This document shows positions 1 through 64,000 of a stretch of DNA of 64,000 nucleotides, piece after piece. Positions within the stretch are counted from its first letter, which is position 1. Every line of letters begins with the position of its first letter. This DNA comes from Puniceicoccaceae bacterium 5H. Lineage in GTDB: Bacteria; Verrucomicrobiota; Verrucomicrobiia; Opitutales; Oceanipulchritudinaceae. The notes under the pieces were generated by a model, which worked only from the letters and a program-made list of their open reading frames with translations, ran no database searches and was not told where the DNA came from. The position numbers and the translations under genes were made by a program. The DNA is taken from positions 62,001-126,000 of the forward strand of contig WOUP01000006.1 in assembly GCA_009772895.1 (NCBI GenBank). The letters are read 5' to 3'.

Positions 1-641
1 TTGGGGCGTTTCTCCACCCAGCCCGACAACGTCCCGTCGTAACTTTCAAAATACACCGCTGGGCCCAACGTATAACACACCCCGACTCGGAGCACACCAT
101 CCGTGCCCAAGGCCTCACTGTAGTAGGCGCGGCCTCCCTCCTGCTGCCGCCACCGGATCAATGATTCGTCGATCAACGCCAACTGCCGCTCAAGCCGTTC
201 ACGGGGCTGTAGATCCGGATGCTCCCGCGCGGTTTCCGCGGCCGCGATCAGGTCCTCATATGCGGGAATTTCGCTGTAACGGATCCAGGATGAAAAATCG
301 GCGGCGAAGCTCTCCAATTGGCGGTAAATAGCGTCGTGCTGTTCCTGTGCAGAGGTAACTGCGGCTTCCAGCGCTGCCAGATCCTGCGCCCGTTGATCCT
401 GGATCAGTCGCAGCTCTCTTTCCCGGTCTTCCAGCGCAGCCAGCTGTTCCTGCAGGGCGCCCACTTCCTGGGAAAGGGGGGCGATACGTGCCGTATTTTC
501 CTGCCGCACCTGCGCCAGCTCCTCCAGACTGGTTTGCAGCCTGGCTTCCGCCACCGCCTGAGGCGATGGCGCCTGAGCGGCGAGGCGACAGGTTGCCAAC
601 ACCACTGCCAGTAGCAGCCCCCACCCCGCCTGTCGGCTCAT
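1..641 (-). CDS. ExbB/TolQ-type proton channel protein, N-terminal part only (partial gene)
   Basis: The gene runs off the left edge, so only about 213 N-terminal residues are visible. It starts MSRQAGWGLLLAVVLATCRL, a signal peptide, followed by a long Gln/Glu/Arg-rich coiled coil (about residues 30-130) and a compact segment near residues 185-213. This is the periplasmic N-terminal extension seen in MotA/TolQ/ExbB proteins that follow DUF3450 proteins in Ton-motor operons. The membrane channel part would lie outside the window, so the call rests on gene order and the coiled coil. The ATG overlaps the TGA of the DUF3450 gene in an ATGA junction (638-641), implying translational coupling. It is probably driven by the fecR promoter at 2554-2592. 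Alternative: a free-standing periplasmic coiled-coil protein. Confidence 0.6.
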   Translation of the reverse strand, partial: MSRQAGWGLLLAVVLATCRLAAQAPSPQAVAEARLQTSLEELAQVRQENTARIAPLSQEVGALQEQLAALEDRERELRLIQDQRAQDLAALEAAVTSAQEQHDAIYRQLESFAADFSSWIRYSEIPAYEDLIAAAETAREHPDLQPRERLERQLALIDESLIRWRQQEGGRAYYSEALGTDGVLRVGVCYTLGPAVYFESYDGTLSGWVEKRP

Positions 642-1423
642 GGCTGACCCTCGCTCTTTTCGGGGATCGGCACTGGGACGGGAAAAGACACGTAATGGAC
701 ATCGCCGTTCGACCCGTCGGCCATGCGCACCAATTCGAAGGCGTGCGCAGCCGCCCGCCCCTCCAGAGGCTCGAATTGCCAAGGCCCATTTGCTTGCGGC
801 CGCCCAAGGTAGGCTTCGTCATTGGCGACCGAAGCCGAAAGCGCGAACGCCAAGCCCCAGTAGACCGTGTCAGCCTGAATCCGCGTGCCATCGGAACGGG
901 TGCGAATCTCGTGTGCCACCGTGATGGTTTCGTTGAACCGGGCCACCTCCTCCAGGATCGACAGCACGGTCTGCAGGCGTTCCCCGGCGGTTGCCCTCGT
1001 ATGAGCAGGATCATTGGGCAACTGGCGAAACTGAGCCCGCAGACGCTCCTGCAAGGGTGATGGCAACGCGCTGTAGCGATTTTTCAACTGCAACTCGTAG
1101 CTCGCCAAAGCCTCCACCAGCGCATCGCTCATCTCCTGTTGCTGTGCCTGGGCCTCACGCAATTCCACGCGCTGCTCACCGGAAACGTCTTGAGCCGACT
1201 CGAGGTGGTCAATCTCTGCTCGAACGGCCTCGATCCGCTGCTGGAGCAGGTCGCGAGTCGATTGCAGCATCGCTATATCCTGCTCGGCCTCGACCTTTTC
1301 CTGGGCGATGAGACGCTCGGTCTCCACCCACCGGTCGATCAACTGACGGGTCTGCGACAGTTGATCCGCAGCGGATACGCCGACCACAGCAAACCAGAGC
1401 GCCAGTATCGAAAACGGCTTCAT
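638..1423 (-). CDS. DUF3450 family periplasmic coiled-coil protein of a Ton-motor operon
   Basis: 261 residues, starting MKPFSILALWFAVVGVSAAD, a clear signal peptide. An upstream TTG (1474) would overlap fecR and bury that signal, so the ATG at 1423 was chosen. Residues 20-120 are heptad-like and rich in Gln, Glu and Arg (coiled coil). The second half contains the DUF3450-type segment around PSPLQERLRAQFRQLP and a C-terminal beta-rich part with YWGLAFALSA. DUF3450 proteins accompany ExbB-ExbD-TonB gene sets and are thought to assist a dedicated TonB motor; their exact role is not established. It lies 25 bp downstream of fecR and overlaps the next gene by 4 bp, so fecR, DUF3450 and exbB-like form one operon. 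Confidence 0.75.
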   Translation of the reverse strand: MKPFSILALWFAVVGVSAADQLSQTRQLIDRWVETERLIAQEKVEAEQDIAMLQSTRDLLQQRIEAVRAEIDHLESAQDVSGEQRVELREAQAQQQEMSDALVEALASYELQLKNRYSALPSPLQERLRAQFRQLPNDPAHTRATAGERLQTVLSILEEVARFNETITVAHEIRTRSDGTRIQADTVYWGLAFALSASVANDEAYLGRPQANGPWQFEPLEGRAAAHAFELVRMADGSNGDVHYVSFPVPVPIPEKSEGQP

Positions 1424-1448
1424 GCGAGAGAAAGGTCGCCTATATCCC

Positions 1449-2519
1449 TCATGGTATGTCCGCCTCGGCGTCAACCTCGAAAATCACCTTCTCAAGATAA
1501 GTGCTATTACGGACAACGCGGGAGTGGAGGCCTTCCGTCTTGCCCAGCACGTCGAGGATTTCTTCCAACGATTCGTGCTCAAACTCCGCCGTAAGATGGT
1601 GTTGCGCGGCCTTGGTTCCCTGGACCTCGACCGGCACCCCAAAGCGCCGCCCCAGCATGCGAGCTGCCTCTGGCAAAGGTGTATCGTCAAAAGTCAGCCG
1701 GTTGAAGCGCCAGGTGGCCGCCTTGCTCAGATCAAAGGGGTGAGTGCTGGATTGACGGGTCTCACGGTCCAGCTCGAACGCCGAGCCGGGCTTCAAGACC
1801 ACCGGCTCGACGACGCCCGCCGTGCCGGCGGGGGGCGTGACCGCCACCCGGCCCTCGACCAGCGACACCGCTTGTACCGGGCTGTCGTCGTATGCCTTGA
1901 GGTTGAACTTCGTGCCCAGCACGGTGGTGCGCAGCCCGCCGGCGTCGACCACGAAGGGGTGCTCCGGATCGTGCGTGACCTCAAAGAACGCCTCCCCCTC
2001 CAAACGCACACGGCGATCGGTGGCGCCAAACGCGGTCGGAATGTAGAGATGGCTGTCGGCGTTGAGGTAGATGCGCGTGCCATCGGACAACGTCAAAACC
2101 GAGCTCTGGCCGGGCGGGCTCAAACGCTCGACCCACTTTTCCGGTGCCGGACCGTCGACCTGCGTGGTGTTCCAGAAATACGCCGCAATGGCCACTGCCA
2201 GGCAGCCCGCAAAAAAGAATAGCGGCAGGTTGAGCCCCGGTCGCCGCCCCCCTTTTCGACGCTGCGGGACGGACGGAGGTGAAGCTGGCATCCGTGTGCG
2301 GCGAAATTGCTCGAAGGCCGCCTCTGCCTCAAAACTCGGTTCCGTAACAGACGCGGGGCCGACGCCGTTCCACTGCTTCTCCAACGCGGCGAAGTGGGCC
2401 TTCTTTTGCGGATCCTGAAGTGCCGCAACGAGTTGACGGCGATCCTCGCTCCCCGCCTCGCCGGAAAGATAGCGCAGGCACAAGGCCGTAAACGCGTCAC
2501 TGTGGGCATCTTCTTTCAT
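1449..2519 (-). CDS. FecR family anti-sigma factor / transmembrane signal transducer
   Basis: 356 residues with the standard FecR layout. A cytoplasmic N-terminal region (1-95) would bind the ECF sigma factor and includes LCLRYLSGEAGSEDRRQLV. One membrane helix lies at about 98-115. The periplasmic FecR domain (about 125-225) has the typical LSDGTRIYLNADSHL and LEGEAFFEVTHD motifs. A C-terminal DUF4974-like domain (about 275-345) includes FNRLTFDDTPLPEAARMLG. Such proteins contact the N-terminal STN domain of a TonB receptor and release the sigma factor when ligand binds. It is divergent from the sigma gene and preceded by the shared promoter (2554-2592), so the system is probably autoregulated. 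Degenerate pieces of a second copy lie at 6983-7076. Confidence 0.92.
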   Translation of the reverse strand: MKEDAHSDAFTALCLRYLSGEAGSEDRRQLVAALQDPQKKAHFAALEKQWNGVGPASVTEPSFEAEAAFEQFRRTRMPASPPSVPQRRKGGRRPGLNLPLFFFAGCLAVAIAAYFWNTTQVDGPAPEKWVERLSPPGQSSVLTLSDGTRIYLNADSHLYIPTAFGATDRRVRLEGEAFFEVTHDPEHPFVVDAGGLRTTVLGTKFNLKAYDDSPVQAVSLVEGRVAVTPPAGTAGVVEPVVLKPGSAFELDRETRQSSTHPFDLSKAATWRFNRLTFDDTPLPEAARMLGRRFGVPVEVQGTKAAQHHLTAEFEHESLEEILDVLGKTEGLHSRVVRNSTYLEKVIFEVDAEADIP

Positions 2520-2553
2520 ACTTCGCTCATCTTACGGTCGGCCATTAGAGCCT

Positions 2554-2592
2554 AAATCTACCAAGCAGCGTGACAATTTTTTCTCTGGTGAC
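2554..2592 (-). promoter_or_regulatory. Shared regulon promoter, site A (fecR operon)
   Basis: Read leftwards, TTGGTAGATTT (2564 to 2554) is preceded by GTCAC at 2574-2570 and another GTCAC at 2592-2588. The 11-mer is identical to that of the receptor promoters, but the spacing to GTCAC is 5 nt instead of 8-9, and the two GTCACs are 18 bp apart instead of 11. It ends 34 bp before the fecR ATG. Confidence 0.65.
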
Positions 2593-2733
2593 AATTGTAT
2601 GAACAAAACTTTTGGAGTTGACCGGCTCAGCGTCCCGACCTCTCCTATCGACATCGGAACGTCACCCCTTCGCGGGCTCTTGCCTGGCTACGTCTGTTCG
2701 AAGCCTCGCCTGCGAAAAGCCCTGAAAACCGGT

Positions 2734-3327
2734 ATGCACGAAGATCCGAGCTCCTCTCCAAAAGCAAACGCGTCGATGTCTGACGATGTGTTGATGGACC
2801 TTTTACGACGGGGCGACGAAGCAGCCCTGCGCCATATTTTCCTCCGCTACTACGAACGTCTCTGCCGGTTTTCCTATACCATCGTCCAGCGCAAGGATCT
2901 GGCAGAGGAAGCGGTTGCAAACGTTTTCCAAACGCTCTGGGCACGCCATCGCATCCTCACGATCCGCAAAAACCTGCAGACGTACCTCTTCATCGCGGTG
3001 AAGAACCAATCGGTGGATCTGGTGCGCTTCTGCCGCCGCGAGCCCGTCTCGGCCATCGACAGTGTCGGGACTCATGAATTGCCTTCGGAAGCACCCAAGC
3101 GGAACTCCAACCAGTATGAAGAGGTCCGCCGCGAAGTCGATACCCTGATACAAGCGCTGCCACCCCAGCGTCGCCTGGTCTTTCGGCTCAATCGCTTTGA
3201 AGGCATGCGCTATCGGCAGATCGCCGAGATTCTCGGCATCTCGGAGCGGACGGTCCAAAACCATATGGTATTGGCGATGAAACAGCTAGCGCCAGAGTTG
3301 GACCGACTGAAGGAGCTGATACGTTAG
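2734..3327 (+). CDS. ECF-type RNA polymerase sigma factor (FecI-like)
   Basis: Region 2 is visible as LLRRGDEAALRHIFLRYYER and VANVFQTLWARH, and region 4 as LPPQRRLVFRLNRFEG followed by a helix-turn-helix YRQIAEILGISERTVQNHM. With the start at 2734 (MHEDPSSSP) the product is 197 residues, normal for ECF factors. An ATG at 2599 with an upstream GGTGA would add 45 residues of no recognisable domain, and ATG 2776 (MSDDVLMD) is also possible. It is divergent from fecR and followed by an STN-domain receptor, the standard cell-surface signalling arrangement. It presumably directs RNA polymerase to a set of promoters; the repeated promoter in this region is the obvious candidate, although this is inference. 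The last eight codons and stop are duplicated at 7078-7104. Confidence 0.9.
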   Translation: MHEDPSSSPKANASMSDDVLMDLLRRGDEAALRHIFLRYYERLCRFSYTIVQRKDLAEEAVANVFQTLWARHRILTIRKNLQTYLFIAVKNQSVDLVRFCRREPVSAIDSVGTHELPSEAPKRNSNQYEEVRREVDTLIQALPPQRRLVFRLNRFEGMRYRQIAEILGISERTVQNHMVLAMKQLAPELDRLKELIR

Positions 3328-4546
3328 CCACGAAACACTGTCACCAAAACGTCACGCAAAGACATTGGTAGATTTTGGGATGATCGTTCGTCCCATCGGC
3401 GGAACCACTGGCAGTGGTCGTTCTGTCGCTGTGCATTGACGGGCTGGAGATAGCCTGACGTGGAGCGGTCGCCACGCCAGCGGTCTATGCTTAACCCAAT
3501 CCGACAGATTCTTGTGAGACCGATCTCTTCTTCTTCCGCGTTCATCCGCTCTCTCGTCCGGCGCCAGGGCTGGCTCGCCCAGTTGGCCCGGGACGGTGCG
3601 CTACTCTGCGCACTGGGCCTGACCGCGTCCCTCGCGGCCGAGACCTTTGACTACGGGCACGACCAGCCGCTGATGCAAACCCAGGTCACGCTGCCCGAGA
3701 GCGAGGACGCGCTAACCCTGCGCCAGTTCATCGCCGCCTGCGAAGAGCAGACCGACTTTGCCTTCGCCTACCGCACGGACAACCTGCCGCTGGACGCCGA
3801 GCTGAACCTGCCGCAAACCGAGAGCCCGCTCTCGCTCGCGCAAGCCTTCTGGGCCATCTCCAGCCGCAAGGGCATCGTCTTCGAGCGCGTGAATCGGCAG
3901 ATCGCCGTGCGCTTCTTTGCTGAAGGCGACACGCTGCGCCCCCTGGAAGACGATGCGCCCCGCAATGCGCAGGAAGGCCGTCGCTCCCAGCCCGATCTCG
4001 AGACCTTCGAACTGGAAGCCTTTGCAGTCGAAGGTGAGTACAACGAAAAGATGGAGACGCTGGAACTGCGCATGCAGGATGTGAAGTTCCAGAACATGCT
4101 CTCGGCCGACGACATGTCGCGCTATGCCGCAGGCGACATGAGCGAGGCCATCGGCCGCATCGCCGGCGTCAATGTCGCCGAAGGGCGCTTCGCCGTCATC
4201 CGCGGCCTCTCCGAGCGCTACAGCGCCACCCTCGTCAACGGCATTCCCGTGCCCAGCGCCGACCCCGAAAAGCAGGGCGTGCACCTCGACCTCTTTTCCA
4301 CCGACATCGTCAGCCGCCTCGAAGTCTCCAAAACCTTCTCTCCCGACGGGCCGGGCAACGCCGCCGGCGGCTTCATCAACATCGTCACGACCCGCATCCC
4401 CAACGAGCCTTTCGCCAACATCAGCTTCGGCGCCAAGTTCAACGACCGCGCCCAGCGCGACTACGTGACCTACACCAACGCCGGCCGCAGCGACTCCTGG
4501 GCCATGGGCACCAACGACCGCATCACCCAGGTCTTCGGCTACGATG
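3301..4546 (+). repeat. Long direct repeat, 5' copy 1 (sigma 3' end, promoter, receptor STN and plug)
   Basis: Near-identical to 7078-8324. It covers the last codons of the sigma gene, the promoter, the leader and about 360 receptor codons, then similarity falls abruptly after the GGCTACGATG sequence. Confidence 0.9.
3340..3375 (+). promoter_or_regulatory. Shared regulon promoter, site B (receptor 1)
   Basis: GTCAC at 3340-3344 and 3351-3355 form an 11-bp direct repeat, followed after 9 nt by TTGGTAGATTT at 3365-3375. TGGTAGATT can be read as an extended -10. The receptor start lies 85 bp downstream. Confidence 0.75.
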
Positions 4547-6801
4547 CTAATGGTAACTACAAGTTCGTAAGCACGGGTGACTTCAGCCCGGAACTGCCGT
4601 GGGTAAAAGATGGGGCTCGTTACACCCTGCCGGAGGGTATCGACATGGTGGCCCAGCACGAAAGCCCGCCCCAGGGGCTCAGCTTCACCGCGAGTGGCGG
4701 CGGTGGCTCCGAACTGCTCGGGCGGCGCTTTCGCATCTTGACCACCGTCAGCTACGACAGCTCTTACAAAACGGCAGACGGCTTTTATGAGGATCGATGG
4801 CCAACCAACATAACGCTCATCAACGAAGGCAGTGGTTATACCATGGTGAGTGACCTTTGGTATGGCACCATGACCTCCCACGGACCGCTCTACGATTACA
4901 CCCAATCGGTCGCGACCGTAAGTCTGACGGGACTGGCGGCTCTGCAGTACGATCTCGATGCCAAAGGCAACCACACGCTGACCTTCAACGCCTTCATGTC
5001 CAAAGTGGGGGAAGACACCGTTCTGAAGTTCGATGATGGCGAATTTGAATATGAGCGTGAAGGTGAAGTCTATTTCTCGAGTGAGCGACCTTGGGGAGGA
5101 TTACTGAAAACGCGCGTAAGCGATGATTCGAGTGCGGTCGATGACTACTATTACTGGGACCTGCTTTTTTACGAGGAACGCAGCCTCTACAGCCTGCAAC
5201 TACTGGGGGATCACTTCTTTGATATCCCGGGAGAGACGCCGCTCAAGGTCAACTGGGCCGCAAGCCACAACACCACCTCAACCGAAGAACCAGACGCGCG
5301 CTCGGCCGAGTATGTCTATCTTACTTCCCAAGGCGTCTACGATTCTTCAACCAACCGAGACTTGGCCGGCAACAACTACCGCAGTTGGCGCTTCATTGAC
5401 GAAGCTCAGGATTTCGCCCGTTTGGATTTCGAGTACGAATCGATCTTCGGCCGTAACTTCAGCGCGATCTTCTCTTCCGGCGCTTCTTACGACGACTCCG
5501 ATCGCGATGTCCTGCAAGGGCGTACCACCTTTCGCCTAGCTTCAACTCAGACCACCGCACAGGAACTGTTCAGCGCCGACGATGCGCGCTACTATTCGTC
5601 TGGAGGCGCCCGCGACGTGACGTCCGAAGCCCGCCGCGAACTTAAGGCGGGTTATCTCTCCGGTGTCTTTACCTTTTTCGACCGCATTGATGTCATCGCA
5701 GGGGCGCGCGCCGAGAGCCTTGAGATGAGCAGCTTTACCGAGTATCCGTCCGACCGCAAAACGAAGAGTGTGGAATCCCTCATTGGCGGCGAAACGGATC
5801 TCAGCCTGACTAATATTTTCGGTTTTGGCCCTGGAGAAGATGGCTCCTTCATCAATGGCACGCTTGATCGCGTGTTTCTGTTGCCTTCGGTCGGGCTGGC
5901 CTATCGGCCTACCGACAACCTGAAGCTGCGCCTCAACTATACCGAAACGGTTGCCCGACCCTCTTTCCGCGAATACACCGCATACTTAGCCTTTCTACCG
6001 GATTCGCTAAGTCAGACACTCGGCAACCCGCAACTCGAAACCTCCGATGTGCGCAGTACCGACTTTCGCACCGAGTATCTGTGGGGCGATGAAGGCAATT
6101 TGGCCGCCATCAGCCTCTTTTACAAAGAAGTCGACCACCCCATTGAGCGGGTCAAGGTGCCGAGCACCTCGGTCGGCGAGTATCACACCTGGGTCAATAA
6201 TCCTAATACCGCCTACCTCACAGGGCTCGAACTAGAGTTTCGCCAATACCTCACCTTCATACCCCACTGGCTGGGCGGCGACTTTTGGAATGACTTCAGC
6301 ATTGGCGGCAACTACACCTACATCGACGCCGTCGTGGCAGTATCAGACGCACTCATCGAAAAGCAAACCAGGCCTGGAGGCTCTTGGGATCCGCGCCCAA
6401 ATTTACCTCGCCCAGACGACATCATCTTTGAGGGCCCGCGCACGGAACGCCGTCTCTATAACCAGCCCCAGTGGATTGTCAACGCCGACCTGACTTATGA
6501 CAACGCAGATATGGGTTCGCGCCTGACCCTAGCCTACTACGCCATCAGCGAGATCCTGACCTCTGGAGGCATTGCGTCGTCGAGCGTGACGCATGATGAG
6601 TATAGCGACAACTTCTATAGCATCGACTTTACTGCACGTCAGCAACTCTTCGAAGGCTGCCATCTCAGCTTCAGCGTCAAAAACCTAACCGACAGCATCC
6701 GCGGCGTGCAGTACGACCCGTATCTGACAACGCAGGATTACTACCAGCGTCGCTACCGCGTCGGCCGCGACTACTCGATTTCGCTCAGCTACAGCTTTTA
6801 G
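3460..6801 (+). CDS. TonB-dependent outer-membrane receptor 1 with STN signalling domain
   Basis: 1113 residues from a GTG at 3460, which has GGAG 11 nt upstream; an ATG at 3487 is the alternative, but its equivalent in receptor 2 is GTG. A signal peptide ends near residue 61 (ALLCALGLTASLAAET). The STN domain spans about 70-153 (LTLRQFIAACEEQTDFAFAY), the part that talks to FecR. A TonB-box-like stretch is near 183-192. The plug (about 195-330) contains IRGLSERYSATLVNGIPVPS and GGFINIVTTRIP. The beta-barrel ends RDYSISLSYSF with the usual terminal Phe. Ligand unknown. The sigma and fecR genes next to it predict that it both imports and senses its substrate. Barrel loops differ strongly from receptor 2 while STN, plug and the last strand are almost identical. 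Confidence 0.95.
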   Translation: MERSPRQRSMLNPIRQILVRPISSSSAFIRSLVRRQGWLAQLARDGALLCALGLTASLAAETFDYGHDQPLMQTQVTLPESEDALTLRQFIAACEEQTDFAFAYRTDNLPLDAELNLPQTESPLSLAQAFWAISSRKGIVFERVNRQIAVRFFAEGDTLRPLEDDAPRNAQEGRRSQPDLETFELEAFAVEGEYNEKMETLELRMQDVKFQNMLSADDMSRYAAGDMSEAIGRIAGVNVAEGRFAVIRGLSERYSATLVNGIPVPSADPEKQGVHLDLFSTDIVSRLEVSKTFSPDGPGNAAGGFINIVTTRIPNEPFANISFGAKFNDRAQRDYVTYTNAGRSDSWAMGTNDRITQVFGYDANGNYKFVSTGDFSPELPWVKDGARYTLPEGIDMVAQHESPPQGLSFTASGGGGSELLGRRFRILTTVSYDSSYKTADGFYEDRWPTNITLINEGSGYTMVSDLWYGTMTSHGPLYDYTQSVATVSLTGLAALQYDLDAKGNHTLTFNAFMSKVGEDTVLKFDDGEFEYEREGEVYFSSERPWGGLLKTRVSDDSSAVDDYYYWDLLFYEERSLYSLQLLGDHFFDIPGETPLKVNWAASHNTTSTEEPDARSAEYVYLTSQGVYDSSTNRDLAGNNYRSWRFIDEAQDFARLDFEYESIFGRNFSAIFSSGASYDDSDRDVLQGRTTFRLASTQTTAQELFSADDARYYSSGGARDVTSEARRELKAGYLSGVFTFFDRIDVIAGARAESLEMSSFTEYPSDRKTKSVESLIGGETDLSLTNIFGFGPGEDGSFINGTLDRVFLLPSVGLAYRPTDNLKLRLNYTETVARPSFREYTAYLAFLPDSLSQTLGNPQLETSDVRSTDFRTEYLWGDEGNLAAISLFYKEVDHPIERVKVPSTSVGEYHTWVNNPNTAYLTGLELEFRQYLTFIPHWLGGDFWNDFSIGGNYTYIDAVVAVSDALIEKQTRPGGSWDPRPNLPRPDDIIFEGPRTERRLYNQPQWIVNADLTYDNADMGSRLTLAYYAISEILTSGGIASSSVTHDEYSDNFYSIDFTARQQLFEGCHLSFSVKNLTDSIRGVQYDPYLTTQDYYQRRYRVGRDYSISLSYSF

Positions 6802-6982
6802 GCCTCTGACACGGCCGAAGGAAACCTGCAAACATCCGCTATGCCATGGCCCGAAAGGTTTTCGCCGCCTTTCGGGCTTCTTTATTTCTGGAACGGAGCA
6901 TGGGCTTCACGGCAAACCGTGATACGTAGATCCCGATATCGAACCTGAGGCCTTCAACTCGCCTTGCGTTAAGAAGTGCGAC
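6748..6982 (+). repeat. Direct repeat, 3' copy 1 (receptor C-terminus, terminator, downstream spacer)
   Basis: Matches 10505-10738 almost base for base apart from a short variable stretch near 6926-6960. It marks the right end of the duplicated unit. Confidence 0.9.
6850..6888 (+). terminator. Rho-independent terminator of receptor 1
   Basis: The stem CCCGAAAGG / CCTTTCGGG (6850-6858 and 6868-6876) is followed by CTTCTTTATTTC. Confidence 0.85.
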
Positions 6983-7076
6983 TGGTGTGCAGCCCGCCGG
7001 CGTCGACCACAAAGGGATTTTCGACGCTCCGGGACGGACGAAGGTGAAGCTGGCATCCGTGTGCGGCGAAATTGCT
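6983..7076 (-). pseudogene. Remnant of a second fecR gene
   Basis: Two non-adjacent pieces of fecR are fused here. 6983-7017 matches fecR 1925-1959, and about 7016-7076 matches fecR 2252-2311. The second piece still encodes FRRTRMPASPSSVPERRK on the minus strand, against FRRTRMPASPPSVPQRRK in the intact protein. A short open frame over this stretch (6907-7101, minus) is explained by this residue and is not a gene. Confidence 0.88.
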
Positions 7077-7077
7077 G

Positions 7078-7104
7078 GAGCGGCTCAAGGAGCTGATGCA
7101 TTAG
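7078..7104 (+). pseudogene. Remnant of the 3' end of a second sigma-factor gene
   Basis: It encodes ERLKELMH followed by TAG, against DRLKELIR and TAG at the end of the intact sigma gene (3301-3327). It is immediately followed by the duplicated receptor promoter. Confidence 0.85.
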
Positions 7105-7115
7105 CCGCAGCAGGT

Positions 7116-7151
7116 GTCACCAAAACGTCACGCAACGAGATTGGTAGATTT
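7116..7151 (+). promoter_or_regulatory. Shared regulon promoter, site C (receptor 2)
   Basis: GTCAC at 7116-7120 and 7127-7131 (11 bp apart), 9 nt, then TTGGTAGATTT at 7141-7151. It is a duplicate of site B and lies 84 bp before the receptor start. Confidence 0.75.
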
Positions 7152-7234
7152 GGGGGCGATCGTTCGTCCATCGGCGGAACCACTGGCAGTGGTCGTTCTG
7201 TCGCTGTGCATTGACGGGCTGGAGATAGCCTGAC

Positions 7235-10200
7235 GTGGAGCGGTCGCCACGCCAGCGGTCTGTGCTGAACCCAATCCGACAGATACTCGTGAGACCGATC
7301 TCTTCTTCTTCTTCCGCGTTCATCCGCTCTCTCGTCCGGCGCCAGGGCTGGCTCGCCCAGTTGGCCCGGGGCGGTGCGCTACTCTGCGCACTGAGTCTGA
7401 CCGCGTCCCTCGCTGCCGAGACCTTTGACTACGGGCACGACCAGCCGCTGATGCAAACCCAGGTCACGCTGCCCGAGAGCGAGAACGCGCTGACTCTGCG
7501 CCAGTTCATCGCCGCCTGCGAGCAGCAGACCGACTTTTCCTTCGCCTACCGCACGGACAACCTGCCGCTGGACGCCGCACTGAGCCTGCCGCAGAGCGAG
7601 AGCCCGCTCTCGCTCGCGCAAGCCTTCTGGGCCATTTCCAGCCGCAAGAGCATCGTCTTCGAGCGCGTGAATCGGCAGATCGCCGTGCGCTTCTTTGCCG
7701 AAGGCGACACGCTGCGCCCCTTGAGAGACGATGCCCCCCGCAATGCGCAGGAAGGCCGTCGCTCCCAGCCCGATCTCGAGACCTTCGAGTTGGAAGCCTT
7801 TGCCGTCGAGGGCGAGTACAACGAAAAGATGGAGACGCTGGAGCTGCGCATGCAGGATGTGAAGTTCCAGAACATGCTCTCGGCCGACGACATGTCGCGT
7901 TACGCCGCAGGCGACATGAGCGAGGCCATCGGCCGTATCGCCGGCGTCAATGTCGCCGAAGGGCGCTTCGCCGTCATCCGCGGCCTCTCCGAGCGCTACA
8001 GCGCCACCCTCGTCAACGGCATCCCCGTGCCCAGCGCCGACCCCGAAAAGCAGGGCGTGCACCTCGACCTCTTTTCCACCGACATCGTCAGCCGCCTCGA
8101 AGTCTCCAAGACCTTCTCTCCCGACGGGCCGGGCAACGCCGCCGGCGGCTTCATCAACATCGTCACGACCCGCATCCCCAACGAGCCCTTCGCGGACATC
8201 AGCTTCGGCACCAAGTTCAACGACCGCGCCCAGCGCGACTACGTGACTTACACCAACGCCGGCCGCAGCGACTCCTGGGCCATGGGCACCAACGACCGCA
8301 TCACCCAGGTCTTCGGCTACGATGGGACTGGCGTCTACCGTTACGCGCACGTTTCCGATTATAGCCCTGAGCGCCCTTGGGCTCAGGACGGTGCGAACTA
8401 CACCCTGCCGGAGGGGGTGGATTTGGTTGGGCAACATGAGAGCCCACCTCTCGGCCTGGGTTTTACCGCGAGCGCCGGGGGCGGCTTCGGGCTTTTCGAC
8501 CGTCAGTTTCGCATCCTCACTACCGTGGCCTATGACAGCTCCTACAAGACGGAAGACGGGTCATATCAGAAGCGCTGGACCTCAAGCTATACCTTCCTCA
8601 ATCCGTTTTTGACGGTCCCTTCGATAGCCTACGGCCTACTGCCGTCCCACGATCCGCAGTTCAACTATATTCATTCGCAGGCTGAAATCGATATTACGGC
8701 CCTTGCCGCGCTTCAATTCGACCTGGATCCAAGAGGCAATCACCAAATCACGCTCACCGGCTTTCACTCCAGAGTGGGAGAAGATACCGTCTTCAAATTT
8801 GAAGATGGGCGCTTTGAATACGAACCGACGCCATCCTACTTCGAGGGAGCCTATAGCCTTGAGGGGCCACAAAGGCCCGTTGGGAGCGGCCTTTTGAAAT
8901 CACGTCTGGCCAATGTCGAAGGAGCGATAGACGACCTGTATTACCGCGACATCATCTATTATGAGGAACGCACCCTCAGCAGCCTCCAATTACTAGGTCG
9001 GCACTATTTCAACAATGTAGGTGCCACGCCCCTTAAAGCCGAGTGGGCGCTAAGCCACAACACCACCTCGACGGAAGAACCGGATGCACGGTATCTCGAA
9101 TACTATTATGTCCCCTCCGAGGGCGTTTTCGGCTCAGACACTTCGCGCGACGAAGGCAGCAGCAACTATCGAAGTTGGCGCTTCATCGACGAGGAACAGG
9201 ACTTTGCGCGCACCGATCTCGAATACGAATTCATTTTCAACACCATTTCCACTTTGGATTTGAGCGGAGGCGCCTCTTACGATGAATCAACCCGTGACGT
9301 GTTGCAGGGGCGTAGTCTATTCGTCGTAAGCGGACGAGACGAAGACGCCGAAGAGCTTTTCAGTGCCAATGGGTCCGCCACCGCGTTTATCCCCAAGACC
9401 AGTAATCGCGACGTAACCGCCCATTCGCTTCGCGAAATCAAGGCGGCATATGTCTCGGGAGTCTTCACGCTCTTCGACAAGGTCGATCTAATCGCAGGTG
9501 CTCGGGCGGAAAGCCTCGAGATGACGAGTCAAGCCATCTACATTGATCGCAAGCTCGCCAGCATCACCTCGCTCTTCACCCATGAATCGCTCGGGATCGG
9601 CCCCGTTTTCGACCTGGGCCCGGGCGACGATGGCACCTACTGGGCAGGCACGCTGGACCGGGTCTTTCTGCTGCCTTCGCTCGGTGCGGCCTACCGCCCG
9701 ATCGAAGGACTTTCCGTCCGCCTCAACTACGGAGAGACCGTCGCGCGCCCCTCCTTTCGGGAGTATACCGCCTATATGGCCTTCACACCGGACTCCCTGG
9801 AGCAGAACCTCGGCAATCCGCAGTTGGAGACCTCCGATGTCCGCAGTACCGACTTTCGGACCGAGTACGTATGGGGCGCCCAAGGCGACCTCGCTGCGAT
9901 GAGCCTTTTCTATAAGGAAGTAGACCGCCCCATCGAAAAGGTTCAGATGGATAGCACCAATTATGGTGAATACTATGTTTGGGTAAATAACGACCACACC
10001 GCTTACCTCAACGGCCTCGAGCTGGAGTTTCGCAAGCACCTGGGGTTCCTCGGAGACTTTTGGTCAGACTTCAGCATCGGCGGCAATTACACCTATATCG
10101 ATGCAGTGGTGAAAGAGGTTTCGCCGATCTACGAGCGCGAAGTCGGCAACTGGGATCCCTACTTTGTAGACATCCCCGAAGATGCTCTTTTTACCGGCAG

Positions 10201-10558
10201 CAGCCAGGAGCGCCGTCTGTTCGATCAACCGGAATGGATCGTCAATACCGACCTGACATACGAACACGAGGAGTCCGGCACACGCCTCACCATTGCCTAC
10301 TATGCCATCAGCGAGATTCTCGACGCGAGTGCCGCCGCCTCCCCCACCATGGACCTCTACCTCAACGATTACTACCGGGTCGACTTCACCGCCCGCCAAC
10401 GCCTTCTCGACGGACTTCAACTCAGCCTGAGTATCAAGAATCTCACCGACAGCCTGCGCAGCCTGCAATACGATCCATACGCTACGTCCAAAGACATCTA
10501 CCAACGTCGCTACCGCGTCGGCCGCGACTACTCGATTTCGCTCAGCTACAGCTTTTAG
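7235..10558 (+). CDS. TonB-dependent outer-membrane receptor 2 with STN signalling domain
   Basis: 1107 residues, paralog of receptor 1, starting at the GTG equivalent to 3460. Signal peptide to about residue 62, STN at about 71-154 (LTLRQFIAACEQQTDFSFAY), plug at about 196-330, then a 22-strand-type barrel ending RDYSISLSYSF. The first 370 or so residues and the final strand are nearly identical to receptor 1. The rest of the barrel, especially the loops, is diverged, including a stretch near FEYEPTPSYFEGAYS where the paralog has a different length. This suggests a different ligand but the same signalling partner, because only one intact fecR/sigma pair remains. It has its own promoter and terminator. 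Ligand unknown. Confidence 0.95.
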   Translation: MERSPRQRSVLNPIRQILVRPISSSSSAFIRSLVRRQGWLAQLARGGALLCALSLTASLAAETFDYGHDQPLMQTQVTLPESENALTLRQFIAACEQQTDFSFAYRTDNLPLDAALSLPQSESPLSLAQAFWAISSRKSIVFERVNRQIAVRFFAEGDTLRPLRDDAPRNAQEGRRSQPDLETFELEAFAVEGEYNEKMETLELRMQDVKFQNMLSADDMSRYAAGDMSEAIGRIAGVNVAEGRFAVIRGLSERYSATLVNGIPVPSADPEKQGVHLDLFSTDIVSRLEVSKTFSPDGPGNAAGGFINIVTTRIPNEPFADISFGTKFNDRAQRDYVTYTNAGRSDSWAMGTNDRITQVFGYDGTGVYRYAHVSDYSPERPWAQDGANYTLPEGVDLVGQHESPPLGLGFTASAGGGFGLFDRQFRILTTVAYDSSYKTEDGSYQKRWTSSYTFLNPFLTVPSIAYGLLPSHDPQFNYIHSQAEIDITALAALQFDLDPRGNHQITLTGFHSRVGEDTVFKFEDGRFEYEPTPSYFEGAYSLEGPQRPVGSGLLKSRLANVEGAIDDLYYRDIIYYEERTLSSLQLLGRHYFNNVGATPLKAEWALSHNTTSTEEPDARYLEYYYVPSEGVFGSDTSRDEGSSNYRSWRFIDEEQDFARTDLEYEFIFNTISTLDLSGGASYDESTRDVLQGRSLFVVSGRDEDAEELFSANGSATAFIPKTSNRDVTAHSLREIKAAYVSGVFTLFDKVDLIAGARAESLEMTSQAIYIDRKLASITSLFTHESLGIGPVFDLGPGDDGTYWAGTLDRVFLLPSLGAAYRPIEGLSVRLNYGETVARPSFREYTAYMAFTPDSLEQNLGNPQLETSDVRSTDFRTEYVWGAQGDLAAMSLFYKEVDRPIEKVQMDSTNYGEYYVWVNNDHTAYLNGLELEFRKHLGFLGDFWSDFSIGGNYTYIDAVVKEVSPIYEREVGNWDPYFVDIPEDALFTGSSQERRLFDQPEWIVNTDLTYEHEESGTRLTIAYYAISEILDASAAASPTMDLYLNDYYRVDFTARQRLLDGLQLSLSIKNLTDSLRSLQYDPYATSKDIYQRRYRVGRDYSISLSYSF

Positions 10559-10738
10559 GCCTCTGACACGGCCGAAGGAAACCTGTAAACATCCGCTATG
10601 CTATGGCCCGAAAGGTTTTGCCGCCTTTCGGGCTTCTTTATTTCTGGAACGGAGCATGGGCTTCACGGCAAACCGTGATACGTAGAGATCGACGCCGGGC
10701 TTGGGGCCTTCAATCCGCCTTGCGTTAAGAAGTGCGAC
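10505..10738 (+). repeat. Direct repeat, 3' copy 2
   Basis: Partner of 6748-6982, covering the receptor 2 C-terminus, its terminator and spacer. Similarity ends at GAAGTGCGAC, just where the fecR remnant begins after copy 1. Confidence 0.9.
10607..10644 (+). terminator. Rho-independent terminator of receptor 2
   Basis: The stem CCCGAAAGG / CCTTTCGGG (10607-10615 and 10624-10632) is followed by CTTCTTTATTTC. It is a copy of the receptor 1 terminator. Confidence 0.85.
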
Positions 10739-10833
10739 AATTGTCACAAAACGCCCCGCCAAGATGATGCAAGCGCCTCATCTTAACCAATATATTTCAC
10801 AAAGCCGGTGCGACACATGAGTGTATCATAACC

Positions 10834-10857
10834 GTCACTAAAACAGTTGGTAGATTT
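10834..10857 (+). promoter_or_regulatory. Shared regulon promoter, site D (beta-helix-like secreted protein)
   Basis: GTCAC at 10834-10838, 8 nt, then TTGGTAGATTT at 10847-10857. The upstream half-repeat is weak here (GTATC at 10823). Start codon 112 bp downstream. A lone GTCAC at 10743 is too far upstream to belong to it. The rest of the 10645-10968 gap shows no gene. Confidence 0.7.
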
Positions 10858-10968
10858 CGGGTTGGTTTTTCGTCCTTACCCCGAAGGACATTCCACCCAC
10901 AGTGGCGGCCTTCGCACTCTAACCCGACTCAACCCCTGCCGCTGATGGCGGCACTACGCTACCACATC

Positions 10969-12543
10969 ATGAAAAAGCAATCTCTCCTCCTGGGCTTTAC
11001 GGCCCTTTCGATGGCCGTCTCCTCGGCTTTCGGCCTCACGGTCGTTTCCTCCGACATCACTTCCGACACCACTTGGACGACGACCGGCGCTCCCTACATC
11101 CTCGAAGAGCCCATCTTCGTGCAAGACGGCGCCACGCTGACGATCCAGCCCGGCGTAGTCGTTCGCGGCCAACCGCGCAACGGCACCGCCGTCGCGGGCT
11201 CCCTGCTCGTCGCCCGGACCGGTCGCATCGAAGCTGAAGGCACCTCCACCAATCCGATCATCTTCACCACCGCTGCGGTCGACGTGAACAATGACGGCAA
11301 CGCCGACGGCAGCGTCAATGCCTACACGCGCTTCGACGACAGCATCCACGACGAAAACGACTTCCTCGACGAAGATCCGGCCAACACCCCGCTGGCCCCC
11401 CTCAACACCGCGGGCGAGCCCAACCTGCAACTCTGGGGCGGCGTCGTGGTGCTCGGCAACGCACCGACCAACCTCGGGATCGGCACGGGCCCCGGCGGTG
11501 ATGCCGAAGCCGGCATCGGCAACATCGAAGGCATCGATCCGCAGACCAACGAGACCAAGTTCGGTGGTTTCAATCCGAGCGACGACTCCGGTATCCTGCG
11601 CTACATCTCCATCCGCCACGGCGGTGACGTGATCGAAGATGCCAACGAAATCAACGGCCTGACCCTCGGCGGCGTCGGCTCCGGCACCACGGTCGACCAC
11701 ATCGAAGTCTACTGCAACTGGGACGACGGCTTCGAATTCTTCGGCGGCACCGTCAATGTGGATCACCTCGCCGCCATCTTTGTGGGCGACGACCACTTCG
11801 ACTTCGACGAAGGCTACACCGGTCAAGCGCAGTTCCTCTTTGTCGTCATGCCCTACTTCACTGCCGCGAGCGGTGATTATGGCTCCAGCAGCGGTGACGA
11901 AGCCGGCGAATGGGATGGCGACGACTGGGACCTGCGTAGCAACGACGTGACCCTGAACGCCGACGGCCGTCCGGTTCCGTTCTCCTACCCCTTCGTGTAT
12001 AACATGACCGTGGTGGGCTCGGATCTGCCCTCGACCTCCGCCGCGACCCACAGCAACAGCGACCTGGGCCGCATCCTGATGCGCAACGGCTTCAACGGCT
12101 GGGTGGCGAACTCCATCATCGTCAACACCGGTTCGACCAACCCGCTGTCCGTCAGCAATGCCGACGGTGCCCCGGGCTACAACGCCACGGACAATGCCGC
12201 GGCTGGCACGCTCGGCCTCGCCGGTGTGACCTTCGGCGATGTGCCCTCCGGCTTCCCGGCCGCCAGCTCGGCCGAAGAAACGGCGCTGGCCAACGGCGGT
12301 GGAAACCTCGTCAACCCGGCCACCTTCAGCCTGCTCGGCGAAGACCAGAACTTCAACGGTTCGGCTACCCTGAATCCGCGCCCGACCGGCATCCCGACCA
12401 ACTACACCAATCCGGCCCCCTTCATCGGTGGCGGCTTCATCGAAACGGTGGAGTATCGCGGTGCGTTCGACAGCAACACGAGCACCCCGCTCTGGACCAC
12501 TGGCTGGACGGCGGCCAACGCGCGCGGCTTCCTCGCCAACTAG
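10969..12543 (+). CDS. Secreted beta-helix-like protein of the TonB-receptor-associated family
   Basis: 524 residues from MKKQSLLLGFTALSMAVSSA (signal peptide); an in-frame ATG at 10945 would mask it. After residue 30 the protein has beta-solenoid-like rungs such as DGATLTIQPGVVVRG and LQLWGGVVVLGNAP, then Asp/Gly-rich stretches. It ends with the characteristic YRGAFDSN ... WTTGWTAA motif. Proteins of this type, with no agreed name or function, are often found beside TonB receptors in Bacteroidota and Proteobacteria (recalled, not searched). It could be a surface or periplasmic ligand-binding partner of the receptors. It has its own shared-type promoter and a strong terminator, so it is monocistronic. 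No PEP-CTERM tail and no lipobox are visible. Confidence 0.75.
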   Translation: MKKQSLLLGFTALSMAVSSAFGLTVVSSDITSDTTWTTTGAPYILEEPIFVQDGATLTIQPGVVVRGQPRNGTAVAGSLLVARTGRIEAEGTSTNPIIFTTAAVDVNNDGNADGSVNAYTRFDDSIHDENDFLDEDPANTPLAPLNTAGEPNLQLWGGVVVLGNAPTNLGIGTGPGGDAEAGIGNIEGIDPQTNETKFGGFNPSDDSGILRYISIRHGGDVIEDANEINGLTLGGVGSGTTVDHIEVYCNWDDGFEFFGGTVNVDHLAAIFVGDDHFDFDEGYTGQAQFLFVVMPYFTAASGDYGSSSGDEAGEWDGDDWDLRSNDVTLNADGRPVPFSYPFVYNMTVVGSDLPSTSAATHSNSDLGRILMRNGFNGWVANSIIVNTGSTNPLSVSNADGAPGYNATDNAAAGTLGLAGVTFGDVPSGFPAASSAEETALANGGGNLVNPATFSLLGEDQNFNGSATLNPRPTGIPTNYTNPAPFIGGGFIETVEYRGAFDSNTSTPLWTTGWTAANARGFLAN

Positions 12544-12583
12544 CCTCAGCTTAAGGTCAGCTCACAGATCGACTCACAAGCTA

Positions 12584-12617
12584 GCGGGCGGCCGAATCAG
12601 GCCGCCCGCCTCTTTTT
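12584..12617 (+). terminator. Rho-independent terminator
   Basis: A perfect 10-bp stem GCGGGCGGCC / GGCCGCCCGC (12584-12593 and 12600-12609) is followed by CTCTTTTT. Confidence 0.92.
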
Positions 12618-12634
12618 GGCCTCGGCCCTCCGTT

Positions 12635-12669
12635 TTCACAAACCTGTCACAAAGCGACTTGGTAGATTT
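12635..12669 (+). promoter_or_regulatory. Shared regulon promoter, site E (secreted paralog 1)
   Basis: TTCAC at 12635 and GTCAC at 12646 (11 bp apart), 8 nt, then TTGGTAGATTT at 12659-12669. The repeat CACAAACCTGTCACAAA is the best Pho-box-like copy in the set. Confidence 0.75.
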
Positions 12670-12781
12670 CTCGCCGCTACACGTCCTTCAGTATCCAGCG
12701 GCAGTCTGTCGGTCGCTGGTCGGACAATCGTTTTCCGATCTGTCTGCTCTCCAGATTCAACAACCTTACAGCCTTCATCTC

Positions 12782-13654
12782 ATGCACCACGCAAAACGCT
12801 TCAGCGCTCTTATCGCCCTGGCAGGAGCTTCCGCCTCCGCCCTCTCGGGCCAGATCCTTGTCGCCGGCTGGGATTTCTCCCAATACCGCGCCGGCTATTC
12901 AGCCGTCGGCACAGGCTATACGGGTGTAGACAGCCTCTGGGCCAATTTCAGCGGCCTCGACACCCTCGGTAATGCCAACGGATTCTCCGGCCCCAACGAC
13001 TACCACTTCGGCACGTTTTACTACGGCGGCCAATATGGCTCCAGCCAGATGATCGATGCCGCCTCCCCCTTTACAACGTATTGGGCCAACTCCGGCAACC
13101 TGACATCCAACGACGGCGCCGCAACCAATCCCTACTACGGGAGCACCTTCAACGGCACCCTCAAAAACCAATATCTTACCGATGAAGGCCAGGAAACGAT
13201 CAATCCCTACAGCGTTCAGTTTGTTTCGGATTTTAGCGGCGAAAGCTTCGTCTTCGAGGCGAATGTCGGCGACGGCTACATCGGCAACGGCTGGGGCTTG
13301 AGCTACGCAGGCAAGATGGCCTCCGGCGGCACGACTACGCTCTCCTGGGAATATTCGCTCGATGGCACCAACTACATGTCCACCGGCATTACCCACACCT
13401 TTACGACCACCGACTCTGCCTTCGATCTCAGCCTCGCCGACCTTGTGGCGCTCGACGGTGCGGACGAAGTCTATTTCCGCGGCACCCTGGGTACGATTTC
13501 ATCCACGCTGGGCGAAATCCCGCTGCTCGACAACGTCGCCATCACGGCGGGCGAGGTCGCATCCGTCGCCGTGCCGGAACCCTCCACCTACGCCGCGCTA
13601 GGCGGCCTGTTCGCGGGTGCACTCGTATTCTGGCGGCGCCGTCGTCAGGCCTAA
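12782..13654 (+). CDS. Secreted PEP-CTERM protein, paralog 1 of three
   Basis: 290 residues starting MHHAKRFSALIALAGASA, a signal peptide; earlier in-frame starts lie inside the preceding gene and terminator. The core (about 25-260) starts LVAGWDFSQYRAGYSAVGTG and contains GPNDYHFGTFYYGGQYGSSQ. It is shared with the two following genes and matches no domain I recognise. The C-terminus is a textbook PEP-CTERM sorting signal: VPEPSTYAALGG, a hydrophobic helix and the basic end WRRRRQA. That signal sends proteins to exosortase for processing and surface attachment; no exosortase is in the window. Driven by promoter site E. The shared promoter suggests it works with the receptors, perhaps as a surface ligand-binding protein (inference). 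Confidence 0.88.
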   Translation: MHHAKRFSALIALAGASASALSGQILVAGWDFSQYRAGYSAVGTGYTGVDSLWANFSGLDTLGNANGFSGPNDYHFGTFYYGGQYGSSQMIDAASPFTTYWANSGNLTSNDGAATNPYYGSTFNGTLKNQYLTDEGQETINPYSVQFVSDFSGESFVFEANVGDGYIGNGWGLSYAGKMASGGTTTLSWEYSLDGTNYMSTGITHTFTTTDSAFDLSLADLVALDGADEVYFRGTLGTISSTLGEIPLLDNVAITAGEVASVAVPEPSTYAALGGLFAGALVFWRRRRQA

Positions 13655-13855
13655 GGCGGTCCTGGCTTCATCCATTTTGGCAACGCCAGCGTCGACGCCT
13701 CATTCAAGAATCGCAGATAGGAACCGTCAGCCTCCTGCCGCGATTCACGCAAGACAGCCCGGCTGTAGAGAGAGCACCGGGAAAGCAGCAAGTCAGTCGC
13801 AGGCGTTGCCGCGATATAGGCTACAGAGCGATAGAGCATCGCTGTTCGATAAGCA

Positions 13856-13884
13856 AAGGGGCGCGGAACCTTCCGCGCCCCTTT
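13856..13884 (+). terminator. Rho-independent terminator of paralog 1
   Basis: A long stem AAGGGGCGCGGAA / TTCCGCGCCCCTTT (13856-13868 and 13871-13884) with a CC loop. The U-tract is short. It lies 200 bp after the stop; the 13655-13855 stretch between holds only a doubtful 62-codon open frame on the minus strand. Confidence 0.7.
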
Positions 13885-13914
13885 ATGTCCTCCATAATGG
13901 CCCGCTCGAACCCT

Positions 13915-13950
13915 TTAACACACTTGTAACCAAATCAGATTAGTAGGTTT
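13915..13950 (+). promoter_or_regulatory. Shared regulon promoter, site F (secreted paralog 2), divergent copy
   Basis: TTAAC at 13915 and GTAAC at 13926 (11 bp apart), 9 nt, then TTAGTAGGTTT at 13940-13950, which has two changes from the usual 11-mer. Start codon 98 bp downstream. Confidence 0.6.
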
Positions 13951-14047
13951 CACCACGATCGGCGACCATCGCGTATGACATTCCCGTTTGTTTCCAAACG
14001 GGAGCGCACACTTACGCTACAGGCTTCTCTTTTCCTCCAACGCACTC

Positions 14048-15124
14048 ATGAAAAAATTGCAATTCCTCGGCACACTGGCTGCACTCGCATCCTTTTCAGT
14101 CTCGCTCCACGCGCAGGAAACCCTGATCGCGGGTTGGGATTTTTCTCAATACCGGGCTGGCTATTCCGCCGTCGGCACAGACTATATCGGGGTCAATACG
14201 CTCTGGGCCAATTTCAGCGGCCTCGACACCCTCGGCAATGCCGACGGCTTCTCCGGCCCCAACGACTACCACTTTGGCACCTTCTATTACGACGGCCAAT
14301 ATGGCTCCAGCCAGATGATCGATGCCGCCTCGCCCTATACAACCTATTGGGCCAACTCCGGCAACCTGGCATCCAACGACGGCGCTGCAACCAATCCCTA
14401 CTACGGCAGCACCTTTAACGGCACCCTCAAAAATCAGTATCTGACGACGGAAGGCCAGGAAACCATCAACCCCTACAGCGTCCAGTTTGTTGCCGAGTTG
14501 AGCGGCGAAAGCTTCGTCTTTGAAGCCAACCTGGGCGAAAATGCTACGGAAACGGCCACCGGCTGGACTTTTAGCTATGCGGGCAAGATGGCATCCGGCG
14601 GTTCTACCACCATCTCCTGGGCTTATTCGACCGATGGCAGTAGCTACACCGACACCGGTGTCACCCATACCTTTACGACCACGGATACCCGCTACGCCTT
14701 GTCGGCGGAGGATTTAAGCGAGCTCGACGGTGCTTCGCAAATCTACATCCGCGGCACCTTGGGCACCATCGTCGCCGAGCCCCTCGGCTATATCCCGCTG
14801 ATCGACAACGTCGCGATCCGGGCCACCGTGGGCGGCAGTATGGCGGCTGATCCCTTTAATGGCACGGAAGAAGGCGAAGACGGCTGGTATTACTCCGATT
14901 GGTTCCAATGGTATTGGCCCCAACCGGACGACAGCAATTGGTATTACAGCGATTGGATGGGCTGGGTCTACCCCGAAGTGAGCGAAGACGAAGCCGGTTT
15001 CTGGCTCTGGGCCGAGGATACGGCAAACAGCACCTGGACCTGGTTCTATACTGAATCGGCTTACTACCCCTGGATTTACAACACCGGCTCCAGCAGCTGG
15101 GTTTGGGGGCAACCCCAAGCGTAA
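14048..15124 (+). CDS. Secreted protein, paralog 2 of three, with W/Y-rich C-terminal module
   Basis: 358 residues starting MKKLQFLGTLAALASFSVSL (signal peptide, cleavage probably after HAQ). The core (about 25-265) is very close to paralog 1, including LIAGWDFSQYRAGYSAVGTD and FNGTLKNQYLTTEGQETINP. In place of a PEP-CTERM tail, residues about 270-358 form a module rich in Trp, Tyr, Asp and Ser, with repeats such as GWYYSDWFQWYWP, WYYSDWMGWVYP and WTWFYTESAYYPWIYN. Similar aromatic C-terminal repeats occur in other Verrucomicrobiota secreted proteins (recalled). A role in cell-surface or polysaccharide attachment is inference. Own promoter and terminator. Confidence 0.85.
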   Translation: MKKLQFLGTLAALASFSVSLHAQETLIAGWDFSQYRAGYSAVGTDYIGVNTLWANFSGLDTLGNADGFSGPNDYHFGTFYYDGQYGSSQMIDAASPYTTYWANSGNLASNDGAATNPYYGSTFNGTLKNQYLTTEGQETINPYSVQFVAELSGESFVFEANLGENATETATGWTFSYAGKMASGGSTTISWAYSTDGSSYTDTGVTHTFTTTDTRYALSAEDLSELDGASQIYIRGTLGTIVAEPLGYIPLIDNVAIRATVGGSMAADPFNGTEEGEDGWYYSDWFQWYWPQPDDSNWYYSDWMGWVYPEVSEDEAGFWLWAEDTANSTWTWFYTESAYYPWIYNTGSSSWVWGQPQA

Positions 15125-15158
15125 GAGAATCGAACCACCGACCAACAGTCCTGGAAGT

Positions 15159-15187
15159 CGCCCGATTTGCCATCGGGCGGCTTTTTT
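15159..15187 (+). terminator. Rho-independent terminator of paralog 2
   Basis: The stem CGCCCGAT / ATCGGGCG (15159-15166 and 15172-15179) is followed by GCTTTTTTG. Confidence 0.9.
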
Positions 15188-15263
15188 GTGGTGCCGGAAT
15201 AAAAACCGAGGTGAACACACGTAGACACAAGGGCATTCCCACCCATTCCAAACGCCCCATTGT

Positions 15264-15298
15264 TTAACCTGATCGTGACAGGTTTGATTGGTAGATTT
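15264..15298 (+). promoter_or_regulatory. Shared regulon promoter, site G (secreted paralog 3)
   Basis: TTAAC at 15264 and GTGAC at 15275 (11 bp apart), 8 nt, then an exact TTGGTAGATTT at 15288-15298. Start codon 95 bp downstream. Confidence 0.7.
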
Positions 15299-15392
15299 CC
15301 CCACCAGTGGCGACCTTCGAGTGGGTCATCGCTTCACCCGAAGCGGGATCCAAACCTCGCAACAAACCTCTCTTACCTTGAAGGCATCACTC

Positions 15393-16457
15393 ATGAAAAC
15401 ACTGCAGTTCTTCGGCGCACTTGCTGCCCTCGTATCTATTTCTGCTGCTCTCCACGCTCAGGACAACCTGATCGCTGGCTGGGACTTTTCTCCGTACCGC
15501 GCCGGTTATTCTGCGGTCGGCAACGATTATACCGGGGTCGATACGCTCTGGGCCAATTTCAGCGGCATCGACACGCTCGGCACGACCAACGGCTTCTGCG
15601 GGCCGAACGACTACCACTTCGGCACCTTTTACTACAATGGCCAGTATGGCTCCAGCCAGATGATCGATACCGCCTCGCCCTTTGCGGTTTTTTGGGCGGC
15701 TACTGGCGATCTCACCTCCAACGACGAGGCCGCGGCCAACCCGTATTACGAAGGAGGCACCTTCAACAGCACGGCCAAACGATCTTTGCTGACGTCGGAG
15801 GGCCAAGCGACCGTCAATGCCTACAGCGTCCAGTTTGTTGCTGAATTGAGCGGCCAGAGCTTTGTCTTCGCAGCCAATCTGGGTGAGGACGCCGCCGAAA
15901 TCGGCAACGGCTGGACCTTCAGCTACGCCGGCAAAATGCTGGCTGGAGGTTCCACGACCATTTCCTGGTCCTATTCGACCGACGGCAGCAGCTACACCGA
16001 TATGGGCATCACCCATACCCTCACTACCGTCGATACCCGCTATGAACTGACCGCCGACGATCTCGGCGAGCTCGACGGAGCCTCGGAGGTCTACATTCGC
16101 GGTACGCTAGGCACCATCTCCACCCAGCTGGGCTACATCCCGCTGCTCGACAACGTCGCCATTCGCGCGACGGTGGAAGCCGCCCCGACCGGGGACCTTT
16201 TCGGCGGCGAACCCTACGGCGATCTCGGCTGGTATTACTCCGAGTGGTTCAAGTGGTACTGGCCGCTGCCGGGCGTCGACAATGCCTACTTCAGCCCGAA
16301 GATGGGCTGGATCTACGCCAAAGCAGACGAGGACAGCGACGGCGTCTGGATCTGGGCCCACGACACGGGCCTCAAATGGACCTGGTTCTACACCGAACCG
16401 GACCTCTATCCCTTGGTTTACAACACGCGGACACAACGCTGGGAACGGGTGCGCTAG
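15393..16457 (+). CDS. Secreted protein, paralog 3 of three, with W/Y-rich C-terminal module
   Basis: 354 residues starting MKTLQFFGALAALVSISAAL (signal peptide ending near HAQ). It shares the core with paralogs 1 and 2 (LIAGWDFSPYRAGYSAVGND) but is the most diverged: an extra residue in NPYYEGGTFNSTAKR and a Cys in GFCGPNDYHF that the others lack. The tail (about 270-354) is the aromatic module GWYYSEWFKWYWP, MGWIYAK, VWIWAHD and WTWFYTEPDLYP, here ending QRWERVR. Promoter site G upstream and a GC-rich terminator downstream make it another single-gene cassette. Function unknown. Confidence 0.85.
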   Translation: MKTLQFFGALAALVSISAALHAQDNLIAGWDFSPYRAGYSAVGNDYTGVDTLWANFSGIDTLGTTNGFCGPNDYHFGTFYYNGQYGSSQMIDTASPFAVFWAATGDLTSNDEAAANPYYEGGTFNSTAKRSLLTSEGQATVNAYSVQFVAELSGQSFVFAANLGEDAAEIGNGWTFSYAGKMLAGGSTTISWSYSTDGSSYTDMGITHTLTTVDTRYELTADDLGELDGASEVYIRGTLGTISTQLGYIPLLDNVAIRATVEAAPTGDLFGGEPYGDLGWYYSEWFKWYWPLPGVDNAYFSPKMGWIYAKADEDSDGVWIWAHDTGLKWTWFYTEPDLYPLVYNTRTQRWERVR

Positions 16458-16494
16458 GCTTGGAAAAATCGAATCACCGACAGACTACCCGTAG

Positions 16495-16526
16495 CCGCCC
16501 GACCTGACCGTTGGGCGGTTCTTTTG
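16495..16526 (+). terminator. Rho-independent terminator of paralog 3
   Basis: The stem CCGCCCGAC / GTTGGGCGG (16495-16503 and 16510-16518, one G-U pair) is followed by TTCTTTT. Confidence 0.8.
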
Positions 16527-16527
16527 G

Positions 16528-16647
16528 TCAGTGGCGCCGGCGATAAGCGATGAAGCCCAGCACGCACAAGCCCAACGCAGCGGCATAGTGCCCCGGCTCA
16601 GGCACTGCCGGCAGGATTTGCCAGCCTGAGCCGCCTACGCACCTCAT
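16528..16647 (-). pseudogene. Orphan PEP-CTERM tail, probable remnant of a lost secreted-protein gene
   Basis: On the minus strand a short frame encodes GWQILPAVPEPGHYAAALG, a hydrophobic helix LCVLGFIAYRRRH and TGA. This is a full PEP-CTERM sorting signal with no protein in front of it. From the ATG at 16647 it would be only 39 residues. The open frame continues upstream to a stop near 16757, without a signal peptide or known domain. It faces the terminator of paralog 3. The remaining gap to 16897 shows nothing recognisable. Confidence 0.6.
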
Positions 16648-16896
16648 CCACCCAAGGGGTTTGGCGAAAACGCGAAAGCTGACGCCACAGGTCGACCAGG
16701 CAGCGCTCGACGGAGGAGAGTTCCCATCAAGCGCACGAGACGAGCACAGAAGAATACCTTATCGCAGTATCGGTGTATCCTACTGAGCCTTTAGGAATTT
16801 ATCCCTATTGCCGTGCTTTAACGTCAGGTTAACCAAAGCGACTCGCGCCGGAGCCTGCTTGCATCGGTAGCGGCGGCCATGTAGGCTGCTGCCGAC

Positions 16897-17463
16897 ATGC
16901 GTTGCCGCGGCGTCCACCACATCGAGCTGACGGTGCCTCATTACGAAGAGGCCATCGCGTTCTACGACCGCATGTTTGGCTGGCTCGGCTACAAGAGCTT
17001 CTGGACGCTCGATATCGAATACCGCTCGACCTACTACGTCGCGGGCGGGCTACCCCATTATCCCCACAGCTACATCGGCATCCAGCCTGCCCAGACGGAC
17101 GCCGGCCATGACCTGCGGGGCGAGCGCTACCAGCCGGGGCTGAACCACCTCGCCCTGGCCGCCCGCAGTCCGAAAGAGATCGACCCCTTTTACACCTCAT
17201 TCTTACAAACGGAGAGCCTGGAGGTCATCGACGCACCGGCCGCCTATCCCCATTACGCGCCGGGCTACTACGCGGTATTTTTCCGCGATCCGCCGCTGGG
17301 CGCCACGTGGGAGCTGGCCTTCATGCCGCTGGTGCCCTCCCCCGTCGCGCTCTGGAAGAGCTGGCAGGCCTGGAAGCGCATCCGCGCCGAGCGCCGACGC
17401 GAAAAACCCGGCCAGCCCCCGCTGCGCATGAAGGACGCCTTGCGAAAGCTGCCGGGCAAATAA
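16897..17463 (+). CDS. VOC (glyoxalase/dioxygenase superfamily) protein
   Basis: 188 residues. The first beta-alpha-beta module starts RCRGVHHIELTVPHYEEAIA and the second starts GLNHLALAARSPKEID, as in glyoxalase-like folds. Possible metal ligands are His8, His84 and Glu139 (in WELAFMP). The last 40 residues are basic and helical (WKSWQAWKRIRAERRRE). Substrate cannot be told from sequence; many such proteins detoxify or cleave small aromatic or thiol compounds. It is convergent with the MFS gene, only 15 bp away, and does not appear to belong to either neighbouring system. Confidence 0.8.
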   Translation: MRCRGVHHIELTVPHYEEAIAFYDRMFGWLGYKSFWTLDIEYRSTYYVAGGLPHYPHSYIGIQPAQTDAGHDLRGERYQPGLNHLALAARSPKEIDPFYTSFLQTESLEVIDAPAAYPHYAPGYYAVFFRDPPLGATWELAFMPLVPSPVALWKSWQAWKRIRAERRREKPGQPPLRMKDALRKLPGK

Positions 17464-17478
17464 GGGACGGACGCCCCC

Positions 17479-18822
17479 CTACGCCGCCACCTGTTCGGAC
17501 TCTGGCAACACGCGCTCCCCTTCGGTCTGCTGCACGAAGCGCAACAGGAAGGCCGCCAGCAGCATGGAGGCGCCGCCGAGGCCCATCGCGAAGAGGGCGT
17601 TATTCCCCAATACGTGTTCCATCAGAGTTCCCAATCCCAGCGCTACCACGATCTGCGGCAGCACGATGAAGAAATTGAAGACGCCCATATAGAAGCCCAT
17701 CCTGGCCGGAGAAATGGCGTTGGAGAGCATCGCGTAGGGCATGGAGAGAATGCTGGCCCAGCCCACCCCTATGGCCACCATCGAGACGAGCAACAGATAC
17801 TGGTTGGGCACCACCAGCACGCTGAGAAAGCCGAGGCCGCAACAGACGAGGCAGGCGGTATGAATCGCCCGGGCGGAAAAGTGGTGCACGAGCCGCAACA
17901 GCACAAACGAGAAGGCCAGCGCCACGCCGTTGTAGACCGAGAAGCAGACCCCGCCCCACTCCACGCCTGCCTGATAGGCCGGAGTGCCGGGCAGGCCGCC
18001 AAAGATGCCTTTGGCCACCGCGGGCGCGAAATACAGCCACAGGCAAAAGAGCCCCAGCCAGGTGAAGAACTGCACCGCCGCCAGTTGCCGCATCGTCTTG
18101 GGCATGCTGGTGATGCCGGTAAAAATCTCCTTCAACGCGCGGGCCGGCCCGGCGGAGGCCGCTTTCTCCCGCTCGAACGCTTCCAGATCTTCCGGCGGGT
18201 GTTCCCTCGTCGTGAAGATCGTGTAGAGCACGGCGACCATAAACACCACCGCTCCAAGATAAAACGACAGGTGCACGCTGCGCGGAATCGCGCTGCCCTC
18301 GCCGTTACCCGTCACGCCAAAGACGTTCGTCAGGATCCACGGCATGGACGACGACAAAACCGCGCCCGCGCCGATCAGCAGGCTCTGCATCGCGAAGCCC
18401 ACCTTGCGTTGTGGCGGCGGCAACAGATCGCCCACGAAGGCGCGAAACGGCTCCATGCTCACGTTGACCGAGGCGTCGAGGATCCAGAGCAGGCCGGCGG
18501 CCATCCACAGCGCGGACGAGTTGGGCATCGCGATCAGCGCCAGGCTGGCGAGAATCGCCCCCGTCAGGAAATACGGGCGGCGACGGCCCAGGCGACCCCA
18601 GGTGCGGTCGCTGTAATAACCGATGATCGGCTGGATCAGCAGGCCGGTGACCGGTGCGGCGAGCCAGAGCAACGGGATCGCGCTCTCTTCGGCCCCGAGG
18701 TATTGGTAGATGGCGCTCATGTTGGCCATCTGCAGGCCCCAGCCAAACTGGATGCCCAGAAAGCCGAAGCTCATGTTCCAGATTTGCCAGAACGTAAGGT
18801 TCTTTTGCGGGACGGGAATCAT
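17479..18822 (-). CDS. MFS sugar transporter (maltose/sucrose-type, GPH/SLC45-like)
   Basis: 447 residues with about 12 hydrophobic helices. The N-terminus FWQIWNMSFGFLGIQFGWGL and the loop motif YSDRTWGRLGRRRPYFLTG are typical of the MFS sugar carriers found beside alpha-glucan enzymes. A central cytoplasmic loop (about residues 195-230) contains EHPPEDLEAFEREKAAS. It is predicted to move maltose or maltodextrins from periplasm to cytoplasm. Last gene of the alpha-glucan run, 12 bp after malQ, so co-transcribed with it. The substrate is inferred from the neighbours. Confidence 0.85.
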   Translation of the reverse strand: MIPVPQKNLTFWQIWNMSFGFLGIQFGWGLQMANMSAIYQYLGAEESAIPLLWLAAPVTGLLIQPIIGYYSDRTWGRLGRRRPYFLTGAILASLALIAMPNSSALWMAAGLLWILDASVNVSMEPFRAFVGDLLPPPQRKVGFAMQSLLIGAGAVLSSSMPWILTNVFGVTGNGEGSAIPRSVHLSFYLGAVVFMVAVLYTIFTTREHPPEDLEAFEREKAASAGPARALKEIFTGITSMPKTMRQLAAVQFFTWLGLFCLWLYFAPAVAKGIFGGLPGTPAYQAGVEWGGVCFSVYNGVALAFSFVLLRLVHHFSARAIHTACLVCCGLGFLSVLVVPNQYLLLVSMVAIGVGWASILSMPYAMLSNAISPARMGFYMGVFNFFIVLPQIVVALGLGTLMEHVLGNNALFAMGLGGASMLLAAFLLRFVQQTEGERVLPESEQVAA

Positions 18823-18834
18823 GGAGAAGGAGGG

Positions 18835-20481
18835 TTAGGAAGACGCGCGCGGATTGGCTTCGGCAGGGGCTTCCAGGTGAGGGGTATGCAAATCGGAGGG
18901 GGTTTCCGGCGGTGCGCTGTAGTCGTGCTGCAGGCTGTCGCCGGTGCGACCGCTGAGGACGTGCAGGCGGCGGAGGTCGGGCTCGCGTTCGCGGCGCAGG
19001 CGCTCCAGCTGTGAGCCGGTGAAGCGCCACTGCCAGTTGCCGCTGGCGGTGCCGGGGATGTTCATGCGCGCGCTCGCCCCGAGGTCGAGCAGGTCCTGCA
19101 TCGTAATCACCGCCAGTCGCGAGACGGACAGGAAAGCCGCACGGATCAACGGCCACGCCGTCTGGTCGCTCTGCAGCTGGAAATAGTCATAGACATCGTC
19201 GCGCTGGTCACCCGTCAGGTGTCGCAACCAACCAACCGTGGTATCGTTGTCGTGCGTGCCGGTGTAGACCACGCTGTTGGGCGGATAGTGATGCGGCAGG
19301 TTCACGCTGTTGGCATCGTGCCCGAAGCCGAACTGCAGGATCTTCATGCCAGGCAGGCCCGCCGCCTGGCGCAGATCGTAGACGTCGCGATCGATGTAGC
19401 CGAGATCTTCGGCAATGATGCGCGGCTGCGGCAACTTGTCGTAAACCGCCTGGAAAAAGTCCAGTCCCGGGCCCTGTCGCCAGCGCCCGCTACGCGCGTC
19501 GGGCGCATCACCCGGGATCTCCCAGTAGGTCGAAAAGGCGCGGAAGTGGTCGAGCCGCACGACGTCGTAGAGCGTGAACGCCCCGGCCAGGCGCTCGATC
19601 CACCATCGGTAGCCCGTGCGCTGCAAGTAGTCCCAGTCGTAAAGCGGATTGCCCCAAAACTGGCCGAGCTCCGAAAAGTAATCCGGCGGCACCCCAGCGG
19701 AAACCTTCAGGCTGCCGTCTGCGTGCAGGCGAAAGACTTCGGGATGGCTCCAGACGTCCGCGCTGTCGTGGGCGACGAAGATCGGCACATCGCCCACGAT
19801 TTCGACACCCTGCTCGTGCGCGTAGGCCCGCAGGCGCTGCCACTGGTTGAAGAACCAGTATTGGTAGACGAGGTGGCGTTGCGCCTCCACCAGCACCTCT
19901 TCAGGCAGGCCCGCGCGGTCGAGGTCCTGATAGCGGCGGAACTCCGGGGCCCAGTGTATCCAGCTCTGCCCGCCGTGGTAGCGCTTGAGTCCCATGAACA
20001 GCGTGTAGGGCTCCAACCAATGCCCGCAGGTGTTGCAGAACGTCTCCCAGCCCAGGCGCTGACCATTGGTGTCCCGGTGCCGCTCAAAGCGATCGCTCGC
20101 CAGCTCCAGCACGCGCCAGAAGCGCTCGTACAGCTGGCCGTAGTCCGCCCGCTCGCGGTCGAGCTCCATCAGCGGCTCCACCTCCTGCCCAGTCAGCAAG
20201 CCCTGCTCGATCAGCTCCTGCAGATCGATAAAGTAGGGATTGCCCGCATACGAGGAGAAGGACTGGTAGGGCGAATCGCCGTAGCCAGTCGGCCCGACCG
20301 GGCAGATCTGCCAATAGGCGAAACCGCTGGCGGCCAGAAAGTCCACAAACGCGCGCGCACCCGGCCCCAGATTGCCGATGCCGAACTCGCCCGGCAGGGA
20401 CGAAATATGCGCCAGCACGCCGCTTTGCCGCGTTTGCAACCAGCTGGCAGTCGAAAAATCACGCAACGATGCGTCTACCAT
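18835..20481 (-). CDS. malQ: 4-alpha-glucanotransferase (amylomaltase, GH77)
   Basis: 548 residues, normal for the short bacterial type. GH77 signatures are plain: SGVLAHISSLPGEFGIGNLG, CPVGPTGYGDSPYQ, and the catalytic set Asp311 (VRLDHFRAF), Glu358 (IIAEDLG) and Asp411 (YTGTHDNDT). The enzyme moves 4-alpha-glucan segments between maltodextrins and releases glucose. No signal peptide, so cytoplasmic. The start overlaps the end of the upstream GH13 gene by 7 bp and the MFS gene follows after 12 bp. The C-terminal 30 residues (APPETPSDLHTPHLEAPAEA) are a disordered extension. Confidence 0.95.
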   Translation of the reverse strand: MVDASLRDFSTASWLQTRQSGVLAHISSLPGEFGIGNLGPGARAFVDFLAASGFAYWQICPVGPTGYGDSPYQSFSSYAGNPYFIDLQELIEQGLLTGQEVEPLMELDRERADYGQLYERFWRVLELASDRFERHRDTNGQRLGWETFCNTCGHWLEPYTLFMGLKRYHGGQSWIHWAPEFRRYQDLDRAGLPEEVLVEAQRHLVYQYWFFNQWQRLRAYAHEQGVEIVGDVPIFVAHDSADVWSHPEVFRLHADGSLKVSAGVPPDYFSELGQFWGNPLYDWDYLQRTGYRWWIERLAGAFTLYDVVRLDHFRAFSTYWEIPGDAPDARSGRWRQGPGLDFFQAVYDKLPQPRIIAEDLGYIDRDVYDLRQAAGLPGMKILQFGFGHDANSVNLPHHYPPNSVVYTGTHDNDTTVGWLRHLTGDQRDDVYDYFQLQSDQTAWPLIRAAFLSVSRLAVITMQDLLDLGASARMNIPGTASGNWQWRFTGSQLERLRREREPDLRRLHVLSGRTGDSLQHDYSAPPETPSDLHTPHLEAPAEANPRASS

Positions 20482-22322
20482 AGCTCTAGAATCAAAGGAG
20501 TTTTGGGCTGCAGGGTGAGCGTATCGCCCAGCTCGATTTCGGTGTCGCCCACCACGTCGCGGGCCCGCGTATGCCCCCGCAGGAAGGCGTCGAAGCGGCT
20601 CAGATCGAGGTCGTAGGGCGTGGGGTTTTTGTTCAGGACCACCATCACGGTCTGCTCGTCATCGTGGCGGAAGTAGACGTAGGTGCCGTGCTCCGGCGCG
20701 TAGTGGGTCAGGCGACCATGGTGGACCGCAGTCTGCGCCTGACGCCAGTTGAAAAGGATCTTGACGTATTCCTGAAACTCGCGCGCCTCCTCGGTCATCT
20801 TTTCCGCGGCGAAGGCGTTGGTCGTATCGCCCTCCCAGCCGCCGGGGAAGTCTTTGCGGATGAGGCCGTGCCCGCCGTCCTCCGGATGCGTCATCAGGAT
20901 TTCGTCCCCGGAGTAAAACTGCGGGATACCGCGCGTCGTCGCGAGCCAGGCCACGGCGTTTTTCGCCAGCCCCACGTCTTCCCCCAGCTCGACAAAGTAG
21001 CGGGAAGTATCGTGGTTGCCGAGAAACACGCTGAGGTTATGGGCGTCGGCATAGACGAAGTCGTTGGCCAGCGCCTCGTAAAGCTCGACCAGGCCGGTGT
21101 TCATGCTCTCCTCGTGGTTGAGCGCGTCGAGCACCGCCTGCTGGGTGGGGAAGTCGAAGAGGGACGGCAGGTGACCCTCGTAGCCGTCGGCATTGTCCTT
21201 GCCACGCTGCCAATAGGCGATCACCAGCGGGTTGTAGCTCCACTCCTCGCCGACGAGGTTCAGGCTCGGATACTCCTGCAGCACGCGCTGGCACCACTCG
21301 GCGGCAAAGGTCTTGCCCGGATACGGATAGGTGTCGATGCGGAGACCGCTGAGCCCCAGCGTTTCGATCCACCAGATGCTGTTCTGGATCAGGTAATCCG
21401 CGAGCAGCGGGTTGCGGGTGTTGAGATCGGGCATGGAGGGCACGAACCATCCCTCGACCATGCGCTCGGTGTCCGACGGCGCGGCATGTGGGTCTTGGTT
21501 GGTCGTGCGCCGGTGGTTGGTGATCTCGTAGTCCGGATAATCGTTGATCCAGCTCCGCATCGGCAAGTCGTGCATCCACCAGTGCTCCGAGCCGATGTGG
21601 TTGAGGATCACGTCCATGATCAGCTTGAGGTCGCGATCCGAAGCCGTATCCGCCAGCTCGCGATAGTCCGCCAGCGTGCCCATGCGCGGGTCCACCCGGT
21701 AAAAGTCGGTGATGGCGTAACCGTGATAGGACTGATTGGACTGGTCGTTCTCCAGCACCGGATTGATCCATAGCGCGGTAAAGCCCATCTGCTCGATGTA
21801 GGTCAGGTGGTTGATGATGCCGCGTAAGTCGCCGCCGTGGCGGGCATACGGCTCATCGCGGTCCACGCCCTGCTCGCGCATCCCCGCCACGGAGTCGTTC
21901 GAGGGATCGCCGTTGGCAAAGCGGTCGGGCATCAACAGGTAGATCGCATCCGACGGGCCGAAGCTCTCGCGCTCGGCCGAGCCGGAATCCCGCGCCTGCA
22001 GCGCGTAGTCGTAGCGTTCGACCACCTGACCGTCGCGGTGAAATTCGATCGGAAAGGAGCCGGCCTCCGTGTGCGGAGCGATCTCGAGGTAGAGGAAGAG
22101 ATAATTCGGATTCTCGACGTGCACGACTTCCTCCAGCGTCACACCCGGGTAGTCGAGCTCCGGTCGCGTCTCTCCAATGTCCGGCGCGTGCACGAGGATC
22201 TGTAGCCGGGGGTATTCCATGCCAACCCACCAGTTGGCCGGCTCGAGGTGGGTCAATGCGGCCGAGACCGTCGCGCCGAAGCTGCTCAGCGTCGCGGCCA
22301 GGAGTAGGGAGGTAAATTTCAT
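20475..22322 (-). CDS. GH13 neopullulanase/cyclomaltodextrinase-like enzyme, SusA type, secreted
   Basis: 615 residues starting MKFTSLLLAATLSSFGATVS (signal peptide). An N-terminal Ig-like domain spans about 22-110 (LTHLEPANWWVGMEYPRLQI). The GH13 barrel follows, with conserved DVILNHIG and the catalytic residues Asp330 (GLRIDTYPY), Glu359 (LVGEEW) and Asp438 (FLGNHDTSRY). A C-terminal beta domain begins near VYFRHDDEQTVMVVLNKNP. The layout is that of Bacteroides SusA, a periplasmic enzyme cutting pullulan and maltodextrins. It overlaps malQ by 7 bp and follows the GH97 gene by 23 bp, so the four genes from GH97 to MFS form one transcript. Confidence 0.92.
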   Translation of the reverse strand: MKFTSLLLAATLSSFGATVSAALTHLEPANWWVGMEYPRLQILVHAPDIGETRPELDYPGVTLEEVVHVENPNYLFLYLEIAPHTEAGSFPIEFHRDGQVVERYDYALQARDSGSAERESFGPSDAIYLLMPDRFANGDPSNDSVAGMREQGVDRDEPYARHGGDLRGIINHLTYIEQMGFTALWINPVLENDQSNQSYHGYAITDFYRVDPRMGTLADYRELADTASDRDLKLIMDVILNHIGSEHWWMHDLPMRSWINDYPDYEITNHRRTTNQDPHAAPSDTERMVEGWFVPSMPDLNTRNPLLADYLIQNSIWWIETLGLSGLRIDTYPYPGKTFAAEWCQRVLQEYPSLNLVGEEWSYNPLVIAYWQRGKDNADGYEGHLPSLFDFPTQQAVLDALNHEESMNTGLVELYEALANDFVYADAHNLSVFLGNHDTSRYFVELGEDVGLAKNAVAWLATTRGIPQFYSGDEILMTHPEDGGHGLIRKDFPGGWEGDTTNAFAAEKMTEEAREFQEYVKILFNWRQAQTAVHHGRLTHYAPEHGTYVYFRHDDEQTVMVVLNKNPTPYDLDLSRFDAFLRGHTRARDVVGDTEIELGDTLTLQPKTPLILELW

Positions 22323-22345
22323 GGGGGACCTTTGTTACGCTTACT

Positions 22346-24409
22346 TTAACGATTTAGGGGCGTGAGGGCCACCGCCGCGCCGCCTCCGGGAGCCAATTTC
22401 AGTTCGAGCACGTCGTCGCGGGTGACGGTGCGGCGCGAAATCGTGTAGGCGGTCGGGTTTTTGTCCCAGTGCGCGTCGGAGGCGTCGCCGTAAATGACGG
22501 CCCGGTACGTCCGGTCTGGATCGAGAAAGTCCAGCTTCACCTCGAGCGCACGCGGCTCCTCGTTGGTCAGGCTGCCGATAAACCAGCGGTCACCGCCGCG
22601 CTCCTGCCGGGCGATCGTCACGTAAGCGCCGATCTCGCCGTTGAGGGTGTGGCTCTGCTCCCAATCCACCGCCACATCGCGGATAAACTGAAAGGCTGGC
22701 TCGCCCGTGTAGGCTTCCATCAGGTCGGGCACCATCTGGATCGGGCTGTAGACCACGACGTACATCGCCAGTTGCTTCGCCAGCGTGCTGTTGACCTGAT
22801 AATCGGGCTGGTAGGGCGCAAGCTTGACGTTGAAAATGCCTGGCGTGTAGTCGATCGGCCCGGCCAGCATGCGCGTAAAAGCGACCGTCGGCACGTGGTT
22901 GGGCGGATTGCCGCCGGGCGACCACGCATCGAACTCCTGCCCGCGCACGCCCTCGCGAGCGATGGCGTTGGGGTAAGTGCGGCGGATGCCGGTGGGCTTG
23001 ATGGGCTCGTGTGCGTTGATCGCGACCTGATGGGCCGCGCCCTGCTCGAGCACGCTACGGTAATGGTTTACCATCCACTGGCCGTGGTGGTATTCGCCCT
23101 GCGGGTAGATGTCGCCCACATAGCCGGTCTTCACCGCGTGGATGCCGAGGTCTTTCATCAGGCCGAACGCTGCATCGATCCGGTCGTTGTAAGTCGTCAC
23201 GGCAGCCGAGGTTTCGTGGTGCATGATCAGCTCCACGCCCTTGCTCTTTCCATAGCGCACGACCTCGGCGAGGTCGTAGTCGGGATAGGCGGTGGTAAAG
23301 TCGAAAATACCTTCGCGGCTCTTGGCGTCCATCCAGTTTTCCCAACCGGTATTCCAGCCCTCGACGAGGATACCGTGGAGGTTGTTGGCCGCGGCAAAGT
23401 CGATCAGCTCCTTGGCGTAGGCGGTGGTGGCACCGTGCTGGCCACCCTCGTAGGCCCAGGTCTTGGTGCGGATGTGCATGTCCCACCAGATGCCGACGTA
23501 TTTCATCGGCTGGAAGTAGTCCGTCACCTCGCCGATGCGGCTGGGCTCGTTCAAGTTCACGATCAGGCTGGAGTCGATCAGCGCCGGCGCGTTGTCTGCG
23601 ATCTGGATCGTGCGCCACGGCGTCTCGAACGGCAACTGACGCCGCACCTTGTAATCCGTGCGCTCGGAGCCGACGAGGCAGCTCTCCAGCGCCAGCCCCT
23701 GCGGGTCGACCCGCAAGGTCATGCCCGCGTAATCCGTCAGCGCTGCCTCGTGGAAGCTCAGGTAGACGCCGGCGTCGGTCTGCACCGTGACGGGTGTGTT
23801 GACCGCGTTGTGGGGCACGATGCTGCGCATGATGGCGGCGTTTTCGTGGGCCTTGAACGCGTCGATCTCGCTCAGTCGCGACTGATTGTAAAGGTGCTCG
23901 TAGCTGTCCCAGTCGCCCGGGATCCACCAGCACATGGGGTCGGTATCGAGGCGAAACTGCGTGTGTTCTTCCGCGATCTTGGCCTCCGGCCAGCCGTCCT
24001 GCTCTGGAAAGACGTAGCGGAAGGCAATGCCGTCGTCGTAGGCGCGGAAGACCACGTCGAACGTGCGGTGCGCGCCGTGGTCTTCGGTAAAGGTCAGCCG
24101 CAGCTCATGGAAGCGATTTTCCACCTCGCGGCGCTCACCCCAGGGCATCTCCCACGTCTCGTCAAAGTCGCGGGTTTGCGTGTCGGTGATGGCCAGGCCT
24201 CCCTGCAAGGGTTCCTGATCGACAAAGGTGAAGCCGAGCGTCGAGGGCAGCACCACTGGCTCGCCCTGGAAGTCGACGGCGTAGTGCGGCACGCCCTGGG
24301 CGTCGACATCGCAGGAGATCTGCAACTGGCCGTCGGGCGAGCGGACCTCAGCCGCAGGCAAGGAGTGCCACAGGCTGGCGGCCAAAAGGGTCGTGAAAAG
24401 CGCTTTCAT
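22346..24409 (-). CDS. GH97 alpha-glucosidase (SusB-like), secreted
   Basis: 687 residues from MKALFTTLLAASLWHSLPAA (signal peptide); an upstream in-frame start at 24484 lies across the previous terminator and was rejected. The N-terminal beta-sandwich includes EVRSPDGQLQISCDVD, the barrel EGWNTGWENWMDAKSREG, and a C-terminal beta domain begins after about residue 590. The acidic residues Glu399 (IMHHETS), Glu468 (NAHEPIKPTG), Glu486 and Glu492 (REGVRGQEF) have the same spacing, 69, 18 and 6, as the catalytic and calcium-binding glutamates of the Bacteroides SusB enzyme. That places it with the inverting alpha-glucosidases. It would release glucose from maltodextrins in the periplasm. Confidence 0.93.
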   Translation of the reverse strand: MKALFTTLLAASLWHSLPAAEVRSPDGQLQISCDVDAQGVPHYAVDFQGEPVVLPSTLGFTFVDQEPLQGGLAITDTQTRDFDETWEMPWGERREVENRFHELRLTFTEDHGAHRTFDVVFRAYDDGIAFRYVFPEQDGWPEAKIAEEHTQFRLDTDPMCWWIPGDWDSYEHLYNQSRLSEIDAFKAHENAAIMRSIVPHNAVNTPVTVQTDAGVYLSFHEAALTDYAGMTLRVDPQGLALESCLVGSERTDYKVRRQLPFETPWRTIQIADNAPALIDSSLIVNLNEPSRIGEVTDYFQPMKYVGIWWDMHIRTKTWAYEGGQHGATTAYAKELIDFAAANNLHGILVEGWNTGWENWMDAKSREGIFDFTTAYPDYDLAEVVRYGKSKGVELIMHHETSAAVTTYNDRIDAAFGLMKDLGIHAVKTGYVGDIYPQGEYHHGQWMVNHYRSVLEQGAAHQVAINAHEPIKPTGIRRTYPNAIAREGVRGQEFDAWSPGGNPPNHVPTVAFTRMLAGPIDYTPGIFNVKLAPYQPDYQVNSTLAKQLAMYVVVYSPIQMVPDLMEAYTGEPAFQFIRDVAVDWEQSHTLNGEIGAYVTIARQERGGDRWFIGSLTNEEPRALEVKLDFLDPDRTYRAVIYGDASDAHWDKNPTAYTISRRTVTRDDVLELKLAPGGGAAVALTPLNR

Positions 24410-24429
24410 GGGATGCGGGGGTAGGAGGG

Positions 24430-24470
24430 AAAAAGCAGTGGCCACCCACCCAGCAAGGGCGGGTGACCAC
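24430..24470 (-). terminator. Rho-independent terminator between receptor and GH97 genes
   Basis: An imperfect 14-bp stem (24438-24451 and 24457-24470), read leftwards, is followed by GCTTTTTCCC. Expression of the enzymes after it must come from read-through or an own promoter. Confidence 0.8.
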
Positions 24471-24510
24471 GAATTCTCAGACAATGTGGGTGTCTAGGTC
24501 GGTGCGCCGA

Positions 24511-27282
24511 CTAGAAGCTGTAGGACGCGCCGACCGCGTAGGAGGCGCCGTATTCCTGGTAGTCGATCACCTGACGCGAATCGCCATTGGAGTAGCTCGA
24601 CAGCGGCTCGTTGGTCAGGTTGTAGCCTTGGACGAAGATCCCCAGTCCTTCGAGCATCGAGCCGTCGGCAAAATCGTAGCCGACTTGAGCGTCGACCACC
24701 GTCTCGTCGTTGATCGTGCGGAAGGTGCGGCCGCGCGGCCCAAAGGTGTCGACATTGGCGAGGTATTCCGAGCGGTAGCGGGTGCTGACGCGGGCAGAGA
24801 AACCAGCGCGCTCGTAGTAGAGGGTGGCCGTCCAGACTTCTTCGGAGAGGCCGGGCATCGGCGTCGCCGGATTGTCCAGATCCTGACGCACGGTGCTATC
24901 CGTCCACGAACCGCTCAGCACGACGCCAAAGCCGGTGAGGGTATCGGAGAAGAGCTCGAAGGGCAGCGACAGCGTCGCCTCAACCCCCTTGATCTCGCCG
25001 CCGGGGCCGTTCACCGGCTTGGAGACGTAGCCCTCATGCAGGACCGGATCGACGCCCTCGGTCGGGAAGCCGGTGAAGTCCTTCAACGTGTTGAGGTTAT
25101 AGGTGTAGTTGAGCAGCTTCTTGTAGTAGCCGGTAATGGCCACATAGCCCATATTGTCGGCAAAGTATTGCTCCAGCGAAAGGTCGAGGGAGTTGGAGCG
25201 CCAGGGCTCGAGCTCCGGATTGCCGCCCTCGCCGCTCCAGGGGCTCTCGGTCACATCGGTCGAATTGGCCAGCGCCGGGTTGAAGCCAAAGTCGATCCCC
25301 GCACGCATGTCGTCCATGCGCTGACGGGAGAGCTGACGGGCGGCGCTGAAACGGAGGTAGCGGCTCTCGCCGATCTGGTAGACGAGGTTGAGGCTGGGCA
25401 CGAAATCCCAGTAGCTGCTCGTGCCTTCCACCGGCATGCTGACCACGTCGTCGCCCACGCCATCGGCGGCGGTGCCGGTCGATGTCTGGGTGGCATAGAC
25501 GAATTGGGTGCCGATGGAGCCCGTCAACGGCATGCCGAAGAGCGTCGTGTCGAGCCCCAGCTTGCCGTAGAGCGTGGTCACGTCTTCTTCGACGTTCCAG
25601 TCGCCCGCCTGCACGTCGGCGTTGGGGTTTTCGATGCGCTCATAGACGCCGCTGTTGAGCACCGCGATCGGATCGTAACTGATCTGCCCCGGCACGCCGA
25701 TAAAGCTCAGGTCGCTCACGCCGGTATTCTCCGGCAGCGGCAACTCGGTCGCGCCATCGGCCCCGGCGAGGTAATAGCCCTGTTCCTTGTCGAACTTCTC
25801 CCGGGAAGTCAGGTTGGCGCCCCACTCGGCGGTGTTCAGGAAGCCCAGGAGATTGATGTCGCGCTTGCCGACCAGCTTGATCTGCGTGAGCTTGTCCTCG
25901 CTCGTCGGTGTTTTCAGGTAACCGAGCTGGCCGCCCGGCACCACGTCACTGCCCCACCCTTGCGGGCTGGTGAGCACGATCATGCTCCGGTCCGTGTAGT
26001 CGATCGAGGGCGAGAAGACCGCACCGGTATCGCCCATCAGGCGAAAGCCGAGGGTATCGGTCGCGCCTTGACCCGCCGTGCCGGTGCCCGAGTAGGTTTC
26101 CAGCACCGTGCCCTCGCGGTCGATATAGGAGTGACTGAGGTCGAACTCGAGATCCCAACCCAGCACCTCGTCCACCTTCAGGTTCCAGCCCACCGAGATG
26201 ATGTCGGATTCGGAGGTGGCGATGTCGTTGCGCATGACGCCCTTCACGCCATCGAACACGCCTTCGGTGATCAGACCGTTCTCGACCGTGAAGCCCGGCT
26301 CCGGGTTCAGGCCGCCCCAGTAGAGCGGAAACTCGATGCCGCGCAGCAGCTGGTCTTCCTTGAAATTGGTGTAGTAGACGTCGACCGACGAACGCACACG
26401 GTCGTTCGGCTGATACTCGATCGTGCCGAGCAGGCCGTGGCGCTTGAGCGTGCTGGAACGAATAAACGGCTTGGCCCCGCCAATCACATTGGGCTCGGAA
26501 GCATCCACATCCGTGCTGACATTCGGGTAGCCCCAGGAGTTCCACTGCTTACCCTGGCCGGGCTTGTCCGTGTAGGCATAACCGAAAGCGATGCCCCACT
26601 TGTCGTCGTCGAACTGGTCGATGTACGACAGGTTGTAGCGATAGCCGTCGCGCTCCGAGCCGGCGTTGAGCGCATCGAACTCGGTCCACTCATAGTAGCC
26701 ACTGGTCACGATCTTGCGCTCGCGGTAATCCAGCGGGCGCGCCGAACGCAGGTCCACCACGCCGCCAATGCCGCCGGCCACGATGGACGCGTCGCCCGTC
26801 TTGTAGACCACCGCCCCCGTGAGCACTTCCGAAGGATACTGGTCGAACTCGATCGCGCGCACGCTGCCGGTCGAGACCTGCTCACGACCGTTGAGTGTGG
26901 CGCCGACAAAGTCTTCGTTCAGGCCGCGAATGCTGACGATCTGAGCGCGACCGTTCACGCGCTGGGTCGCGACGCCCGGCAGGCGGGCCAGGGATTCGGC
27001 GATACTGGTGTCAGGCAGCTTGCCAATGTCTTCGGCCGCGACCACTTCGATCACCACCGGGGCCATTTGCTTTTTCTGGGCGGCTTCGGCCAGGCTGCCG
27101 GCGTAGCCACCGCGCACCACAAAAGCGTCGAGCTCAAAGACCTGGTCGCTTTGCGTTTCGTCGGTATTGGTATCGGAATCCTGAGCGAAGGCCTGGGACA
27201 CCAAGCCGAGGGAGAGTAAGGGGAGCGAGGAGAGGCTCAGCAGGCGCGCAAGCGTGCTGGCCCGGGTTACCTTGGATTTCAT
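24511..27282 (-). CDS. TonB-dependent receptor, maltodextrin-type (Caulobacter/Xanthomonas family)
   Basis: 923 residues. Signal peptide about 1-34 (SLPLLSLGLVSQAFAQ), TonB-box region QVFELDAFVVRGG, plug with APVVIEVVAAEDIGKLPDTS and ESLARLPGVATQRVNGR, barrel ending YGASYAVGASYSF. These plug motifs mark the Caulobacter/Xanthomonas-type receptor family, which includes maltose/maltodextrin receptors. There is no STN domain and no SusD partner. The flanking alpha-glucan enzymes make maltodextrins the likely ligand. The leader has no Shine-Dalgarno and contains AACTACTCCCC. Confidence 0.92.
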   Translation of the reverse strand: MKSKVTRASTLARLLSLSSLPLLSLGLVSQAFAQDSDTNTDETQSDQVFELDAFVVRGGYAGSLAEAAQKKQMAPVVIEVVAAEDIGKLPDTSIAESLARLPGVATQRVNGRAQIVSIRGLNEDFVGATLNGREQVSTGSVRAIEFDQYPSEVLTGAVVYKTGDASIVAGGIGGVVDLRSARPLDYRERKIVTSGYYEWTEFDALNAGSERDGYRYNLSYIDQFDDDKWGIAFGYAYTDKPGQGKQWNSWGYPNVSTDVDASEPNVIGGAKPFIRSSTLKRHGLLGTIEYQPNDRVRSSVDVYYTNFKEDQLLRGIEFPLYWGGLNPEPGFTVENGLITEGVFDGVKGVMRNDIATSESDIISVGWNLKVDEVLGWDLEFDLSHSYIDREGTVLETYSGTGTAGQGATDTLGFRLMGDTGAVFSPSIDYTDRSMIVLTSPQGWGSDVVPGGQLGYLKTPTSEDKLTQIKLVGKRDINLLGFLNTAEWGANLTSREKFDKEQGYYLAGADGATELPLPENTGVSDLSFIGVPGQISYDPIAVLNSGVYERIENPNADVQAGDWNVEEDVTTLYGKLGLDTTLFGMPLTGSIGTQFVYATQTSTGTAADGVGDDVVSMPVEGTSSYWDFVPSLNLVYQIGESRYLRFSAARQLSRQRMDDMRAGIDFGFNPALANSTDVTESPWSGEGGNPELEPWRSNSLDLSLEQYFADNMGYVAITGYYKKLLNYTYNLNTLKDFTGFPTEGVDPVLHEGYVSKPVNGPGGEIKGVEATLSLPFELFSDTLTGFGVVLSGSWTDSTVRQDLDNPATPMPGLSEEVWTATLYYERAGFSARVSTRYRSEYLANVDTFGPRGRTFRTINDETVVDAQVGYDFADGSMLEGLGIFVQGYNLTNEPLSSYSNGDSRQVIDYQEYGASYAVGASYSF

Positions 27283-27502
27283 GAGTTTGCTCTTTGGGTT
27301 ATTGGGGAGTAGTTACCTGTTGTTGTCTTTCACGCTGACACATCTTAGCCGCTATTCCCAATGTGTTAGCTTGCACTAATCCGACATCGTGCGGAAATTT
27401 CTTAGGCGATACCTGCGCAGTCCGTTTCAGGCCAAAACCCGCACCAAAAGCGGCTCCATGCGGCCTTTATGGCTTTGTAGGCCGCACATCTTTTCATCAC
27501 AG

Positions 27503-27549
27503 ACCAAAGAAAATTCCGGCCCTGCAATTTTGCAGATAAGCCGGAATTA
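27503..27549 (-). terminator. Rho-independent terminator of the secreted amylase gene
   Basis: An outer stem AATTCCGGC / GCCGGAATT (27512-27520 and 27540-27548) encloses an inner hairpin CTGCAATTTTGCAG. Read leftwards it is followed by TTTCTTTGG. The rest of the 27283-27572 gap should hold the receptor promoter; none was convincing. Confidence 0.8.
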
Positions 27550-27572
27550 TGGGACAAATCTTTTAGCCTGCC

Positions 27573-28949
27573 CTACCGATATAGAACCTTGTAATCCCAA
27601 CTCCGCAGCTCGAACGACTGGCTGTCGTCCAATTCGACCGTCTGCCCCGAAAAGGCGTCCGTCCACGCGCCGGCAATCCGCTCCGAGCCAAGGAAGAACA
27701 ACACATCGCGGGCCTTGAGGTTGGCGATCACCAACACTTCCGGGCCTCCCGCTTCGCCACGGATAAAGCTGTAGACCTGCTCGTCGGCAGTTGAAGGAAT
27801 GCGGGTGGTTGGGGCCTCCGTGCCAAGGGCCGGAGAGGTGCGCTTCAGCTCCGTCAGCGTGCGGTAAAAGGGGGTCAAAGGCGACGACTTCCATTCGATG
27901 GGATCGCGCTCGAAGAACTCCAGGCGCTTGTCCAAACCCGCTTCCTGGCCATTGTAGATCAAGGGGATACCGTCCATCGTGAACGAGAGCACCGCAAATG
28001 TCTGCACGCCCCCGCCCAGCCGCTCGAACACTGTACCCGCCCAGCTGTTTTCATCGTGGTTGCTCGTCATGAGCATGAAGCGTGCGCCCTGCGGATACAT
28101 CAGCTCGCGGCGCGTCAGCACCGCATCGATCTGCTTGGCGTCGGCCTCGCCCTGAGCGATCTCGTTGAAGGTGTGCATGAGGTCCCAGCCGTACCCCGCA
28201 TCGAAGGCCTGCAACTGATGATCCTGCTCCGCGCCCTCGGCCAAAATGAAGAGATCCGGCTCCACCTCACGCAGCTCCGCCAGCGTGCGCTCCCACTGCT
28301 CCGTCGGCGCGCCCTTGGCGTAGTCGCAGCGGAAGCCGTCGACCGCGAAATCCTTCACCCAGTAGCGCATGGCATCGGTCATGTATTCCATCACCGCCGG
28401 ATTCTCGAAGTCGAACTGCACGACGTCGGTCCAGTCCCAGCCCGGAGGCGAAATCGGCTCGCCCGCGTCGTTCTGGAAGTAGAAATCCGGGTGCTGCTCG
28501 ATCAAGGCATTATCCCAGGCCGAGTGGTTGGCGACCCAGTCGAGGATCACCTTGAACCCGCGCTGGTGGGCGGCGTCGATGAGGGAATGCAGGTCCTCCT
28601 TGTCGCCAAACTCCGGGTTCACGCCGTAGTAATCCTGGACCGAATAGTAGCTACCCAGCGGCCCCTTGCGCTCCACTTCACCGATCGGGTGGATCGGCAT
28701 CAGCCAGAGCGTCGTCACGCCGAGATCTTCGATGCGGTCGAGATCACGCTCCACCGCGGCAAAGGTGCCCTCTTGCGAGTATTGGCGCACGTTGACCTCG
28801 TAGATGACCTGCGTCTGCGCCCATTCGGGCGTTTCGCGGGCTTCAGTGTGCCAATACAGGCGGTCGGGCGTCGGGACTTGCGCCTGGAGCGCTGCCGGAG
28901 CCGAGAGGCTGGCGACGAGGGCAAAGGTAAGCGGCAGGAGGGGCTTCAT
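27573..28949 (-). CDS. Secreted GH13 alpha-amylase
   Basis: 458 residues starting MKPLLPLTFALVASLSAPAA (signal peptide). GH13 signatures: YEVNVRQYSQEG, LWLMPIHPIGEVERKG, VILDWVANHSAWD, and catalytic Asp209 (GFRCDYAKG), Glu238 (LFILAEGAE) and Asp299 (TSNHDENSW). A short C-terminal beta domain ends YKVLYR. No Ca-binding extension or starch-binding domain is visible. It probably cuts alpha-glucans outside the cytoplasm before receptor uptake. It lies between the AraC regulator and the receptor, with its own terminator. Confidence 0.92.
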   Translation of the reverse strand: MKPLLPLTFALVASLSAPAALQAQVPTPDRLYWHTEARETPEWAQTQVIYEVNVRQYSQEGTFAAVERDLDRIEDLGVTTLWLMPIHPIGEVERKGPLGSYYSVQDYYGVNPEFGDKEDLHSLIDAAHQRGFKVILDWVANHSAWDNALIEQHPDFYFQNDAGEPISPPGWDWTDVVQFDFENPAVMEYMTDAMRYWVKDFAVDGFRCDYAKGAPTEQWERTLAELREVEPDLFILAEGAEQDHQLQAFDAGYGWDLMHTFNEIAQGEADAKQIDAVLTRRELMYPQGARFMLMTSNHDENSWAGTVFERLGGGVQTFAVLSFTMDGIPLIYNGQEAGLDKRLEFFERDPIEWKSSPLTPFYRTLTELKRTSPALGTEAPTTRIPSTADEQVYSFIRGEAGGPEVLVIANLKARDVLFFLGSERIAGAWTDAFSGQTVELDDSQSFELRSWDYKVLYR

Positions 28950-29070
28950 GATCGTGAATAGATAGGGGTTGAAACGATGCCGCGACCCTAAGCCACTCCG
29001 CTACCGGGCGGCACGAACGGAGCCGAGGACAGAGCCGCGCTCCCGAGGACGATTCTTATGCGCGGACGCC

Positions 29071-30081
29071 TTACAGCGCAGCGGCTACCTGACGCGGGCG
29101 GCCGCGGGTGAAATCTTCGCGATCGTGATAGACCGTCTTGGGGCGCCGATCGGTCTCCTGACGCGCCTGCTCGAGCTTGTCGCGGTAGGACTGCGGGCTC
29201 TCGCCGGTGAATTTGCGGAAGACCCGCGCGAAATAGGCCGGATCGGCAAAGCCGCTCGACCACGCGATCTCGGAAATGTACAAGGACGTCGCTTCCAGCG
29301 CGAGGCGCGCGCTCTCGATGCGGGTGCGCTGGATGTACTGGATGAGCTTTTCGCCCGTCTCCCGATGAAAGAGGTGAGAAAGGTAGTCAGCGGAGCATTG
29401 CAGCTTTTCCGCCAGCGTCTTCACGCTCAGCTCGGAGTTCGAAATCTGTTCTCGAACGAGGCACTTGGCCTGGAACACCTTACCGGACTCGGAGCTGTAG
29501 ACCTCGTTGCCCATATCCACCAGATTGCGCACGATGGAAAAGTAGGCGATCAGCAGACCGCGCACCGCGGAATCGCGCGCCGGAGTCGCCGAATGAAAGG
29601 CTTGGATCAACAGGTTGGCCAGATCTTCGATCTGGTGGATGTCGGGGGCATTGAAGGTCTCGATCGCCTCAATGTCGGGCTTGCCCGGCGCAACCTCAGT
29701 CGCAAAGTGCACGCTGACGGCGTTTTCGTAGCAGGCGATCACCAGGTTGCGGAAACGGCCTCCACGAGCCGCAACCTGCTCGCGGTGCGGCACGCCGCTG
29801 GGCACAATGCAGATCTCGCCGGGCTGCAGGGTCAGCTGCTCGCGGGGGAAGGCAAACTCCGTCGATCCTTCCAGCTGGATGAAGATCTCGGGGTTGAAGT
29901 GATAGTGCATTTGCGGGTGCTTCTCGTAGGTGCCTTTGACCTGGGCGACCTTGAGGCGGGCGGCACCGCGCATGGCCTTCTGGATGCACTGATCCAGGAT
30001 GGCATGCATCTCGGCACGGTTTTTTTCGGAAAAGCGGCGGCGGAATTTCAGGATATTGTCATCACCGTTTTGACTCTGCAT
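29071..30081 (-). CDS. AraC family transcription regulator
   Basis: 336 residues. N-terminal cupin-like sensing domain (about 45-130: MHYHFNPEIFIQLEGSTEFA, LQPGEICIVPSGVPHRE), a helical linker, and a C-terminal double helix-turn-helix (about 210-310) with LAEKLQCSADYLSHLFHRET and ISEIAWSSGFADPAYFARVF, ending FRKFTGESPQSYRD. It is the first gene of the alpha-glucan cluster and is therefore its likely regulator; the inducer is unknown. A C-rich leader with CTACTCCCCCAATCCCC precedes the ATG. The 25 terminal residues are a basic, non-conserved tail. Confidence 0.92.
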   Translation of the reverse strand: MQSQNGDDNILKFRRRFSEKNRAEMHAILDQCIQKAMRGAARLKVAQVKGTYEKHPQMHYHFNPEIFIQLEGSTEFAFPREQLTLQPGEICIVPSGVPHREQVAARGGRFRNLVIACYENAVSVHFATEVAPGKPDIEAIETFNAPDIHQIEDLANLLIQAFHSATPARDSAVRGLLIAYFSIVRNLVDMGNEVYSSESGKVFQAKCLVREQISNSELSVKTLAEKLQCSADYLSHLFHRETGEKLIQYIQRTRIESARLALEATSLYISEIAWSSGFADPAYFARVFRKFTGESPQSYRDKLEQARQETDRRPKTVYHDREDFTRGRPRQVAAAL

Positions 30082-30395
30082 GGGGACGGGGGATTGGGGG
30101 AGTAGACAGTTGGGGAGCGGGATGGCGGAACCAGGTCCGCACGGGGTATATCGTCCTTTTCAGGAGCAGATGAGCGCAGGAAAGGACACCAAACAGGAGG
30201 GAAAACTGTAAAAAACGGGCGGCGGATTGAACGCCTAACCGAGGCTAGAGGGAACCTACGTCTCAAACATTCTTATCTCAAGCAGATGCCACACAGACCT
30301 AAGATTTGTTCAGGTCTTTCAGGATTGGGCGTATCTTGCACGGCGGAAAGCAACGCATTTTCACAGATCCAGAGCATCCCACTGGGCCTGTTTGC

Positions 30396-30428
30396 ACCAA
30401 AAAGCCCCGCAGCTGGTACTGCGGGGCT
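30396..30428 (-). terminator. Rho-independent terminator of the large receptor gene
   Basis: A perfect stem AGCCCCGCAG / CTGCGGGGCT (30403-30412 and 30419-30428), read leftwards, ends in TTTTTGG. The gap from 30082 to 30395 holds the AraC leader and nothing else I can identify. Confidence 0.92.
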
Positions 30429-30477
30429 CCCCAAAAAGACCCTTGAATGACAGGGTATGCTGTAGATTAAGACTTGC

Positions 30478-33400
30478 CTAGAACGAGAAGGTGTTGGTGA
30501 CGAACCAGGTCTGCTCCGGCTTGGTGCGCACGGCGGCCCAGGTCTTGCCATCGGGCTGCACCGAGATCGGGATCAGGCCCTCGTCCTCGAAGGCGTTGCG
30601 CACGTTCACCTGGATGCTCCATTCGATGGAGTCCGTCAGCATGCGCTTGTAGCCTACCCACAAGTCGATGAAGTCCTCGGACGGCCCGTAGTAGGGGCTG
30701 TCGATATCATAGGTGATGTTGCCGTCGGCATCTTCCATCAGCGGGTAGCCGATCGCCACTTCGTCTTCCCAGCGGTAGCTGCCACCGACGTTGAAGCCTT
30801 CCAGGAAGCCTTCGTCGAAGCTGTAATTGCTCACGAGGGTAAAGCGCCACTGGCGGATGTCTGGCGTCGACGTGCCTTCCTGCAACTTCTTCAGGTTGTA
30901 GTTACCCATGAAGTTGGCGTTCCACTCGCGCAGGGTCGTGGTGTTGCCAGCCCCACCCCACCAGATGCGCAGGTCGCCCGCCGGAGTTTCGTTGAGCGCC
31001 GTATCGACGGTCTCGACAAAGTCGACCAGTGCCGTGCCGCCCACGTTGTAGCGGGTCGCTTCGGTCTTGGAAGCCGTCAGCGAGACGCGCCAGTTCGGGA
31101 CCGGGTTGGCTACAAACTCAAACTCATAGCCTTCCGAAACCGAATCCTCGGTGATGCTGAAGTTCTGCGGGGCGCTCGCGGCCTGGTTTTGGCCCGTGGC
31201 GTTCTTGTCCAGACTCCACGCATCCCAGTAGCGGGGGTCGACGGCATCCTGCAAGGCCCGGAAGCCCGCAATGGCAGCCTGCTCACGAGCCGCAGCCTGC
31301 TCCTGGGTTTCTCCGGCCGCCGGCGAATAGTTGTAGCGACCCGGTTCCGTATCGTCCGGGAAGGTGTTGCCGTTGCCGTCGATGTTGTATTCGAAGACGT
31401 TCGCCCAGTTGCCGCCCCAGGCCATAACGGCGCCGAGGAACCAGTTGCCGGTGATGGCCGTGCTACTGGCATTTTGCAGCGTCGTCTCAAACTTCGTCAC
31501 ACGGAAGGAGAAGCGGTTGTCCTTGGTCGAGAGCCAAAGACCGTAGTCTTCAGTACCACCCGACTGGAAGGGAATCGCCTCGCCATAGATATTCGTGCGG
31601 GCCTGTGACGGGTTGAAATTCTCCGAATCGAGGTAGGAGAGGCTGACGTTGATCGGCAACGCACCGTTGAGCAGATCGTTGATGTGCACGACTACGCCCT
31701 TGGTCAGGCTGTCGTCCGTAATGCTCGGATCCCACTCCGCGCCATCCAGCGTGTAGGTTTCCGACCGCACGTCGCGGATCTGGTTCAGCCAGGGCTCATC
31801 AACGTCTCCCGTTTCCTCATCGTACCGATAAGCAGGCCGGAAGCCACGCGTCTTCACGGTGTCTTCGCGGTAGCCGAGGGTGGTCACGACCGCACCGTCC
31901 CAGAAGTAGCCTTGCCAGACGCCCGCCTTGGAGTCGATCTGACGCTCGGTCAGGTCGGCAGAGGTGGTCAGGTCCGTGCGGCCATCCCGCTCGGAGTAGA
32001 GCGGCGTGAAGTCGTAGTTGCTCCAGCCGACGTAGTTGGCCGGGTTCTCCGACTGAGTGCTGTCATCACCGTTCCAGGTGTTTTGCCAGTAGGCCGCCGG
32101 GTCGACGCCCGTCGCATTCCAGGTAGAGTCGAAGTTGTAGAGCTGGCCCGAGCCCATCGTCATCCACGCGGAGGGATTCGGGACGTGCGCGCCGGACGCG
32201 GTGCTACGGTCGTAGAGCGCATCGCCGAGATAGACCACGGCATTCGGCAGACGCACGTTGTCGTTTCCGTTGAAGTATTCGCCTTCAGCCGAGACGTAGC
32301 TGTCGTAGGCCGCGTCGGTGCCATAGAGCAGCCAGCTGCGGCGGTCGTTCTCGAACTCATCGCGGGTAAACAGACCGGTGATGACGTGGCGGCCCAACAG
32401 CTTCGTCAGCCAACCATCTTCCATCACGTCGTTGAACTCGAATTCACCGAAGGCGGTGGCGCGCATCACATCGCGCGATTCGTCCAGCGAGTAGGTACCG
32501 TATTGCCCGTTGTCGCTCACAAAGGGGCGACCGGCGTTCGGGTTCGGGTTGCCGTCCGACAATTCCGAATTGATGTCGATGTAGAGCGCGACGCGCTGGT
32601 CGGCCAACATGGACCACCGCTCTTCGTAGTAGTCCTGGCTGTCGTAGGAGAGCTCGAAGCCGATCTTGTTGTTAAAGAAGGTCTGGGCGAGGCTCAGGTT
32701 ATAGGCCGTCCAGTCCTGCTTTTCCTGCTTGTTCGGGCCGTCGATCAGATTGTCGTAGAAGTTGAAGATCGACGGATCCTGCAGGTGGAAGTTCTTGTAC
32801 TGGCCGTATTCGGCGTAAGGCAGACCGATCTGGGTCGCAAAATTGCGATACTCAGCGACACCACCCAAACGATTATAAGGGAAGCCCACTCCGCCATCGA
32901 TTTCACCATCTTCACCGATCCCGCGCACATTGTGCATTTCGCTCATGTAGTAGCGGGAGACTTCACCGGAGGTGTGGTCCGGGAAGATCGCAATAGGACC
33001 ACCGAAGACCTGGGCGAAGTTGCCGATCGCGGGGTTGTAATACGGGTTCGGATCGCCGCTGGTGTAGGTCGCCCGGCGCTGGCCGCGGTTCGGCAGCTCC
33101 GAGTAGTCATCTTCGAGCTGGAACGGCGTGTAGGTCTGCTGGCCGAGGCCCATCAGCTGATTGAGCGGGCGCGGCAGGTCGTCAATCGACGTCGCGTTGG
33201 CGATCTGCTCCAGTTCGGCGTCCGACAACGGATCGTTGAACCAGGGGGTGATGTAGTCCACCGGCGTGACCGTGCGCGGACGGTTGGCGGTCACATCGCC
33301 CCGTTCCACGTTGGCCTTGATCTGCGTGACGCCGCCCAGATTCTTGAACCAGTCGGGCTGATATTTGATGGCGCCAAACCAACGTTGGTCGTCTTCGTAC

Positions 33401-34113
33401 GCCGGATCCTGACGGAATTTCTCCTTGTCGGAAACCGCAGCAAAGCGCACCGCCAGTTCGTTGTCGATGAGCTCCTTGTTCAGGTCCAACTCCATGCGGG
33501 TAGAGCCGTAGGAGCCGACGCGTGCCGAGATCTTGCCGAGGTCGTTGAACTGCGGCTCGATTACGGTATAATTAATAATACCGGCCGGGCTGCCGAGACC
33601 AAACAGGATGGAATTGGCGCCGCGGTTGATATCCACACGCGCGATGTTGAAACCATCCCACGGGATGCGGCTGATGAAGTAATCGCGCGCATTATCGGCT
33701 GCGGCCAGACCACGCACGCGAGTGGAGGTATTCGGGTTGGGCAGGCGCGCACCTTCGTCGATCGTAGAGCCGCCACCGCCTTCGGTGTAGGTACTGAAAG
33801 TGCCACCAACTTCAACGCCGACCGCATAAGTCAAAAGGCTCTGGCTGTCGGTCGCACCAACGTCATTCAAAAATTCTTCAGTATAGACGGAAACCGCAGA
33901 ACCGACGTCCTTCAAGTCGGTGCGCAGACGGGTCCCGGACAGGGTATTGGCCGCCATATAGCCAATGTCTTCGTCCGTCGTAACGGAAAAGGGAGGCAGT
34001 TCAAAGACCTCGTTGCTTTCACTTTCATTATCCTGCGCAGTCAACATCGAATAGCTGAGCGCGGGGAGGGCCAGCACGAGGGCTCGCCAGAACGCGGATC
34101 GTGGGATCTTCAT
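30478..34113 (-). CDS. Large TonB-dependent receptor (1211 aa)
   Basis: Start MKIPRSAFWRALVLALPALS at 34113 gives a clean signal peptide; a longer frame to 34197 would not. After the signal come VFELPPFSVTTDEDIGYMA, a plug with LRTDLKDVGSAVSVYTEEF and INRGANSILFGLGSPAGI, and a very long barrel ending EQTWFVTNTFSF. This is the oversized receptor type common in Opitutia-like Verrucomicrobiota, with no STN domain and no SusD partner. Substrate unknown. It lies next to a DUF5060 hydrolase and a sister receptor, so an oligosaccharide is likely. The leader carries AAACTACTCCAC directly before the ATG. Confidence 0.93.
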   Translation of the reverse strand: MKIPRSAFWRALVLALPALSYSMLTAQDNESESNEVFELPPFSVTTDEDIGYMAANTLSGTRLRTDLKDVGSAVSVYTEEFLNDVGATDSQSLLTYAVGVEVGGTFSTYTEGGGGSTIDEGARLPNPNTSTRVRGLAAADNARDYFISRIPWDGFNIARVDINRGANSILFGLGSPAGIINYTVIEPQFNDLGKISARVGSYGSTRMELDLNKELIDNELAVRFAAVSDKEKFRQDPAYEDDQRWFGAIKYQPDWFKNLGGVTQIKANVERGDVTANRPRTVTPVDYITPWFNDPLSDAELEQIANATSIDDLPRPLNQLMGLGQQTYTPFQLEDDYSELPNRGQRRATYTSGDPNPYYNPAIGNFAQVFGGPIAIFPDHTSGEVSRYYMSEMHNVRGIGEDGEIDGGVGFPYNRLGGVAEYRNFATQIGLPYAEYGQYKNFHLQDPSIFNFYDNLIDGPNKQEKQDWTAYNLSLAQTFFNNKIGFELSYDSQDYYEERWSMLADQRVALYIDINSELSDGNPNPNAGRPFVSDNGQYGTYSLDESRDVMRATAFGEFEFNDVMEDGWLTKLLGRHVITGLFTRDEFENDRRSWLLYGTDAAYDSYVSAEGEYFNGNDNVRLPNAVVYLGDALYDRSTASGAHVPNPSAWMTMGSGQLYNFDSTWNATGVDPAAYWQNTWNGDDSTQSENPANYVGWSNYDFTPLYSERDGRTDLTTSADLTERQIDSKAGVWQGYFWDGAVVTTLGYREDTVKTRGFRPAYRYDEETGDVDEPWLNQIRDVRSETYTLDGAEWDPSITDDSLTKGVVVHINDLLNGALPINVSLSYLDSENFNPSQARTNIYGEAIPFQSGGTEDYGLWLSTKDNRFSFRVTKFETTLQNASSTAITGNWFLGAVMAWGGNWANVFEYNIDGNGNTFPDDTEPGRYNYSPAAGETQEQAAAREQAAIAGFRALQDAVDPRYWDAWSLDKNATGQNQAASAPQNFSITEDSVSEGYEFEFVANPVPNWRVSLTASKTEATRYNVGGTALVDFVETVDTALNETPAGDLRIWWGGAGNTTTLREWNANFMGNYNLKKLQEGTSTPDIRQWRFTLVSNYSFDEGFLEGFNVGGSYRWEDEVAIGYPLMEDADGNITYDIDSPYYGPSEDFIDLWVGYKRMLTDSIEWSIQVNVRNAFEDEGLIPISVQPDGKTWAAVRTKPEQTWFVTNTFSF

Positions 34114-34427
34114 GTGGAGTAGTTTGGAGAGTACTTCGTAGGCACAGCCCTTGTTGCCACCTTCAGAATGGCTGGGCTTACGGAGTAGGGGGGACAATTA
34201 CTTGAGGGGATTGTGCAGCAGAGAGTGTAGAATGAGGAGTCTACGCCCTATGCCCGTGGCTATAGGAAAACTATGACAAACTGTGCCTCACGCTAAAGAG
34301 CCTCAACTTTCTAACAATAGAACACAATTGTCCGGGCTTTTTTCCCAACCCGAGCGGCTCTCGCCTATGATGAAGGGCTACTGCCAGCTTTTGTCCCGGT
34401 CGTCCTCTCCCCCTTTGGGGATGTACA

Positions 34428-34460
34428 AACGCATGCCCACGCTCATGCAAGCGTGGGCAT
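34428..34460 (-). terminator. Probable terminator after the DUF5060 hydrolase gene
   Basis: A perfect 10-bp stem ATGCCCACGC / GCGTGGGCAT (34433-34442 and 34451-34460), read leftwards, is followed by only a weak GCGTTTGT tract. The remaining 34114-34427 gap is the receptor leader and shows no gene. Confidence 0.5.
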
Positions 34461-34492
34461 CGAAAATGAAAAACGGTTGAAAAGCAGCTGCG

Positions 34493-36208
34493 CTACCGGG
34501 CTGGGTGCAGGATCAGGACGACATCTGCGCCGGGGGCGAGCGCTTCCGACGACAGTTGCAACCGGCCGGAACCCACCTGTTGCGGACCCAGCGCACGGTA
34601 GGTGCCCTCAGCGCAATCGTAGAGATCGACGGTGCAGGCGCCATTCCGCAATCCTTCGACCGTCAGTGGCAGGGACTCGTCACCCTGATTGAAGACGTAA
34701 ACATAGCGTAGTTCGCCACAGCGGACCCCGAGGACTTGCAGCGGCTGCGCCACCTGGAGGTCCAGCTCGACGAAGCTGCCCAGCCCTGCCTGCAGCATGT
34801 GGCGATTGATCTCCTGGACATGGGCGAAGTAGGCGGTGTCGCCGTGCGCGTCGAAGTATTCCCACCACCAACTGAGCGGCAGAACGGGCGTGGGCGAAAA
34901 CAGCCCGTACCAGAGCCCTCGGCGGAAGTCGCCCTGCATCTCTCCATACATGTCGTCGAAATTCTTCGACCAGTCCCACTCCCGGCTGAATTCGCCGATA
35001 ACGCACGGCTTATCAAAGTGATCGGCGTCCTGGCGCAGTGCTTCGGGGATCGCCGCAGTCGCGCGATACATGTGCTTCTGGCAGAAGTCGAGCGTCTCGA
35101 CATCGTAGAGACCTTTCACCTCGCGGTGTGAGACGCTGGTGCTGACGAGGTGTCCATAGGGGTCGTGCGCCTTGAGGTAGGCGCTCATCTCACGGTGCCA
35201 GTCGCGCACGGCTGCGTCAGGGATCGTCTGCTCCTGATGACCGGGATACATCGCGTTGTCGACCTCGTTGAAGAGTTCCCAGACGGCGATGGACGGACTG
35301 TAGCCCCAGCGCGCGATCATGTAACGCAGCTTGTCCTTGTAGTGGCTGCGCGTCTCGGCGTCGGTAAAGAACTCTGCCGGCGTCTCGGCCCAACCACCGT
35401 TGCGGGCGTTGTAAGTGCTCCGCTCCCAGCCGTCGCCCAACAGGCCCACATGACTTTCCAGCGTCAGCATGAAGTGCACGTCAAACCGGTCGGCCAGCTC
35501 CACGAGGTGGTCGAGGCGCTCGATCCCACTCGGGTTGAACCGTGCCTCCGTATCCTCGTAGCGGTAGGTGTTGTGGACGATCTTCCAGTCGACGGGCAGG
35601 TTCCAGTAGATCATCCAGGTGCGGAAGAACGTGCCTTCGTTGGCATGCAGGGCGGCCAGCATATCGTCGTAGTTAAAACGCGGATCCTCGTGCAGGCCCT
35701 TGAAGAACTTGGAGTCGTCATGCGCTCGGGCTTCCCAGCCCAGGTTCTCCCCCACCCCGCGGAAGGGTTTGCCATTGTCGTAGCGAAAGCTCCAGCGGTT
35801 GTTCAGGCGCAAGAAGCCCGGCTCGTCCGAAACAGCGGCGGAAAAGCTTTGCCACGCGGTGGAGGAATCGGCCGCAGCATCGTCGTGCAATACAAACCGG
35901 TATCGATAGCCGCCCGGCTCCATCGGAGCGAAGCGCGCCTGCCAGCGGGAAAGAGCGCCGCTCTCGCCGGAAACGTAGAAGCACGGCAGCACCAGCTCGC
36001 GCCCCGACGGAGCCCGGATCTCCATATCGAGGCTCACGTCGGGCGTGCGATAGGGATCCTCCCAATCGGCCGTAAGCTGCACGTTCCACTCGGCCTTGTG
36101 ATATTGCTCGATCGGCTCGCGCGGCGCATGCGTCCGCTCAATCGCGGCGTGCAGCGACAAGGTGCCCGCCAGGAGCATCGAAAGTGTCAGATATTTGAAT
36201 AGCTTCAT
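34493..36208 (-). CDS. DUF5060-containing glycoside hydrolase (GH5-like, clan A), secreted
   Basis: 571 residues starting MKLFKYLTLSMLLAGTLSLH (signal peptide). An N-terminal DUF5060-type beta-sandwich (about 25-125) includes YHKAEWNVQLTADWEDPYRT. A TIM-barrel domain follows, with the clan A pattern Asn314-Glu315 (VWELFNEVDNA, acid/base) and Glu406 (CVIGEFSREW, probable nucleophile). A C-terminal beta domain spans about 480-571. Enzymes of this layout act on various plant or algal glycans, so the substrate cannot be named. It follows a receptor gene and its terminator and precedes another receptor. Confidence 0.8.
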   Translation of the reverse strand: MKLFKYLTLSMLLAGTLSLHAAIERTHAPREPIEQYHKAEWNVQLTADWEDPYRTPDVSLDMEIRAPSGRELVLPCFYVSGESGALSRWQARFAPMEPGGYRYRFVLHDDAAADSSTAWQSFSAAVSDEPGFLRLNNRWSFRYDNGKPFRGVGENLGWEARAHDDSKFFKGLHEDPRFNYDDMLAALHANEGTFFRTWMIYWNLPVDWKIVHNTYRYEDTEARFNPSGIERLDHLVELADRFDVHFMLTLESHVGLLGDGWERSTYNARNGGWAETPAEFFTDAETRSHYKDKLRYMIARWGYSPSIAVWELFNEVDNAMYPGHQEQTIPDAAVRDWHREMSAYLKAHDPYGHLVSTSVSHREVKGLYDVETLDFCQKHMYRATAAIPEALRQDADHFDKPCVIGEFSREWDWSKNFDDMYGEMQGDFRRGLWYGLFSPTPVLPLSWWWEYFDAHGDTAYFAHVQEINRHMLQAGLGSFVELDLQVAQPLQVLGVRCGELRYVYVFNQGDESLPLTVEGLRNGACTVDLYDCAEGTYRALGPQQVGSGRLQLSSEALAPGADVVLILHPAR

Positions 36209-36240
36209 CAGCGTCTGCTCAAAAAAAGGATGTGGTCAGT

Positions 36241-36277
36241 CAAAATAAAGGGCAGCGCAGCAAGTTCTGCGCTGCCC
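36241..36277 (-). terminator. Rho-independent terminator of the second large receptor gene
   Basis: A perfect 11-bp stem GGGCAGCGCAG / CTGCGCTGCCC (36250-36260 and 36267-36277), read leftwards, is followed by TTTATTTTG. Confidence 0.9.
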
Positions 36278-36361
36278 ATTGGTCTAGTCCCCAGTAGAAA
36301 CGTGGAGGAAGGGCGGCCGCCGGGTCGTGGAATATAGCGACCGCCCGATCCTGCCCCTAGT

Positions 36362-39300
36362 CTAAAAACGGAAGGTGGAAGAGAGGGACCAGAGGCGCTC
36401 CTGCGGGATACGGACCTCCGCCACCGACCCGTCGGGATTGGCACGGATCGGGATGAGGTCGTCGTCCGCAAAGGCGTTGCGCACGTTCAGCTGGATCGTC
36501 CAGTCCACCTTGTCGAACAGCTCGCGGGTGTAGCCGATCCAGAAGTCGATGTTCAGCTCGGCATCGCTCTTGATCGGGTTGTCCAGATCGTTGATCCAGA
36601 CACCCGCATCCTCGTAATAGCGCGGGTAGTAGCCGATGATGCCCTCATCCTGCCAGCGGGCGGCGCCACCGAGGTTCACGCCGTCGAACATGCCGTCGAC
36701 AAAGGTATAGTTAGTGACGAGGTTCCAGCGCCATTCGCGCATTTCGTCCACCGATTTGCCTTCGGTCTGCTTGGCGTTGAGGTACGGCAGATAGACGTAG
36801 TCGATCGAGTGCGTGCCCAAGGTCTGCGGCACATCGCCACCCCAGTGGCCGATATCGGCATAACCATTGAAGTCCCAGAGGCTGTCGTAGGTGTCGTCCG
36901 GCGAGTAACCATCTTGCCACAGCGGCAGGTTCACGTTGATGAAGTCCTCGAAGTCGTTCATCACATTGGAGCGCGAGGCCTTTTGCTGCGCCATGTTGAA
37001 GGCGATGCGCCAGTTGTCCGTCGGATTCACGACCACTTCGAGTTCGAAGCCCTCGGAAGACAGGTCGTTGACGAAGCGCATGGAAGACGGGGCTCCCACT
37101 TCCTGCCAGATCCCGGAGCCGCCCTGCTCATTGCGTTGCCAGTCCATGGACTCCCGCAGGCGCGGGTCGATCGGGCGAAACCACTCGTCGTCGGAGCGGG
37201 CCTTGAACCAGGCGTCGCGGTAGTTGCGCTCGGCCTCAGTAATGTGCGGGGCAATGGTACTGTTATTGACCGGATCTTCCTGATAAGGCGCGACGTAGGT
37301 CGGTGAATCCGGGTCGAGCGATGCACGCATCCGCAGCGGCTGATCGAGAATGCCTGGGATATCTTCCCAGTTTTCCGGGACCGGCTGCGAGGCGATAGTC
37401 TCGTCCCAGTTCCCCTCGCCGAACATCCAGTCGTTGACATACGAGGAGGGCATGCGCTGTTCGCGATCGTGGCCGGTCCAGCTCTCCACCATCATGCCGT
37501 TGAGCGTCCGGGTGATGGCGTTGCGCACCCAGTAAAAGTTGGGGGCCACGCCGGAATAGCCGGTGTTCTTTTGCAGCGTCTCATACCAGGTCGCCCGCAC
37601 GTTCACGCGCTCGTCCAGCATCGCGAAGGCAAAGCCGTATTCGTCCGTCTCGCCGCTCGGGGCGGCCAGCTGGTTGCCGTAGACGTCCATCGCCACTTCC
37701 GATGGGCGGAAGTTGTTCGACTTGTTGTAGAACACACTGACGTCGTTGATGACGCTGGGCAGGTATTGCTTGAGCTCTTCCGGCGTGTGAACCACCACGC
37801 CCCAGCTGACGCGCTGCTCGCTGGCCGTAACGGGAGTGACGCCATCGTAATTCCACTCCGAAGAATACGGCAGCACCATGTTGTACTCATCGCGCGGCAG
37901 GTTGTTCGACTTGTTGTAACGCTCGTAGTCATCCGTGCGCCAGCCCCAGAGGCCGACCACGGTGCCTTCCCAGAAACGACTTTGCCAGATGAACGACTTG
38001 CTCTCGGTCACATCGTAGCCCTCGGTGGCGCCGGTGTAGAGATTGACGCCGTCCTGCCCGAATTGCACCACCCCCATGTCGGCGTAGGTCCAGCCGTTGG
38101 TTACCGGATCGGTGCTGTCCGGGTCGTGCACCAGAGCCGTGAAAGAGGAAGGCGGTGCCTGGCGCGCATCCACGCCGGAGATGTGAGTACCAGAGAGGCT
38201 GTCGCGGCCCAAGACGCTATCCCCCAGGTAGTGCATCAGGATCAGCGACTCATAGCCGATGCCGTCCCGGTAGCGGTCGTAATATTCGGCGTCCGTGCGG
38301 TAGAGATCGTAGGAGCGCGAAAAGGTTTCGGCGCGTTGGTTGGAGAAGACGCCAGTGAAAGTGTGCTCGCCCAGGATCTTGGTCAGCACGCCCTCCTGCA
38401 ACACATCGTCGAACCGGAAGGTGGCAAACGCGGTCGCGCGAAAGGCTTCGCGCTCGACTTCGCTGCGACCGCCGGCCGCGGTCGAGGCCACGTAGGGGCG
38501 GCCCAGATTGGGATTGTCGGTGCCGTCGCGCAGCTTCTCGTTGATGTCGACCGCGATGTAGGTCGACTCGTTGATCAGGCTTTCATGCCCCGATTCGTAG
38601 TTCTGTCGATCGTACTGGACGTCGATCCCCACGCGCTTGTTCAGGTAGGTCTGCGCAAAAGCGAGGTTGAGGGCATCGAAGTTCTCGAACTGCCGGTCGT
38701 TGGGGCCGCTGAGCGTATCTTCGTAAAAGTCGAAGATACTGTCGTCGGTGATCGACTGTCCCGGCCAGAGAGCGCTACCAAAGCCGGAGAACGTATGCCC
38801 CTGTGCCTCGTAATCCGCGATGATCTGCTCGGTCGGCGTTCCTTCGTAATAGCTCTTCTGGTTGAGGACGTGCAGCGGGTTGTTCAGGTTGCCGCTAAGG
38901 CCGTCCGTGCCGTACCAACCGCTCCAGGCCGACTGGGGACCGCCGCGCTGGCGCATCGCTACGGGGGTATTCGGGCCGCCCGCCGCACCGGAGTTGGGAT
39001 CGACGAACATCACGCCGACTTCGTCGTACCACTTGCCCCCCACCCCGTTGTTCAGGTAGGGCTCGACGTCTGCAGGCACCTCGCGCGGGATCAGCTCGGA
39101 GAAAGTCCACTGCCCCGTGTAGTCAAACCACGGCGACATCATGTCCATCGGCGGCGTGGCGCGCGGGCGGTTGGCGTCGATCTCGCCCTTTTCGAAAGAC
39201 ACCTGGAACTGCGTATAAATCCCGTCGGCGATCTTCGGCGTCCAACGGCCGACCACGTATGCACGCTTGTCATCTTCGAACTTGTCGTCCTGGCGGAACT

Positions 39301-40012
39301 TCTGCTTTTCATCCAGCAGGGCGACACGCACACCGAGTGTGTTCTTGATCAGCGTCTGGTCCGCGTCGATTACCCCGCGCAGCGTGCCGTATTGGTCGAC
39401 CTTCATTTCGACCATGTTCTGATCGGTCACCATGTTGGGCGTCTTGAGCGTGCTGTTGATGATGCCCGCCGGACTGCCGAGGCCGAAGAGGATCGAATTG
39501 GGCCCGCGCTGGATGTCGATACGGCTCGTGTTATACGCGTCCATGCCGATCTCGGTCAGGAAGTAATTGCGCGTCAGGTCCGCCTCGTTGAGGCCGCGCA
39601 CACGGGTGGCGGACTGCGGACGTTCGGCGATCTTGTTGATGTAGCCGGTATCGCCTGCCCCACCGCCGTAGAAGTTGCCACCGAGGCCAGCCACTTCCGT
39701 ATTGGTCGTGTAGACGAGGATATCCTGGAGGTCGTCCGAGCCCGTGTCCTGCATAAACTCGGGCGTGACGACGGAAATGGCGGAGGAGACGTCGCGCAGT
39801 TCGGTGTTGAGGCGGCTGCCCGCGAGGGTCGAGGTCGCCATGTAGCCGCTGCTTTCGCTGGTGCTGACTTCAAACGGGGACAGCTCGAACACCTCTTCGT
39901 CGGCAGCGTCTTGCGCCATGACCGAATGGGCCGCAAAGAAAAGCACGAGCAGATTCTTGCTGACAGCGTTGGCAGCTCTTCGTTGCGAACGCTTGGAAGC
40001 CTTCTTTTTCAT
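36362..40012 (-). CDS. Large TonB-dependent receptor (1216 aa)
   Basis: Basic N-terminus MKKKASKRSQRRAANAVSKN, then a hydrophobic signal (LLVLFFAAHSVMAQ), a TonB-box region EEVFELSPFEVSTSESSGYM, a plug with LNTELRDVSSAISVVTPEFM and IQRGPNSILFGLGSPAGI, and a long barrel ending RLWSLSSTFRF. It is a paralog of the receptor at 30478-34113 in overall design. Two LacI-type palindromes upstream (40111 and 40392) suggest sugar-responsive repression. The leader has CAACTACTGAACTAC before the ATG. Substrate unknown; the DUF5060 hydrolase downstream may supply it. Confidence 0.93.
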   Translation of the reverse strand: MKKKASKRSQRRAANAVSKNLLVLFFAAHSVMAQDAADEEVFELSPFEVSTSESSGYMATSTLAGSRLNTELRDVSSAISVVTPEFMQDTGSDDLQDILVYTTNTEVAGLGGNFYGGGAGDTGYINKIAERPQSATRVRGLNEADLTRNYFLTEIGMDAYNTSRIDIQRGPNSILFGLGSPAGIINSTLKTPNMVTDQNMVEMKVDQYGTLRGVIDADQTLIKNTLGVRVALLDEKQKFRQDDKFEDDKRAYVVGRWTPKIADGIYTQFQVSFEKGEIDANRPRATPPMDMMSPWFDYTGQWTFSELIPREVPADVEPYLNNGVGGKWYDEVGVMFVDPNSGAAGGPNTPVAMRQRGGPQSAWSGWYGTDGLSGNLNNPLHVLNQKSYYEGTPTEQIIADYEAQGHTFSGFGSALWPGQSITDDSIFDFYEDTLSGPNDRQFENFDALNLAFAQTYLNKRVGIDVQYDRQNYESGHESLINESTYIAVDINEKLRDGTDNPNLGRPYVASTAAGGRSEVEREAFRATAFATFRFDDVLQEGVLTKILGEHTFTGVFSNQRAETFSRSYDLYRTDAEYYDRYRDGIGYESLILMHYLGDSVLGRDSLSGTHISGVDARQAPPSSFTALVHDPDSTDPVTNGWTYADMGVVQFGQDGVNLYTGATEGYDVTESKSFIWQSRFWEGTVVGLWGWRTDDYERYNKSNNLPRDEYNMVLPYSSEWNYDGVTPVTASEQRVSWGVVVHTPEELKQYLPSVINDVSVFYNKSNNFRPSEVAMDVYGNQLAAPSGETDEYGFAFAMLDERVNVRATWYETLQKNTGYSGVAPNFYWVRNAITRTLNGMMVESWTGHDREQRMPSSYVNDWMFGEGNWDETIASQPVPENWEDIPGILDQPLRMRASLDPDSPTYVAPYQEDPVNNSTIAPHITEAERNYRDAWFKARSDDEWFRPIDPRLRESMDWQRNEQGGSGIWQEVGAPSSMRFVNDLSSEGFELEVVVNPTDNWRIAFNMAQQKASRSNVMNDFEDFINVNLPLWQDGYSPDDTYDSLWDFNGYADIGHWGGDVPQTLGTHSIDYVYLPYLNAKQTEGKSVDEMREWRWNLVTNYTFVDGMFDGVNLGGAARWQDEGIIGYYPRYYEDAGVWINDLDNPIKSDAELNIDFWIGYTRELFDKVDWTIQLNVRNAFADDDLIPIRANPDGSVAEVRIPQERLWSLSSTFRF

Positions 40013-40110
40013 GTAGTTCAGTAGTTGGGGTGGTTTGAGGAGGAGATGTGGCGCCGGAGCGTCACTTTTTTGGGAGGTCTTGTGCAGGACCAGGATGGGG
40101 AAATTCAGAT

Positions 40111-40126
40111 ACTAAAACGATTTAGT
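40111..40126. promoter_or_regulatory. LacI-type operator 1
   Basis: ACTAAAACGATTTAGT is a 16-bp inverted repeat with half-site ACTAAA and central CG. It lies 99 bp upstream of the large receptor start, a suitable place for repression. Confidence 0.6.
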
Positions 40127-40391
40127 TTTCAGGAATAAATGTTAGGCAGGTGCGGCAAGATTCTAAAACAGCCAGTTCGAACTGTTTTCAGGATGAGCCC
40201 GGTGCCCCACCTAGCGGCTTCGGCGCGAACGACTGCGTTTATTCGCCGGGAGCAGGCAAATTACGCGCTTACCGCGGCCCACCAAAGGCCGGAAGCCGAC
40301 AGTCGGCAAGGGGTTCAAGGGGCAAAAACAACCGGAAGACATGGAGCAGAAGAGAAAAGGGGCTAAACAGGAGTATGCGGCCAGCAAGACA

Positions 40392-40407
40392 ACTAAACCG
40401 TTTTAGT
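40392..40407. promoter_or_regulatory. LacI-type operator 2
   Basis: ACTAAACCGTTTTAGT has the same half-site and CG centre as operator 1, 281 bp away. Apart from the two operators, the 40013-40620 gap shows only a GC-rich hairpin at 40541-40561 without a U-tract. Confidence 0.6.
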
Positions 40408-40620
40408 TCAAGTTAAAATTGGAGACTTTTTTCATGCCGGACGGAAAAACAAGCCATAGAATGGGCGCCTTGCTGGCTGATGCAGCGGCCCCTGGTACCT
40501 CAACGCTCGAGGCTCAAAGGTCCTTGGCCCTTTTTGCCGTGAGCGCCCCAAAAGGGCGCTCCAGACAGGCAGAAGGGGATGGCGAATCTCGCGCCATGCC
40601 CCCAAGGGCCGGGGCTGAGG

Positions 40621-41778
40621 CTATCCTTGTTGCGGCGGCAGCAAAGGCTCGAGCCGCCAGATGGCACCGTTTTCTTTGTCCGTGATCACATACAGGTAAC
40701 CATCCGGCCCCTGTTCCACGTCGCGGATGCGGTCGGGCAACGGGATGCGCTCCTCGTGGGCGACTTCATGACCGTCGACCTCCACGCGCACGAGCTGGCG
40801 CCCGGAGAGGCTGCCGATAAAAAAGCTGTCCTGCCACTCCGGAAAGCCCTGGCCGGTGTAGTAGACCATGCCGGAGGGCGAGATGACGGGCGAATAATGC
40901 TTCACGGCGTCGGTGAACTCCGGATGCGTCGGCGGTTCGGCAATTTTACTGCCGTTGTAATGGTAGCCCCAGCTCACGACCGGCCAACCGTAGTTGTGCC
41001 CCTTTTCGGGCTGATTGAGCTCGTCACCGCCCAGCGGACCCATCTCCGCAATCCAGAGGTCGCCCGTGTCGGGATGCAGTGCGGCAGATTCGACATTGCG
41101 GTGCCCGTAGGACCAGATCTCGTCCCGCGCGTCTGCATCATCGACGAAGGGATTATCCTCCGGCACGGAGCCATCGGGGTGGATGCGAATCAGCGCACCG
41201 AGGTGATTGGAAAGATCCTGGGCGGGATCGAACTGAAAGCGTTCCCCCAGCGTGAGGAAGAGGTTGCCCTCCCCGTCGAAGACGATGCGACCGCCGAAGT
41301 GGTTCGGGCCGTCGATCTTGGGCTCCTGGCTGAAGATCACCTCGAAGTCCTCCAGGCGGCCGTCCTGCAGCTTGCCGCGCCCCAAAGCGGTAGAGGCCCC
41401 ACCCTGTCCCGGCTCGGAGAACGAAAGATAGATCCAGCCGTTTTGTGCGTAATCCGGATCCAGCGCCACATCCAGCAGACCGCCTTGCCCGTGGTGGAAG
41501 ACGCGCGGCGTGCCCTGGATCGGCCGCGACAGCTTGCCGTTGCGGTCGAGGATGCGCAGCTGCCCTTCCCGCTCGGTCACCAACATGCGACCATCGGGCA
41601 GAAATTCGATGCCCCAGGGATGGTTGAGCCCGTCGGTGATCTGCTTGACCGAGACCGGCCCCGCTTCCGTCAGCACGGATTCAACTTCGTCGTGGGAGGA
41701 AAAGACCGGCTGCTGGGCCGCGAGCGTCGCCCCAAGGCACAGGGGCAGGGTGAGGAGGAGTGAACGTGGTCGCATCAT
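40621..41778 (-). CDS. PQQ-dependent aldose sugar dehydrogenase (YliI/Asd-like), secreted
   Basis: 385 residues with a signal peptide (MMRPRSLLLTLPLCLGATLA). Six-bladed propeller signatures of soluble quinoprotein glucose dehydrogenases are present: GLNHPWGIEFLPDGRMLVTE, VFHHGQGGLLDVALDPDY, SYGHRNVESAALHPDTGDLW and GPNHFGGRIVFDGEGNLFL. The enzyme family oxidises aldoses in the periplasm with PQQ and calcium; PQQ biosynthesis genes are not in the window. It could feed electrons from sugars released by the neighbouring hydrolases. It follows the YrhK-like gene by about 110 bp and may be the end of that transcript. Confidence 0.88.
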   Translation of the reverse strand: MMRPRSLLLTLPLCLGATLAAQQPVFSSHDEVESVLTEAGPVSVKQITDGLNHPWGIEFLPDGRMLVTEREGQLRILDRNGKLSRPIQGTPRVFHHGQGGLLDVALDPDYAQNGWIYLSFSEPGQGGASTALGRGKLQDGRLEDFEVIFSQEPKIDGPNHFGGRIVFDGEGNLFLTLGERFQFDPAQDLSNHLGALIRIHPDGSVPEDNPFVDDADARDEIWSYGHRNVESAALHPDTGDLWIAEMGPLGGDELNQPEKGHNYGWPVVSWGYHYNGSKIAEPPTHPEFTDAVKHYSPVISPSGMVYYTGQGFPEWQDSFFIGSLSGRQLVRVEVDGHEVAHEERIPLPDRIRDVEQGPDGYLYVITDKENGAIWRLEPLLPPQQG

Positions 41779-41887
41779 ACCCGCGAGAGGCGCAAAGCCC
41801 GTACCAGCCCCGCAACGTGCGCCGCAGATCAGTCACTTACGCGGCTCATGACGATCCAGCAGGCTACCAGCCATGCAGACTGCGCCA

Positions 41888-42610
41888 TCAGCTTTCACTG
41901 GCGGAGCGGTGCGCCCGATGGTACCGCATCGCCGAATAGGAGCGCCAGGCGTTGAACACGCCACCGGCCATGAAGAGAACGCTGCCCACCGTGAACTGCC
42001 AGGCCACGAACTCGAAGAGTTTGCGCGCGTCCTGCTTTGTAAAGGCCGGCCACAGATACGGCACCGACGCAAAGAGAAAAATGATCGAGCCCAGTGCGAA
42101 CGAGATGGCGGTAGCGTTGACCAACTGCAGGCTCAGCTTGGACGTCTCGTCGATAATCTGTGTGACGTTGACGAATGCGCCCATCAGGAACAACCCGCTG
42201 CCAATGATGAAGCACCACCCACCGGCGGCCTCCATGCCGATCATCGACAAAAACAGCAGACTGCCGACGGCAAAGAGCAGGGTGCCGATGATGTAGGCGA
42301 CGGCCGCACTCAGCTCCAGACCGTAGTAGCGCGTAAACTTGTGTTGCGTGCGCTTGTAGAGCAGCGCCTCACCCATATCGTGCAGCGTCACGATCAGGTA
42401 GAGGAGTGAGCCGACAAAAAAGATCCAGGCGCCCCAGTCAGCGTATTGCTCGAACTGGGGAAAGAAAAAGATGCTGCCGGCGAAGAACGTGGCGCCGCCA
42501 ATCAGATAGATGGCCGAGTTGACCACTTCCCAGCTGAAGTGCCGATGCCCGGCGGGCGCCTTGCTCGAGAGGTTGAATTTGCGGGGGCGGTTGGTGAACA
42601 GATGAGGCAT
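41888..42610 (-). CDS. YrhK-like multi-pass membrane protein
   Basis: 240 residues with about seven hydrophobic helices in similar pairs. Repeated motifs such as YLIGGATFFAGSIFFFP, IIGTLLFAVGSLLFLS and LGSIIFLFASVPYLWP are typical of the YrhK domain (helix, Gly-Ser-hydrophobic turn, helix, Trp/Pro). Function of the family is unknown. It begins 51 bp after the small HisKA-like gene and is probably co-transcribed with the hybrid kinase. Confidence 0.7.
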   Translation of the reverse strand: MPHLFTNRPRKFNLSSKAPAGHRHFSWEVVNSAIYLIGGATFFAGSIFFFPQFEQYADWGAWIFFVGSLLYLIVTLHDMGEALLYKRTQHKFTRYYGLELSAAVAYIIGTLLFAVGSLLFLSMIGMEAAGGWCFIIGSGLFLMGAFVNVTQIIDETSKLSLQLVNATAISFALGSIIFLFASVPYLWPAFTKQDARKLFEFVAWQFTVGSVLFMAGGVFNAWRSYSAMRYHRAHRSASES

Positions 42611-42661
42611 AACGCAATCCGAATCATCTACAAGAACATGATGAACAATGGCTTCTTCCTA

Positions 42662-42901
42662 CTAAACTTCATCGTTTGGCGGAAGAATCAAGTCCATCAA
42701 GGCATCTATCTGCCGCTCCAGCGGTCGCAGCCCATCTGTGCGCATGTCCTGCAGGATCTCTTCAATCTGGTCCGGCCTGTCTTTCACGATCTCGAGCGCC
42801 TCCAGCCCCGTTTCGACAATCATCAAGCACGTGCGCATATCGTGCCGCAGCGCCTTGATCTCCGATGCCCGCGGGGTTGGGTCGCGCAAATCATCGCTCA
42901 T
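42662..42901 (-). CDS. Stand-alone HisKA-like (DHp) small protein
   Basis: 79 residues. The sequence around His20, ALRHDMRTCLMIVETGLEAL, looks like the H-box of a histidine kinase dimerisation domain (compare HDLRTPL), with Cys in place of the usual Pro. A second helix is RPLERQIDALMDLIL. No ATP-binding domain, membrane segment or signal is present. The start overlaps the end of the kinase gene by 11 bp and has a good Shine-Dalgarno (AGGAG, 4 nt spacing), so it is very probably translated. It could accept phosphate from the kinase receiver domain, or bind the kinase as a decoy (inference). Confidence 0.65.
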   Translation of the reverse strand: MSDDLRDPTPRASEIKALRHDMRTCLMIVETGLEALEIVKDRPDQIEEILQDMRTDGLRPLERQIDALMDLILPPNDEV

Positions 42902-45290
42902 GGCTCTCCTGGATTTCGGCGAGGGCAGCCCGCAAATCCGCGGATTTCACCGGCTTGATCAGGTGCCCGTCAAAGCCCGCCTCCCGCGTGCGCTGGCGGT
43001 CCTCTTCCTGCCCCCAGCCCGTCAAGGCCAACAGATAGACCTCTTGCCCCCAGTCCATCTCGCGCAGTTGGCGCGCCGCTTCGTAACCGTCCATCTCCGG
43101 CATCCCGAGATCCATCAAAATAATCTGCGGGCGAAACTGCTCGGCGACCTGCAAGGCTTCGAAGCCATCACCAGCCGAACGCACGGTATAACCCAGGTTG
43201 CCCAAGACGATCGACATCATCCGCGCGGCCGAAGCATTGTCGTCGACCACCAGGATGCGCTGACCGTGCCCCTGCTCATCTGCCGCCGACGCCTCGCGAT
43301 GGTCGACCGCCGTTTTCGCCTCCCTCGCCACCACCGGGAGCTGTACGGTAAACAGGCTGCCTTTGTCGGGGCCGTCGCTATGCACGCGGATCGTTCCGCC
43401 ATGCATCTCCACGATGGATTTGACCAGAGTCAGGCCGATCCCCAACCCGCGCGTGTCCTGATGGTGCGGCATGTCGATCTGAACGAACATCTCGAAGATA
43501 CGCTCGAGCATTTCGGGCGAGATCCCCACCCCGTCGTCCTCGACTTCCAGGCGCACCGTCTGCCCCTCCACCGCCGCGCGCAGCTGGATCTTGCCGCCCG
43601 CCGGCGTGTACTTGGCCGCATTGACCAACAGATTGGCCAGGACCTGGGCCAGACGCGTGGGATCGACTTCGATCGTGGGATTTTCTTCGGGCAGCGATAC
43701 CTGCAGGGAATGGGATGCTTCCTCCACAATAGGACGGGATGCCTCGACCGCACGATCGATTACCTCGCCCAGCCGCAGGCGTTCCTTGCGCAGCTGTAGC
43801 TTGCCCCGGGTGATGCGCGAGACGTCTAGCAGGTCGTCGATCAGGTGCACCATCTGATCGACCTGCCGCTCCATCATATCGCAGACTTCTTCCTGCAGCT
43901 CCCTGTCGGTCGGGTTTTGCTTCATCGCCGCCAGGCCGCTACGGATGGGGGCCAGCGGGTTGCGTAGCTCGTGGGCGAGCGTCGCCAGAAATTCGTTTTT
44001 GCGCCGATCGTTTTCCCGCAGCGATTCCTCCACCCGCTTCCGGTAGGTCACGTCATGGTTCATGCCCACCCATTTCAGGATGTGGCCGTCGCCATCTCGC
44101 AATGGAGCCGCCTGCACCTGCGTCCATGTCCAGCCTTCGCCCTTGCGCCAAAGGCGGTATTCGGCATCGAGCTTTTCGCCGTGGTGCAGCGCCCGCTGCC
44201 AATTCTTCAAGCAACGCTCCCGCTCCTCGGGGTGCACTGCATTGAGCCAGCCCTGCCCCAGCCACTCCTCGACCGACTGCCCCGTATATTCGCGCCAGCT
44301 GGGCGAGTCTTGCACCACCCTGCCGTCCGCGTCGGTTTCCCAGACGGCCTGGGCGGTGGACTCCACCAATAGCCGAAAACGTTCTTCACTCTCCCGCAGC
44401 GCATCCTGGCTCGCTCGCTGCGGCGTGATGTCGAAGCACAAAACGACGACGCGCCCGCGTCGCTCCCCCGGGACGGGAAACACCCGCACGTCCAGCCAAT
44501 GGCCCGTCTGCTGGCAGCGGGCCGTCATGCGCTTGGCTTGGCGCGTCTCCGCCACCCCGGAAAAGGCCTGGATCCACTCGCCCCCCAAGTGCTCCGCCAG
44601 CTCGCTCTGGCGCTTGCCTTCCGCCCCTCGCACCCCGACGTGTGCCTCAAAGGCAGGATTGACCCTCTGGATCAGGTAATCACAGGGCTTTCCCTCGACA
44701 TCCGAGATGATCTCGAGCAGGCAAAAACCCTCCTGAATGGAATCGATCAGCAGGCGCAGACGGTTCTCGTTACGCTGCAATTCGCGACGCGCCTTGACCT
44801 GCTCCGTCACATCCTGGGCGACAGCGAGCACGCCCTCTATCCTGCCGTCTTCGTCCCTGACGGGGCTGAAACTGAAATTGAGCCAAATGTCTTTCGCTTG
44901 ACCATCCTGCCCTTCAGGCAGGTAACGCTCCTGAGCCTCGGCGGCTTCGCCCGTCTCCTTCACTCGCTCCACCAGCGGCCAAAGACGATCCCAGGCTTCG
45001 GCAAAAACCTCGGTGGCGGAGCACCCCAGAGACAGAGGGTGCTTGTCTCCCAAGACCTCCCGGCAGGCGTCGTTATACAGCAGCCAATTGTCGGCTCCCC
45101 ACAGCACGAGCATCGGCAATCGACTGCTCAGAATCAACTCAGTGGTATATCTCAATATCGCGGGCCACTTATCTCGTGAGCCCAAGTTCGTATCCTGCCA
45201 CTGGTCTGAGAACATCAAGCTCCGTATATCTTCACGGCTCGGGGGATCGGTGTATATGTCAGGTTGCGAGCTATGGGAAGACGACGTCAT
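42891..45290 (-). CDS. Hybrid sensor histidine kinase (PAS-PAS-PAS-HisKA-HATPase-REC)
   Basis: 799 residues from MTSSSHSSQPDIYTDPPSRE at 45290, which has AGGA 5 nt upstream; an upstream in-frame start at 45359 lacks this. Three PAS domains (about 50-165, 175-290 and 305-420, the last with the PAC motif WVGMNHDVT), HisKA with His440 (FLATLAHELRNPLAPI), HATPase with VLANLLVNAAKYTP, DDGVGI and GLGIGLTLVKSIVEMHGG, and a C-terminal receiver with Asp727 (ILMDLGMPEMDG). No membrane helices, so a cytoplasmic sensor. No DNA-binding regulator follows; the next gene encodes a HisKA-like peptide instead. The signal is unknown. Confidence 0.93.
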   Translation of the reverse strand: MTSSSHSSQPDIYTDPPSREDIRSLMFSDQWQDTNLGSRDKWPAILRYTTELILSSRLPMLVLWGADNWLLYNDACREVLGDKHPLSLGCSATEVFAEAWDRLWPLVERVKETGEAAEAQERYLPEGQDGQAKDIWLNFSFSPVRDEDGRIEGVLAVAQDVTEQVKARRELQRNENRLRLLIDSIQEGFCLLEIISDVEGKPCDYLIQRVNPAFEAHVGVRGAEGKRQSELAEHLGGEWIQAFSGVAETRQAKRMTARCQQTGHWLDVRVFPVPGERRGRVVVLCFDITPQRASQDALRESEERFRLLVESTAQAVWETDADGRVVQDSPSWREYTGQSVEEWLGQGWLNAVHPEERERCLKNWQRALHHGEKLDAEYRLWRKGEGWTWTQVQAAPLRDGDGHILKWVGMNHDVTYRKRVEESLRENDRRKNEFLATLAHELRNPLAPIRSGLAAMKQNPTDRELQEEVCDMMERQVDQMVHLIDDLLDVSRITRGKLQLRKERLRLGEVIDRAVEASRPIVEEASHSLQVSLPEENPTIEVDPTRLAQVLANLLVNAAKYTPAGGKIQLRAAVEGQTVRLEVEDDGVGISPEMLERIFEMFVQIDMPHHQDTRGLGIGLTLVKSIVEMHGGTIRVHSDGPDKGSLFTVQLPVVAREAKTAVDHREASAADEQGHGQRILVVDDNASAARMMSIVLGNLGYTVRSAGDGFEALQVAEQFRPQIILMDLGMPEMDGYEAARQLREMDWGQEVYLLALTGWGQEEDRQRTREAGFDGHLIKPVKSADLRAALAEIQESHER

Positions 45291-45425
45291 ATTGTTCCTG
45301 TAAAGTGGGCCACGCAGCGAATTGGCCCTTTGAGAAATAACCAAAAATCTAATCTGCACTACAGGGTCGGCCCCTAGCGTTCCTATGTCAAATGACGTTC
45401 TGTCGAATAGGGTAAATCCTTACGG

Positions 45426-45454
45426 TAAATATTACAGCTAAATCAATTTAACAA
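45426..45454 (-). promoter_or_regulatory. Possible housekeeping promoter of the hybrid kinase
   Basis: Read leftwards, TTGTTA (45454-45449), a 17-nt spacer and TATTTA (45431-45426). It lies in an AT-rich stretch upstream of the kinase. Matches are only partial. Confidence 0.3.
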
Positions 45455-45496
45455 GCGTTACTCCCTATAAAACCAGGCTGCGCATCTTTTACGTAC

Positions 45497-45529
45497 GTAA
45501 AAAGGCCCCCGAGTTAAACCGGAGGCCTT
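45497..45529 (-). terminator. Rho-independent terminator of the seven-gene secretory operon
   Basis: Read leftwards, stem arms AAGGCC and GGCCTT (45524-45529 and 45503-45508), extended inwards by CCG/CGG pairs, are followed by TTTTACG. Confidence 0.85.
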
Positions 45530-45556
45530 GAAAGAAGGGATGGAAAACAATCGCCG

Positions 45557-46159
45557 CTATTTGCGGCGGCGGCGCCAGCCGACAAAGCCGAGCGCCAGAG
45601 CCCCCAGGGCAGCGGCATAGGCTCCCGGTTCCGGCACGATGGTATAGCTGGCGGCGCCTGGACTAACGGTTTCCAGGCCGGAAATCGCGTCGCCATTGCT
45701 GCCGATCAGCCAGTCGCTGCCGCGGACGAAGCCATAAGCATTGCCCTCCTCGGCGGCGTTGTCCGCAAACCAGATTAACCCAAACTCATCGTTGGGGCTG
45801 AGCAGCGAGGTATTGTACGGAATGGTGGCGATCGAGGAAACGACGCCGTGGGCCTGCAGCGGCGGGGCAAACAAGGTTTGGGTCAACCCATCGGAGCCGA
45901 AGAGATAGAGATCGTCCGTCACCCCCTCCAGCGTCGGCAGGAACTGCTCGTTCTGCGTAATGTCGAAGGTCGAATAGTGGCTGAAATCGAAGCCGTCCCC
46001 TGCGGTGTCCGCGATGATCGCGTAGTACATGCCGTCCGTCGGCGTGCCCGTTTCATCGCCGAAGCCGGGCATGTTGAAGGTGATGGTGAGACTGGCCTGA
46101 AGGCTGGCGGCAGCCGCCAGCGACGCGGCAAAGGCAAGAGCTTTAGTTAAAATCTGCAT
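45557..46159 (-). CDS. Secreted PEP-CTERM protein
   Basis: 200 residues. Signal peptide MQILTKALAFAASLAAAASL, a beta-rich body of unknown fold (SLTITFNMPGFGDETGTPTD), and a C-terminal sorting signal VPEPGAYAAALGALALGFVG followed by WRRRRK. Exosortase-dependent surface attachment is expected. Last gene of the leftward secretory operon, 45 bp after the TIGR02597-like gene and followed by a terminator. Its tail closely resembles the orphan tail at 16528-16647. Function unknown. Confidence 0.85.
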   Translation of the reverse strand: MQILTKALAFAASLAAAASLQASLTITFNMPGFGDETGTPTDGMYYAIIADTAGDGFDFSHYSTFDITQNEQFLPTLEGVTDDLYLFGSDGLTQTLFAPPLQAHGVVSSIATIPYNTSLLSPNDEFGLIWFADNAAEEGNAYGFVRGSDWLIGSNGDAISGLETVSPGAASYTIVPEPGAYAAALGALALGFVGWRRRRK

Positions 46160-46204
46160 GAGAGGTAGAATGGTAGAGGTGTAAAAGCGACGAAAGAGAA
46201 AGGA

Positions 46205-47230
46205 TCAGGGCTGGAGGTAGTTGGGCAGGCGGGAAATAACATAGTCGGCCGTCTGCTCCGCACTCGGTACCCGTAAGACATAACCCGTGCCCGGTTCCAG
46301 CATAAACGAATCGCTCACGAGATTGAACGAGGTGTCATACCAGCCGTAGCCCTCGTAGTAGGTCAGGATCTTGTTGGGCGAGGGGTCGAAGCCGGCTTCC
46401 GTCTCGTCGTAGGCGTAGAGCACCGTCTGGTTGGTCAGGCCCAGGCCCGACTCGCCGACCGAGACGCCCATCGGATCGCTGACGGAAAGCGGGTAGTCCA
46501 CCGGTTGGCCGGCCACGGCGGGGATGCGCTTGCGGTCGACCGTCATCGGCACATGCCCTTGCAGCACGAGGTCGACATCGGCACTGTCCTTGGGCAGGCG
46601 CACGAGAAAAGAGGTGCCGCGCTCGAGCGGGCGGTAGCTGGCCTCCTGATAGTCCGCCGTATACCAACCGTAGCCATCGAAATACGTCAGGATGTCCTTG
46701 GGCGCCTTGTTGATTTCGGGCGCGTCCTGATCGTAGAGGTAGAGGATCGTCTGGTCGGGCAACGCTGCATTGCTGAAGAGGCTCTGCGGTGTAGCACACG
46801 GCACGATGCGGACCTGATCGCCGGTGCCGTCCATCGCGTCGGTCGACACCTCGGCGAGCGTCTCGTTTCCAAGCTCGACCGCTACGGTATCGGCGTCATT
46901 GCCGGTAATGGTCAGGGCCATGCCCTCTTCGGTGCCGCTCATAAACAGCAGTTGATAGGTGTCGCCGCTGGCCGGCGCCCCGGACACCCATTGGCCATTC
47001 GTCCAGCCCGGCGTGCCCGAGAGGGTAAGCGTGCTGCCCGAAATGGAGGCCACCTGCCCTTGATAGACCGGCTGACGATCCAGGGGCAGCCCCACGCGCG
47101 TGTCCGACCCGCCTTTGAGCGTTACCCGCAAAGCGCCGATCGGTTCTGAATATTCCTGGGCCGCGCTGGCAAGCACGGCCGCCGCAGTCCATGCAGCGAT
47201 GCAAATGCCTTGAGAGAGAGAAAGCTTCAT
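46205..47230 (-). CDS. Secreted TIGR02597-like protein of unknown function
   Basis: 341 residues starting MKLSLSQGICIAAWTAAAVL (signal peptide). It opens with a segment typical of this Verrucomicrobiota-associated family: EPIGALRVTLKGGSDTRVGL, then LTLSGTPGWTNGQWV. The C-terminal half contains two copies of one module: NQTILYLYDQ ... ILTYFDGYGWYTADYQ and NQTVLYAYDE ... ILTYYEGYGWYDTSFN, each followed by a G-(T/Y)-x-LVRLP-type strand. No sorting signal. The family assignment is from memory and the role is unknown. In the operon it sits between the protease and the PEP-CTERM protein, with gaps of 22 and 45 bp. Confidence 0.7.
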   Translation of the reverse strand: MKLSLSQGICIAAWTAAAVLASAAQEYSEPIGALRVTLKGGSDTRVGLPLDRQPVYQGQVASISGSTLTLSGTPGWTNGQWVSGAPASGDTYQLLFMSGTEEGMALTITGNDADTVAVELGNETLAEVSTDAMDGTGDQVRIVPCATPQSLFSNAALPDQTILYLYDQDAPEINKAPKDILTYFDGYGWYTADYQEASYRPLERGTSFLVRLPKDSADVDLVLQGHVPMTVDRKRIPAVAGQPVDYPLSVSDPMGVSVGESGLGLTNQTVLYAYDETEAGFDPSPNKILTYYEGYGWYDTSFNLVSDSFMLEPGTGYVLRVPSAEQTADYVISRLPNYLQP

Positions 47231-47252
47231 CTTGTTAGGGAGCCGAAGAAAT

Positions 47253-48170
47253 TTAACGGGAGAACAATGTGAAACGGCGCCACACTATGCAAGCAAACGC
47301 CGCTAGAAAAATAGCAGGAGAGAAATGAGCTTCTGGGATGAAGGCCAAACCGGTGACGCCACTGATCCAATCTTCATACGGTTTTGTCAAGATGCCGCCC
47401 CCGATTGTGCCAAACGTACCGCTGCTGCCCATCAGGTAGGTATTGATGCCGACGATCTCGTAGGAACCGTCGTGCAACGCCAGCAAGGGGCCACCCGAAT
47501 CGCCCGGGCCGATGAGGGACTCCAGATCGTTGCCTAGGCTGCCGTCCATCAGCCCGACGGTGCTGACGTCGTCGAAGTCGTATTCGAAAAGTTCACTGCG
47601 ACCGCTGCCCTCGTCGTCGGCCCGGAAGGTATCGATCACGTTTTGGCCGACGCGGCGTTGCGTAGTCGTGGCTGCGGTGGTGTAGCCGAGATCGCCGTAG
47701 CCGGAACGCCCAAAGCCGACCATCGTTGCCGTGTCACCGATGCCGAGGATGCCCAGGCGGGGCAGGATGAGCGTCTCCGGCAACGGCGAGGCGAAGTAGA
47801 GCAGCGCGAGGTCGTCGTTGACCGTCGGGTTGCCAAAGCCGGAGAAGTCTGGGTGCACCACCGTGCTCGTTGCGGTAAACGAGCCGTAATCCGGCAGCTT
47901 GAACTGGACCGACAGGCCTGCATCCGCGGCGCCATCGTCGTCGTAATCCACGTTGTGCGCCGCCGTCAGTACCCAGTGGGGCGAGATCGCGCTGGCCGAG
48001 CCGTAATAGATCTGCGTGCCGCTGCTGACCTGCAGGGCGCCCACGAAGTTATAGGGCGAGGCCGCGCCCTGGGTATCGAGGCGCATCGTCGGCGAATCCG
48101 CCGGGCTGCCGGTGCTGGAACCCGCCAGCACCGTGCGTTGCGGTAGATCGTAAGTAAAGGAGGCGTCCAT
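47253..48170 (-). CDS. Trypsin-like (S1) serine protease with PEP-CTERM-like tail
   Basis: 305 residues. The catalytic triad is visible: His72 (WVLTAAHNVD), Asp120 (VNDDLALLYF) and Ser225 (GPGDSGGPLL). The C-terminus FIPEAHFSPAIFLAAFACIV plus WRR looks like a degenerate PEP-CTERM anchor. There is no signal peptide: the protein begins MDASFTYDLPQRTVLAGSST. The upstream gene's TAA lies just two codons before this ATG in the same reading frame, so no longer start is possible. Either export depends on something unusual, or stop-codon read-through makes a fusion with the secreted protein before it, or this start is an artefact of a recent mutation. Part of the secretory operon. Confidence 0.83.
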   Translation of the reverse strand: MDASFTYDLPQRTVLAGSSTGSPADSPTMRLDTQGAASPYNFVGALQVSSGTQIYYGSASAISPHWVLTAAHNVDYDDDGAADAGLSVQFKLPDYGSFTATSTVVHPDFSGFGNPTVNDDLALLYFASPLPETLILPRLGILGIGDTATMVGFGRSGYGDLGYTTAATTTQRRVGQNVIDTFRADDEGSGRSELFEYDFDDVSTVGLMDGSLGNDLESLIGPGDSGGPLLALHDGSYEIVGINTYLMGSSGTFGTIGGGILTKPYEDWISGVTGLAFIPEAHFSPAIFLAAFACIVWRRFTLFSR

Positions 48171-48176
48171 GGTCGT

Positions 48177-49688
48177 TTATTCGGTGGCCACTCTAAGGCG
48201 CATGAAGAGGCGTTGACCGCTGGACGGAGCCGCCACGTGCACGTCCACCCGCTCGCGGTTTTCATCGACATCGGTCACCGTCTGAGTGCTCTCCTCCGGC
48301 GTCACGGTCGTCCAGGGTCCGCGCGGGTTGGTCGCCTGTTGCACCGTATAAGTGATGCCCAGGCGGTCCTTGCGGCGATGGTAGCTGAAGACGACTTCAT
48401 CGGCTAGCTGATCGGCTTCACCCGAGAGCCCGCGCCCGCCCATGTCGGAGGCCAGCGGATCGAGCCCGTAGGCAAATTCCAGCAGGTTGGAAAGGCCGTC
48501 TCCATCCGGGTCTTGCCCCATGCCGCTGACGTTGGGATCGCCGGACTGGCTGCCAAAGGCGTCCTGCTGCCAATCGGCATAAGTGTCCGCCGGCAACAGC
48601 TGGAAGGGGTCGCTCGTGCCCGTCACCGCACCGCCACTGTTCGAGGCGGTCAGCGTCTGCTCACCCTCGCCGGACAATTCCACCGTGTGCACCAACAGCT
48701 CGCCATTGGAGAAAGCTTCCGTCTCGCCCCCACCCTGTTCGAACGTCGCCGTGCCGGTCAGCTCCACTGTGCCGGTAAAGTCCGTCACGCGCGCACCGTT
48801 TTCGTCCACCGCCGTGATGGAGACGACAAACGGCACGTGCTCGCGCTGGTCGTCGATGGGATCGAAGACGAAAGACGCTACATTGCCCACTGTGCCCTCG
48901 AATGCCACCATCTGGGCCGCCGCCACCGTGTAGGTGCCGTCAAACGCGACCGTCAGGCCCTGCGCACCGCCGGGGGCATCCGCGCCCAGCAGGGAAAGGT
49001 TCAGGTCGAGCGGAGCCGCCGGATCGCGATTGGTCATGCCTGCGGCGTCCAACAGATGCGCGAGGTTGAAGTAAGCCGCATCGTCGGGCGCACCGTCCCC
49101 CAGCGCAGCAAACAAGGGAGAGCCGCCGTCGGCTGCTTGGAGGCGCACCAGCACCCCGTCCACTTCCGCCGGATTATAAGACGAAAAGGCAACCTGCACC
49201 TGCCGCAGTTCGCTGACAAAGCCGACCGAGGCAGGCGTCGTGACCTCCAGCAGCCCCGGATCACCGCTGAGGTTGGAACTGCCGTTGTCGAGGGAGTCCG
49301 GTGCGACGTAGTAGGTGGTGTCGGGCTCGAGGCCACTGACGCGTACCCATACGAGGCTTTGACTGGCGATGGCGCTTTGCGCGGCCTGCCGCTCGGCCAT
49401 ATCGCCGTTGCCGGTCACCTCCGGATTGCCCGCCTTGACCGGAAAGAACTCGATCTTCAGGTCGGCGGTAATGGGTGTAGTGCCGGCGGCATCGCTGTAA
49501 ACATGGATGCCGGGCGTGAAGCCGGGGTCCGAGACGCGCCAGACGACGTCGAACTGCCGCGTGCTGACGTTGCCCGCCTCGAAATCGCTCACCGCAACCT
49601 GGGCGTGCACGCCGACAGCCGACAGCAACCAGAGGAAGCAGACCGCCATTCTTGGGAACATTCGCGGACGTGGTAACAGAAAATTCAT
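48177..49688 (-). CDS. Secreted protein with fibronectin-like domain and TSP3-like calcium motif
   Basis: 503 residues from MNFLLPRPRMFPRMAVCFLW (signal peptide, cleavage near VHAQ); longer in-frame starts were rejected for masking it. An Ig/FN3-like part contains WVRVSGLEPDTTYYVAP, followed by an Ig-like segment DENGARVTDFTGTVELTG. Near residue 395 comes DPDGDGLSNLLEFAYGLDP, a thrombospondin-3-like Asp-rich calcium motif, then a beta domain ending LFMRLRVATE, a common ending of Verrucomicrobiota exported proteins (recalled). Function unknown. It is 22 bp after the rhodanese-like gene and in frame with the protease gene that follows. Confidence 0.8.
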   Translation of the reverse strand: MNFLLPRPRMFPRMAVCFLWLLSAVGVHAQVAVSDFEAGNVSTRQFDVVWRVSDPGFTPGIHVYSDAAGTTPITADLKIEFFPVKAGNPEVTGNGDMAERQAAQSAIASQSLVWVRVSGLEPDTTYYVAPDSLDNGSSNLSGDPGLLEVTTPASVGFVSELRQVQVAFSSYNPAEVDGVLVRLQAADGGSPLFAALGDGAPDDAAYFNLAHLLDAAGMTNRDPAAPLDLNLSLLGADAPGGAQGLTVAFDGTYTVAAAQMVAFEGTVGNVASFVFDPIDDQREHVPFVVSITAVDENGARVTDFTGTVELTGTATFEQGGGETEAFSNGELLVHTVELSGEGEQTLTASNSGGAVTGTSDPFQLLPADTYADWQQDAFGSQSGDPNVSGMGQDPDGDGLSNLLEFAYGLDPLASDMGGRGLSGEADQLADEVVFSYHRRKDRLGITYTVQQATNPRGPWTTVTPEESTQTVTDVDENRERVDVHVAAPSSGQRLFMRLRVATE

Positions 49689-49710
49689 GTTCGGCGATTG
49701 GGTGACTGGA

Positions 49711-50625
49711 TTAGTCGGCGGAGTCCTCCGATTGGGGCATGTTTTCATCGAGCGTGCCGCCGCCCATGCGTTCGCTGCCCGCACGACCGTCGTGCTCGAG
49801 AATCGTCTCGCCGCCGGCCAGCACCACCACCCGCTTGTGCCCGGCCGCGCGCAGCTTGCGGGCGGTATCCTCCGCCGTGTGGTGGTCGTCGTCGATCAGC
49901 ACGATCATCTGTTCGTTGCCTGGGCCGGCCTGCTTGAGCAGCGGGTTACCGCCCTCGGCGGAAGCTCGGGTGGGCGTGCCCTCACGGGAGGAGAGCGCGG
50001 CACTGCGGGGTTGGCGGGCGCTGCCGAGCGACTCGAGCGGGTTGCCCTGGCGCACGGTCGCGCCGGGGAAGTGCGCCGTAATGGACTCCGGCTCGCGGAC
50101 CTGGGCCACGGCCCGCAGCGGCCCGTCCTCGGCTTCTGGCTGCGGCTCGCCCTGGCGCAGGTCGTAGATCACGACCTCTCCGGCGTTCGCGGCCTGCAGC
50201 TCCTGATAGGAAATCATGGGCGGGCGCTCCGGCTCCATACCCGCTCCGGCGGTCGTCACGCCCGAGCGCGTCTCCCAGGCGGCGTAACCGCCCTCCAACG
50301 CGTCGGGCTGGATGCCGTCTTTTTGCGCCAGCACCTCCACGGCCTGAGCGGTATTCTGGCGGCCAAACCCGTCACCATAGACGAGTACCGCCCCCAGTGG
50401 CGGCAACTTGCGATCGGCCAACCCCGCCAGCGGCACACTGATTGCCCCGGGGATGTGACCGCGCTGATAGGCACTCGTAGGCCGCAGGTCGATCAGGACC
50501 GGAGCGTCACCCGCGACGATGGCGTCGGCCAGCTCTTCTACCGTGGCCGCCCGGCCGACAGTCGCCGTCGAGGCGAGCGCCGCGAGCAGCAGAAAGCGTT
50601 GATGCGTAGATTTCATGGTCTTCAC
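49711..50625 (-). CDS. Secreted rhodanese-like protein lacking the catalytic Cys
   Basis: 304 residues from a GTG at 50625 that overlaps the stop of the preceding gene (GTGA); an ATG at 50616 (MKSTHQRFLLLAALASTATV) is equally likely. A signal peptide is present. The first domain has the rhodanese pattern APVLIDLRPTSAYQRGHIPG and AISVPLAG, but the active-site loop reads VYGDGFGRQN, with Gly84 where Cys is expected. A second rhodanese-like half (MIVLIDDDHHTAEDTARKLR, VVVLAGGE) also lacks Cys. Sulfur transfer is therefore unlikely; a binding or structural role in the secreted complex is possible. The linker between the halves is long and low-complexity. Confidence 0.78.
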   Translation of the reverse strand: MKTMKSTHQRFLLLAALASTATVGRAATVEELADAIVAGDAPVLIDLRPTSAYQRGHIPGAISVPLAGLADRKLPPLGAVLVYGDGFGRQNTAQAVEVLAQKDGIQPDALEGGYAAWETRSGVTTAGAGMEPERPPMISYQELQAANAGEVVIYDLRQGEPQPEAEDGPLRAVAQVREPESITAHFPGATVRQGNPLESLGSARQPRSAALSSREGTPTRASAEGGNPLLKQAGPGNEQMIVLIDDDHHTAEDTARKLRAAGHKRVVVLAGGETILEHDGRAGSERMGGGTLDENMPQSEDSAD

Positions 50626-53600
50626 GGTTGGGTGGTCCAGCCGGTTACGGGTTGTTCCAGGTCGAGCAGCAACACGGCTACAGGCGGGATGCGGAAGTCC
50701 GCTCCCACCCGCTCACCGTTTTCGATCGAAACCGCGCGCCAGAGGCCGGTGCTGGCATCGAGCATGCGCACGGCGTTGACCTTTTGCTCGCCCAGGCTGT
50801 CGATGAAGGCGTAGGCGGAGTATTCGTCCGGGAAGTTGGCGTAAGACATCACGCTCTCGCCGCTGGGCAGGTCGAGCGGACCGTCGGGCCGTTCCCCGAG
50901 GTCGAGCGCCGTGGCAGACCCGAAGCGCACCCAGAGGAAGTCGCCCGCTTGCAAGGTGAAGTTCGTGCCCGCAGGCGCGCCGGCACCGTCGTCCCACGTC
51001 ACCGATTCCGTTTCCGGCGTCGGCGAGAGCTGGGTAAAGCGCGTCACCTCCGTCACTCCGGCCGAAGTGTGCCAGGCCTCGAGCAACGCGAAAGCGTCGG
51101 AGACGCTGCTGGCGAGCGCGGCCGTGACCGGGATGGCGTTGTAGTCACGCTCGGCCACCTGTACCGCGGGCAGCGGCGAGCGCAACAGCTCGGGTGTGTT
51201 GTCTGCGTAATCGTCCTGGCGCTGCCAGACGACTTCGCCGCCGACCGTCGCGCCAAAGGTGTTCAGCTGATGGCTGCGCGTGAGCGTGGCCGAGACGCCG
51301 CTGTCGATATCGAGCAGCCGCAGGTTGGCGGTGTTCGCGCCCAGCGAATCTTCCTCGTAGACCACGAAGCGACCGGAAACGTAGGGGTGCGCCTCGTTGT
51401 AAGGCGTGTCCGTCAGGCGGCGGGCACTGCCGCGCAGCAGAGGGTAGACGTAGAGCTCCACCTGGCCGTTGCGGTTGTCCTGCCAGACGATGTTCTGCCC
51501 CCGGATCTGCGGGAAATACTGGCCGTAGAGATCGTCCGTCAGGCGGCGGCGCTCACCCGTGCGCAGGTCGGCAAAGTAGATCTCGCCCGAGCCGGGATGA
51601 CGTGCGTCCTGCCAGACGACGCGGCCTTCGTGCAGCGACGGGTATTCCTGGTCCGCCGTCGTCGCATCGACCGGCGTCGTGGTGCCGGTGTCGGCATTCC
51701 AGGCGTAGAGCTGCCACGGCGCATCGGCATTGCCCAGCGGGCGCGCCTGGTAGACGACCCACGGCCAATCCACCACCGCGCGGATCTCGTCGGTGTCGAG
51801 CGTGTGGGTGACGTTCGTCACACTGCCCGGGTTGGCGAGGTCCACCAGTTGGATGTCCGTGTTGCCGTTTTCCCGGCGCGTCTGCCACACGGCGTACTGG
51901 CCGTCGGTCGACGGCAGGCGCTGGTCGGTCGGACTGCTGGTGAGCTGCAACGTGCTGCCGCCGTTGGCAAAGTCGCGGGCGTAGACGTCCCAGTTGCCTG
52001 AAGCGCGGGCCTGCCACACCGCCCAGGATCCACGCCCCGTGACGTTGGCCGGTCCGGTGGATGCCGGCGCCAGGTAATCCTGCGTGCCCGCGAGGTCGTC
52101 GATCCGCACCAGACGCGTCTGCACCGCCTGTTGTCCCAGCGGGTCCGCCAGGCTGAGGCGCACCGTGTACCAACCGGGCGTCTGCAAGACGCCGCTGCCG
52201 TCGGAGCCGTCCCAATCCAGCTCGAGCGTAGAGCCCTGGACCGCCTCGTGCAACTCGTTGTAGACCAGCGGCAGCGGGGCCAGATCGGAACCGTATAGCG
52301 GGTCCACCGTAAAGGTGTACGAACCGTCGATGTCCTCCGAGCTCGCATCGTTGGCGAGCTGGAAGTGCAGGGTATGCTCGCCTGGCTCGAGGTCTTCGAG
52401 CGTAAAGGTCTCGCCCTGGGCCAAAGGCGCGTGCAGGTAGCCGTCGTCGAGCTTCCAGCGGAAGTGCGGCTGATTCGCCACCGTGACAGTCAGCGACTGC
52501 GTCTGCACCAGATTGCTCGAGATGCCGTCCAGCTCGATCGTGTCGGAGCCGGCGACATTCCAGACGACGCTGACGGCTTCGGATGGGTCCGGGTAATCGC
52601 CGTGGGCCGAGCGCGCCATCACCTCTACCTCGACGCTACCGCTGAGGCCGGTCAGTTCGATGAGGTCGGCCGCGGCGGCTTCCGTCGACCAGCTGCCGCC
52701 GTTCACGCGGTAGCGATAGAAGTCCACATAGTCGCCCGCAACCTCGAGCGAGGCATCGCTGGCGGCCGTCGGCGAAACGGGCTGGCCGTTGATCACCGGG
52801 AAGGCCTTCACGCCGCTGAAGATGTCCACCTGGGCGTCGACGTCGGTCGGGCTGGCGCCGATGCCGAGGGAAATCCGGGTGCTGCCGGGGCGAACCGAGA
52901 GCGCATCGCCGTGCAGGAAGAGTGTATCGTTGTCCACCGCCAGGCTGTCCACCGTCGGGCCGGAGCCCGGGATGATCAGTTGGGCGTAGGATTCCGTCTC
53001 GGCGTTACCAGCGGCGTCTTCGGCGTAGTAGATGATCTCGTAGGAGCCCGGCTCGTCGAAGGAGAAGGGCAGACCGGGCTTGAAGGCGCCGTTATTGACC
53101 TTGTACCGGATGCTGACCGCGTTCACATCCTCCGACGTGAAATACATCTGCGTGTCGCGGGTGATGTAATAGGTCTGCCCCGCCTCCGTCACGTCGCCGG
53201 AGAAGCGCAGGGTCGTGACCGGTGGATCGTCATCGTCCGGCGGCGGCTCGTAGACCACCGTGTAGCTGTAGGACCCGATCTCCACCCGGTCGAGGATGTT
53301 GAGATAGGTGATCTTGTGGTTGTCGTTCGGATCGTAGCGGACGTTCGTCCAGAAATTGTGCGGATCCAGCTCCTTGCCGTCGCTGCGCACGACACTTTCG
53401 ATGCCGTAACGTGCCTGGCCGGGGTCGTCGAGGCGCAGGTAGCCCCACCCCTCCGTGTCGGCAGAGAGGTCGACGGTGAAGGTGCGGCCCACCAGCGGGT
53501 CGCCGATGGCAGCGTCGTCGAGGTGATTGACCGGCAGGACGTTGCCGTTGGTCTCGTAGAGCGCGTCGGGCAGCCTCTGCTCGTCCCGGTCGGTGTCGGC

Positions 53601-54593
53601 GAGAAAGTCCAGGATGTCGTCCCGCCCCGGCTCGTCGTTGAGCACCTCGTGGGCGATGAAGTGCGCGTCGATGCTCTCGATGATCGAGGTCTCCTCGCCG
53701 CCCAGTTCGTCCGCGTGGGTGTAGGAAGCCTTGAACTCCACGAACTCGCCCGAGAGCGACGTGATCATGTCCCACGCCCCCTTGCGCGACTGGCCCGGCG
53801 GGATGTCGCCCAGATTGACCGTCAGCGAAGCATCCGGCACCTGCTCGTCCATCACGCGTGCCCCGAGCAGGCGGGCGATGAGCAAGAGGCCCTGCTTGTT
53901 TTCGACGATGCGGGGCTGTTCGGACTCGATCACCACGTCTTCGGCGGTGCTGTAACCGTTATTGGTCACCATCACGCCCAGGGTGAACGGGATCGGGCTC
54001 TCGACCTCGGGCGTGAAGGGATCGTCGCCCTGCACGTCGCGGGGCTGAAAGTAGGTGATGTCGAGCAGCGCCTCCGGCTCCACCGTGATGACCTCCGGGA
54101 TGACCAGCATCGACTCCGCGGGAATCTCCACCCCGGCGAGCTTGCCGGAGAGTTCGCAGCCCACGCTGTATTCGATGCCGCTGGGATCGGTCCCGCCGGC
54201 GGTCGGCTTGGGGATGATGAACCAGCGCACCACGGCGGTCTTGGTCGGCCCGATGACGCCGGAGCCGTCAACCGCATTGGTATGCTCGATCTCGGGCGGC
54301 TGCACGAAGAACAGGTCGGAGGCGTCCTCGCCGGTCTGCGGATTCTCGAAGGTGAGCTGCGCGGCAAAGTCCGTAATCGGGTCTTCGCCGGTATTGTTGG
54401 TCACCTCGAGCGTGGCCTCGAAGCCGACGCGCTCGGTCGTCAGCTCCTGCGCAATCTCGATTTTGACGCGGGCGCACCAACCTTGGAACTGCTGTTGCGC
54501 CAGGGCCGAGGGCACGGCCAGCATGAGCGCCAGAAGCGGGGCCAGAAAGGCCGTGAGTTTGGATCGTCCAGACTGTGTCACGGGGAAGCTCAT
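50622..54593 (-). CDS. Large secreted protein with Ig-like domains and a beta-propeller
   Basis: 1323 residues with a signal peptide (FLAPLLALMLAVPSALAQ). The first 330 residues resemble repeated CARDB/DUF11-like sandwiches (LEVTNNTGEDPITDFAAQLT, PFTLGVMVTNNGYSTAEDVV). The middle has Ig-like domains such as YEIIYYAEDAAGNAETESYA. From about residue 845 to 1125 there are repeated blades of the type GSWAVWQARASGNWDVYARD, GQYAVWQTRRENGNTDIQLV and GRVVWQDARHPGSGEIYFAD, a TolB-like propeller. The C-terminal 180 residues form a further beta domain. No sorting tail. Start and stop overlap the neighbours by 4 bp (ATGA at 54590-54593, GTGA at 50622-50625), so it is made together with the giant Hint protein and the rhodanese-like protein. 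Confidence 0.83.
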   Translation of the reverse strand: MSFPVTQSGRSKLTAFLAPLLALMLAVPSALAQQQFQGWCARVKIEIAQELTTERVGFEATLEVTNNTGEDPITDFAAQLTFENPQTGEDASDLFFVQPPEIEHTNAVDGSGVIGPTKTAVVRWFIIPKPTAGGTDPSGIEYSVGCELSGKLAGVEIPAESMLVIPEVITVEPEALLDITYFQPRDVQGDDPFTPEVESPIPFTLGVMVTNNGYSTAEDVVIESEQPRIVENKQGLLLIARLLGARVMDEQVPDASLTVNLGDIPPGQSRKGAWDMITSLSGEFVEFKASYTHADELGGEETSIIESIDAHFIAHEVLNDEPGRDDILDFLADTDRDEQRLPDALYETNGNVLPVNHLDDAAIGDPLVGRTFTVDLSADTEGWGYLRLDDPGQARYGIESVVRSDGKELDPHNFWTNVRYDPNDNHKITYLNILDRVEIGSYSYTVVYEPPPDDDDPPVTTLRFSGDVTEAGQTYYITRDTQMYFTSEDVNAVSIRYKVNNGAFKPGLPFSFDEPGSYEIIYYAEDAAGNAETESYAQLIIPGSGPTVDSLAVDNDTLFLHGDALSVRPGSTRISLGIGASPTDVDAQVDIFSGVKAFPVINGQPVSPTAASDASLEVAGDYVDFYRYRVNGGSWSTEAAAADLIELTGLSGSVEVEVMARSAHGDYPDPSEAVSVVWNVAGSDTIELDGISSNLVQTQSLTVTVANQPHFRWKLDDGYLHAPLAQGETFTLEDLEPGEHTLHFQLANDASSEDIDGSYTFTVDPLYGSDLAPLPLVYNELHEAVQGSTLELDWDGSDGSGVLQTPGWYTVRLSLADPLGQQAVQTRLVRIDDLAGTQDYLAPASTGPANVTGRGSWAVWQARASGNWDVYARDFANGGSTLQLTSSPTDQRLPSTDGQYAVWQTRRENGNTDIQLVDLANPGSVTNVTHTLDTDEIRAVVDWPWVVYQARPLGNADAPWQLYAWNADTGTTTPVDATTADQEYPSLHEGRVVWQDARHPGSGEIYFADLRTGERRRLTDDLYGQYFPQIRGQNIVWQDNRNGQVELYVYPLLRGSARRLTDTPYNEAHPYVSGRFVVYEEDSLGANTANLRLLDIDSGVSATLTRSHQLNTFGATVGGEVVWQRQDDYADNTPELLRSPLPAVQVAERDYNAIPVTAALASSVSDAFALLEAWHTSAGVTEVTRFTQLSPTPETESVTWDDGAGAPAGTNFTLQAGDFLWVRFGSATALDLGERPDGPLDLPSGESVMSYANFPDEYSAYAFIDSLGEQKVNAVRMLDASTGLWRAVSIENGERVGADFRIPPVAVLLLDLEQPVTGWTTQP

Positions 54594-57500
54594 TCGGTCA
54601 GCCCTCCTTCCTGAAGGGCGGCTTGATTCAATTGGCTGTAGTTGCCGCAGGAGTCCTGCACGAGGATGTCGTTGGCGTAGAACGCGCTGTCTTCGTCGAG
54701 CAGCAGGGTGTAGACGGTATGTTCGCCGTCGACCGGCTCGATGGACGTGATGCGCACGAGCGCGCCGTCCGCCCGGTGCAGCCAGTCCCCGGTCTCGAGG
54801 GAGGCCACGGCCACCCAGTCCTTGCCGTCGACCCAGATATTGTGCTCGGCGGTGGCCAAGAGCTGCCCGGCGCGCCCGTCTTCACCCTGGTAGGTGATGG
54901 CGTAGACGTCGTCCTTGCGCAGTTCGATGACGTCCAGCACCTCGGCGTCCGTACCCGGGCCGCTGGCGACGCGGTCCCCGATGGCGATGTTGCCAATCGG
55001 TCGCGCGGAGCCGTCGGCCATCCGCACCGGCGTATCCGGCAGGAAACAGCCGGAGCCCTGGGTGGCGTAAGACGAGCCGCCCGAAGTCGACGGCCCGCTG
55101 CCGCCGCCTCCACCGCCGCCGCCGCCATTGCTGAAGAAGTTGGCGGCGCAGCCGAGGGCGCGGGCGAGGTAGGCAAAGGGCGCATCCGCCACGTGGACCG
55201 GCGCGTTGAGGATCGAATTGGCCAGGATCATGGCACTGAGGGCGTGCGCGGCGGTATCGCCATCCGCACATTCCCAGCCGGCTTTCACCAGCGCGGCCAT
55301 GCCGCGGGCCAGATCCTCGTCCGCCGACATCGGAATGCCGAGGAAGCAGGAAGCAAAGTCGCTGGCGCCGCTCGCCCGGATGGCCGAGGCCCGCATGAGG
55401 GCCCGGGCTGGACTCGCTTCGTCGCCATCGTAGATCTTGAAGCGGAAGGGCAGCTGCACGCTCTCTTGTGCGCCTAGCTCCGGCAGGTAGGTGACCAGTG
55501 GCTCGAGACGGCCCCAGTCCATCTGCATGCCCTCCACCGTCACATCGAAGACGCTGATGAGGCCGTCGTTGTGCAGGGTGAAGATCACCGTCGTTTCAAA
55601 GCCGTCCGGCGGGTTGTCGAAGCTGTATTGCGGCGGGTCGAGGTAGAGCACCGGCGCGGGCACCCGCGTCTCGAAGGTCTGCTCGATCTTGATTTCGTAG
55701 CGGTCCGTAAAGGGCTTGGGCACCACGCTGAACTTCACCGAGACGAGACTCTTGTAGAGGCGCTGATCCACCAACACCGTCTGGTCGGGAATCACCTCCA
55801 CGGTGCCGCCCGTGGTGTTGTGCGACGGCGCGCTGACCTGCCAGGTCCACTTGCCCTCCTGCAGGTCCTCGACGAGCACCTCGCCATTGGCGTCGGTCTT
55901 GTAGGGGCCCTTGTTGAGGCCCAGTGCGAGGTTGCGCAGGCGCACGGTGGCGTTGGGCAGCGGCTGCACCAGCGTATTGTCGATCGAGAAACGCACGCTG
56001 CCCGTTTCGCTCGAACTCACCTGGGCGTAGAGCCCGAGCTCGAAGTCCGAGACCGCGTTGCTGCCGCTGATCGTAACCACGTCGTCGTGATAGCCGATCT
56101 CGACGTCGGACGGCGGGGTGTAAACCACGGTGAAGGTGAACTTGCCGCCGACCGGAATGTCTTCCAGCTCGGCCTTGCCCTGATCGTTGACCGGCAGGTT
56201 AACGTGCATCCAGTCGAGGTTTTGCGGGGGTGTGAGCACCACATCCTCGAGCGGGCGCAGGCCCTCGTTCACGATCGTCACCTGGCGGCTTTTCAGGTCG
56301 CCGCGGTCTACCGTCAGATCCACGTAGCCGACATCGGGCTTCTGGACCGACAGGATCGGGATGGCCGGCAAGAGGCTCACGTAACCGGTAAAGGTGGAGG
56401 ACGCGCCCTCGGCCGAAGTCAGCGTGATCTCGATCACGGCATCGTCCGGCGCGTCGAGGGTCGACTGCAGCTGCAGCTTGACCGGCACGCGGCCGGAGGC
56501 CGGGATGCGCGTCGGCAGGGGCTCGCGCAGGATCGCGTCGAGGCTCGTAATGTCCGTCTCGGAATCATCCTCGTTCACGACGTAGGCGCGGGTGCTCATC
56601 GTCACATTTTCGAGCGGCACATCGCCGGGGTTGATCAACGTGATCTGGAAGTCCAGCGTATCGCTCTTGGACATGCGGATGTCTCCGCGCGCCGGTGAGA
56701 GGAAACTGCGGTAGAGCATGACCGAAGCCTGCTCGAGCTCGTCGACCACTTCGGGGTGCGCAGCCCAGATCTTGATCGCGCCCGCCACGCCCGGCGTCGC
56801 CTCGTAATCGAAGCTGTAATCGCCGGAAGCGTCGGTCGTCACGTCCTCATAGAAGACGAAACCCTGGACGTTGAAGCCGATACGCAGCGCGGTGTTCGGC
56901 ATGGGCTGGTCGGTATTTCGGTCCAGCGCCTGCCCCGTGATGGTGATCGTCTCGTCGTCGCTGTAGATCGCGCGCGCCGTCGAGGCCGTGCCGTAGTAGG
57001 GCGTTTCGCGCGGGGTCGCCGTCGTGGAACCCCGGATCGGCCCCGACGCCCGTTCGCCGGTCGCGCCACGGCTATTCCAGATCGGATCGATCTCGGCCAC
57101 GAAGCGGGCGCTGCTCGCATCGGCCAGCGAAGCCGGCACGAAAACGTCTTCGAAGGTAAAGGTCTTCGACTCGCCCGGATCGAGCACCAACAGGCCTTCC
57201 TTAGCGCCATTGAAGGTCAGGCCCGGCACCAGCTGGCGGAACTCCGTCGCACTGACTTCCTGGCCCGCGTCGGTGCGCACCGAGATCTCCAGATCGCCCG
57301 GCTTCGCGCCGTTGTCGCGCACCAGAAGGAATTGGGCCGTGGCGTAGCCGAGGTTCTTCACCGTCAGCTCGAAGTCGGTCAAACCACCCGCGAGCGGACG
57401 GCTCGAGGGGTTCAGCTCGATTGCGTTCTGGGCCCGCTGGATCGGCAGATCGACCGTGTGGTTGAGCTGATAGCTCAGGTAGCTGCCATCCTCGGCCGGT

Positions 57501-60500
57501 TCGGTCTTCAGGCGCAGACGGATATCCTGGGCCGATTGGCTCGCACCCGGAGCCGGGACCGCCACATCGGCCTGTTCCGCCGCGCCGGAAGCCACGTTCT
57601 GGCTCAGCGGGCAGGTCTGGATCAGGACGTTGCCGCCCACATCGCGGCGCACCCGCACCTCGCTGAAGTCGAGCGCCGCATTGCCGCCCGCGTTGTCGAA
57701 AGCGATCCGGTAGTTGTCGAAGAAACCGACGTAGGAGCTCTGTTCTTCGCCCGCGCTGTCCGGATTGACCGTCAGGGCAAGGGAGAGCGGCTGCACCACG
57801 AGCTGACGCGCCACGCTCTCGCGGTTTTCGTCGTTCACCGCCGTGACGGCATAGGTCACCGCGCGGTCGGGCAGCGAGAGCGGATCGGCGTAGGAGGCGC
57901 TCGTGATCGGCGTTTCCGTCTGCAACACACCGTTGCGGTAGACGTTGTAGCCCGTGGCCTCGTTGTCGGTATTCGTCCAGCTGAGGGAAACCGCACCCTG
58001 CTGGGAAACGTCGGCCGCCAGGTCGCGCACCGCCCCCACATACATCTCGATCGTAGCGGTATTGCTCAACGCGTGGTTTTCGTAAGCGTCGGAGGCCGCG
58101 ATCTGATAGGCCATCTGGCCGCGCGGCGGCGTATCGGTGATCGAACGCAGCGCGGGCGAGAACGACTTGATCACGTCGCCGTTGCGGTAGAGCACCCAGT
58201 GGTGCGGCGCGGGCTCGCCGGCCGGCGCGTCGAAGGTGATTTCGACCCCGGAATAGCCGAGGGTGGCCTGGGCGTTCTGCGGGGCCGCCGGGGCGGTGCG
58301 GTCCGAAAGGGCCGAGGCCGTGGGCGAAGCACCGCTTTCCGCACCCAGACGCAGGGCGGTGACCGCATAGCGATAGCTCCCATCCGTCGGCGGCAAGTCG
58401 GTGTATTCGGTCTCGGTGATGCCTTCGGCCACCAACTGGTTCGGCACGCCCGATTGGCTGGCGGGCACGCGGTAGAGGCTGTAGGTGCGCGCCTTTTCCG
58501 TTTCCGGCCAAACCAGGCGGATGCGCCCACCGGAGAGGGTCTGCCCCACCAGAGCCTGCGGCACCGAGGGCGCGGTCGGCAGCTGGGTGTTGTAAATCTC
58601 CAGGGTTTCGCCGGTCGTCAGCACCGTGCCGGTATTGCCCTGGGCGTCGTCGACTTCCATCAGGAAGAGGCCTTCGCCCCGGCCCATCGACGGGAAGAGG
58701 GTCAACTGGCCGGTGAAGATGCGACCATCGCCGCTGTCGGTCAGCGCGATGTCCACATCCGCCCCGCTCGGCGGTGAATAGCTCAGGCTCGGGACTGTGC
58801 CCGTCTCGGCGATTTCGCTCAGCTCGAGCGTCAATTGCACGACCTGGGTCGAGAGCACCTGGATGGGCTGCTCCATGTTCAGGCGCAGCTCGCCCTTGGG
58901 CCGGGTGACATCGAAGGCCAGTGTCTCGCCCGTCGGCGCACCGGTAAAGCGGTTGCCCTCGAGGTCGCGCGCCGACACGACCACCCGGGCGTCGCCGGAG
59001 TTGGTCGAGGCATCGTTGACCGGGAAAGTCCCCGTGTAGGCCTGGCCGCCGTCGGCCGTGAGCGGCACCGAGATGGGGCTGCGCATGTCCTTCGGCTGGA
59101 TGGTCAGCGTCGGCGTCTCCATCAACGGCTCGTTGCTGCGGATGGTCAGGCCGAGACCGCCGGGGCCGACCGGCATGGCTGCATCGTAGAAGACCTTGAT
59201 CACCGGCGCGGTTTCGTCGAGCGTCGCCTCGACCGCCGCGGTCGGCGTGCTGGCGTTGCCCGCGGCATCGTAGCCCACCACGCGGAAGTAGTAATGCTGG
59301 TCCGGGCGGTTCTCGAGGGAGAAGCTCATCTCCTCCAGGATGCCGCTGGAATTGGCCGCATCGGCCACATCGGCAAACGGATTGGTATCCCAGAAGACCT
59401 CGTAACGCACCGGGCGCTCGCCCTCCTCGTCCGTATAGCGCCACTGGATCAGCAGGCCGGTGTCGGGATCGTAGACCGGTTCCTCGATCTCGACCGCGAC
59501 GGGGCCCATCGTATCGCTGACCACCTGCACGGTGGAAGAACTGGCGCTGCCGGCAGCATCGAAGGCCACCGCGACAAGGTTGTTGTTACCCTCACTGAGC
59601 GGCACATCGGCAAAGGTGAAATCGCCGGACGCATCGGCCGCACCCGTGGCGACCACCGCCCCATTGCGCAGCAGGCGCACGCCCACCATCGGCTCGGCCG
59701 TGCCGGAAACGTCGACGGTATCGACCGTCAGACCCGTGCCATCCGTGGGCGCGGTAATGGTCGGAGCCGGTGCCGGTTGCGGATCGACGGTCACGTTCAG
59801 CTCGCGCACCGCGAGGTTGCCCTCGGCGTCACGGGCCTCGAGGCGCACGCGATAGATGCCCGAGGTGAGTGCGGATATGTTCCAGCGTTCGGACAGGGCC
59901 GAGCCGGAGATCTGCGCCTGCACGGCATCGTCGACGTAAAACGTGACCGAATCCACCCCCAACGGCGCCGTCGTGGTGGCCGTGACGATGACCGGACGGT
60001 GCAGCACGTCGCCTTCACTCAGGCTGAAGCCCTGGATCGTCGGCCCGTCGCCGAGCACGTCGAGCGACACGCTAGCCGTATCGGTCGCGCCGCCGGTCGG
60101 GCTGAGCAGCTCCAGATGGAGGGTTTTCCGGCCCGCGCCGGCGGAGAGCGTAAAGCTCTGCTCCCACGGTTGCGGGCTGTAGGGATCGACCGCATCCGCC
60201 GCCCGGACGTCTTCGTAAAGCACATCGGTAAAGGTCGAGTCTTCGCTCGTGCGGTAGGCCGAGGCGTTGAAGGAGGCGATCCGGAGCGTCACCGTGCCGT
60301 TGGTGGTCTGGGTGATGCCGTCTTTCAGGCCAAAACCGGTCCCGAGTAGCGGCTCTTCCGCCAGCGGGCTGCCGGCATCGACCATCCCACCGGTCATCGA
60401 AGCGATTGCCGACGGGTCGCTGGTGCCCCACCAGTTGCCTTGGGCGGTGAGCGTGCCGCCGCCGTTGGCCGTGGCCGCCGCGGTGCCGTTGTTCTTCAAC

Positions 60501-63500
60501 ACCGAGTTGCTGAGCGTGGCGCTGGAGCCCGAACCGTCGACCGTCAGCCCCACATCATTGAAGGCGAGGTAGACGTCGCTGGCGGTGAGCGCCGCGCCGT
60601 TCGCGACCGAGAGTCCGGCCCCGGCGTTGCGCACCAGAGCCAGCGGTCCGGTCGTCGGCGCAGCGCCGGTGATGCGCAGGCCCTCACCGTAGGCGATCCA
60701 GACGTAGGAAAGATTCGAAGCCTGCCCCGCATCCTGCAACTGCACGCCCGTCCAGTCACCGGGCTGGGCCGGAGTGGAGGCGCCATCCCGATCATGGGCC
60801 GAGGTCAAGACAATGGGTTGCAGGGCCGTGCCGGCGGCGTCGAGCACGCCATCCTGCACCGCGATGCCCGCGCCCGGCGCGAAGTAGAGGGTCGTGCCCG
60901 GCTCGATGGTCAGGGTCGCACCGTTCTGCACTGTCACCGGCTGCAGGACCTCGACCGTCACCCCGGCGCCGCCAAAGCTGCGGTCGGCCGTCACCGCGCC
61001 CGAGAGCGGATCGCTCCAGGAAACGGTGGTGACGTTCGGGTTCTGCTCGTCGAGGCGGTTAAAGCCGACCACCGCGAAGTAGAAGTCCTGCGTGCGATCG
61101 AGGCCGCTCACGGTATAGCTATCCTCACCGGGAGCCAGAGTGGCCACCGGCGTCAGGGCCGAAACGTCGGAGAAATCGCTTTCCGCGCGGTAAACGTGGA
61201 AGCCGGCAAAACCGAAAAGCGCACTGGTGTCGTAACCGCTCCAGTCGAGCGTGAAGCCGTCGGGCGTATAGTCGCTCGTCGTCACGGTGACCGGCGGCGG
61301 CACATCGCTGGCCAGCGTGAAGCTGACGGTGGACACGGCAGGACCGAAATTGCCCGCCTGGTCGACCGCAACGACCGCCGCGTAGTAAGGCGTATCGAGC
61401 TCGAGCCCGGTAAAGATGTGCGCGCTGACGCCCGAACCGACCGCCGTCGCCGCATCGGCAGGATCGACCGTGCTGAAGTCGCTCGTGTCGAGGTAGAGCC
61501 GGAAGCCCTGCAGGTCCGCCGGAGCCGTATAGCTATCCCAAAGCAACTGCGCACTGCTCTCGGTCGTCGTGCCGAGCGTGGGATTCGGGGCCGCTGGTGG
61601 CGCCGTATCGACCTGGAAAGTCAGCACGTCCGCCGGGTCCATCGTGCGGCCCTGAGTATCGGTCGCGGCGCTGACGCTGAGGGTATAGGTGCCGGTATGG
61701 TCGGGGCCGAAGTTCAGCACTGCGCTCTGCCAGGTATGGTCGGCCGTCCAGCTGCCGCCGGTCGGGAAACTCGGTACGGCGGCGGCATCGCTGCTGGAAA
61801 GCGAGACGACCGGAGCGGTGCCGGTGTCCATCGCGCGATCGAAGACCAGGGTGACGCGGAAGTCGTCGCCCGCGGTGACCGGAGTGGTCGTATCAACTGA
61901 CGGGGTTGCATCCGAGACGACGGGCAGGAAGCTGCGGGAGCTGTAGACCGCCGTGTAAGTCAACGTCGCATCGTCGAGCGTCGTAAAGGTATCGCTGGCC
62001 GTGCCCGAGGTGCTATAGCGCACGCCATTCAGGTTCCACTGCTGGAAGAGGTATTCCGTCTCGCCGTCGACTTCGGTAGCCGGTGCGCTGAGGTTCAAGG
62101 TGTCCCCGTTGCTGTAGGTGCCGCTGCCCCCGAGGCTGACGATGCCGCCGGGCTGCGTGTTCACCGTCACGTCGTGCGTCGGGTTCTCTTCCTCGAACAC
62201 CGCAGTGATGCTGCGGGTGCCCGTCACGGTCAGGTCGAGCGTCGTCGCCGAACCGATGCCGGAACCGTTTTCCTGCCAGCCACTGAAGAGGTAGCCGGGC
62301 TTGGGTGCGGCCGTCAGCGTCGCGGTCGAGCCGTGGCTGTAGCTGCCGCCGCCGGTCACCACCCCGCCCTCGGGCAGTGTCTTGCTCACCGTCACGGCAT
62401 AGCTCGGCAGGGTGAAGTGCGCCACGAGGCTCAGGTCTTGCGTCGGCGTAAAGGTGTAATCGGGGCGCGTGCTCAGCAGCTCGCCCGTCACCTTGGTCCA
62501 GCGGGAGAAGGTGTAAGGCAGTGAGCTGGTGTCCGGCGTCGCGTCGAGCGATACGGATTCACCCTCGCGGTAAGTGCCTGCGCCCGTCACCGAACCGCCG
62601 TCCGTCGGCTGGGCCGCCACATCGAGGTGGAAGTAGCGGTAGACGGTAAAGTCGGCGTCGGCCACGTTGTCCTCCGCCGTCGCGTGATCGGCAGAACCGT
62701 ATTCGTAGAAATCGTCGTCGGCATCGGTCGTGACGTAGACGCGGTAGTGGCCCTGGGCCGGCGCATCGAGCGTGAACGAACGGGACACGCTGCCGCCGGC
62801 GCTCAGGTCCTGGTTGATCATGAGCGACGCGTCCTGCACGAGGTTGCCCGAGTCGCGGTCAAAGACCTGGATGCGCTCACTCAAGCCCCCGATGGCGTCC
62901 GCGTTGCCGACATTGGCCGTCGTCCAGGTGACTTCAGGGGCTGCGCCGGGGCTGGCGATCGAGACGGCGAGGCTCTGCACCTCGAGGTCGGGATAATCCG
63001 CGCGATCGACATGGAAGGCACTGCTCGAGGCGGTAACGTTGTCGCCCTCGAAGACGAATTCATCCACGGCGTCGGCCACGTCGGTCTTCACGATGAGGAA
63101 GAAATCGCCCTGGATGCCGTCGGGCAGTTCGGCGCTGCCGCTAACGGAGTAGTTCGTGCCGGCGGTGAGGCCTGTCGCGCGGTCGAAAGCGGCCAGCTCG
63201 CGGTCGTCGCCATCGCCGAAAACGGCGTTCTGGGAGATGACGACCCGGTCGCGCCACGGCGGCGTGGAAGCCTCCGAATTGCCGAGGTTGCGCACCGAAA
63301 AGCTGAAGTTGACCGTATCGCCACTGAGGATGCCGGAAGCGCCGGGGATGGTGACGCTCTCGACCTGCAGGTTGGCGTAGGGAGTGGTGTCCGAGGGTGC
63401 CACTTCGGCTTGCAAGGCGTATTCGGACATCAGGCCGCCGGTCTGCGCCGAAGCCCGCACCAAGGCAAAATAGTCGCCCGTGGTGGTCACATCCACCTGG

Positions 63501-64000
63501 GCGACGGCATCGCCGGAGCGGCCGCCGCTGATCTCGCCCACAAAGACGCCGTTGCTGTCGTAGACAGCGACCGAGGGCACCAGCGAACTGGAAGCCGGCG
63601 TGTTGGCGGTGAGGAAGATGCTTTCGCCGGAATTGACGGTACCGAGGGAAAAATAGTCGAGGTCCGCACTGTCCTTCACCAGACCGAAGATCGTGCCGGA
63701 GCGCGAGCTGCCGTCGCTGGCGAGATTCAGCGCATTCGCCGTGTTGACCGAGTTGTTGGCCTCCTGCTCGAACGCACGGCCGCTGTCCAGCAAGGTGACG
63801 CGCAGGCGGTATTCGTCGTAATAGCTGTCGTAGGCGTCGACACGAATGGTGTAGGTGCCGGTTTGGGACAGCGTTTGCGGCCCACTGGTGGCAAACGTGC
63901 CGTCATTGGGGCTGCGGAAACTGTAGAGCGTCGACCCGTCCGGATGGTCGATCGTGATATCGAGTTCGGAATAGTTCGGGCTGCCCGGATGGTCGACATC
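54590..64000 (-). CDS. Giant multi-domain secreted protein with C-terminal Hint domain (5' end outside window)
   Basis: At least 3136 residues; the frame is open to the right edge, so the true start and signal peptide are outside. In order: bacterial pre-peptidase-like repeats (TYTIRVDAYDSYYDEYRLRV), CARDB-like domains, InlB-like repeats (GGSYSHGSTATLTAAPKPGY), an Ig-like domain, FN3 domains, a beta-helix segment (NGATLTIEPGTTLYFAPG), more Ig/FN3 domains, a carboxypeptidase-regulatory-like fold (YEDVTTDASGDYSFDYEATP) and further sandwiches. Then come a Gly-rich linker and a Hint domain of 152 residues. Such proteins are usually surface adhesins or matrix proteins; no passenger enzyme is visible. 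First visible gene of the secretory operon, with an ATGA overlap to the next gene. Confidence 0.88.
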   Translation of the reverse strand, partial: DVDHPGSPNYSELDITIDHPDGSTLYSFRSPNDGTFATSGPQTLSQTGTYTIRVDAYDSYYDEYRLRVTLLDSGRAFEQEANNSVNTANALNLASDGSSRSGTIFGLVKDSADLDYFSLGTVNSGESIFLTANTPASSSLVPSVAVYDSNGVFVGEISGGRSGDAVAQVDVTTTGDYFALVRASAQTGGLMSEYALQAEVAPSDTTPYANLQVESVTIPGASGILSGDTVNFSFSVRNLGNSEASTPPWRDRVVISQNAVFGDGDDRELAAFDRATGLTAGTNYSVSGSAELPDGIQGDFFLIVKTDVADAVDEFVFEGDNVTASSSAFHVDRADYPDLEVQSLAVSIASPGAAPEVTWTTANVGNADAIGGLSERIQVFDRDSGNLVQDASLMINQDLSAGGSVSRSFTLDAPAQGHYRVYVTTDADDDFYEYGSADHATAEDNVADADFTVYRYFHLDVAAQPTDGGSVTGAGTYREGESVSLDATPDTSSLPYTFSRWTKVTGELLSTRPDYTFTPTQDLSLVAHFTLPSYAVTVSKTLPEGGVVTGGGSYSHGSTATLTAAPKPGYLFSGWQENGSGIGSATTLDLTVTGTRSITAVFEEENPTHDVTVNTQPGGIVSLGGSGTYSNGDTLNLSAPATEVDGETEYLFQQWNLNGVRYSTSGTASDTFTTLDDATLTYTAVYSSRSFLPVVSDATPSVDTTTPVTAGDDFRVTLVFDRAMDTGTAPVVSLSSSDAAAVPSFPTGGSWTADHTWQSAVLNFGPDHTGTYTLSVSAATDTQGRTMDPADVLTFQVDTAPPAAPNPTLGTTTESSAQLLWDSYTAPADLQGFRLYLDTSDFSTVDPADAATAVGSGVSAHIFTGLELDTPYYAAVVAVDQAGNFGPAVSTVSFTLASDVPPPVTVTTSDYTPDGFTLDWSGYDTSALFGFAGFHVYRAESDFSDVSALTPVATLAPGEDSYTVSGLDRTQDFYFAVVGFNRLDEQNPNVTTVSWSDPLSGAVTADRSFGGAGVTVEVLQPVTVQNGATLTIEPGTTLYFAPGAGIAVQDGVLDAAGTALQPIVLTSAHDRDGASTPAQPGDWTGVQLQDAGQASNLSYVWIAYGEGLRITGAAPTTGPLALVRNAGAGLSVANGAALTASDVYLAFNDVGLTVDGSGSSATLSNSVLKNNGTAAATANGGGTLTAQGNWWGTSDPSAIASMTGGMVDAGSPLAEEPLLGTGFGLKDGITQTTNGTVTLRIASFNASAYRTSEDSTFTDVLYEDVRAADAVDPYSPQPWEQSFTLSAGAGRKTLHLELLSPTGGATDTASVSLDVLGDGPTIQGFSLSEGDVLHRPVIVTATTTAPLGVDSVTFYVDDAVQAQISGSALSERWNISALTSGIYRVRLEARDAEGNLAVRELNVTVDPQPAPAPTITAPTDGTGLTVDTVDVSGTAEPMVGVRLLRNGAVVATGAADASGDFTFADVPLSEGNNNLVAVAFDAAGSASSSTVQVVSDTMGPVAVEIEEPVYDPDTGLLIQWRYTDEEGERPVRYEVFWDTNPFADVADAANSSGILEEMSFSLENRPDQHYYFRVVGYDAAGNASTPTAAVEATLDETAPVIKVFYDAAMPVGPGGLGLTIRSNEPLMETPTLTIQPKDMRSPISVPLTADGGQAYTGTFPVNDASTNSGDARVVVSARDLEGNRFTGAPTGETLAFDVTRPKGELRLNMEQPIQVLSTQVVQLTLELSEIAETGTVPSLSYSPPSGADVDIALTDSGDGRIFTGQLTLFPSMGRGEGLFLMEVDDAQGNTGTVLTTGETLEIYNTQLPTAPSVPQALVGQTLSGGRIRLVWPETEKARTYSLYRVPASQSGVPNQLVAEGITETEYTDLPPTDGSYRYAVTALRLGAESGASPTASALSDRTAPAAPQNAQATLGYSGVEITFDAPAGEPAPHHWVLYRNGDVIKSFSPALRSITDTPPRGQMAYQIAASDAYENHALSNTATIEMYVGAVRDLAADVSQQGAVSLSWTNTDNEATGYNVYRNGVLQTETPITSASYADPLSLPDRAVTYAVTAVNDENRESVARQLVVQPLSLALTVNPDSAGEEQSSYVGFFDNYRIAFDNAGGNAALDFSEVRVRRDVGGNVLIQTCPLSQNVASGAAEQADVAVPAPGASQSAQDIRLRLKTEPAEDGSYLSYQLNHTVDLPIQRAQNAIELNPSSRPLAGGLTDFELTVKNLGYATAQFLLVRDNGAKPGDLEISVRTDAGQEVSATEFRQLVPGLTFNGAKEGLLVLDPGESKTFTFEDVFVPASLADASSARFVAEIDPIWNSRGATGERASGPIRGSTTATPRETPYYGTASTARAIYSDDETITITGQALDRNTDQPMPNTALRIGFNVQGFVFYEDVTTDASGDYSFDYEATPGVAGAIKIWAAHPEVVDELEQASVMLYRSFLSPARGDIRMSKSDTLDFQITLINPGDVPLENVTMSTRAYVVNEDDSETDITSLDAILREPLPTRIPASGRVPVKLQLQSTLDAPDDAVIEITLTSAEGASSTFTGYVSLLPAIPILSVQKPDVGYVDLTVDRGDLKSRQVTIVNEGLRPLEDVVLTPPQNLDWMHVNLPVNDQGKAELEDIPVGGKFTFTVVYTPPSDVEIGYHDDVVTISGSNAVSDFELGLYAQVSSSETGSVRFSIDNTLVQPLPNATVRLRNLALGLNKGPYKTDANGEVLVEDLQEGKWTWQVSAPSHNTTGGTVEVIPDQTVLVDQRLYKSLVSVKFSVVPKPFTDRYEIKIEQTFETRVPAPVLYLDPPQYSFDNPPDGFETTVIFTLHNDGLISVFDVTVEGMQMDWGRLEPLVTYLPELGAQESVQLPFRFKIYDGDEASPARALMRASAIRASGASDFASCFLGIPMSADEDLARGMAALVKAGWECADGDTAAHALSAMILANSILNAPVHVADAPFAYLARALGCAANFFSNGGGGGGGGGSGPSTSGGSSYATQGSGCFLPDTPVRMADGSARPIGNIAIGDRVASGPGTDAEVLDVIELRKDDVYAITYQGEDGRAGQLLATAEHNIWVDGKDWVAVASLETGDWLHRADGALVRITSIEPVDGEHTVYTLLLDEDSAFYANDILVQDSCGNYSQLNQAALQEGGLTE
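54593..55048 (-). other. Hint (hedgehog/intein-type) autoprocessing domain at the C-terminus of the giant protein
   Basis: It begins at Cys (TGT at 55046-55048) in GCFLPDTPVRMADGS, the block A type start. Block B is LLATAEHNIWV with the TxxH pattern. Block F is VYTLLLDEDSAFYANDILV. The expected block G His-Asn-(Cys/Ser) is replaced by Gln-Asp-Ser-Cys. Only 19 residues follow. It is preceded by a run of nine glycines. N-terminal acyl shift and cleavage look possible, while normal splicing does not. Confidence 0.8.

Follow-up and report, generated by a model that had tools for sequence, protein, structure and literature searches.

We found that seven genes or operons, all part of a nutrient-uptake cluster in a 64,000-nucleotide stretch of the Puniceicoccaceae bacterium 5H genome (the window), share a three-part promoter that, judged by its sequence, looks like an AND gate. 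We consider it probable that all seven sites are dual-input promoters, in which an OmpR-family response regulator, PhoB being the likeliest, has its operator just upstream of the core promoter of a FecI-type ECF sigma factor; by analogy with Pseudomonas VreI acting with PhoB, the best reading of the two inputs is phosphate starvation and a surface signal. The elements, their spacing, their conservation and the content of the regulon are read directly from the DNA.

The most conspicuous part of the promoter, TTGGTAGATTT, occurs as six exact copies (at 2554 on the minus strand, and at 3365, 7141, 10847, 12659 and 15288 on the plus strand), and a near-copy with two mismatches and the same layout as the exact sites lies at 13940 on the plus strand, all where an earlier note on this DNA had placed them. 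As that note also described, the seven sites stand before fecR, two TonB-dependent receptor genes (R1 and R2), the gene of a beta-helix-like protein and three genes of secreted paralogs (P1, P2 and P3). The note had offered random occurrence through the genome as a refutation; the motif is not random, as the 4.10 Mb genome holds seven exact copies, six of them within 12.7 kb of the window, and the reversed pattern, used as a control, has 0 copies. With seven copies per 4.10 Mb, a scattered genomic repeat is ruled out. Upstream, the gap between the end of a GTNAC and the motif is 8–9 nt at six sites, and 5 nt in the case of fecR, in line with the GTCAC-type element of the note (GTCAC at R1, R2, the beta-helix-like gene, P1 and fecR; GTAAC at P2; GTGAC at P3), and start codons follow the motif after 94–112 nt at six genes and after 34 nt at fecR. 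R1 and R2 arose by a recent duplication that took the promoter along, so their sites cannot be counted as independent; between all other site pairs in the window, the flanks are unrelated (20–34% ungapped identity, 20 pairs). The motif also stands before six corresponding units of a sister species (G001), which bears out the claim of one local regulon, and across three orthologous pairs its identity is 0.89–1.0 vs. 0.19–0.32 in the flanks. The seventh exact copy (C1:246936), whose flanking genes look, by eye, like methylmalonyl-CoA mutase and epimerase genes, lacks a GTNAC at 13/14 nt upstream and, in a two-block pattern scan, a CGWC at the correct distance; because both are missing from their expected places, we ruled it out as a regulon member and regard it as probably a chance occurrence. 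Elsewhere in the genome, FecR-like genes are found at C1 and C37, and neither has the motif in promoter position; one 9-mer motif copy sits within the C1 FecR-like gene.

Downstream of TTGGTAGAT, CGWC lies at 14/15 nt in 13/13 sites (null maximum 5/13, 60 shuffles), and because of this TTGGTAGAT reads best as the likelier ECF -35, with CGWCC as the -10. The earlier note had instead taken GTCAC for the -35; GTMAC and GTAGAT are only 11–12 nt apart, too short a gap for a -35/-10 pair, so this placing of GTCAC and TTGGTAGATTT is not supported. Blocks at near-fixed spacing before several genes form an ECF-type layout at 13/13 sites, and published work on ECF02/ECF11 promoters applied a spacer of 15–17 nt (PMC10880074). 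Scanned genome-wide, the pattern TTGGTAGA-N15/16-CGWC has eight matches in this genome, six of them in the window (control 1), and eight in the sister species, five of them at the corresponding locus (control 0). In a genome of another family (G036), three sites of a FecI-linked system carry a variant peculiar to it, CTAGTAAGT-N15-TGTCTC, as seen in a comparison of seven hand-chosen intergenic stretches of that locus, and the second FecI/FecR system of the genus has other letters and keeps N15 and TGTC; constant spacing with letters that change across systems is the pattern for sigma promoters. The putative core promoters lie at 2536–2564 on the minus strand for the fecR/Ton operon (TTGGTAGAT at 2556–2564 as -35 and CGACC at 2536–2540 as -10, with identical spacing in the sister species) and on the plus strand at 3365–3393 for receptor 1 (-35 at 3365–3373, -10 CGTCC at 3389–3393), 7141–7169 for receptor 2 (a duplicate of the receptor 1 core) and 13940–13967 for P2 (TTAGTAGGT with CGACC); those of the beta-helix-like gene (10847–10875), P1 (12659–12686) and P3 (15288–15315) are also on the plus strand.

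GTCAC itself makes up one of the two halves of a direct repeat that resembles a Pho box and has a period of 11 bp (period score 37 vs. 19.5 at the next-best period; 0/2000 shuffles), and the resulting operators (consensus TKTNRC-N6-GTMAC) have the architecture of a Pho box, two 7-bp direct repeats with a 4-bp linker. Scored against the E. coli consensus, they reach a mean of 10.7/16, compared with 5.5 (sd 1.7) for shuffles. The candidate operators lie at 2588–2605 on the minus strand for fecR (PWM score 12.96; ~14–15 bp further upstream than elsewhere) and on the plus strand at 3338–3355 for receptor 1 (CTGTCAC-N4-ACGTCAC), 15262–15279 for P3 (the GTGAC version), 7114–7131 for receptor 2, 10821–10838 for the beta-helix-like gene, 12633–12650 for P1 and 13913–13930 for P2. 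CGWCC begins 31–33 nt after the repeat at the window sites. An extra GTCAC was seen at 2570–2574 in the fecR promoter region. Genome-wide, the operator pattern exceeds its reversed control in this genome (G000; 16 vs. 3) and in the sister species (19 vs. 3), and is hardly or not above it in G003 (10 vs. 9), G005 (8 vs. 12), G006 (8 vs. 11) and G036 (6 vs. 5). It precedes phytase-TonB receptor genes in both G000 and G001, an alkaline phosphatase gene in the sister species and phosphoesterase genes. No strong operator was found in a 16 kb piece with a pstS-like gene (best score 11.2), which weakens the name PhoB. E. coli-type Pho scoring of the relatives' loci gave three upstream hits among the 40 stretches listed, and a matrix derived from the sites was needed; one survey profile contains its own three best hits.

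The ECF sigma factor in the middle of these sites (2734–3327, plus strand; start codon uncertain, the ORF being open from 2599) is FecI-like, with about 131 bits to TIGR02985 (130.9–131.1; cut-off 126.4) and with PF04542 and PF08281 as regions 2 and 4, and it stands as the first candidate regulator, as the earlier note proposed. It adjoins, divergently, the FecR-domain anti-sigma factor or regulator (1449–2519, minus strand; PF04773 1.4e-16, PF16344 5.9e-14), an arrangement kept in G001 and G036. The fecR gene heads a same-strand run, fecR-DUF3450-ExbB-ExbB-ExbD-ExbD-TonB-TPR, which includes the DUF3450 gene at 638–1423 (minus strand; PF11932 5e-22), extends beyond the window start and is kept in the sister species, so that, as noted earlier, fecR and the Ton-motor operon lie behind one site. 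The autoregulation proposed from that site thus holds for the anti-sigma gene and not for the sigma gene, which has no site: none of the motif copies points towards it, and a scan of three species found no strong operator or core promoter before it. The G036 sigma gene has an upstream operator match scoring 10.2, and the operator of G036 is in register, by eye, at 1/3 sites only. At G312, the FecR locus differs in type, its receptor gene lying behind fecR.

Receptor 1 (3487–6801, plus strand; Plug and barrel) and its paralog, receptor 2 (7262–10558, plus strand; by Pfam), are followed on the same strand by the secreted beta-helix-like protein (10969–12543; no Pfam match), by P1 (12782–13654), which is a PEP-CTERM protein (PF07589/TIGR02595), and by P2 (14048–15124) and P3 (15393–16457), both with a Trp/Tyr-rich C-terminus instead of PEP-CTERM and no Pfam match. 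We call the beta-helix-like protein ElpS-like because of the genes next to its homologs in Sphingomonas and Indioceanicola, which match 46% of the window protein at 38% and 34% identity: in two plasmid records the order is hypothetical gene, TonB receptor and gsp genes. The receptor N-terminus gave no match in a Pfam STN search to E 10 and only chance matches to solved structures by sequence; its predicted fold (pLDDT 87.5) looks signalling-like. Foldseek matches were weak (a secretin N0 domain came first, at E 0.034, and PupB third), and by VIA the model matched a Parabacteroides anti-sigma factor at Z 8.2 (rmsd 2.2, 71 aligned), PupA at Z 7.0 (2.9, 82) and FecA at Z 6.4 (3.0, 78), with secretin and phage proteins at like Z.

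Among 18 related clusters whose retrieved DNA gave no FecI/FecR hit, the operator precedes the ElpS-like gene in 16 (the 18 loci being the best homolog matches minus the FecI-linked G000, G001 and G036 and minus G126). Here a sigma70-like -10 lies ~32 nt after the repeat in 13/19 promoters (mean match 3.89 vs. null maximum 3.37), a result that covers the ElpS-like gene promoters of relatives only; the 19 are 16 from this first set and L258, L262 and L265 from a second set, with L139, L145 and, in the second set, all other loci dropped before the count. In the second set (22 loci scored; L276 not scorable; L252 and L253 excluded as repeats of G026 and G188), the operator score was in the top 5% at 10/22 loci. 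Among its Opitutales-type records 5/8 were positive (L258, L259, L260, L262, L266; L259 and L260 are near-identical) and 3/8 negative (L261, L264, L267), of which L264 is probably the same record as L145 of the first set; five of the remaining 14 loci were positive, and L271–L275 were clearly negative. The occurrence of this repeat without the ECF core implies a second regulator besides the single one of the earlier note. Because CGWCC and the sigma70-like -10 share their distance to the repeat, it seems that an ECF core has taken the place of a sigma70 core while the activator stayed the same. The difference between the cores is paralleled in the receptors: the signalling-like N-terminus of the FecI-linked cluster was not found in the receptors of the relatives (0/17; counted without L143, whose receptor matches were fragmented). 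Our confidence falls a little short of even for the wider account, in which a phosphate-regulator operator has, throughout the order, kept one fixed distance to the -10, whereas the core changed from sigma70 to a FecI-type ECF promoter and the receptor N-terminal domain to a signalling domain. As many as seven promoters would have changed in parallel, and a second family would have done likewise with other letters, so that a starvation regulon came to require both starvation and a sensed substrate, as in an AND gate.

We weighed four other explanations of these sites. A single ECF promoter with GTCAC as -35, TTGGTAGATTT as -10 and one regulator is highly improbable; both elements are real and near each other, and the earlier note gives such a -35 type for some ECF groups, but beside the short gap this arrangement leaves the CGWC of 13/13 sites without a role and ignores that GTMAC falls within an 11-bp direct repeat found without TTGGTAGAT in relatives. 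We also think it very doubtful that these are sigma70 promoters with an extended -10 (TGG-TAGATT), read by a response regulator on the repeat alone while FecI/FecR act elsewhere: TGGTAGATT is similar to TGnTAnnnT, the extended -10 pattern, and related clusters do pair the repeat with a sigma70-like -10, but at ~32 nt after GTMAC rather than ~12; moreover, 11 fixed letters plus CGWC are more than an extended -10, and the FecI-linked G036 cluster keeps the spacing with other letters.

It is improbable, too, that another FecI-like sigma factor of the genome, the second one (C13), reads these sites, by itself or along with the first, so that the regulon would not be that of the neighboring gene. 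Since this second sigma has a similar promoter (GGGGTAGAT-N15-TGTCC) and tops TIGR02985 with 158.6 bits vs. 131.1 for the window sigma, the sigma assignment rests on adjacency; however, the letters differ in both species (TTGG/CGWC vs. GGGG or GTGA/TGTC), and in G036 the adjacent sigma and the variant promoter occur together. Unlikely, though to be taken seriously, is a tripartite promoter whose OmpR-family regulator is other than PhoB and whose signal is not phosphate. The fit to the E. coli Pho-box consensus is partial, and pst has no strong match, but the scores are well above those of shuffles, and the operators stand before phytase-receptor, alkaline phosphatase and phosphoesterase genes. 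The -10 distance of 31–33 nt also differs from that in E. coli, where the pho box replaces the -35 (PMC4971064); against this, Caulobacter ElpS and such genes are described as responding to phosphate starvation or PhoB (PMC2996285, PMC11208175).

Returning to the dual-input reading, we infer the bound sigma, the bound activator, the signal and the substrate as follows. The core TTGGTAGAT-N14/15-CGWCC would be the -35/-10 of the FecI-type sigma encoded at 2734–3327, and FecR together with the signalling-like domain of the receptors would control this sigma, so that the core would fire upon the receptors meeting their ligand. The direct repeat directly upstream would serve as operator for a response regulator of the OmpR family. 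This regulator, for which PhoB is the likeliest candidate, may help the sigma at a -35 in which the usual AA is missing. The predicted output comprises both receptors, the secreted protein resembling ElpS, the three secreted paralogs, of which one has PEP-CTERM, as well as FecR and a Ton motor of its own, and the cluster is probably a scavenging system for a phosphorus-containing compound under phosphate starvation. To our knowledge, sigma-VreI is the only ECF sigma for which experiments have shown help from a response regulator. The sites offer a promoter grammar that is complete and testable, for a FecI-type system of Verrucomicrobiota that is probably tied to phosphorus scavenging rather than iron. 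The relatives with the same operator and a sigma70-like core allow a direct test of how sigma factors are exchanged in evolution while the activator stays fixed.

The literature gave no report of such promoters in Verrucomicrobiota among titles and abstract beginnings, a coverage outside which most subscription journals fall. The PUMA3 system of Pseudomonas aeruginosa (sigma-VreI/VreR with PhoB) likewise combines surface signalling of the FecI/FecR type with phosphate starvation; the promoters of its sigma have a pho box, made of two direct repeats, directly before the -35, and this -35 is without the AA motif, for which PhoB recruitment was proposed (PMC4971064). It differs in that vreAIR is one operon under PhoB, whereas here fecR is a target and the sigma gene has no operator; in that its receptor is small and signalling only and the system is tied to virulence, whereas the targets here are transport and secreted-protein genes; and in its host, the present system being found in Opitutales relatives. 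The E. coli FecI/FecR/FecA system shares the ECF sigma, FecR, a TonB receptor with an N-terminal signalling domain, the receptor gene as sigma target and a sigma gene that is not autoregulated; however, it answers to Fur and iron citrate, whereas here a Pho-type operator lies upstream, fecR and Ton-motor genes lie behind a site, and sigma and fecR are divergent (PMC9249621). In Caulobacter crescentus, secreted ElpS, which is induced by phosphate starvation, is likewise encoded beside a TonB receptor, and the order cc0170-cc0171-gsp equals that around the homologs of the window protein, a likeness by gene order; that module has T2SS genes and no FecI/FecR in the excerpted description, whereas here a Ton-motor operon and PEP-CTERM partners are found (PMC2996285). 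In Aquincola a PEP-CTERM gene is also under an alternative sigma, there RpoN, in floc formation (PMC9850573).

The earlier note had placed TTGGTAGATTT before seven units (fecR, the TonB-dependent receptors R1 and R2, a beta-helix-like gene and the secreted paralogs P1 to P3), and we found the copies where it put them, six exact and one with two changes. Its motif is indeed not scattered: exact TTGGTAGATTT occurs seven times in the whole source genome (G000; 4.10 Mb, 40 contigs), six of them in the 12.7 kb locus, and the same pattern read backwards, our control, occurs 0 times in that genome (27 vs. 11 when up to one mismatch is allowed). Upstream DNA of R1 and R2 aligns almost identically from the operator onward, with the R2 side retaining an apparent end of the sigma gene, and on this alignment the two promoters are one recent duplication; in the remaining 20 pairs of window sites the flanks are unrelated (20–34% ungapped identity). 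The stretch ahead of R2 (6980–7110) holds small fragments similar to antisense fecR and to the sigma gene's 3' end, which look like leftovers of a duplicated fecR-sigma-receptor unit whose fecR and sigma genes later decayed. The corresponding locus of the sister species (G001) contains divergent fecR and sigma genes, a single receptor, the beta-helix gene, three secreted paralogs and Ton-motor genes, and carries the motif at the same position in all six units, as TTGGTAGA[TA] or, once, ATGGTAGAT; across three orthologous pairs, motif identity is 0.89–1.0 vs. 0.19–0.32 in the flanks. To the left of the window, the Ton-motor genes are followed by a two-partner-secretion-transporter-like gene and, adjoining it, a very long reading frame (L033, 3522–9369).

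We anchored 13 sites (seven window, six sister) on the 9-mer and scanned every offset for 4-mers, allowing no more than one twofold letter. CGWC was found 14 or 15 nt 3' of the motif at all 13 sites (best of 60 shuffles, 5), with C as the fifth letter at 11 of them. This two-block pattern has eight matches in G000, six within the window locus (control, 1), and eight in the sister, five within the corresponding locus (control, 0); G036, from another family of the same order, has four (control, 0), none before its own system's genes where inspected. The seventh exact motif copy of G000 lacks CGWC at the required distance. Order and spacing agree with an ECF promoter in which TTGGTAGAT is the putative −35 and CGWCC the putative −10; the available text of PMC10880074 applies a 15–17 nt spacer to two ECF groups, a figure that shifts with how the block boundaries are drawn. 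G036 has its own word, CTAGTAAGT-N15-TGTCTC, at three sites, before exbB genes, a second beta-helix gene and fecR. A related composite promoter also marks a second FecI/FecR system of this genus (G000 C13:255044–271692, L069 and L220; sister L067 and L221), which in both species lies ~15 kb from a FecI-like sigma gene and neighbours an alkaline phosphatase and phosphoesterases: ATAGTAGGT-N15-TGTCC before fecR and GGGGTAGAT-N15-TGTCC before a phosphoesterase in G000, and GTAGTAGCT-N15-TGTCT and GTGATAGAT-N15-TGTCG in the sister (spacers by eye). The geometry is constant and each system has its own letters, which is what sigma specificity would predict.

Upstream, GTMA begins 13 or 14 nt 5' of the motif at 11/13 sites (12/13 counting GTGAC), the window fecR site being the exception. 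At the 12 in-register sites GTMAC forms the second half of a direct repeat, TKTN(A/G)C-N6-GTMAC, whose score is 37 at period 11 vs. 19.5 at the next period, a value reached in 0 of 2000 shuffles. Operators of the OmpR/PhoB family typically show this kind of period. The PhoB operator period is also documented in the available portion of PMC4971064, which provides the nearest tested case, sigma-VreI of Pseudomonas aeruginosa: there the pho box lies directly upstream of the −35, both repeats are required, the −35 is without AA, and sigma binding requires PhoB. By analogy, the window system reads as sigma-VreI logic in another phylum, with the difference that the regulon here includes fecR (1449–2519, − strand) and not the divergent sigma gene (2734–3327, + strand); fecR inside the regulon would create negative feedback. 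The identities of the sigma factor and regulator that bind, and of the substrate, are inferred.

Which activator would occupy the operator? In G000 its pattern gives 16 strand matches, spread over 15 places, vs. 3 for the control. Four places lie within the window locus; others precede the phosphoesterase of the second system, a TonB-receptor gene located upstream of a beta-propeller phytase gene (PF02333, 7.5e-65), a kinase-like gene (as read) behind the phytase (all three genes in C2:426471–434253, L219), a second beta-helix gene and a gene read as a TonB-like protein, and the remaining six have no such link in the frames read. The sister has receptor, phytase and kinase orthologs in the same order (L280), with operators before the first and last, the latter letter-for-letter that of G000, and further operators before the alkaline phosphatase gene and the second sigma gene. 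Beta-helix homologs on Sphingomonas and Indioceanicola plasmids precede a TonB receptor and type II secretion genes, the order described for Caulobacter ElpS, a protein induced under phosphate starvation (PMC2996285, available text); the Pseudoalteromonas homolog lies downstream of ExbB-ExbB-ExbD-TonB-TPR and upstream of a TonB receptor. The phosphatase- and phytase-linked operators, together with the ElpS gene order, make PhoB the first candidate. Against PhoB, however, a strong operator was not found at pst, the operators match the consensus only partly, and the pattern lacks a clear excess over control in G003, G005, G006 and G036. The kinase-like protein of L219 has leucine-rich-looking repeats. 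Three GTAAC repeats at 11-bp spacing precede a TonB-like gene (as read) at G000 C15:66221–66260 (L149), and a similar cluster lies near 29773 in sister locus L150.

The operator also occurs with a different core. The beta-helix gene was found in 62 of 372 genomes of the order (E 1e-30), and FecR is rarer, exceeding 150 bits only in G000, G001, G036 and the second systems (single-protein query, 55 genomes). A profile of the G000, G001 and G036 FecRs added one match above 200 bits among the 372 genomes, in G312, which we rejected as the same system, its locus being of another type. Eighteen beta-helix loci of 14–20 kb were taken from relatives, and no sigma or FecR match was present in the fetched DNA. 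With a matrix built on 11 operators of the window and the sister, the best score within 300 bp upstream of the beta-helix gene, ranked against 300-bp segments, fell in the top 5% at 16/18 loci (L139 and L145 failed), this first set having been inspected by eye before the count; 14 of the 16 operators lie 85–126 nt 5' of the start codon. A second set of named loci was positive in 10/22 (5/8 among Opitutales-type records). In 19 such promoters, all of beta-helix genes, a TATAAT-like hexamer lies ~32 nt 3' of GTMAC (mean match 3.89 of 6, at least 4 in 13/19; largest mean of 500 shuffles, 3.37), and in FecI-type promoters CGWCC starts 31–33 nt after GTMAC (8/9 + 9 + 14/15). The operator-to-minus-10 distance is therefore the same but the core differs, for the beta-helix promoter of the relatives.

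The receptors appear, from sequence comparison, to have changed in parallel with the core promoter. A profile of the N-terminal domains of R1, R2 and the sister, G036 and second-system receptors (alignment A3) matched none of 17 receptors from other clusters (best E 0.74), many of which begin with an apparent carboxypeptidase-regulatory-type domain. Pfam did not recognise the N-terminal domain, and searching solved structures by sequence returned chance matches only. Its structural model (pLDDT 87.5, pTM 0.82) resembles secretin N0 domains, the PupB and PupA signalling domains, FpvA and a Bacteroidetes anti-sigma factor, with weak Foldseek E-values and VIA Z up to 8.2; the receptor N-terminus is thus likely, though not proven, to be a signalling domain. 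Among the secreted paralogs, P2 and P3 have a C-terminal tail rich in Trp and Tyr (14870–15124; 16200–16457) at the position where P1 has PEP-CTERM, and the sister's three paralogs divide likewise on visual inspection.
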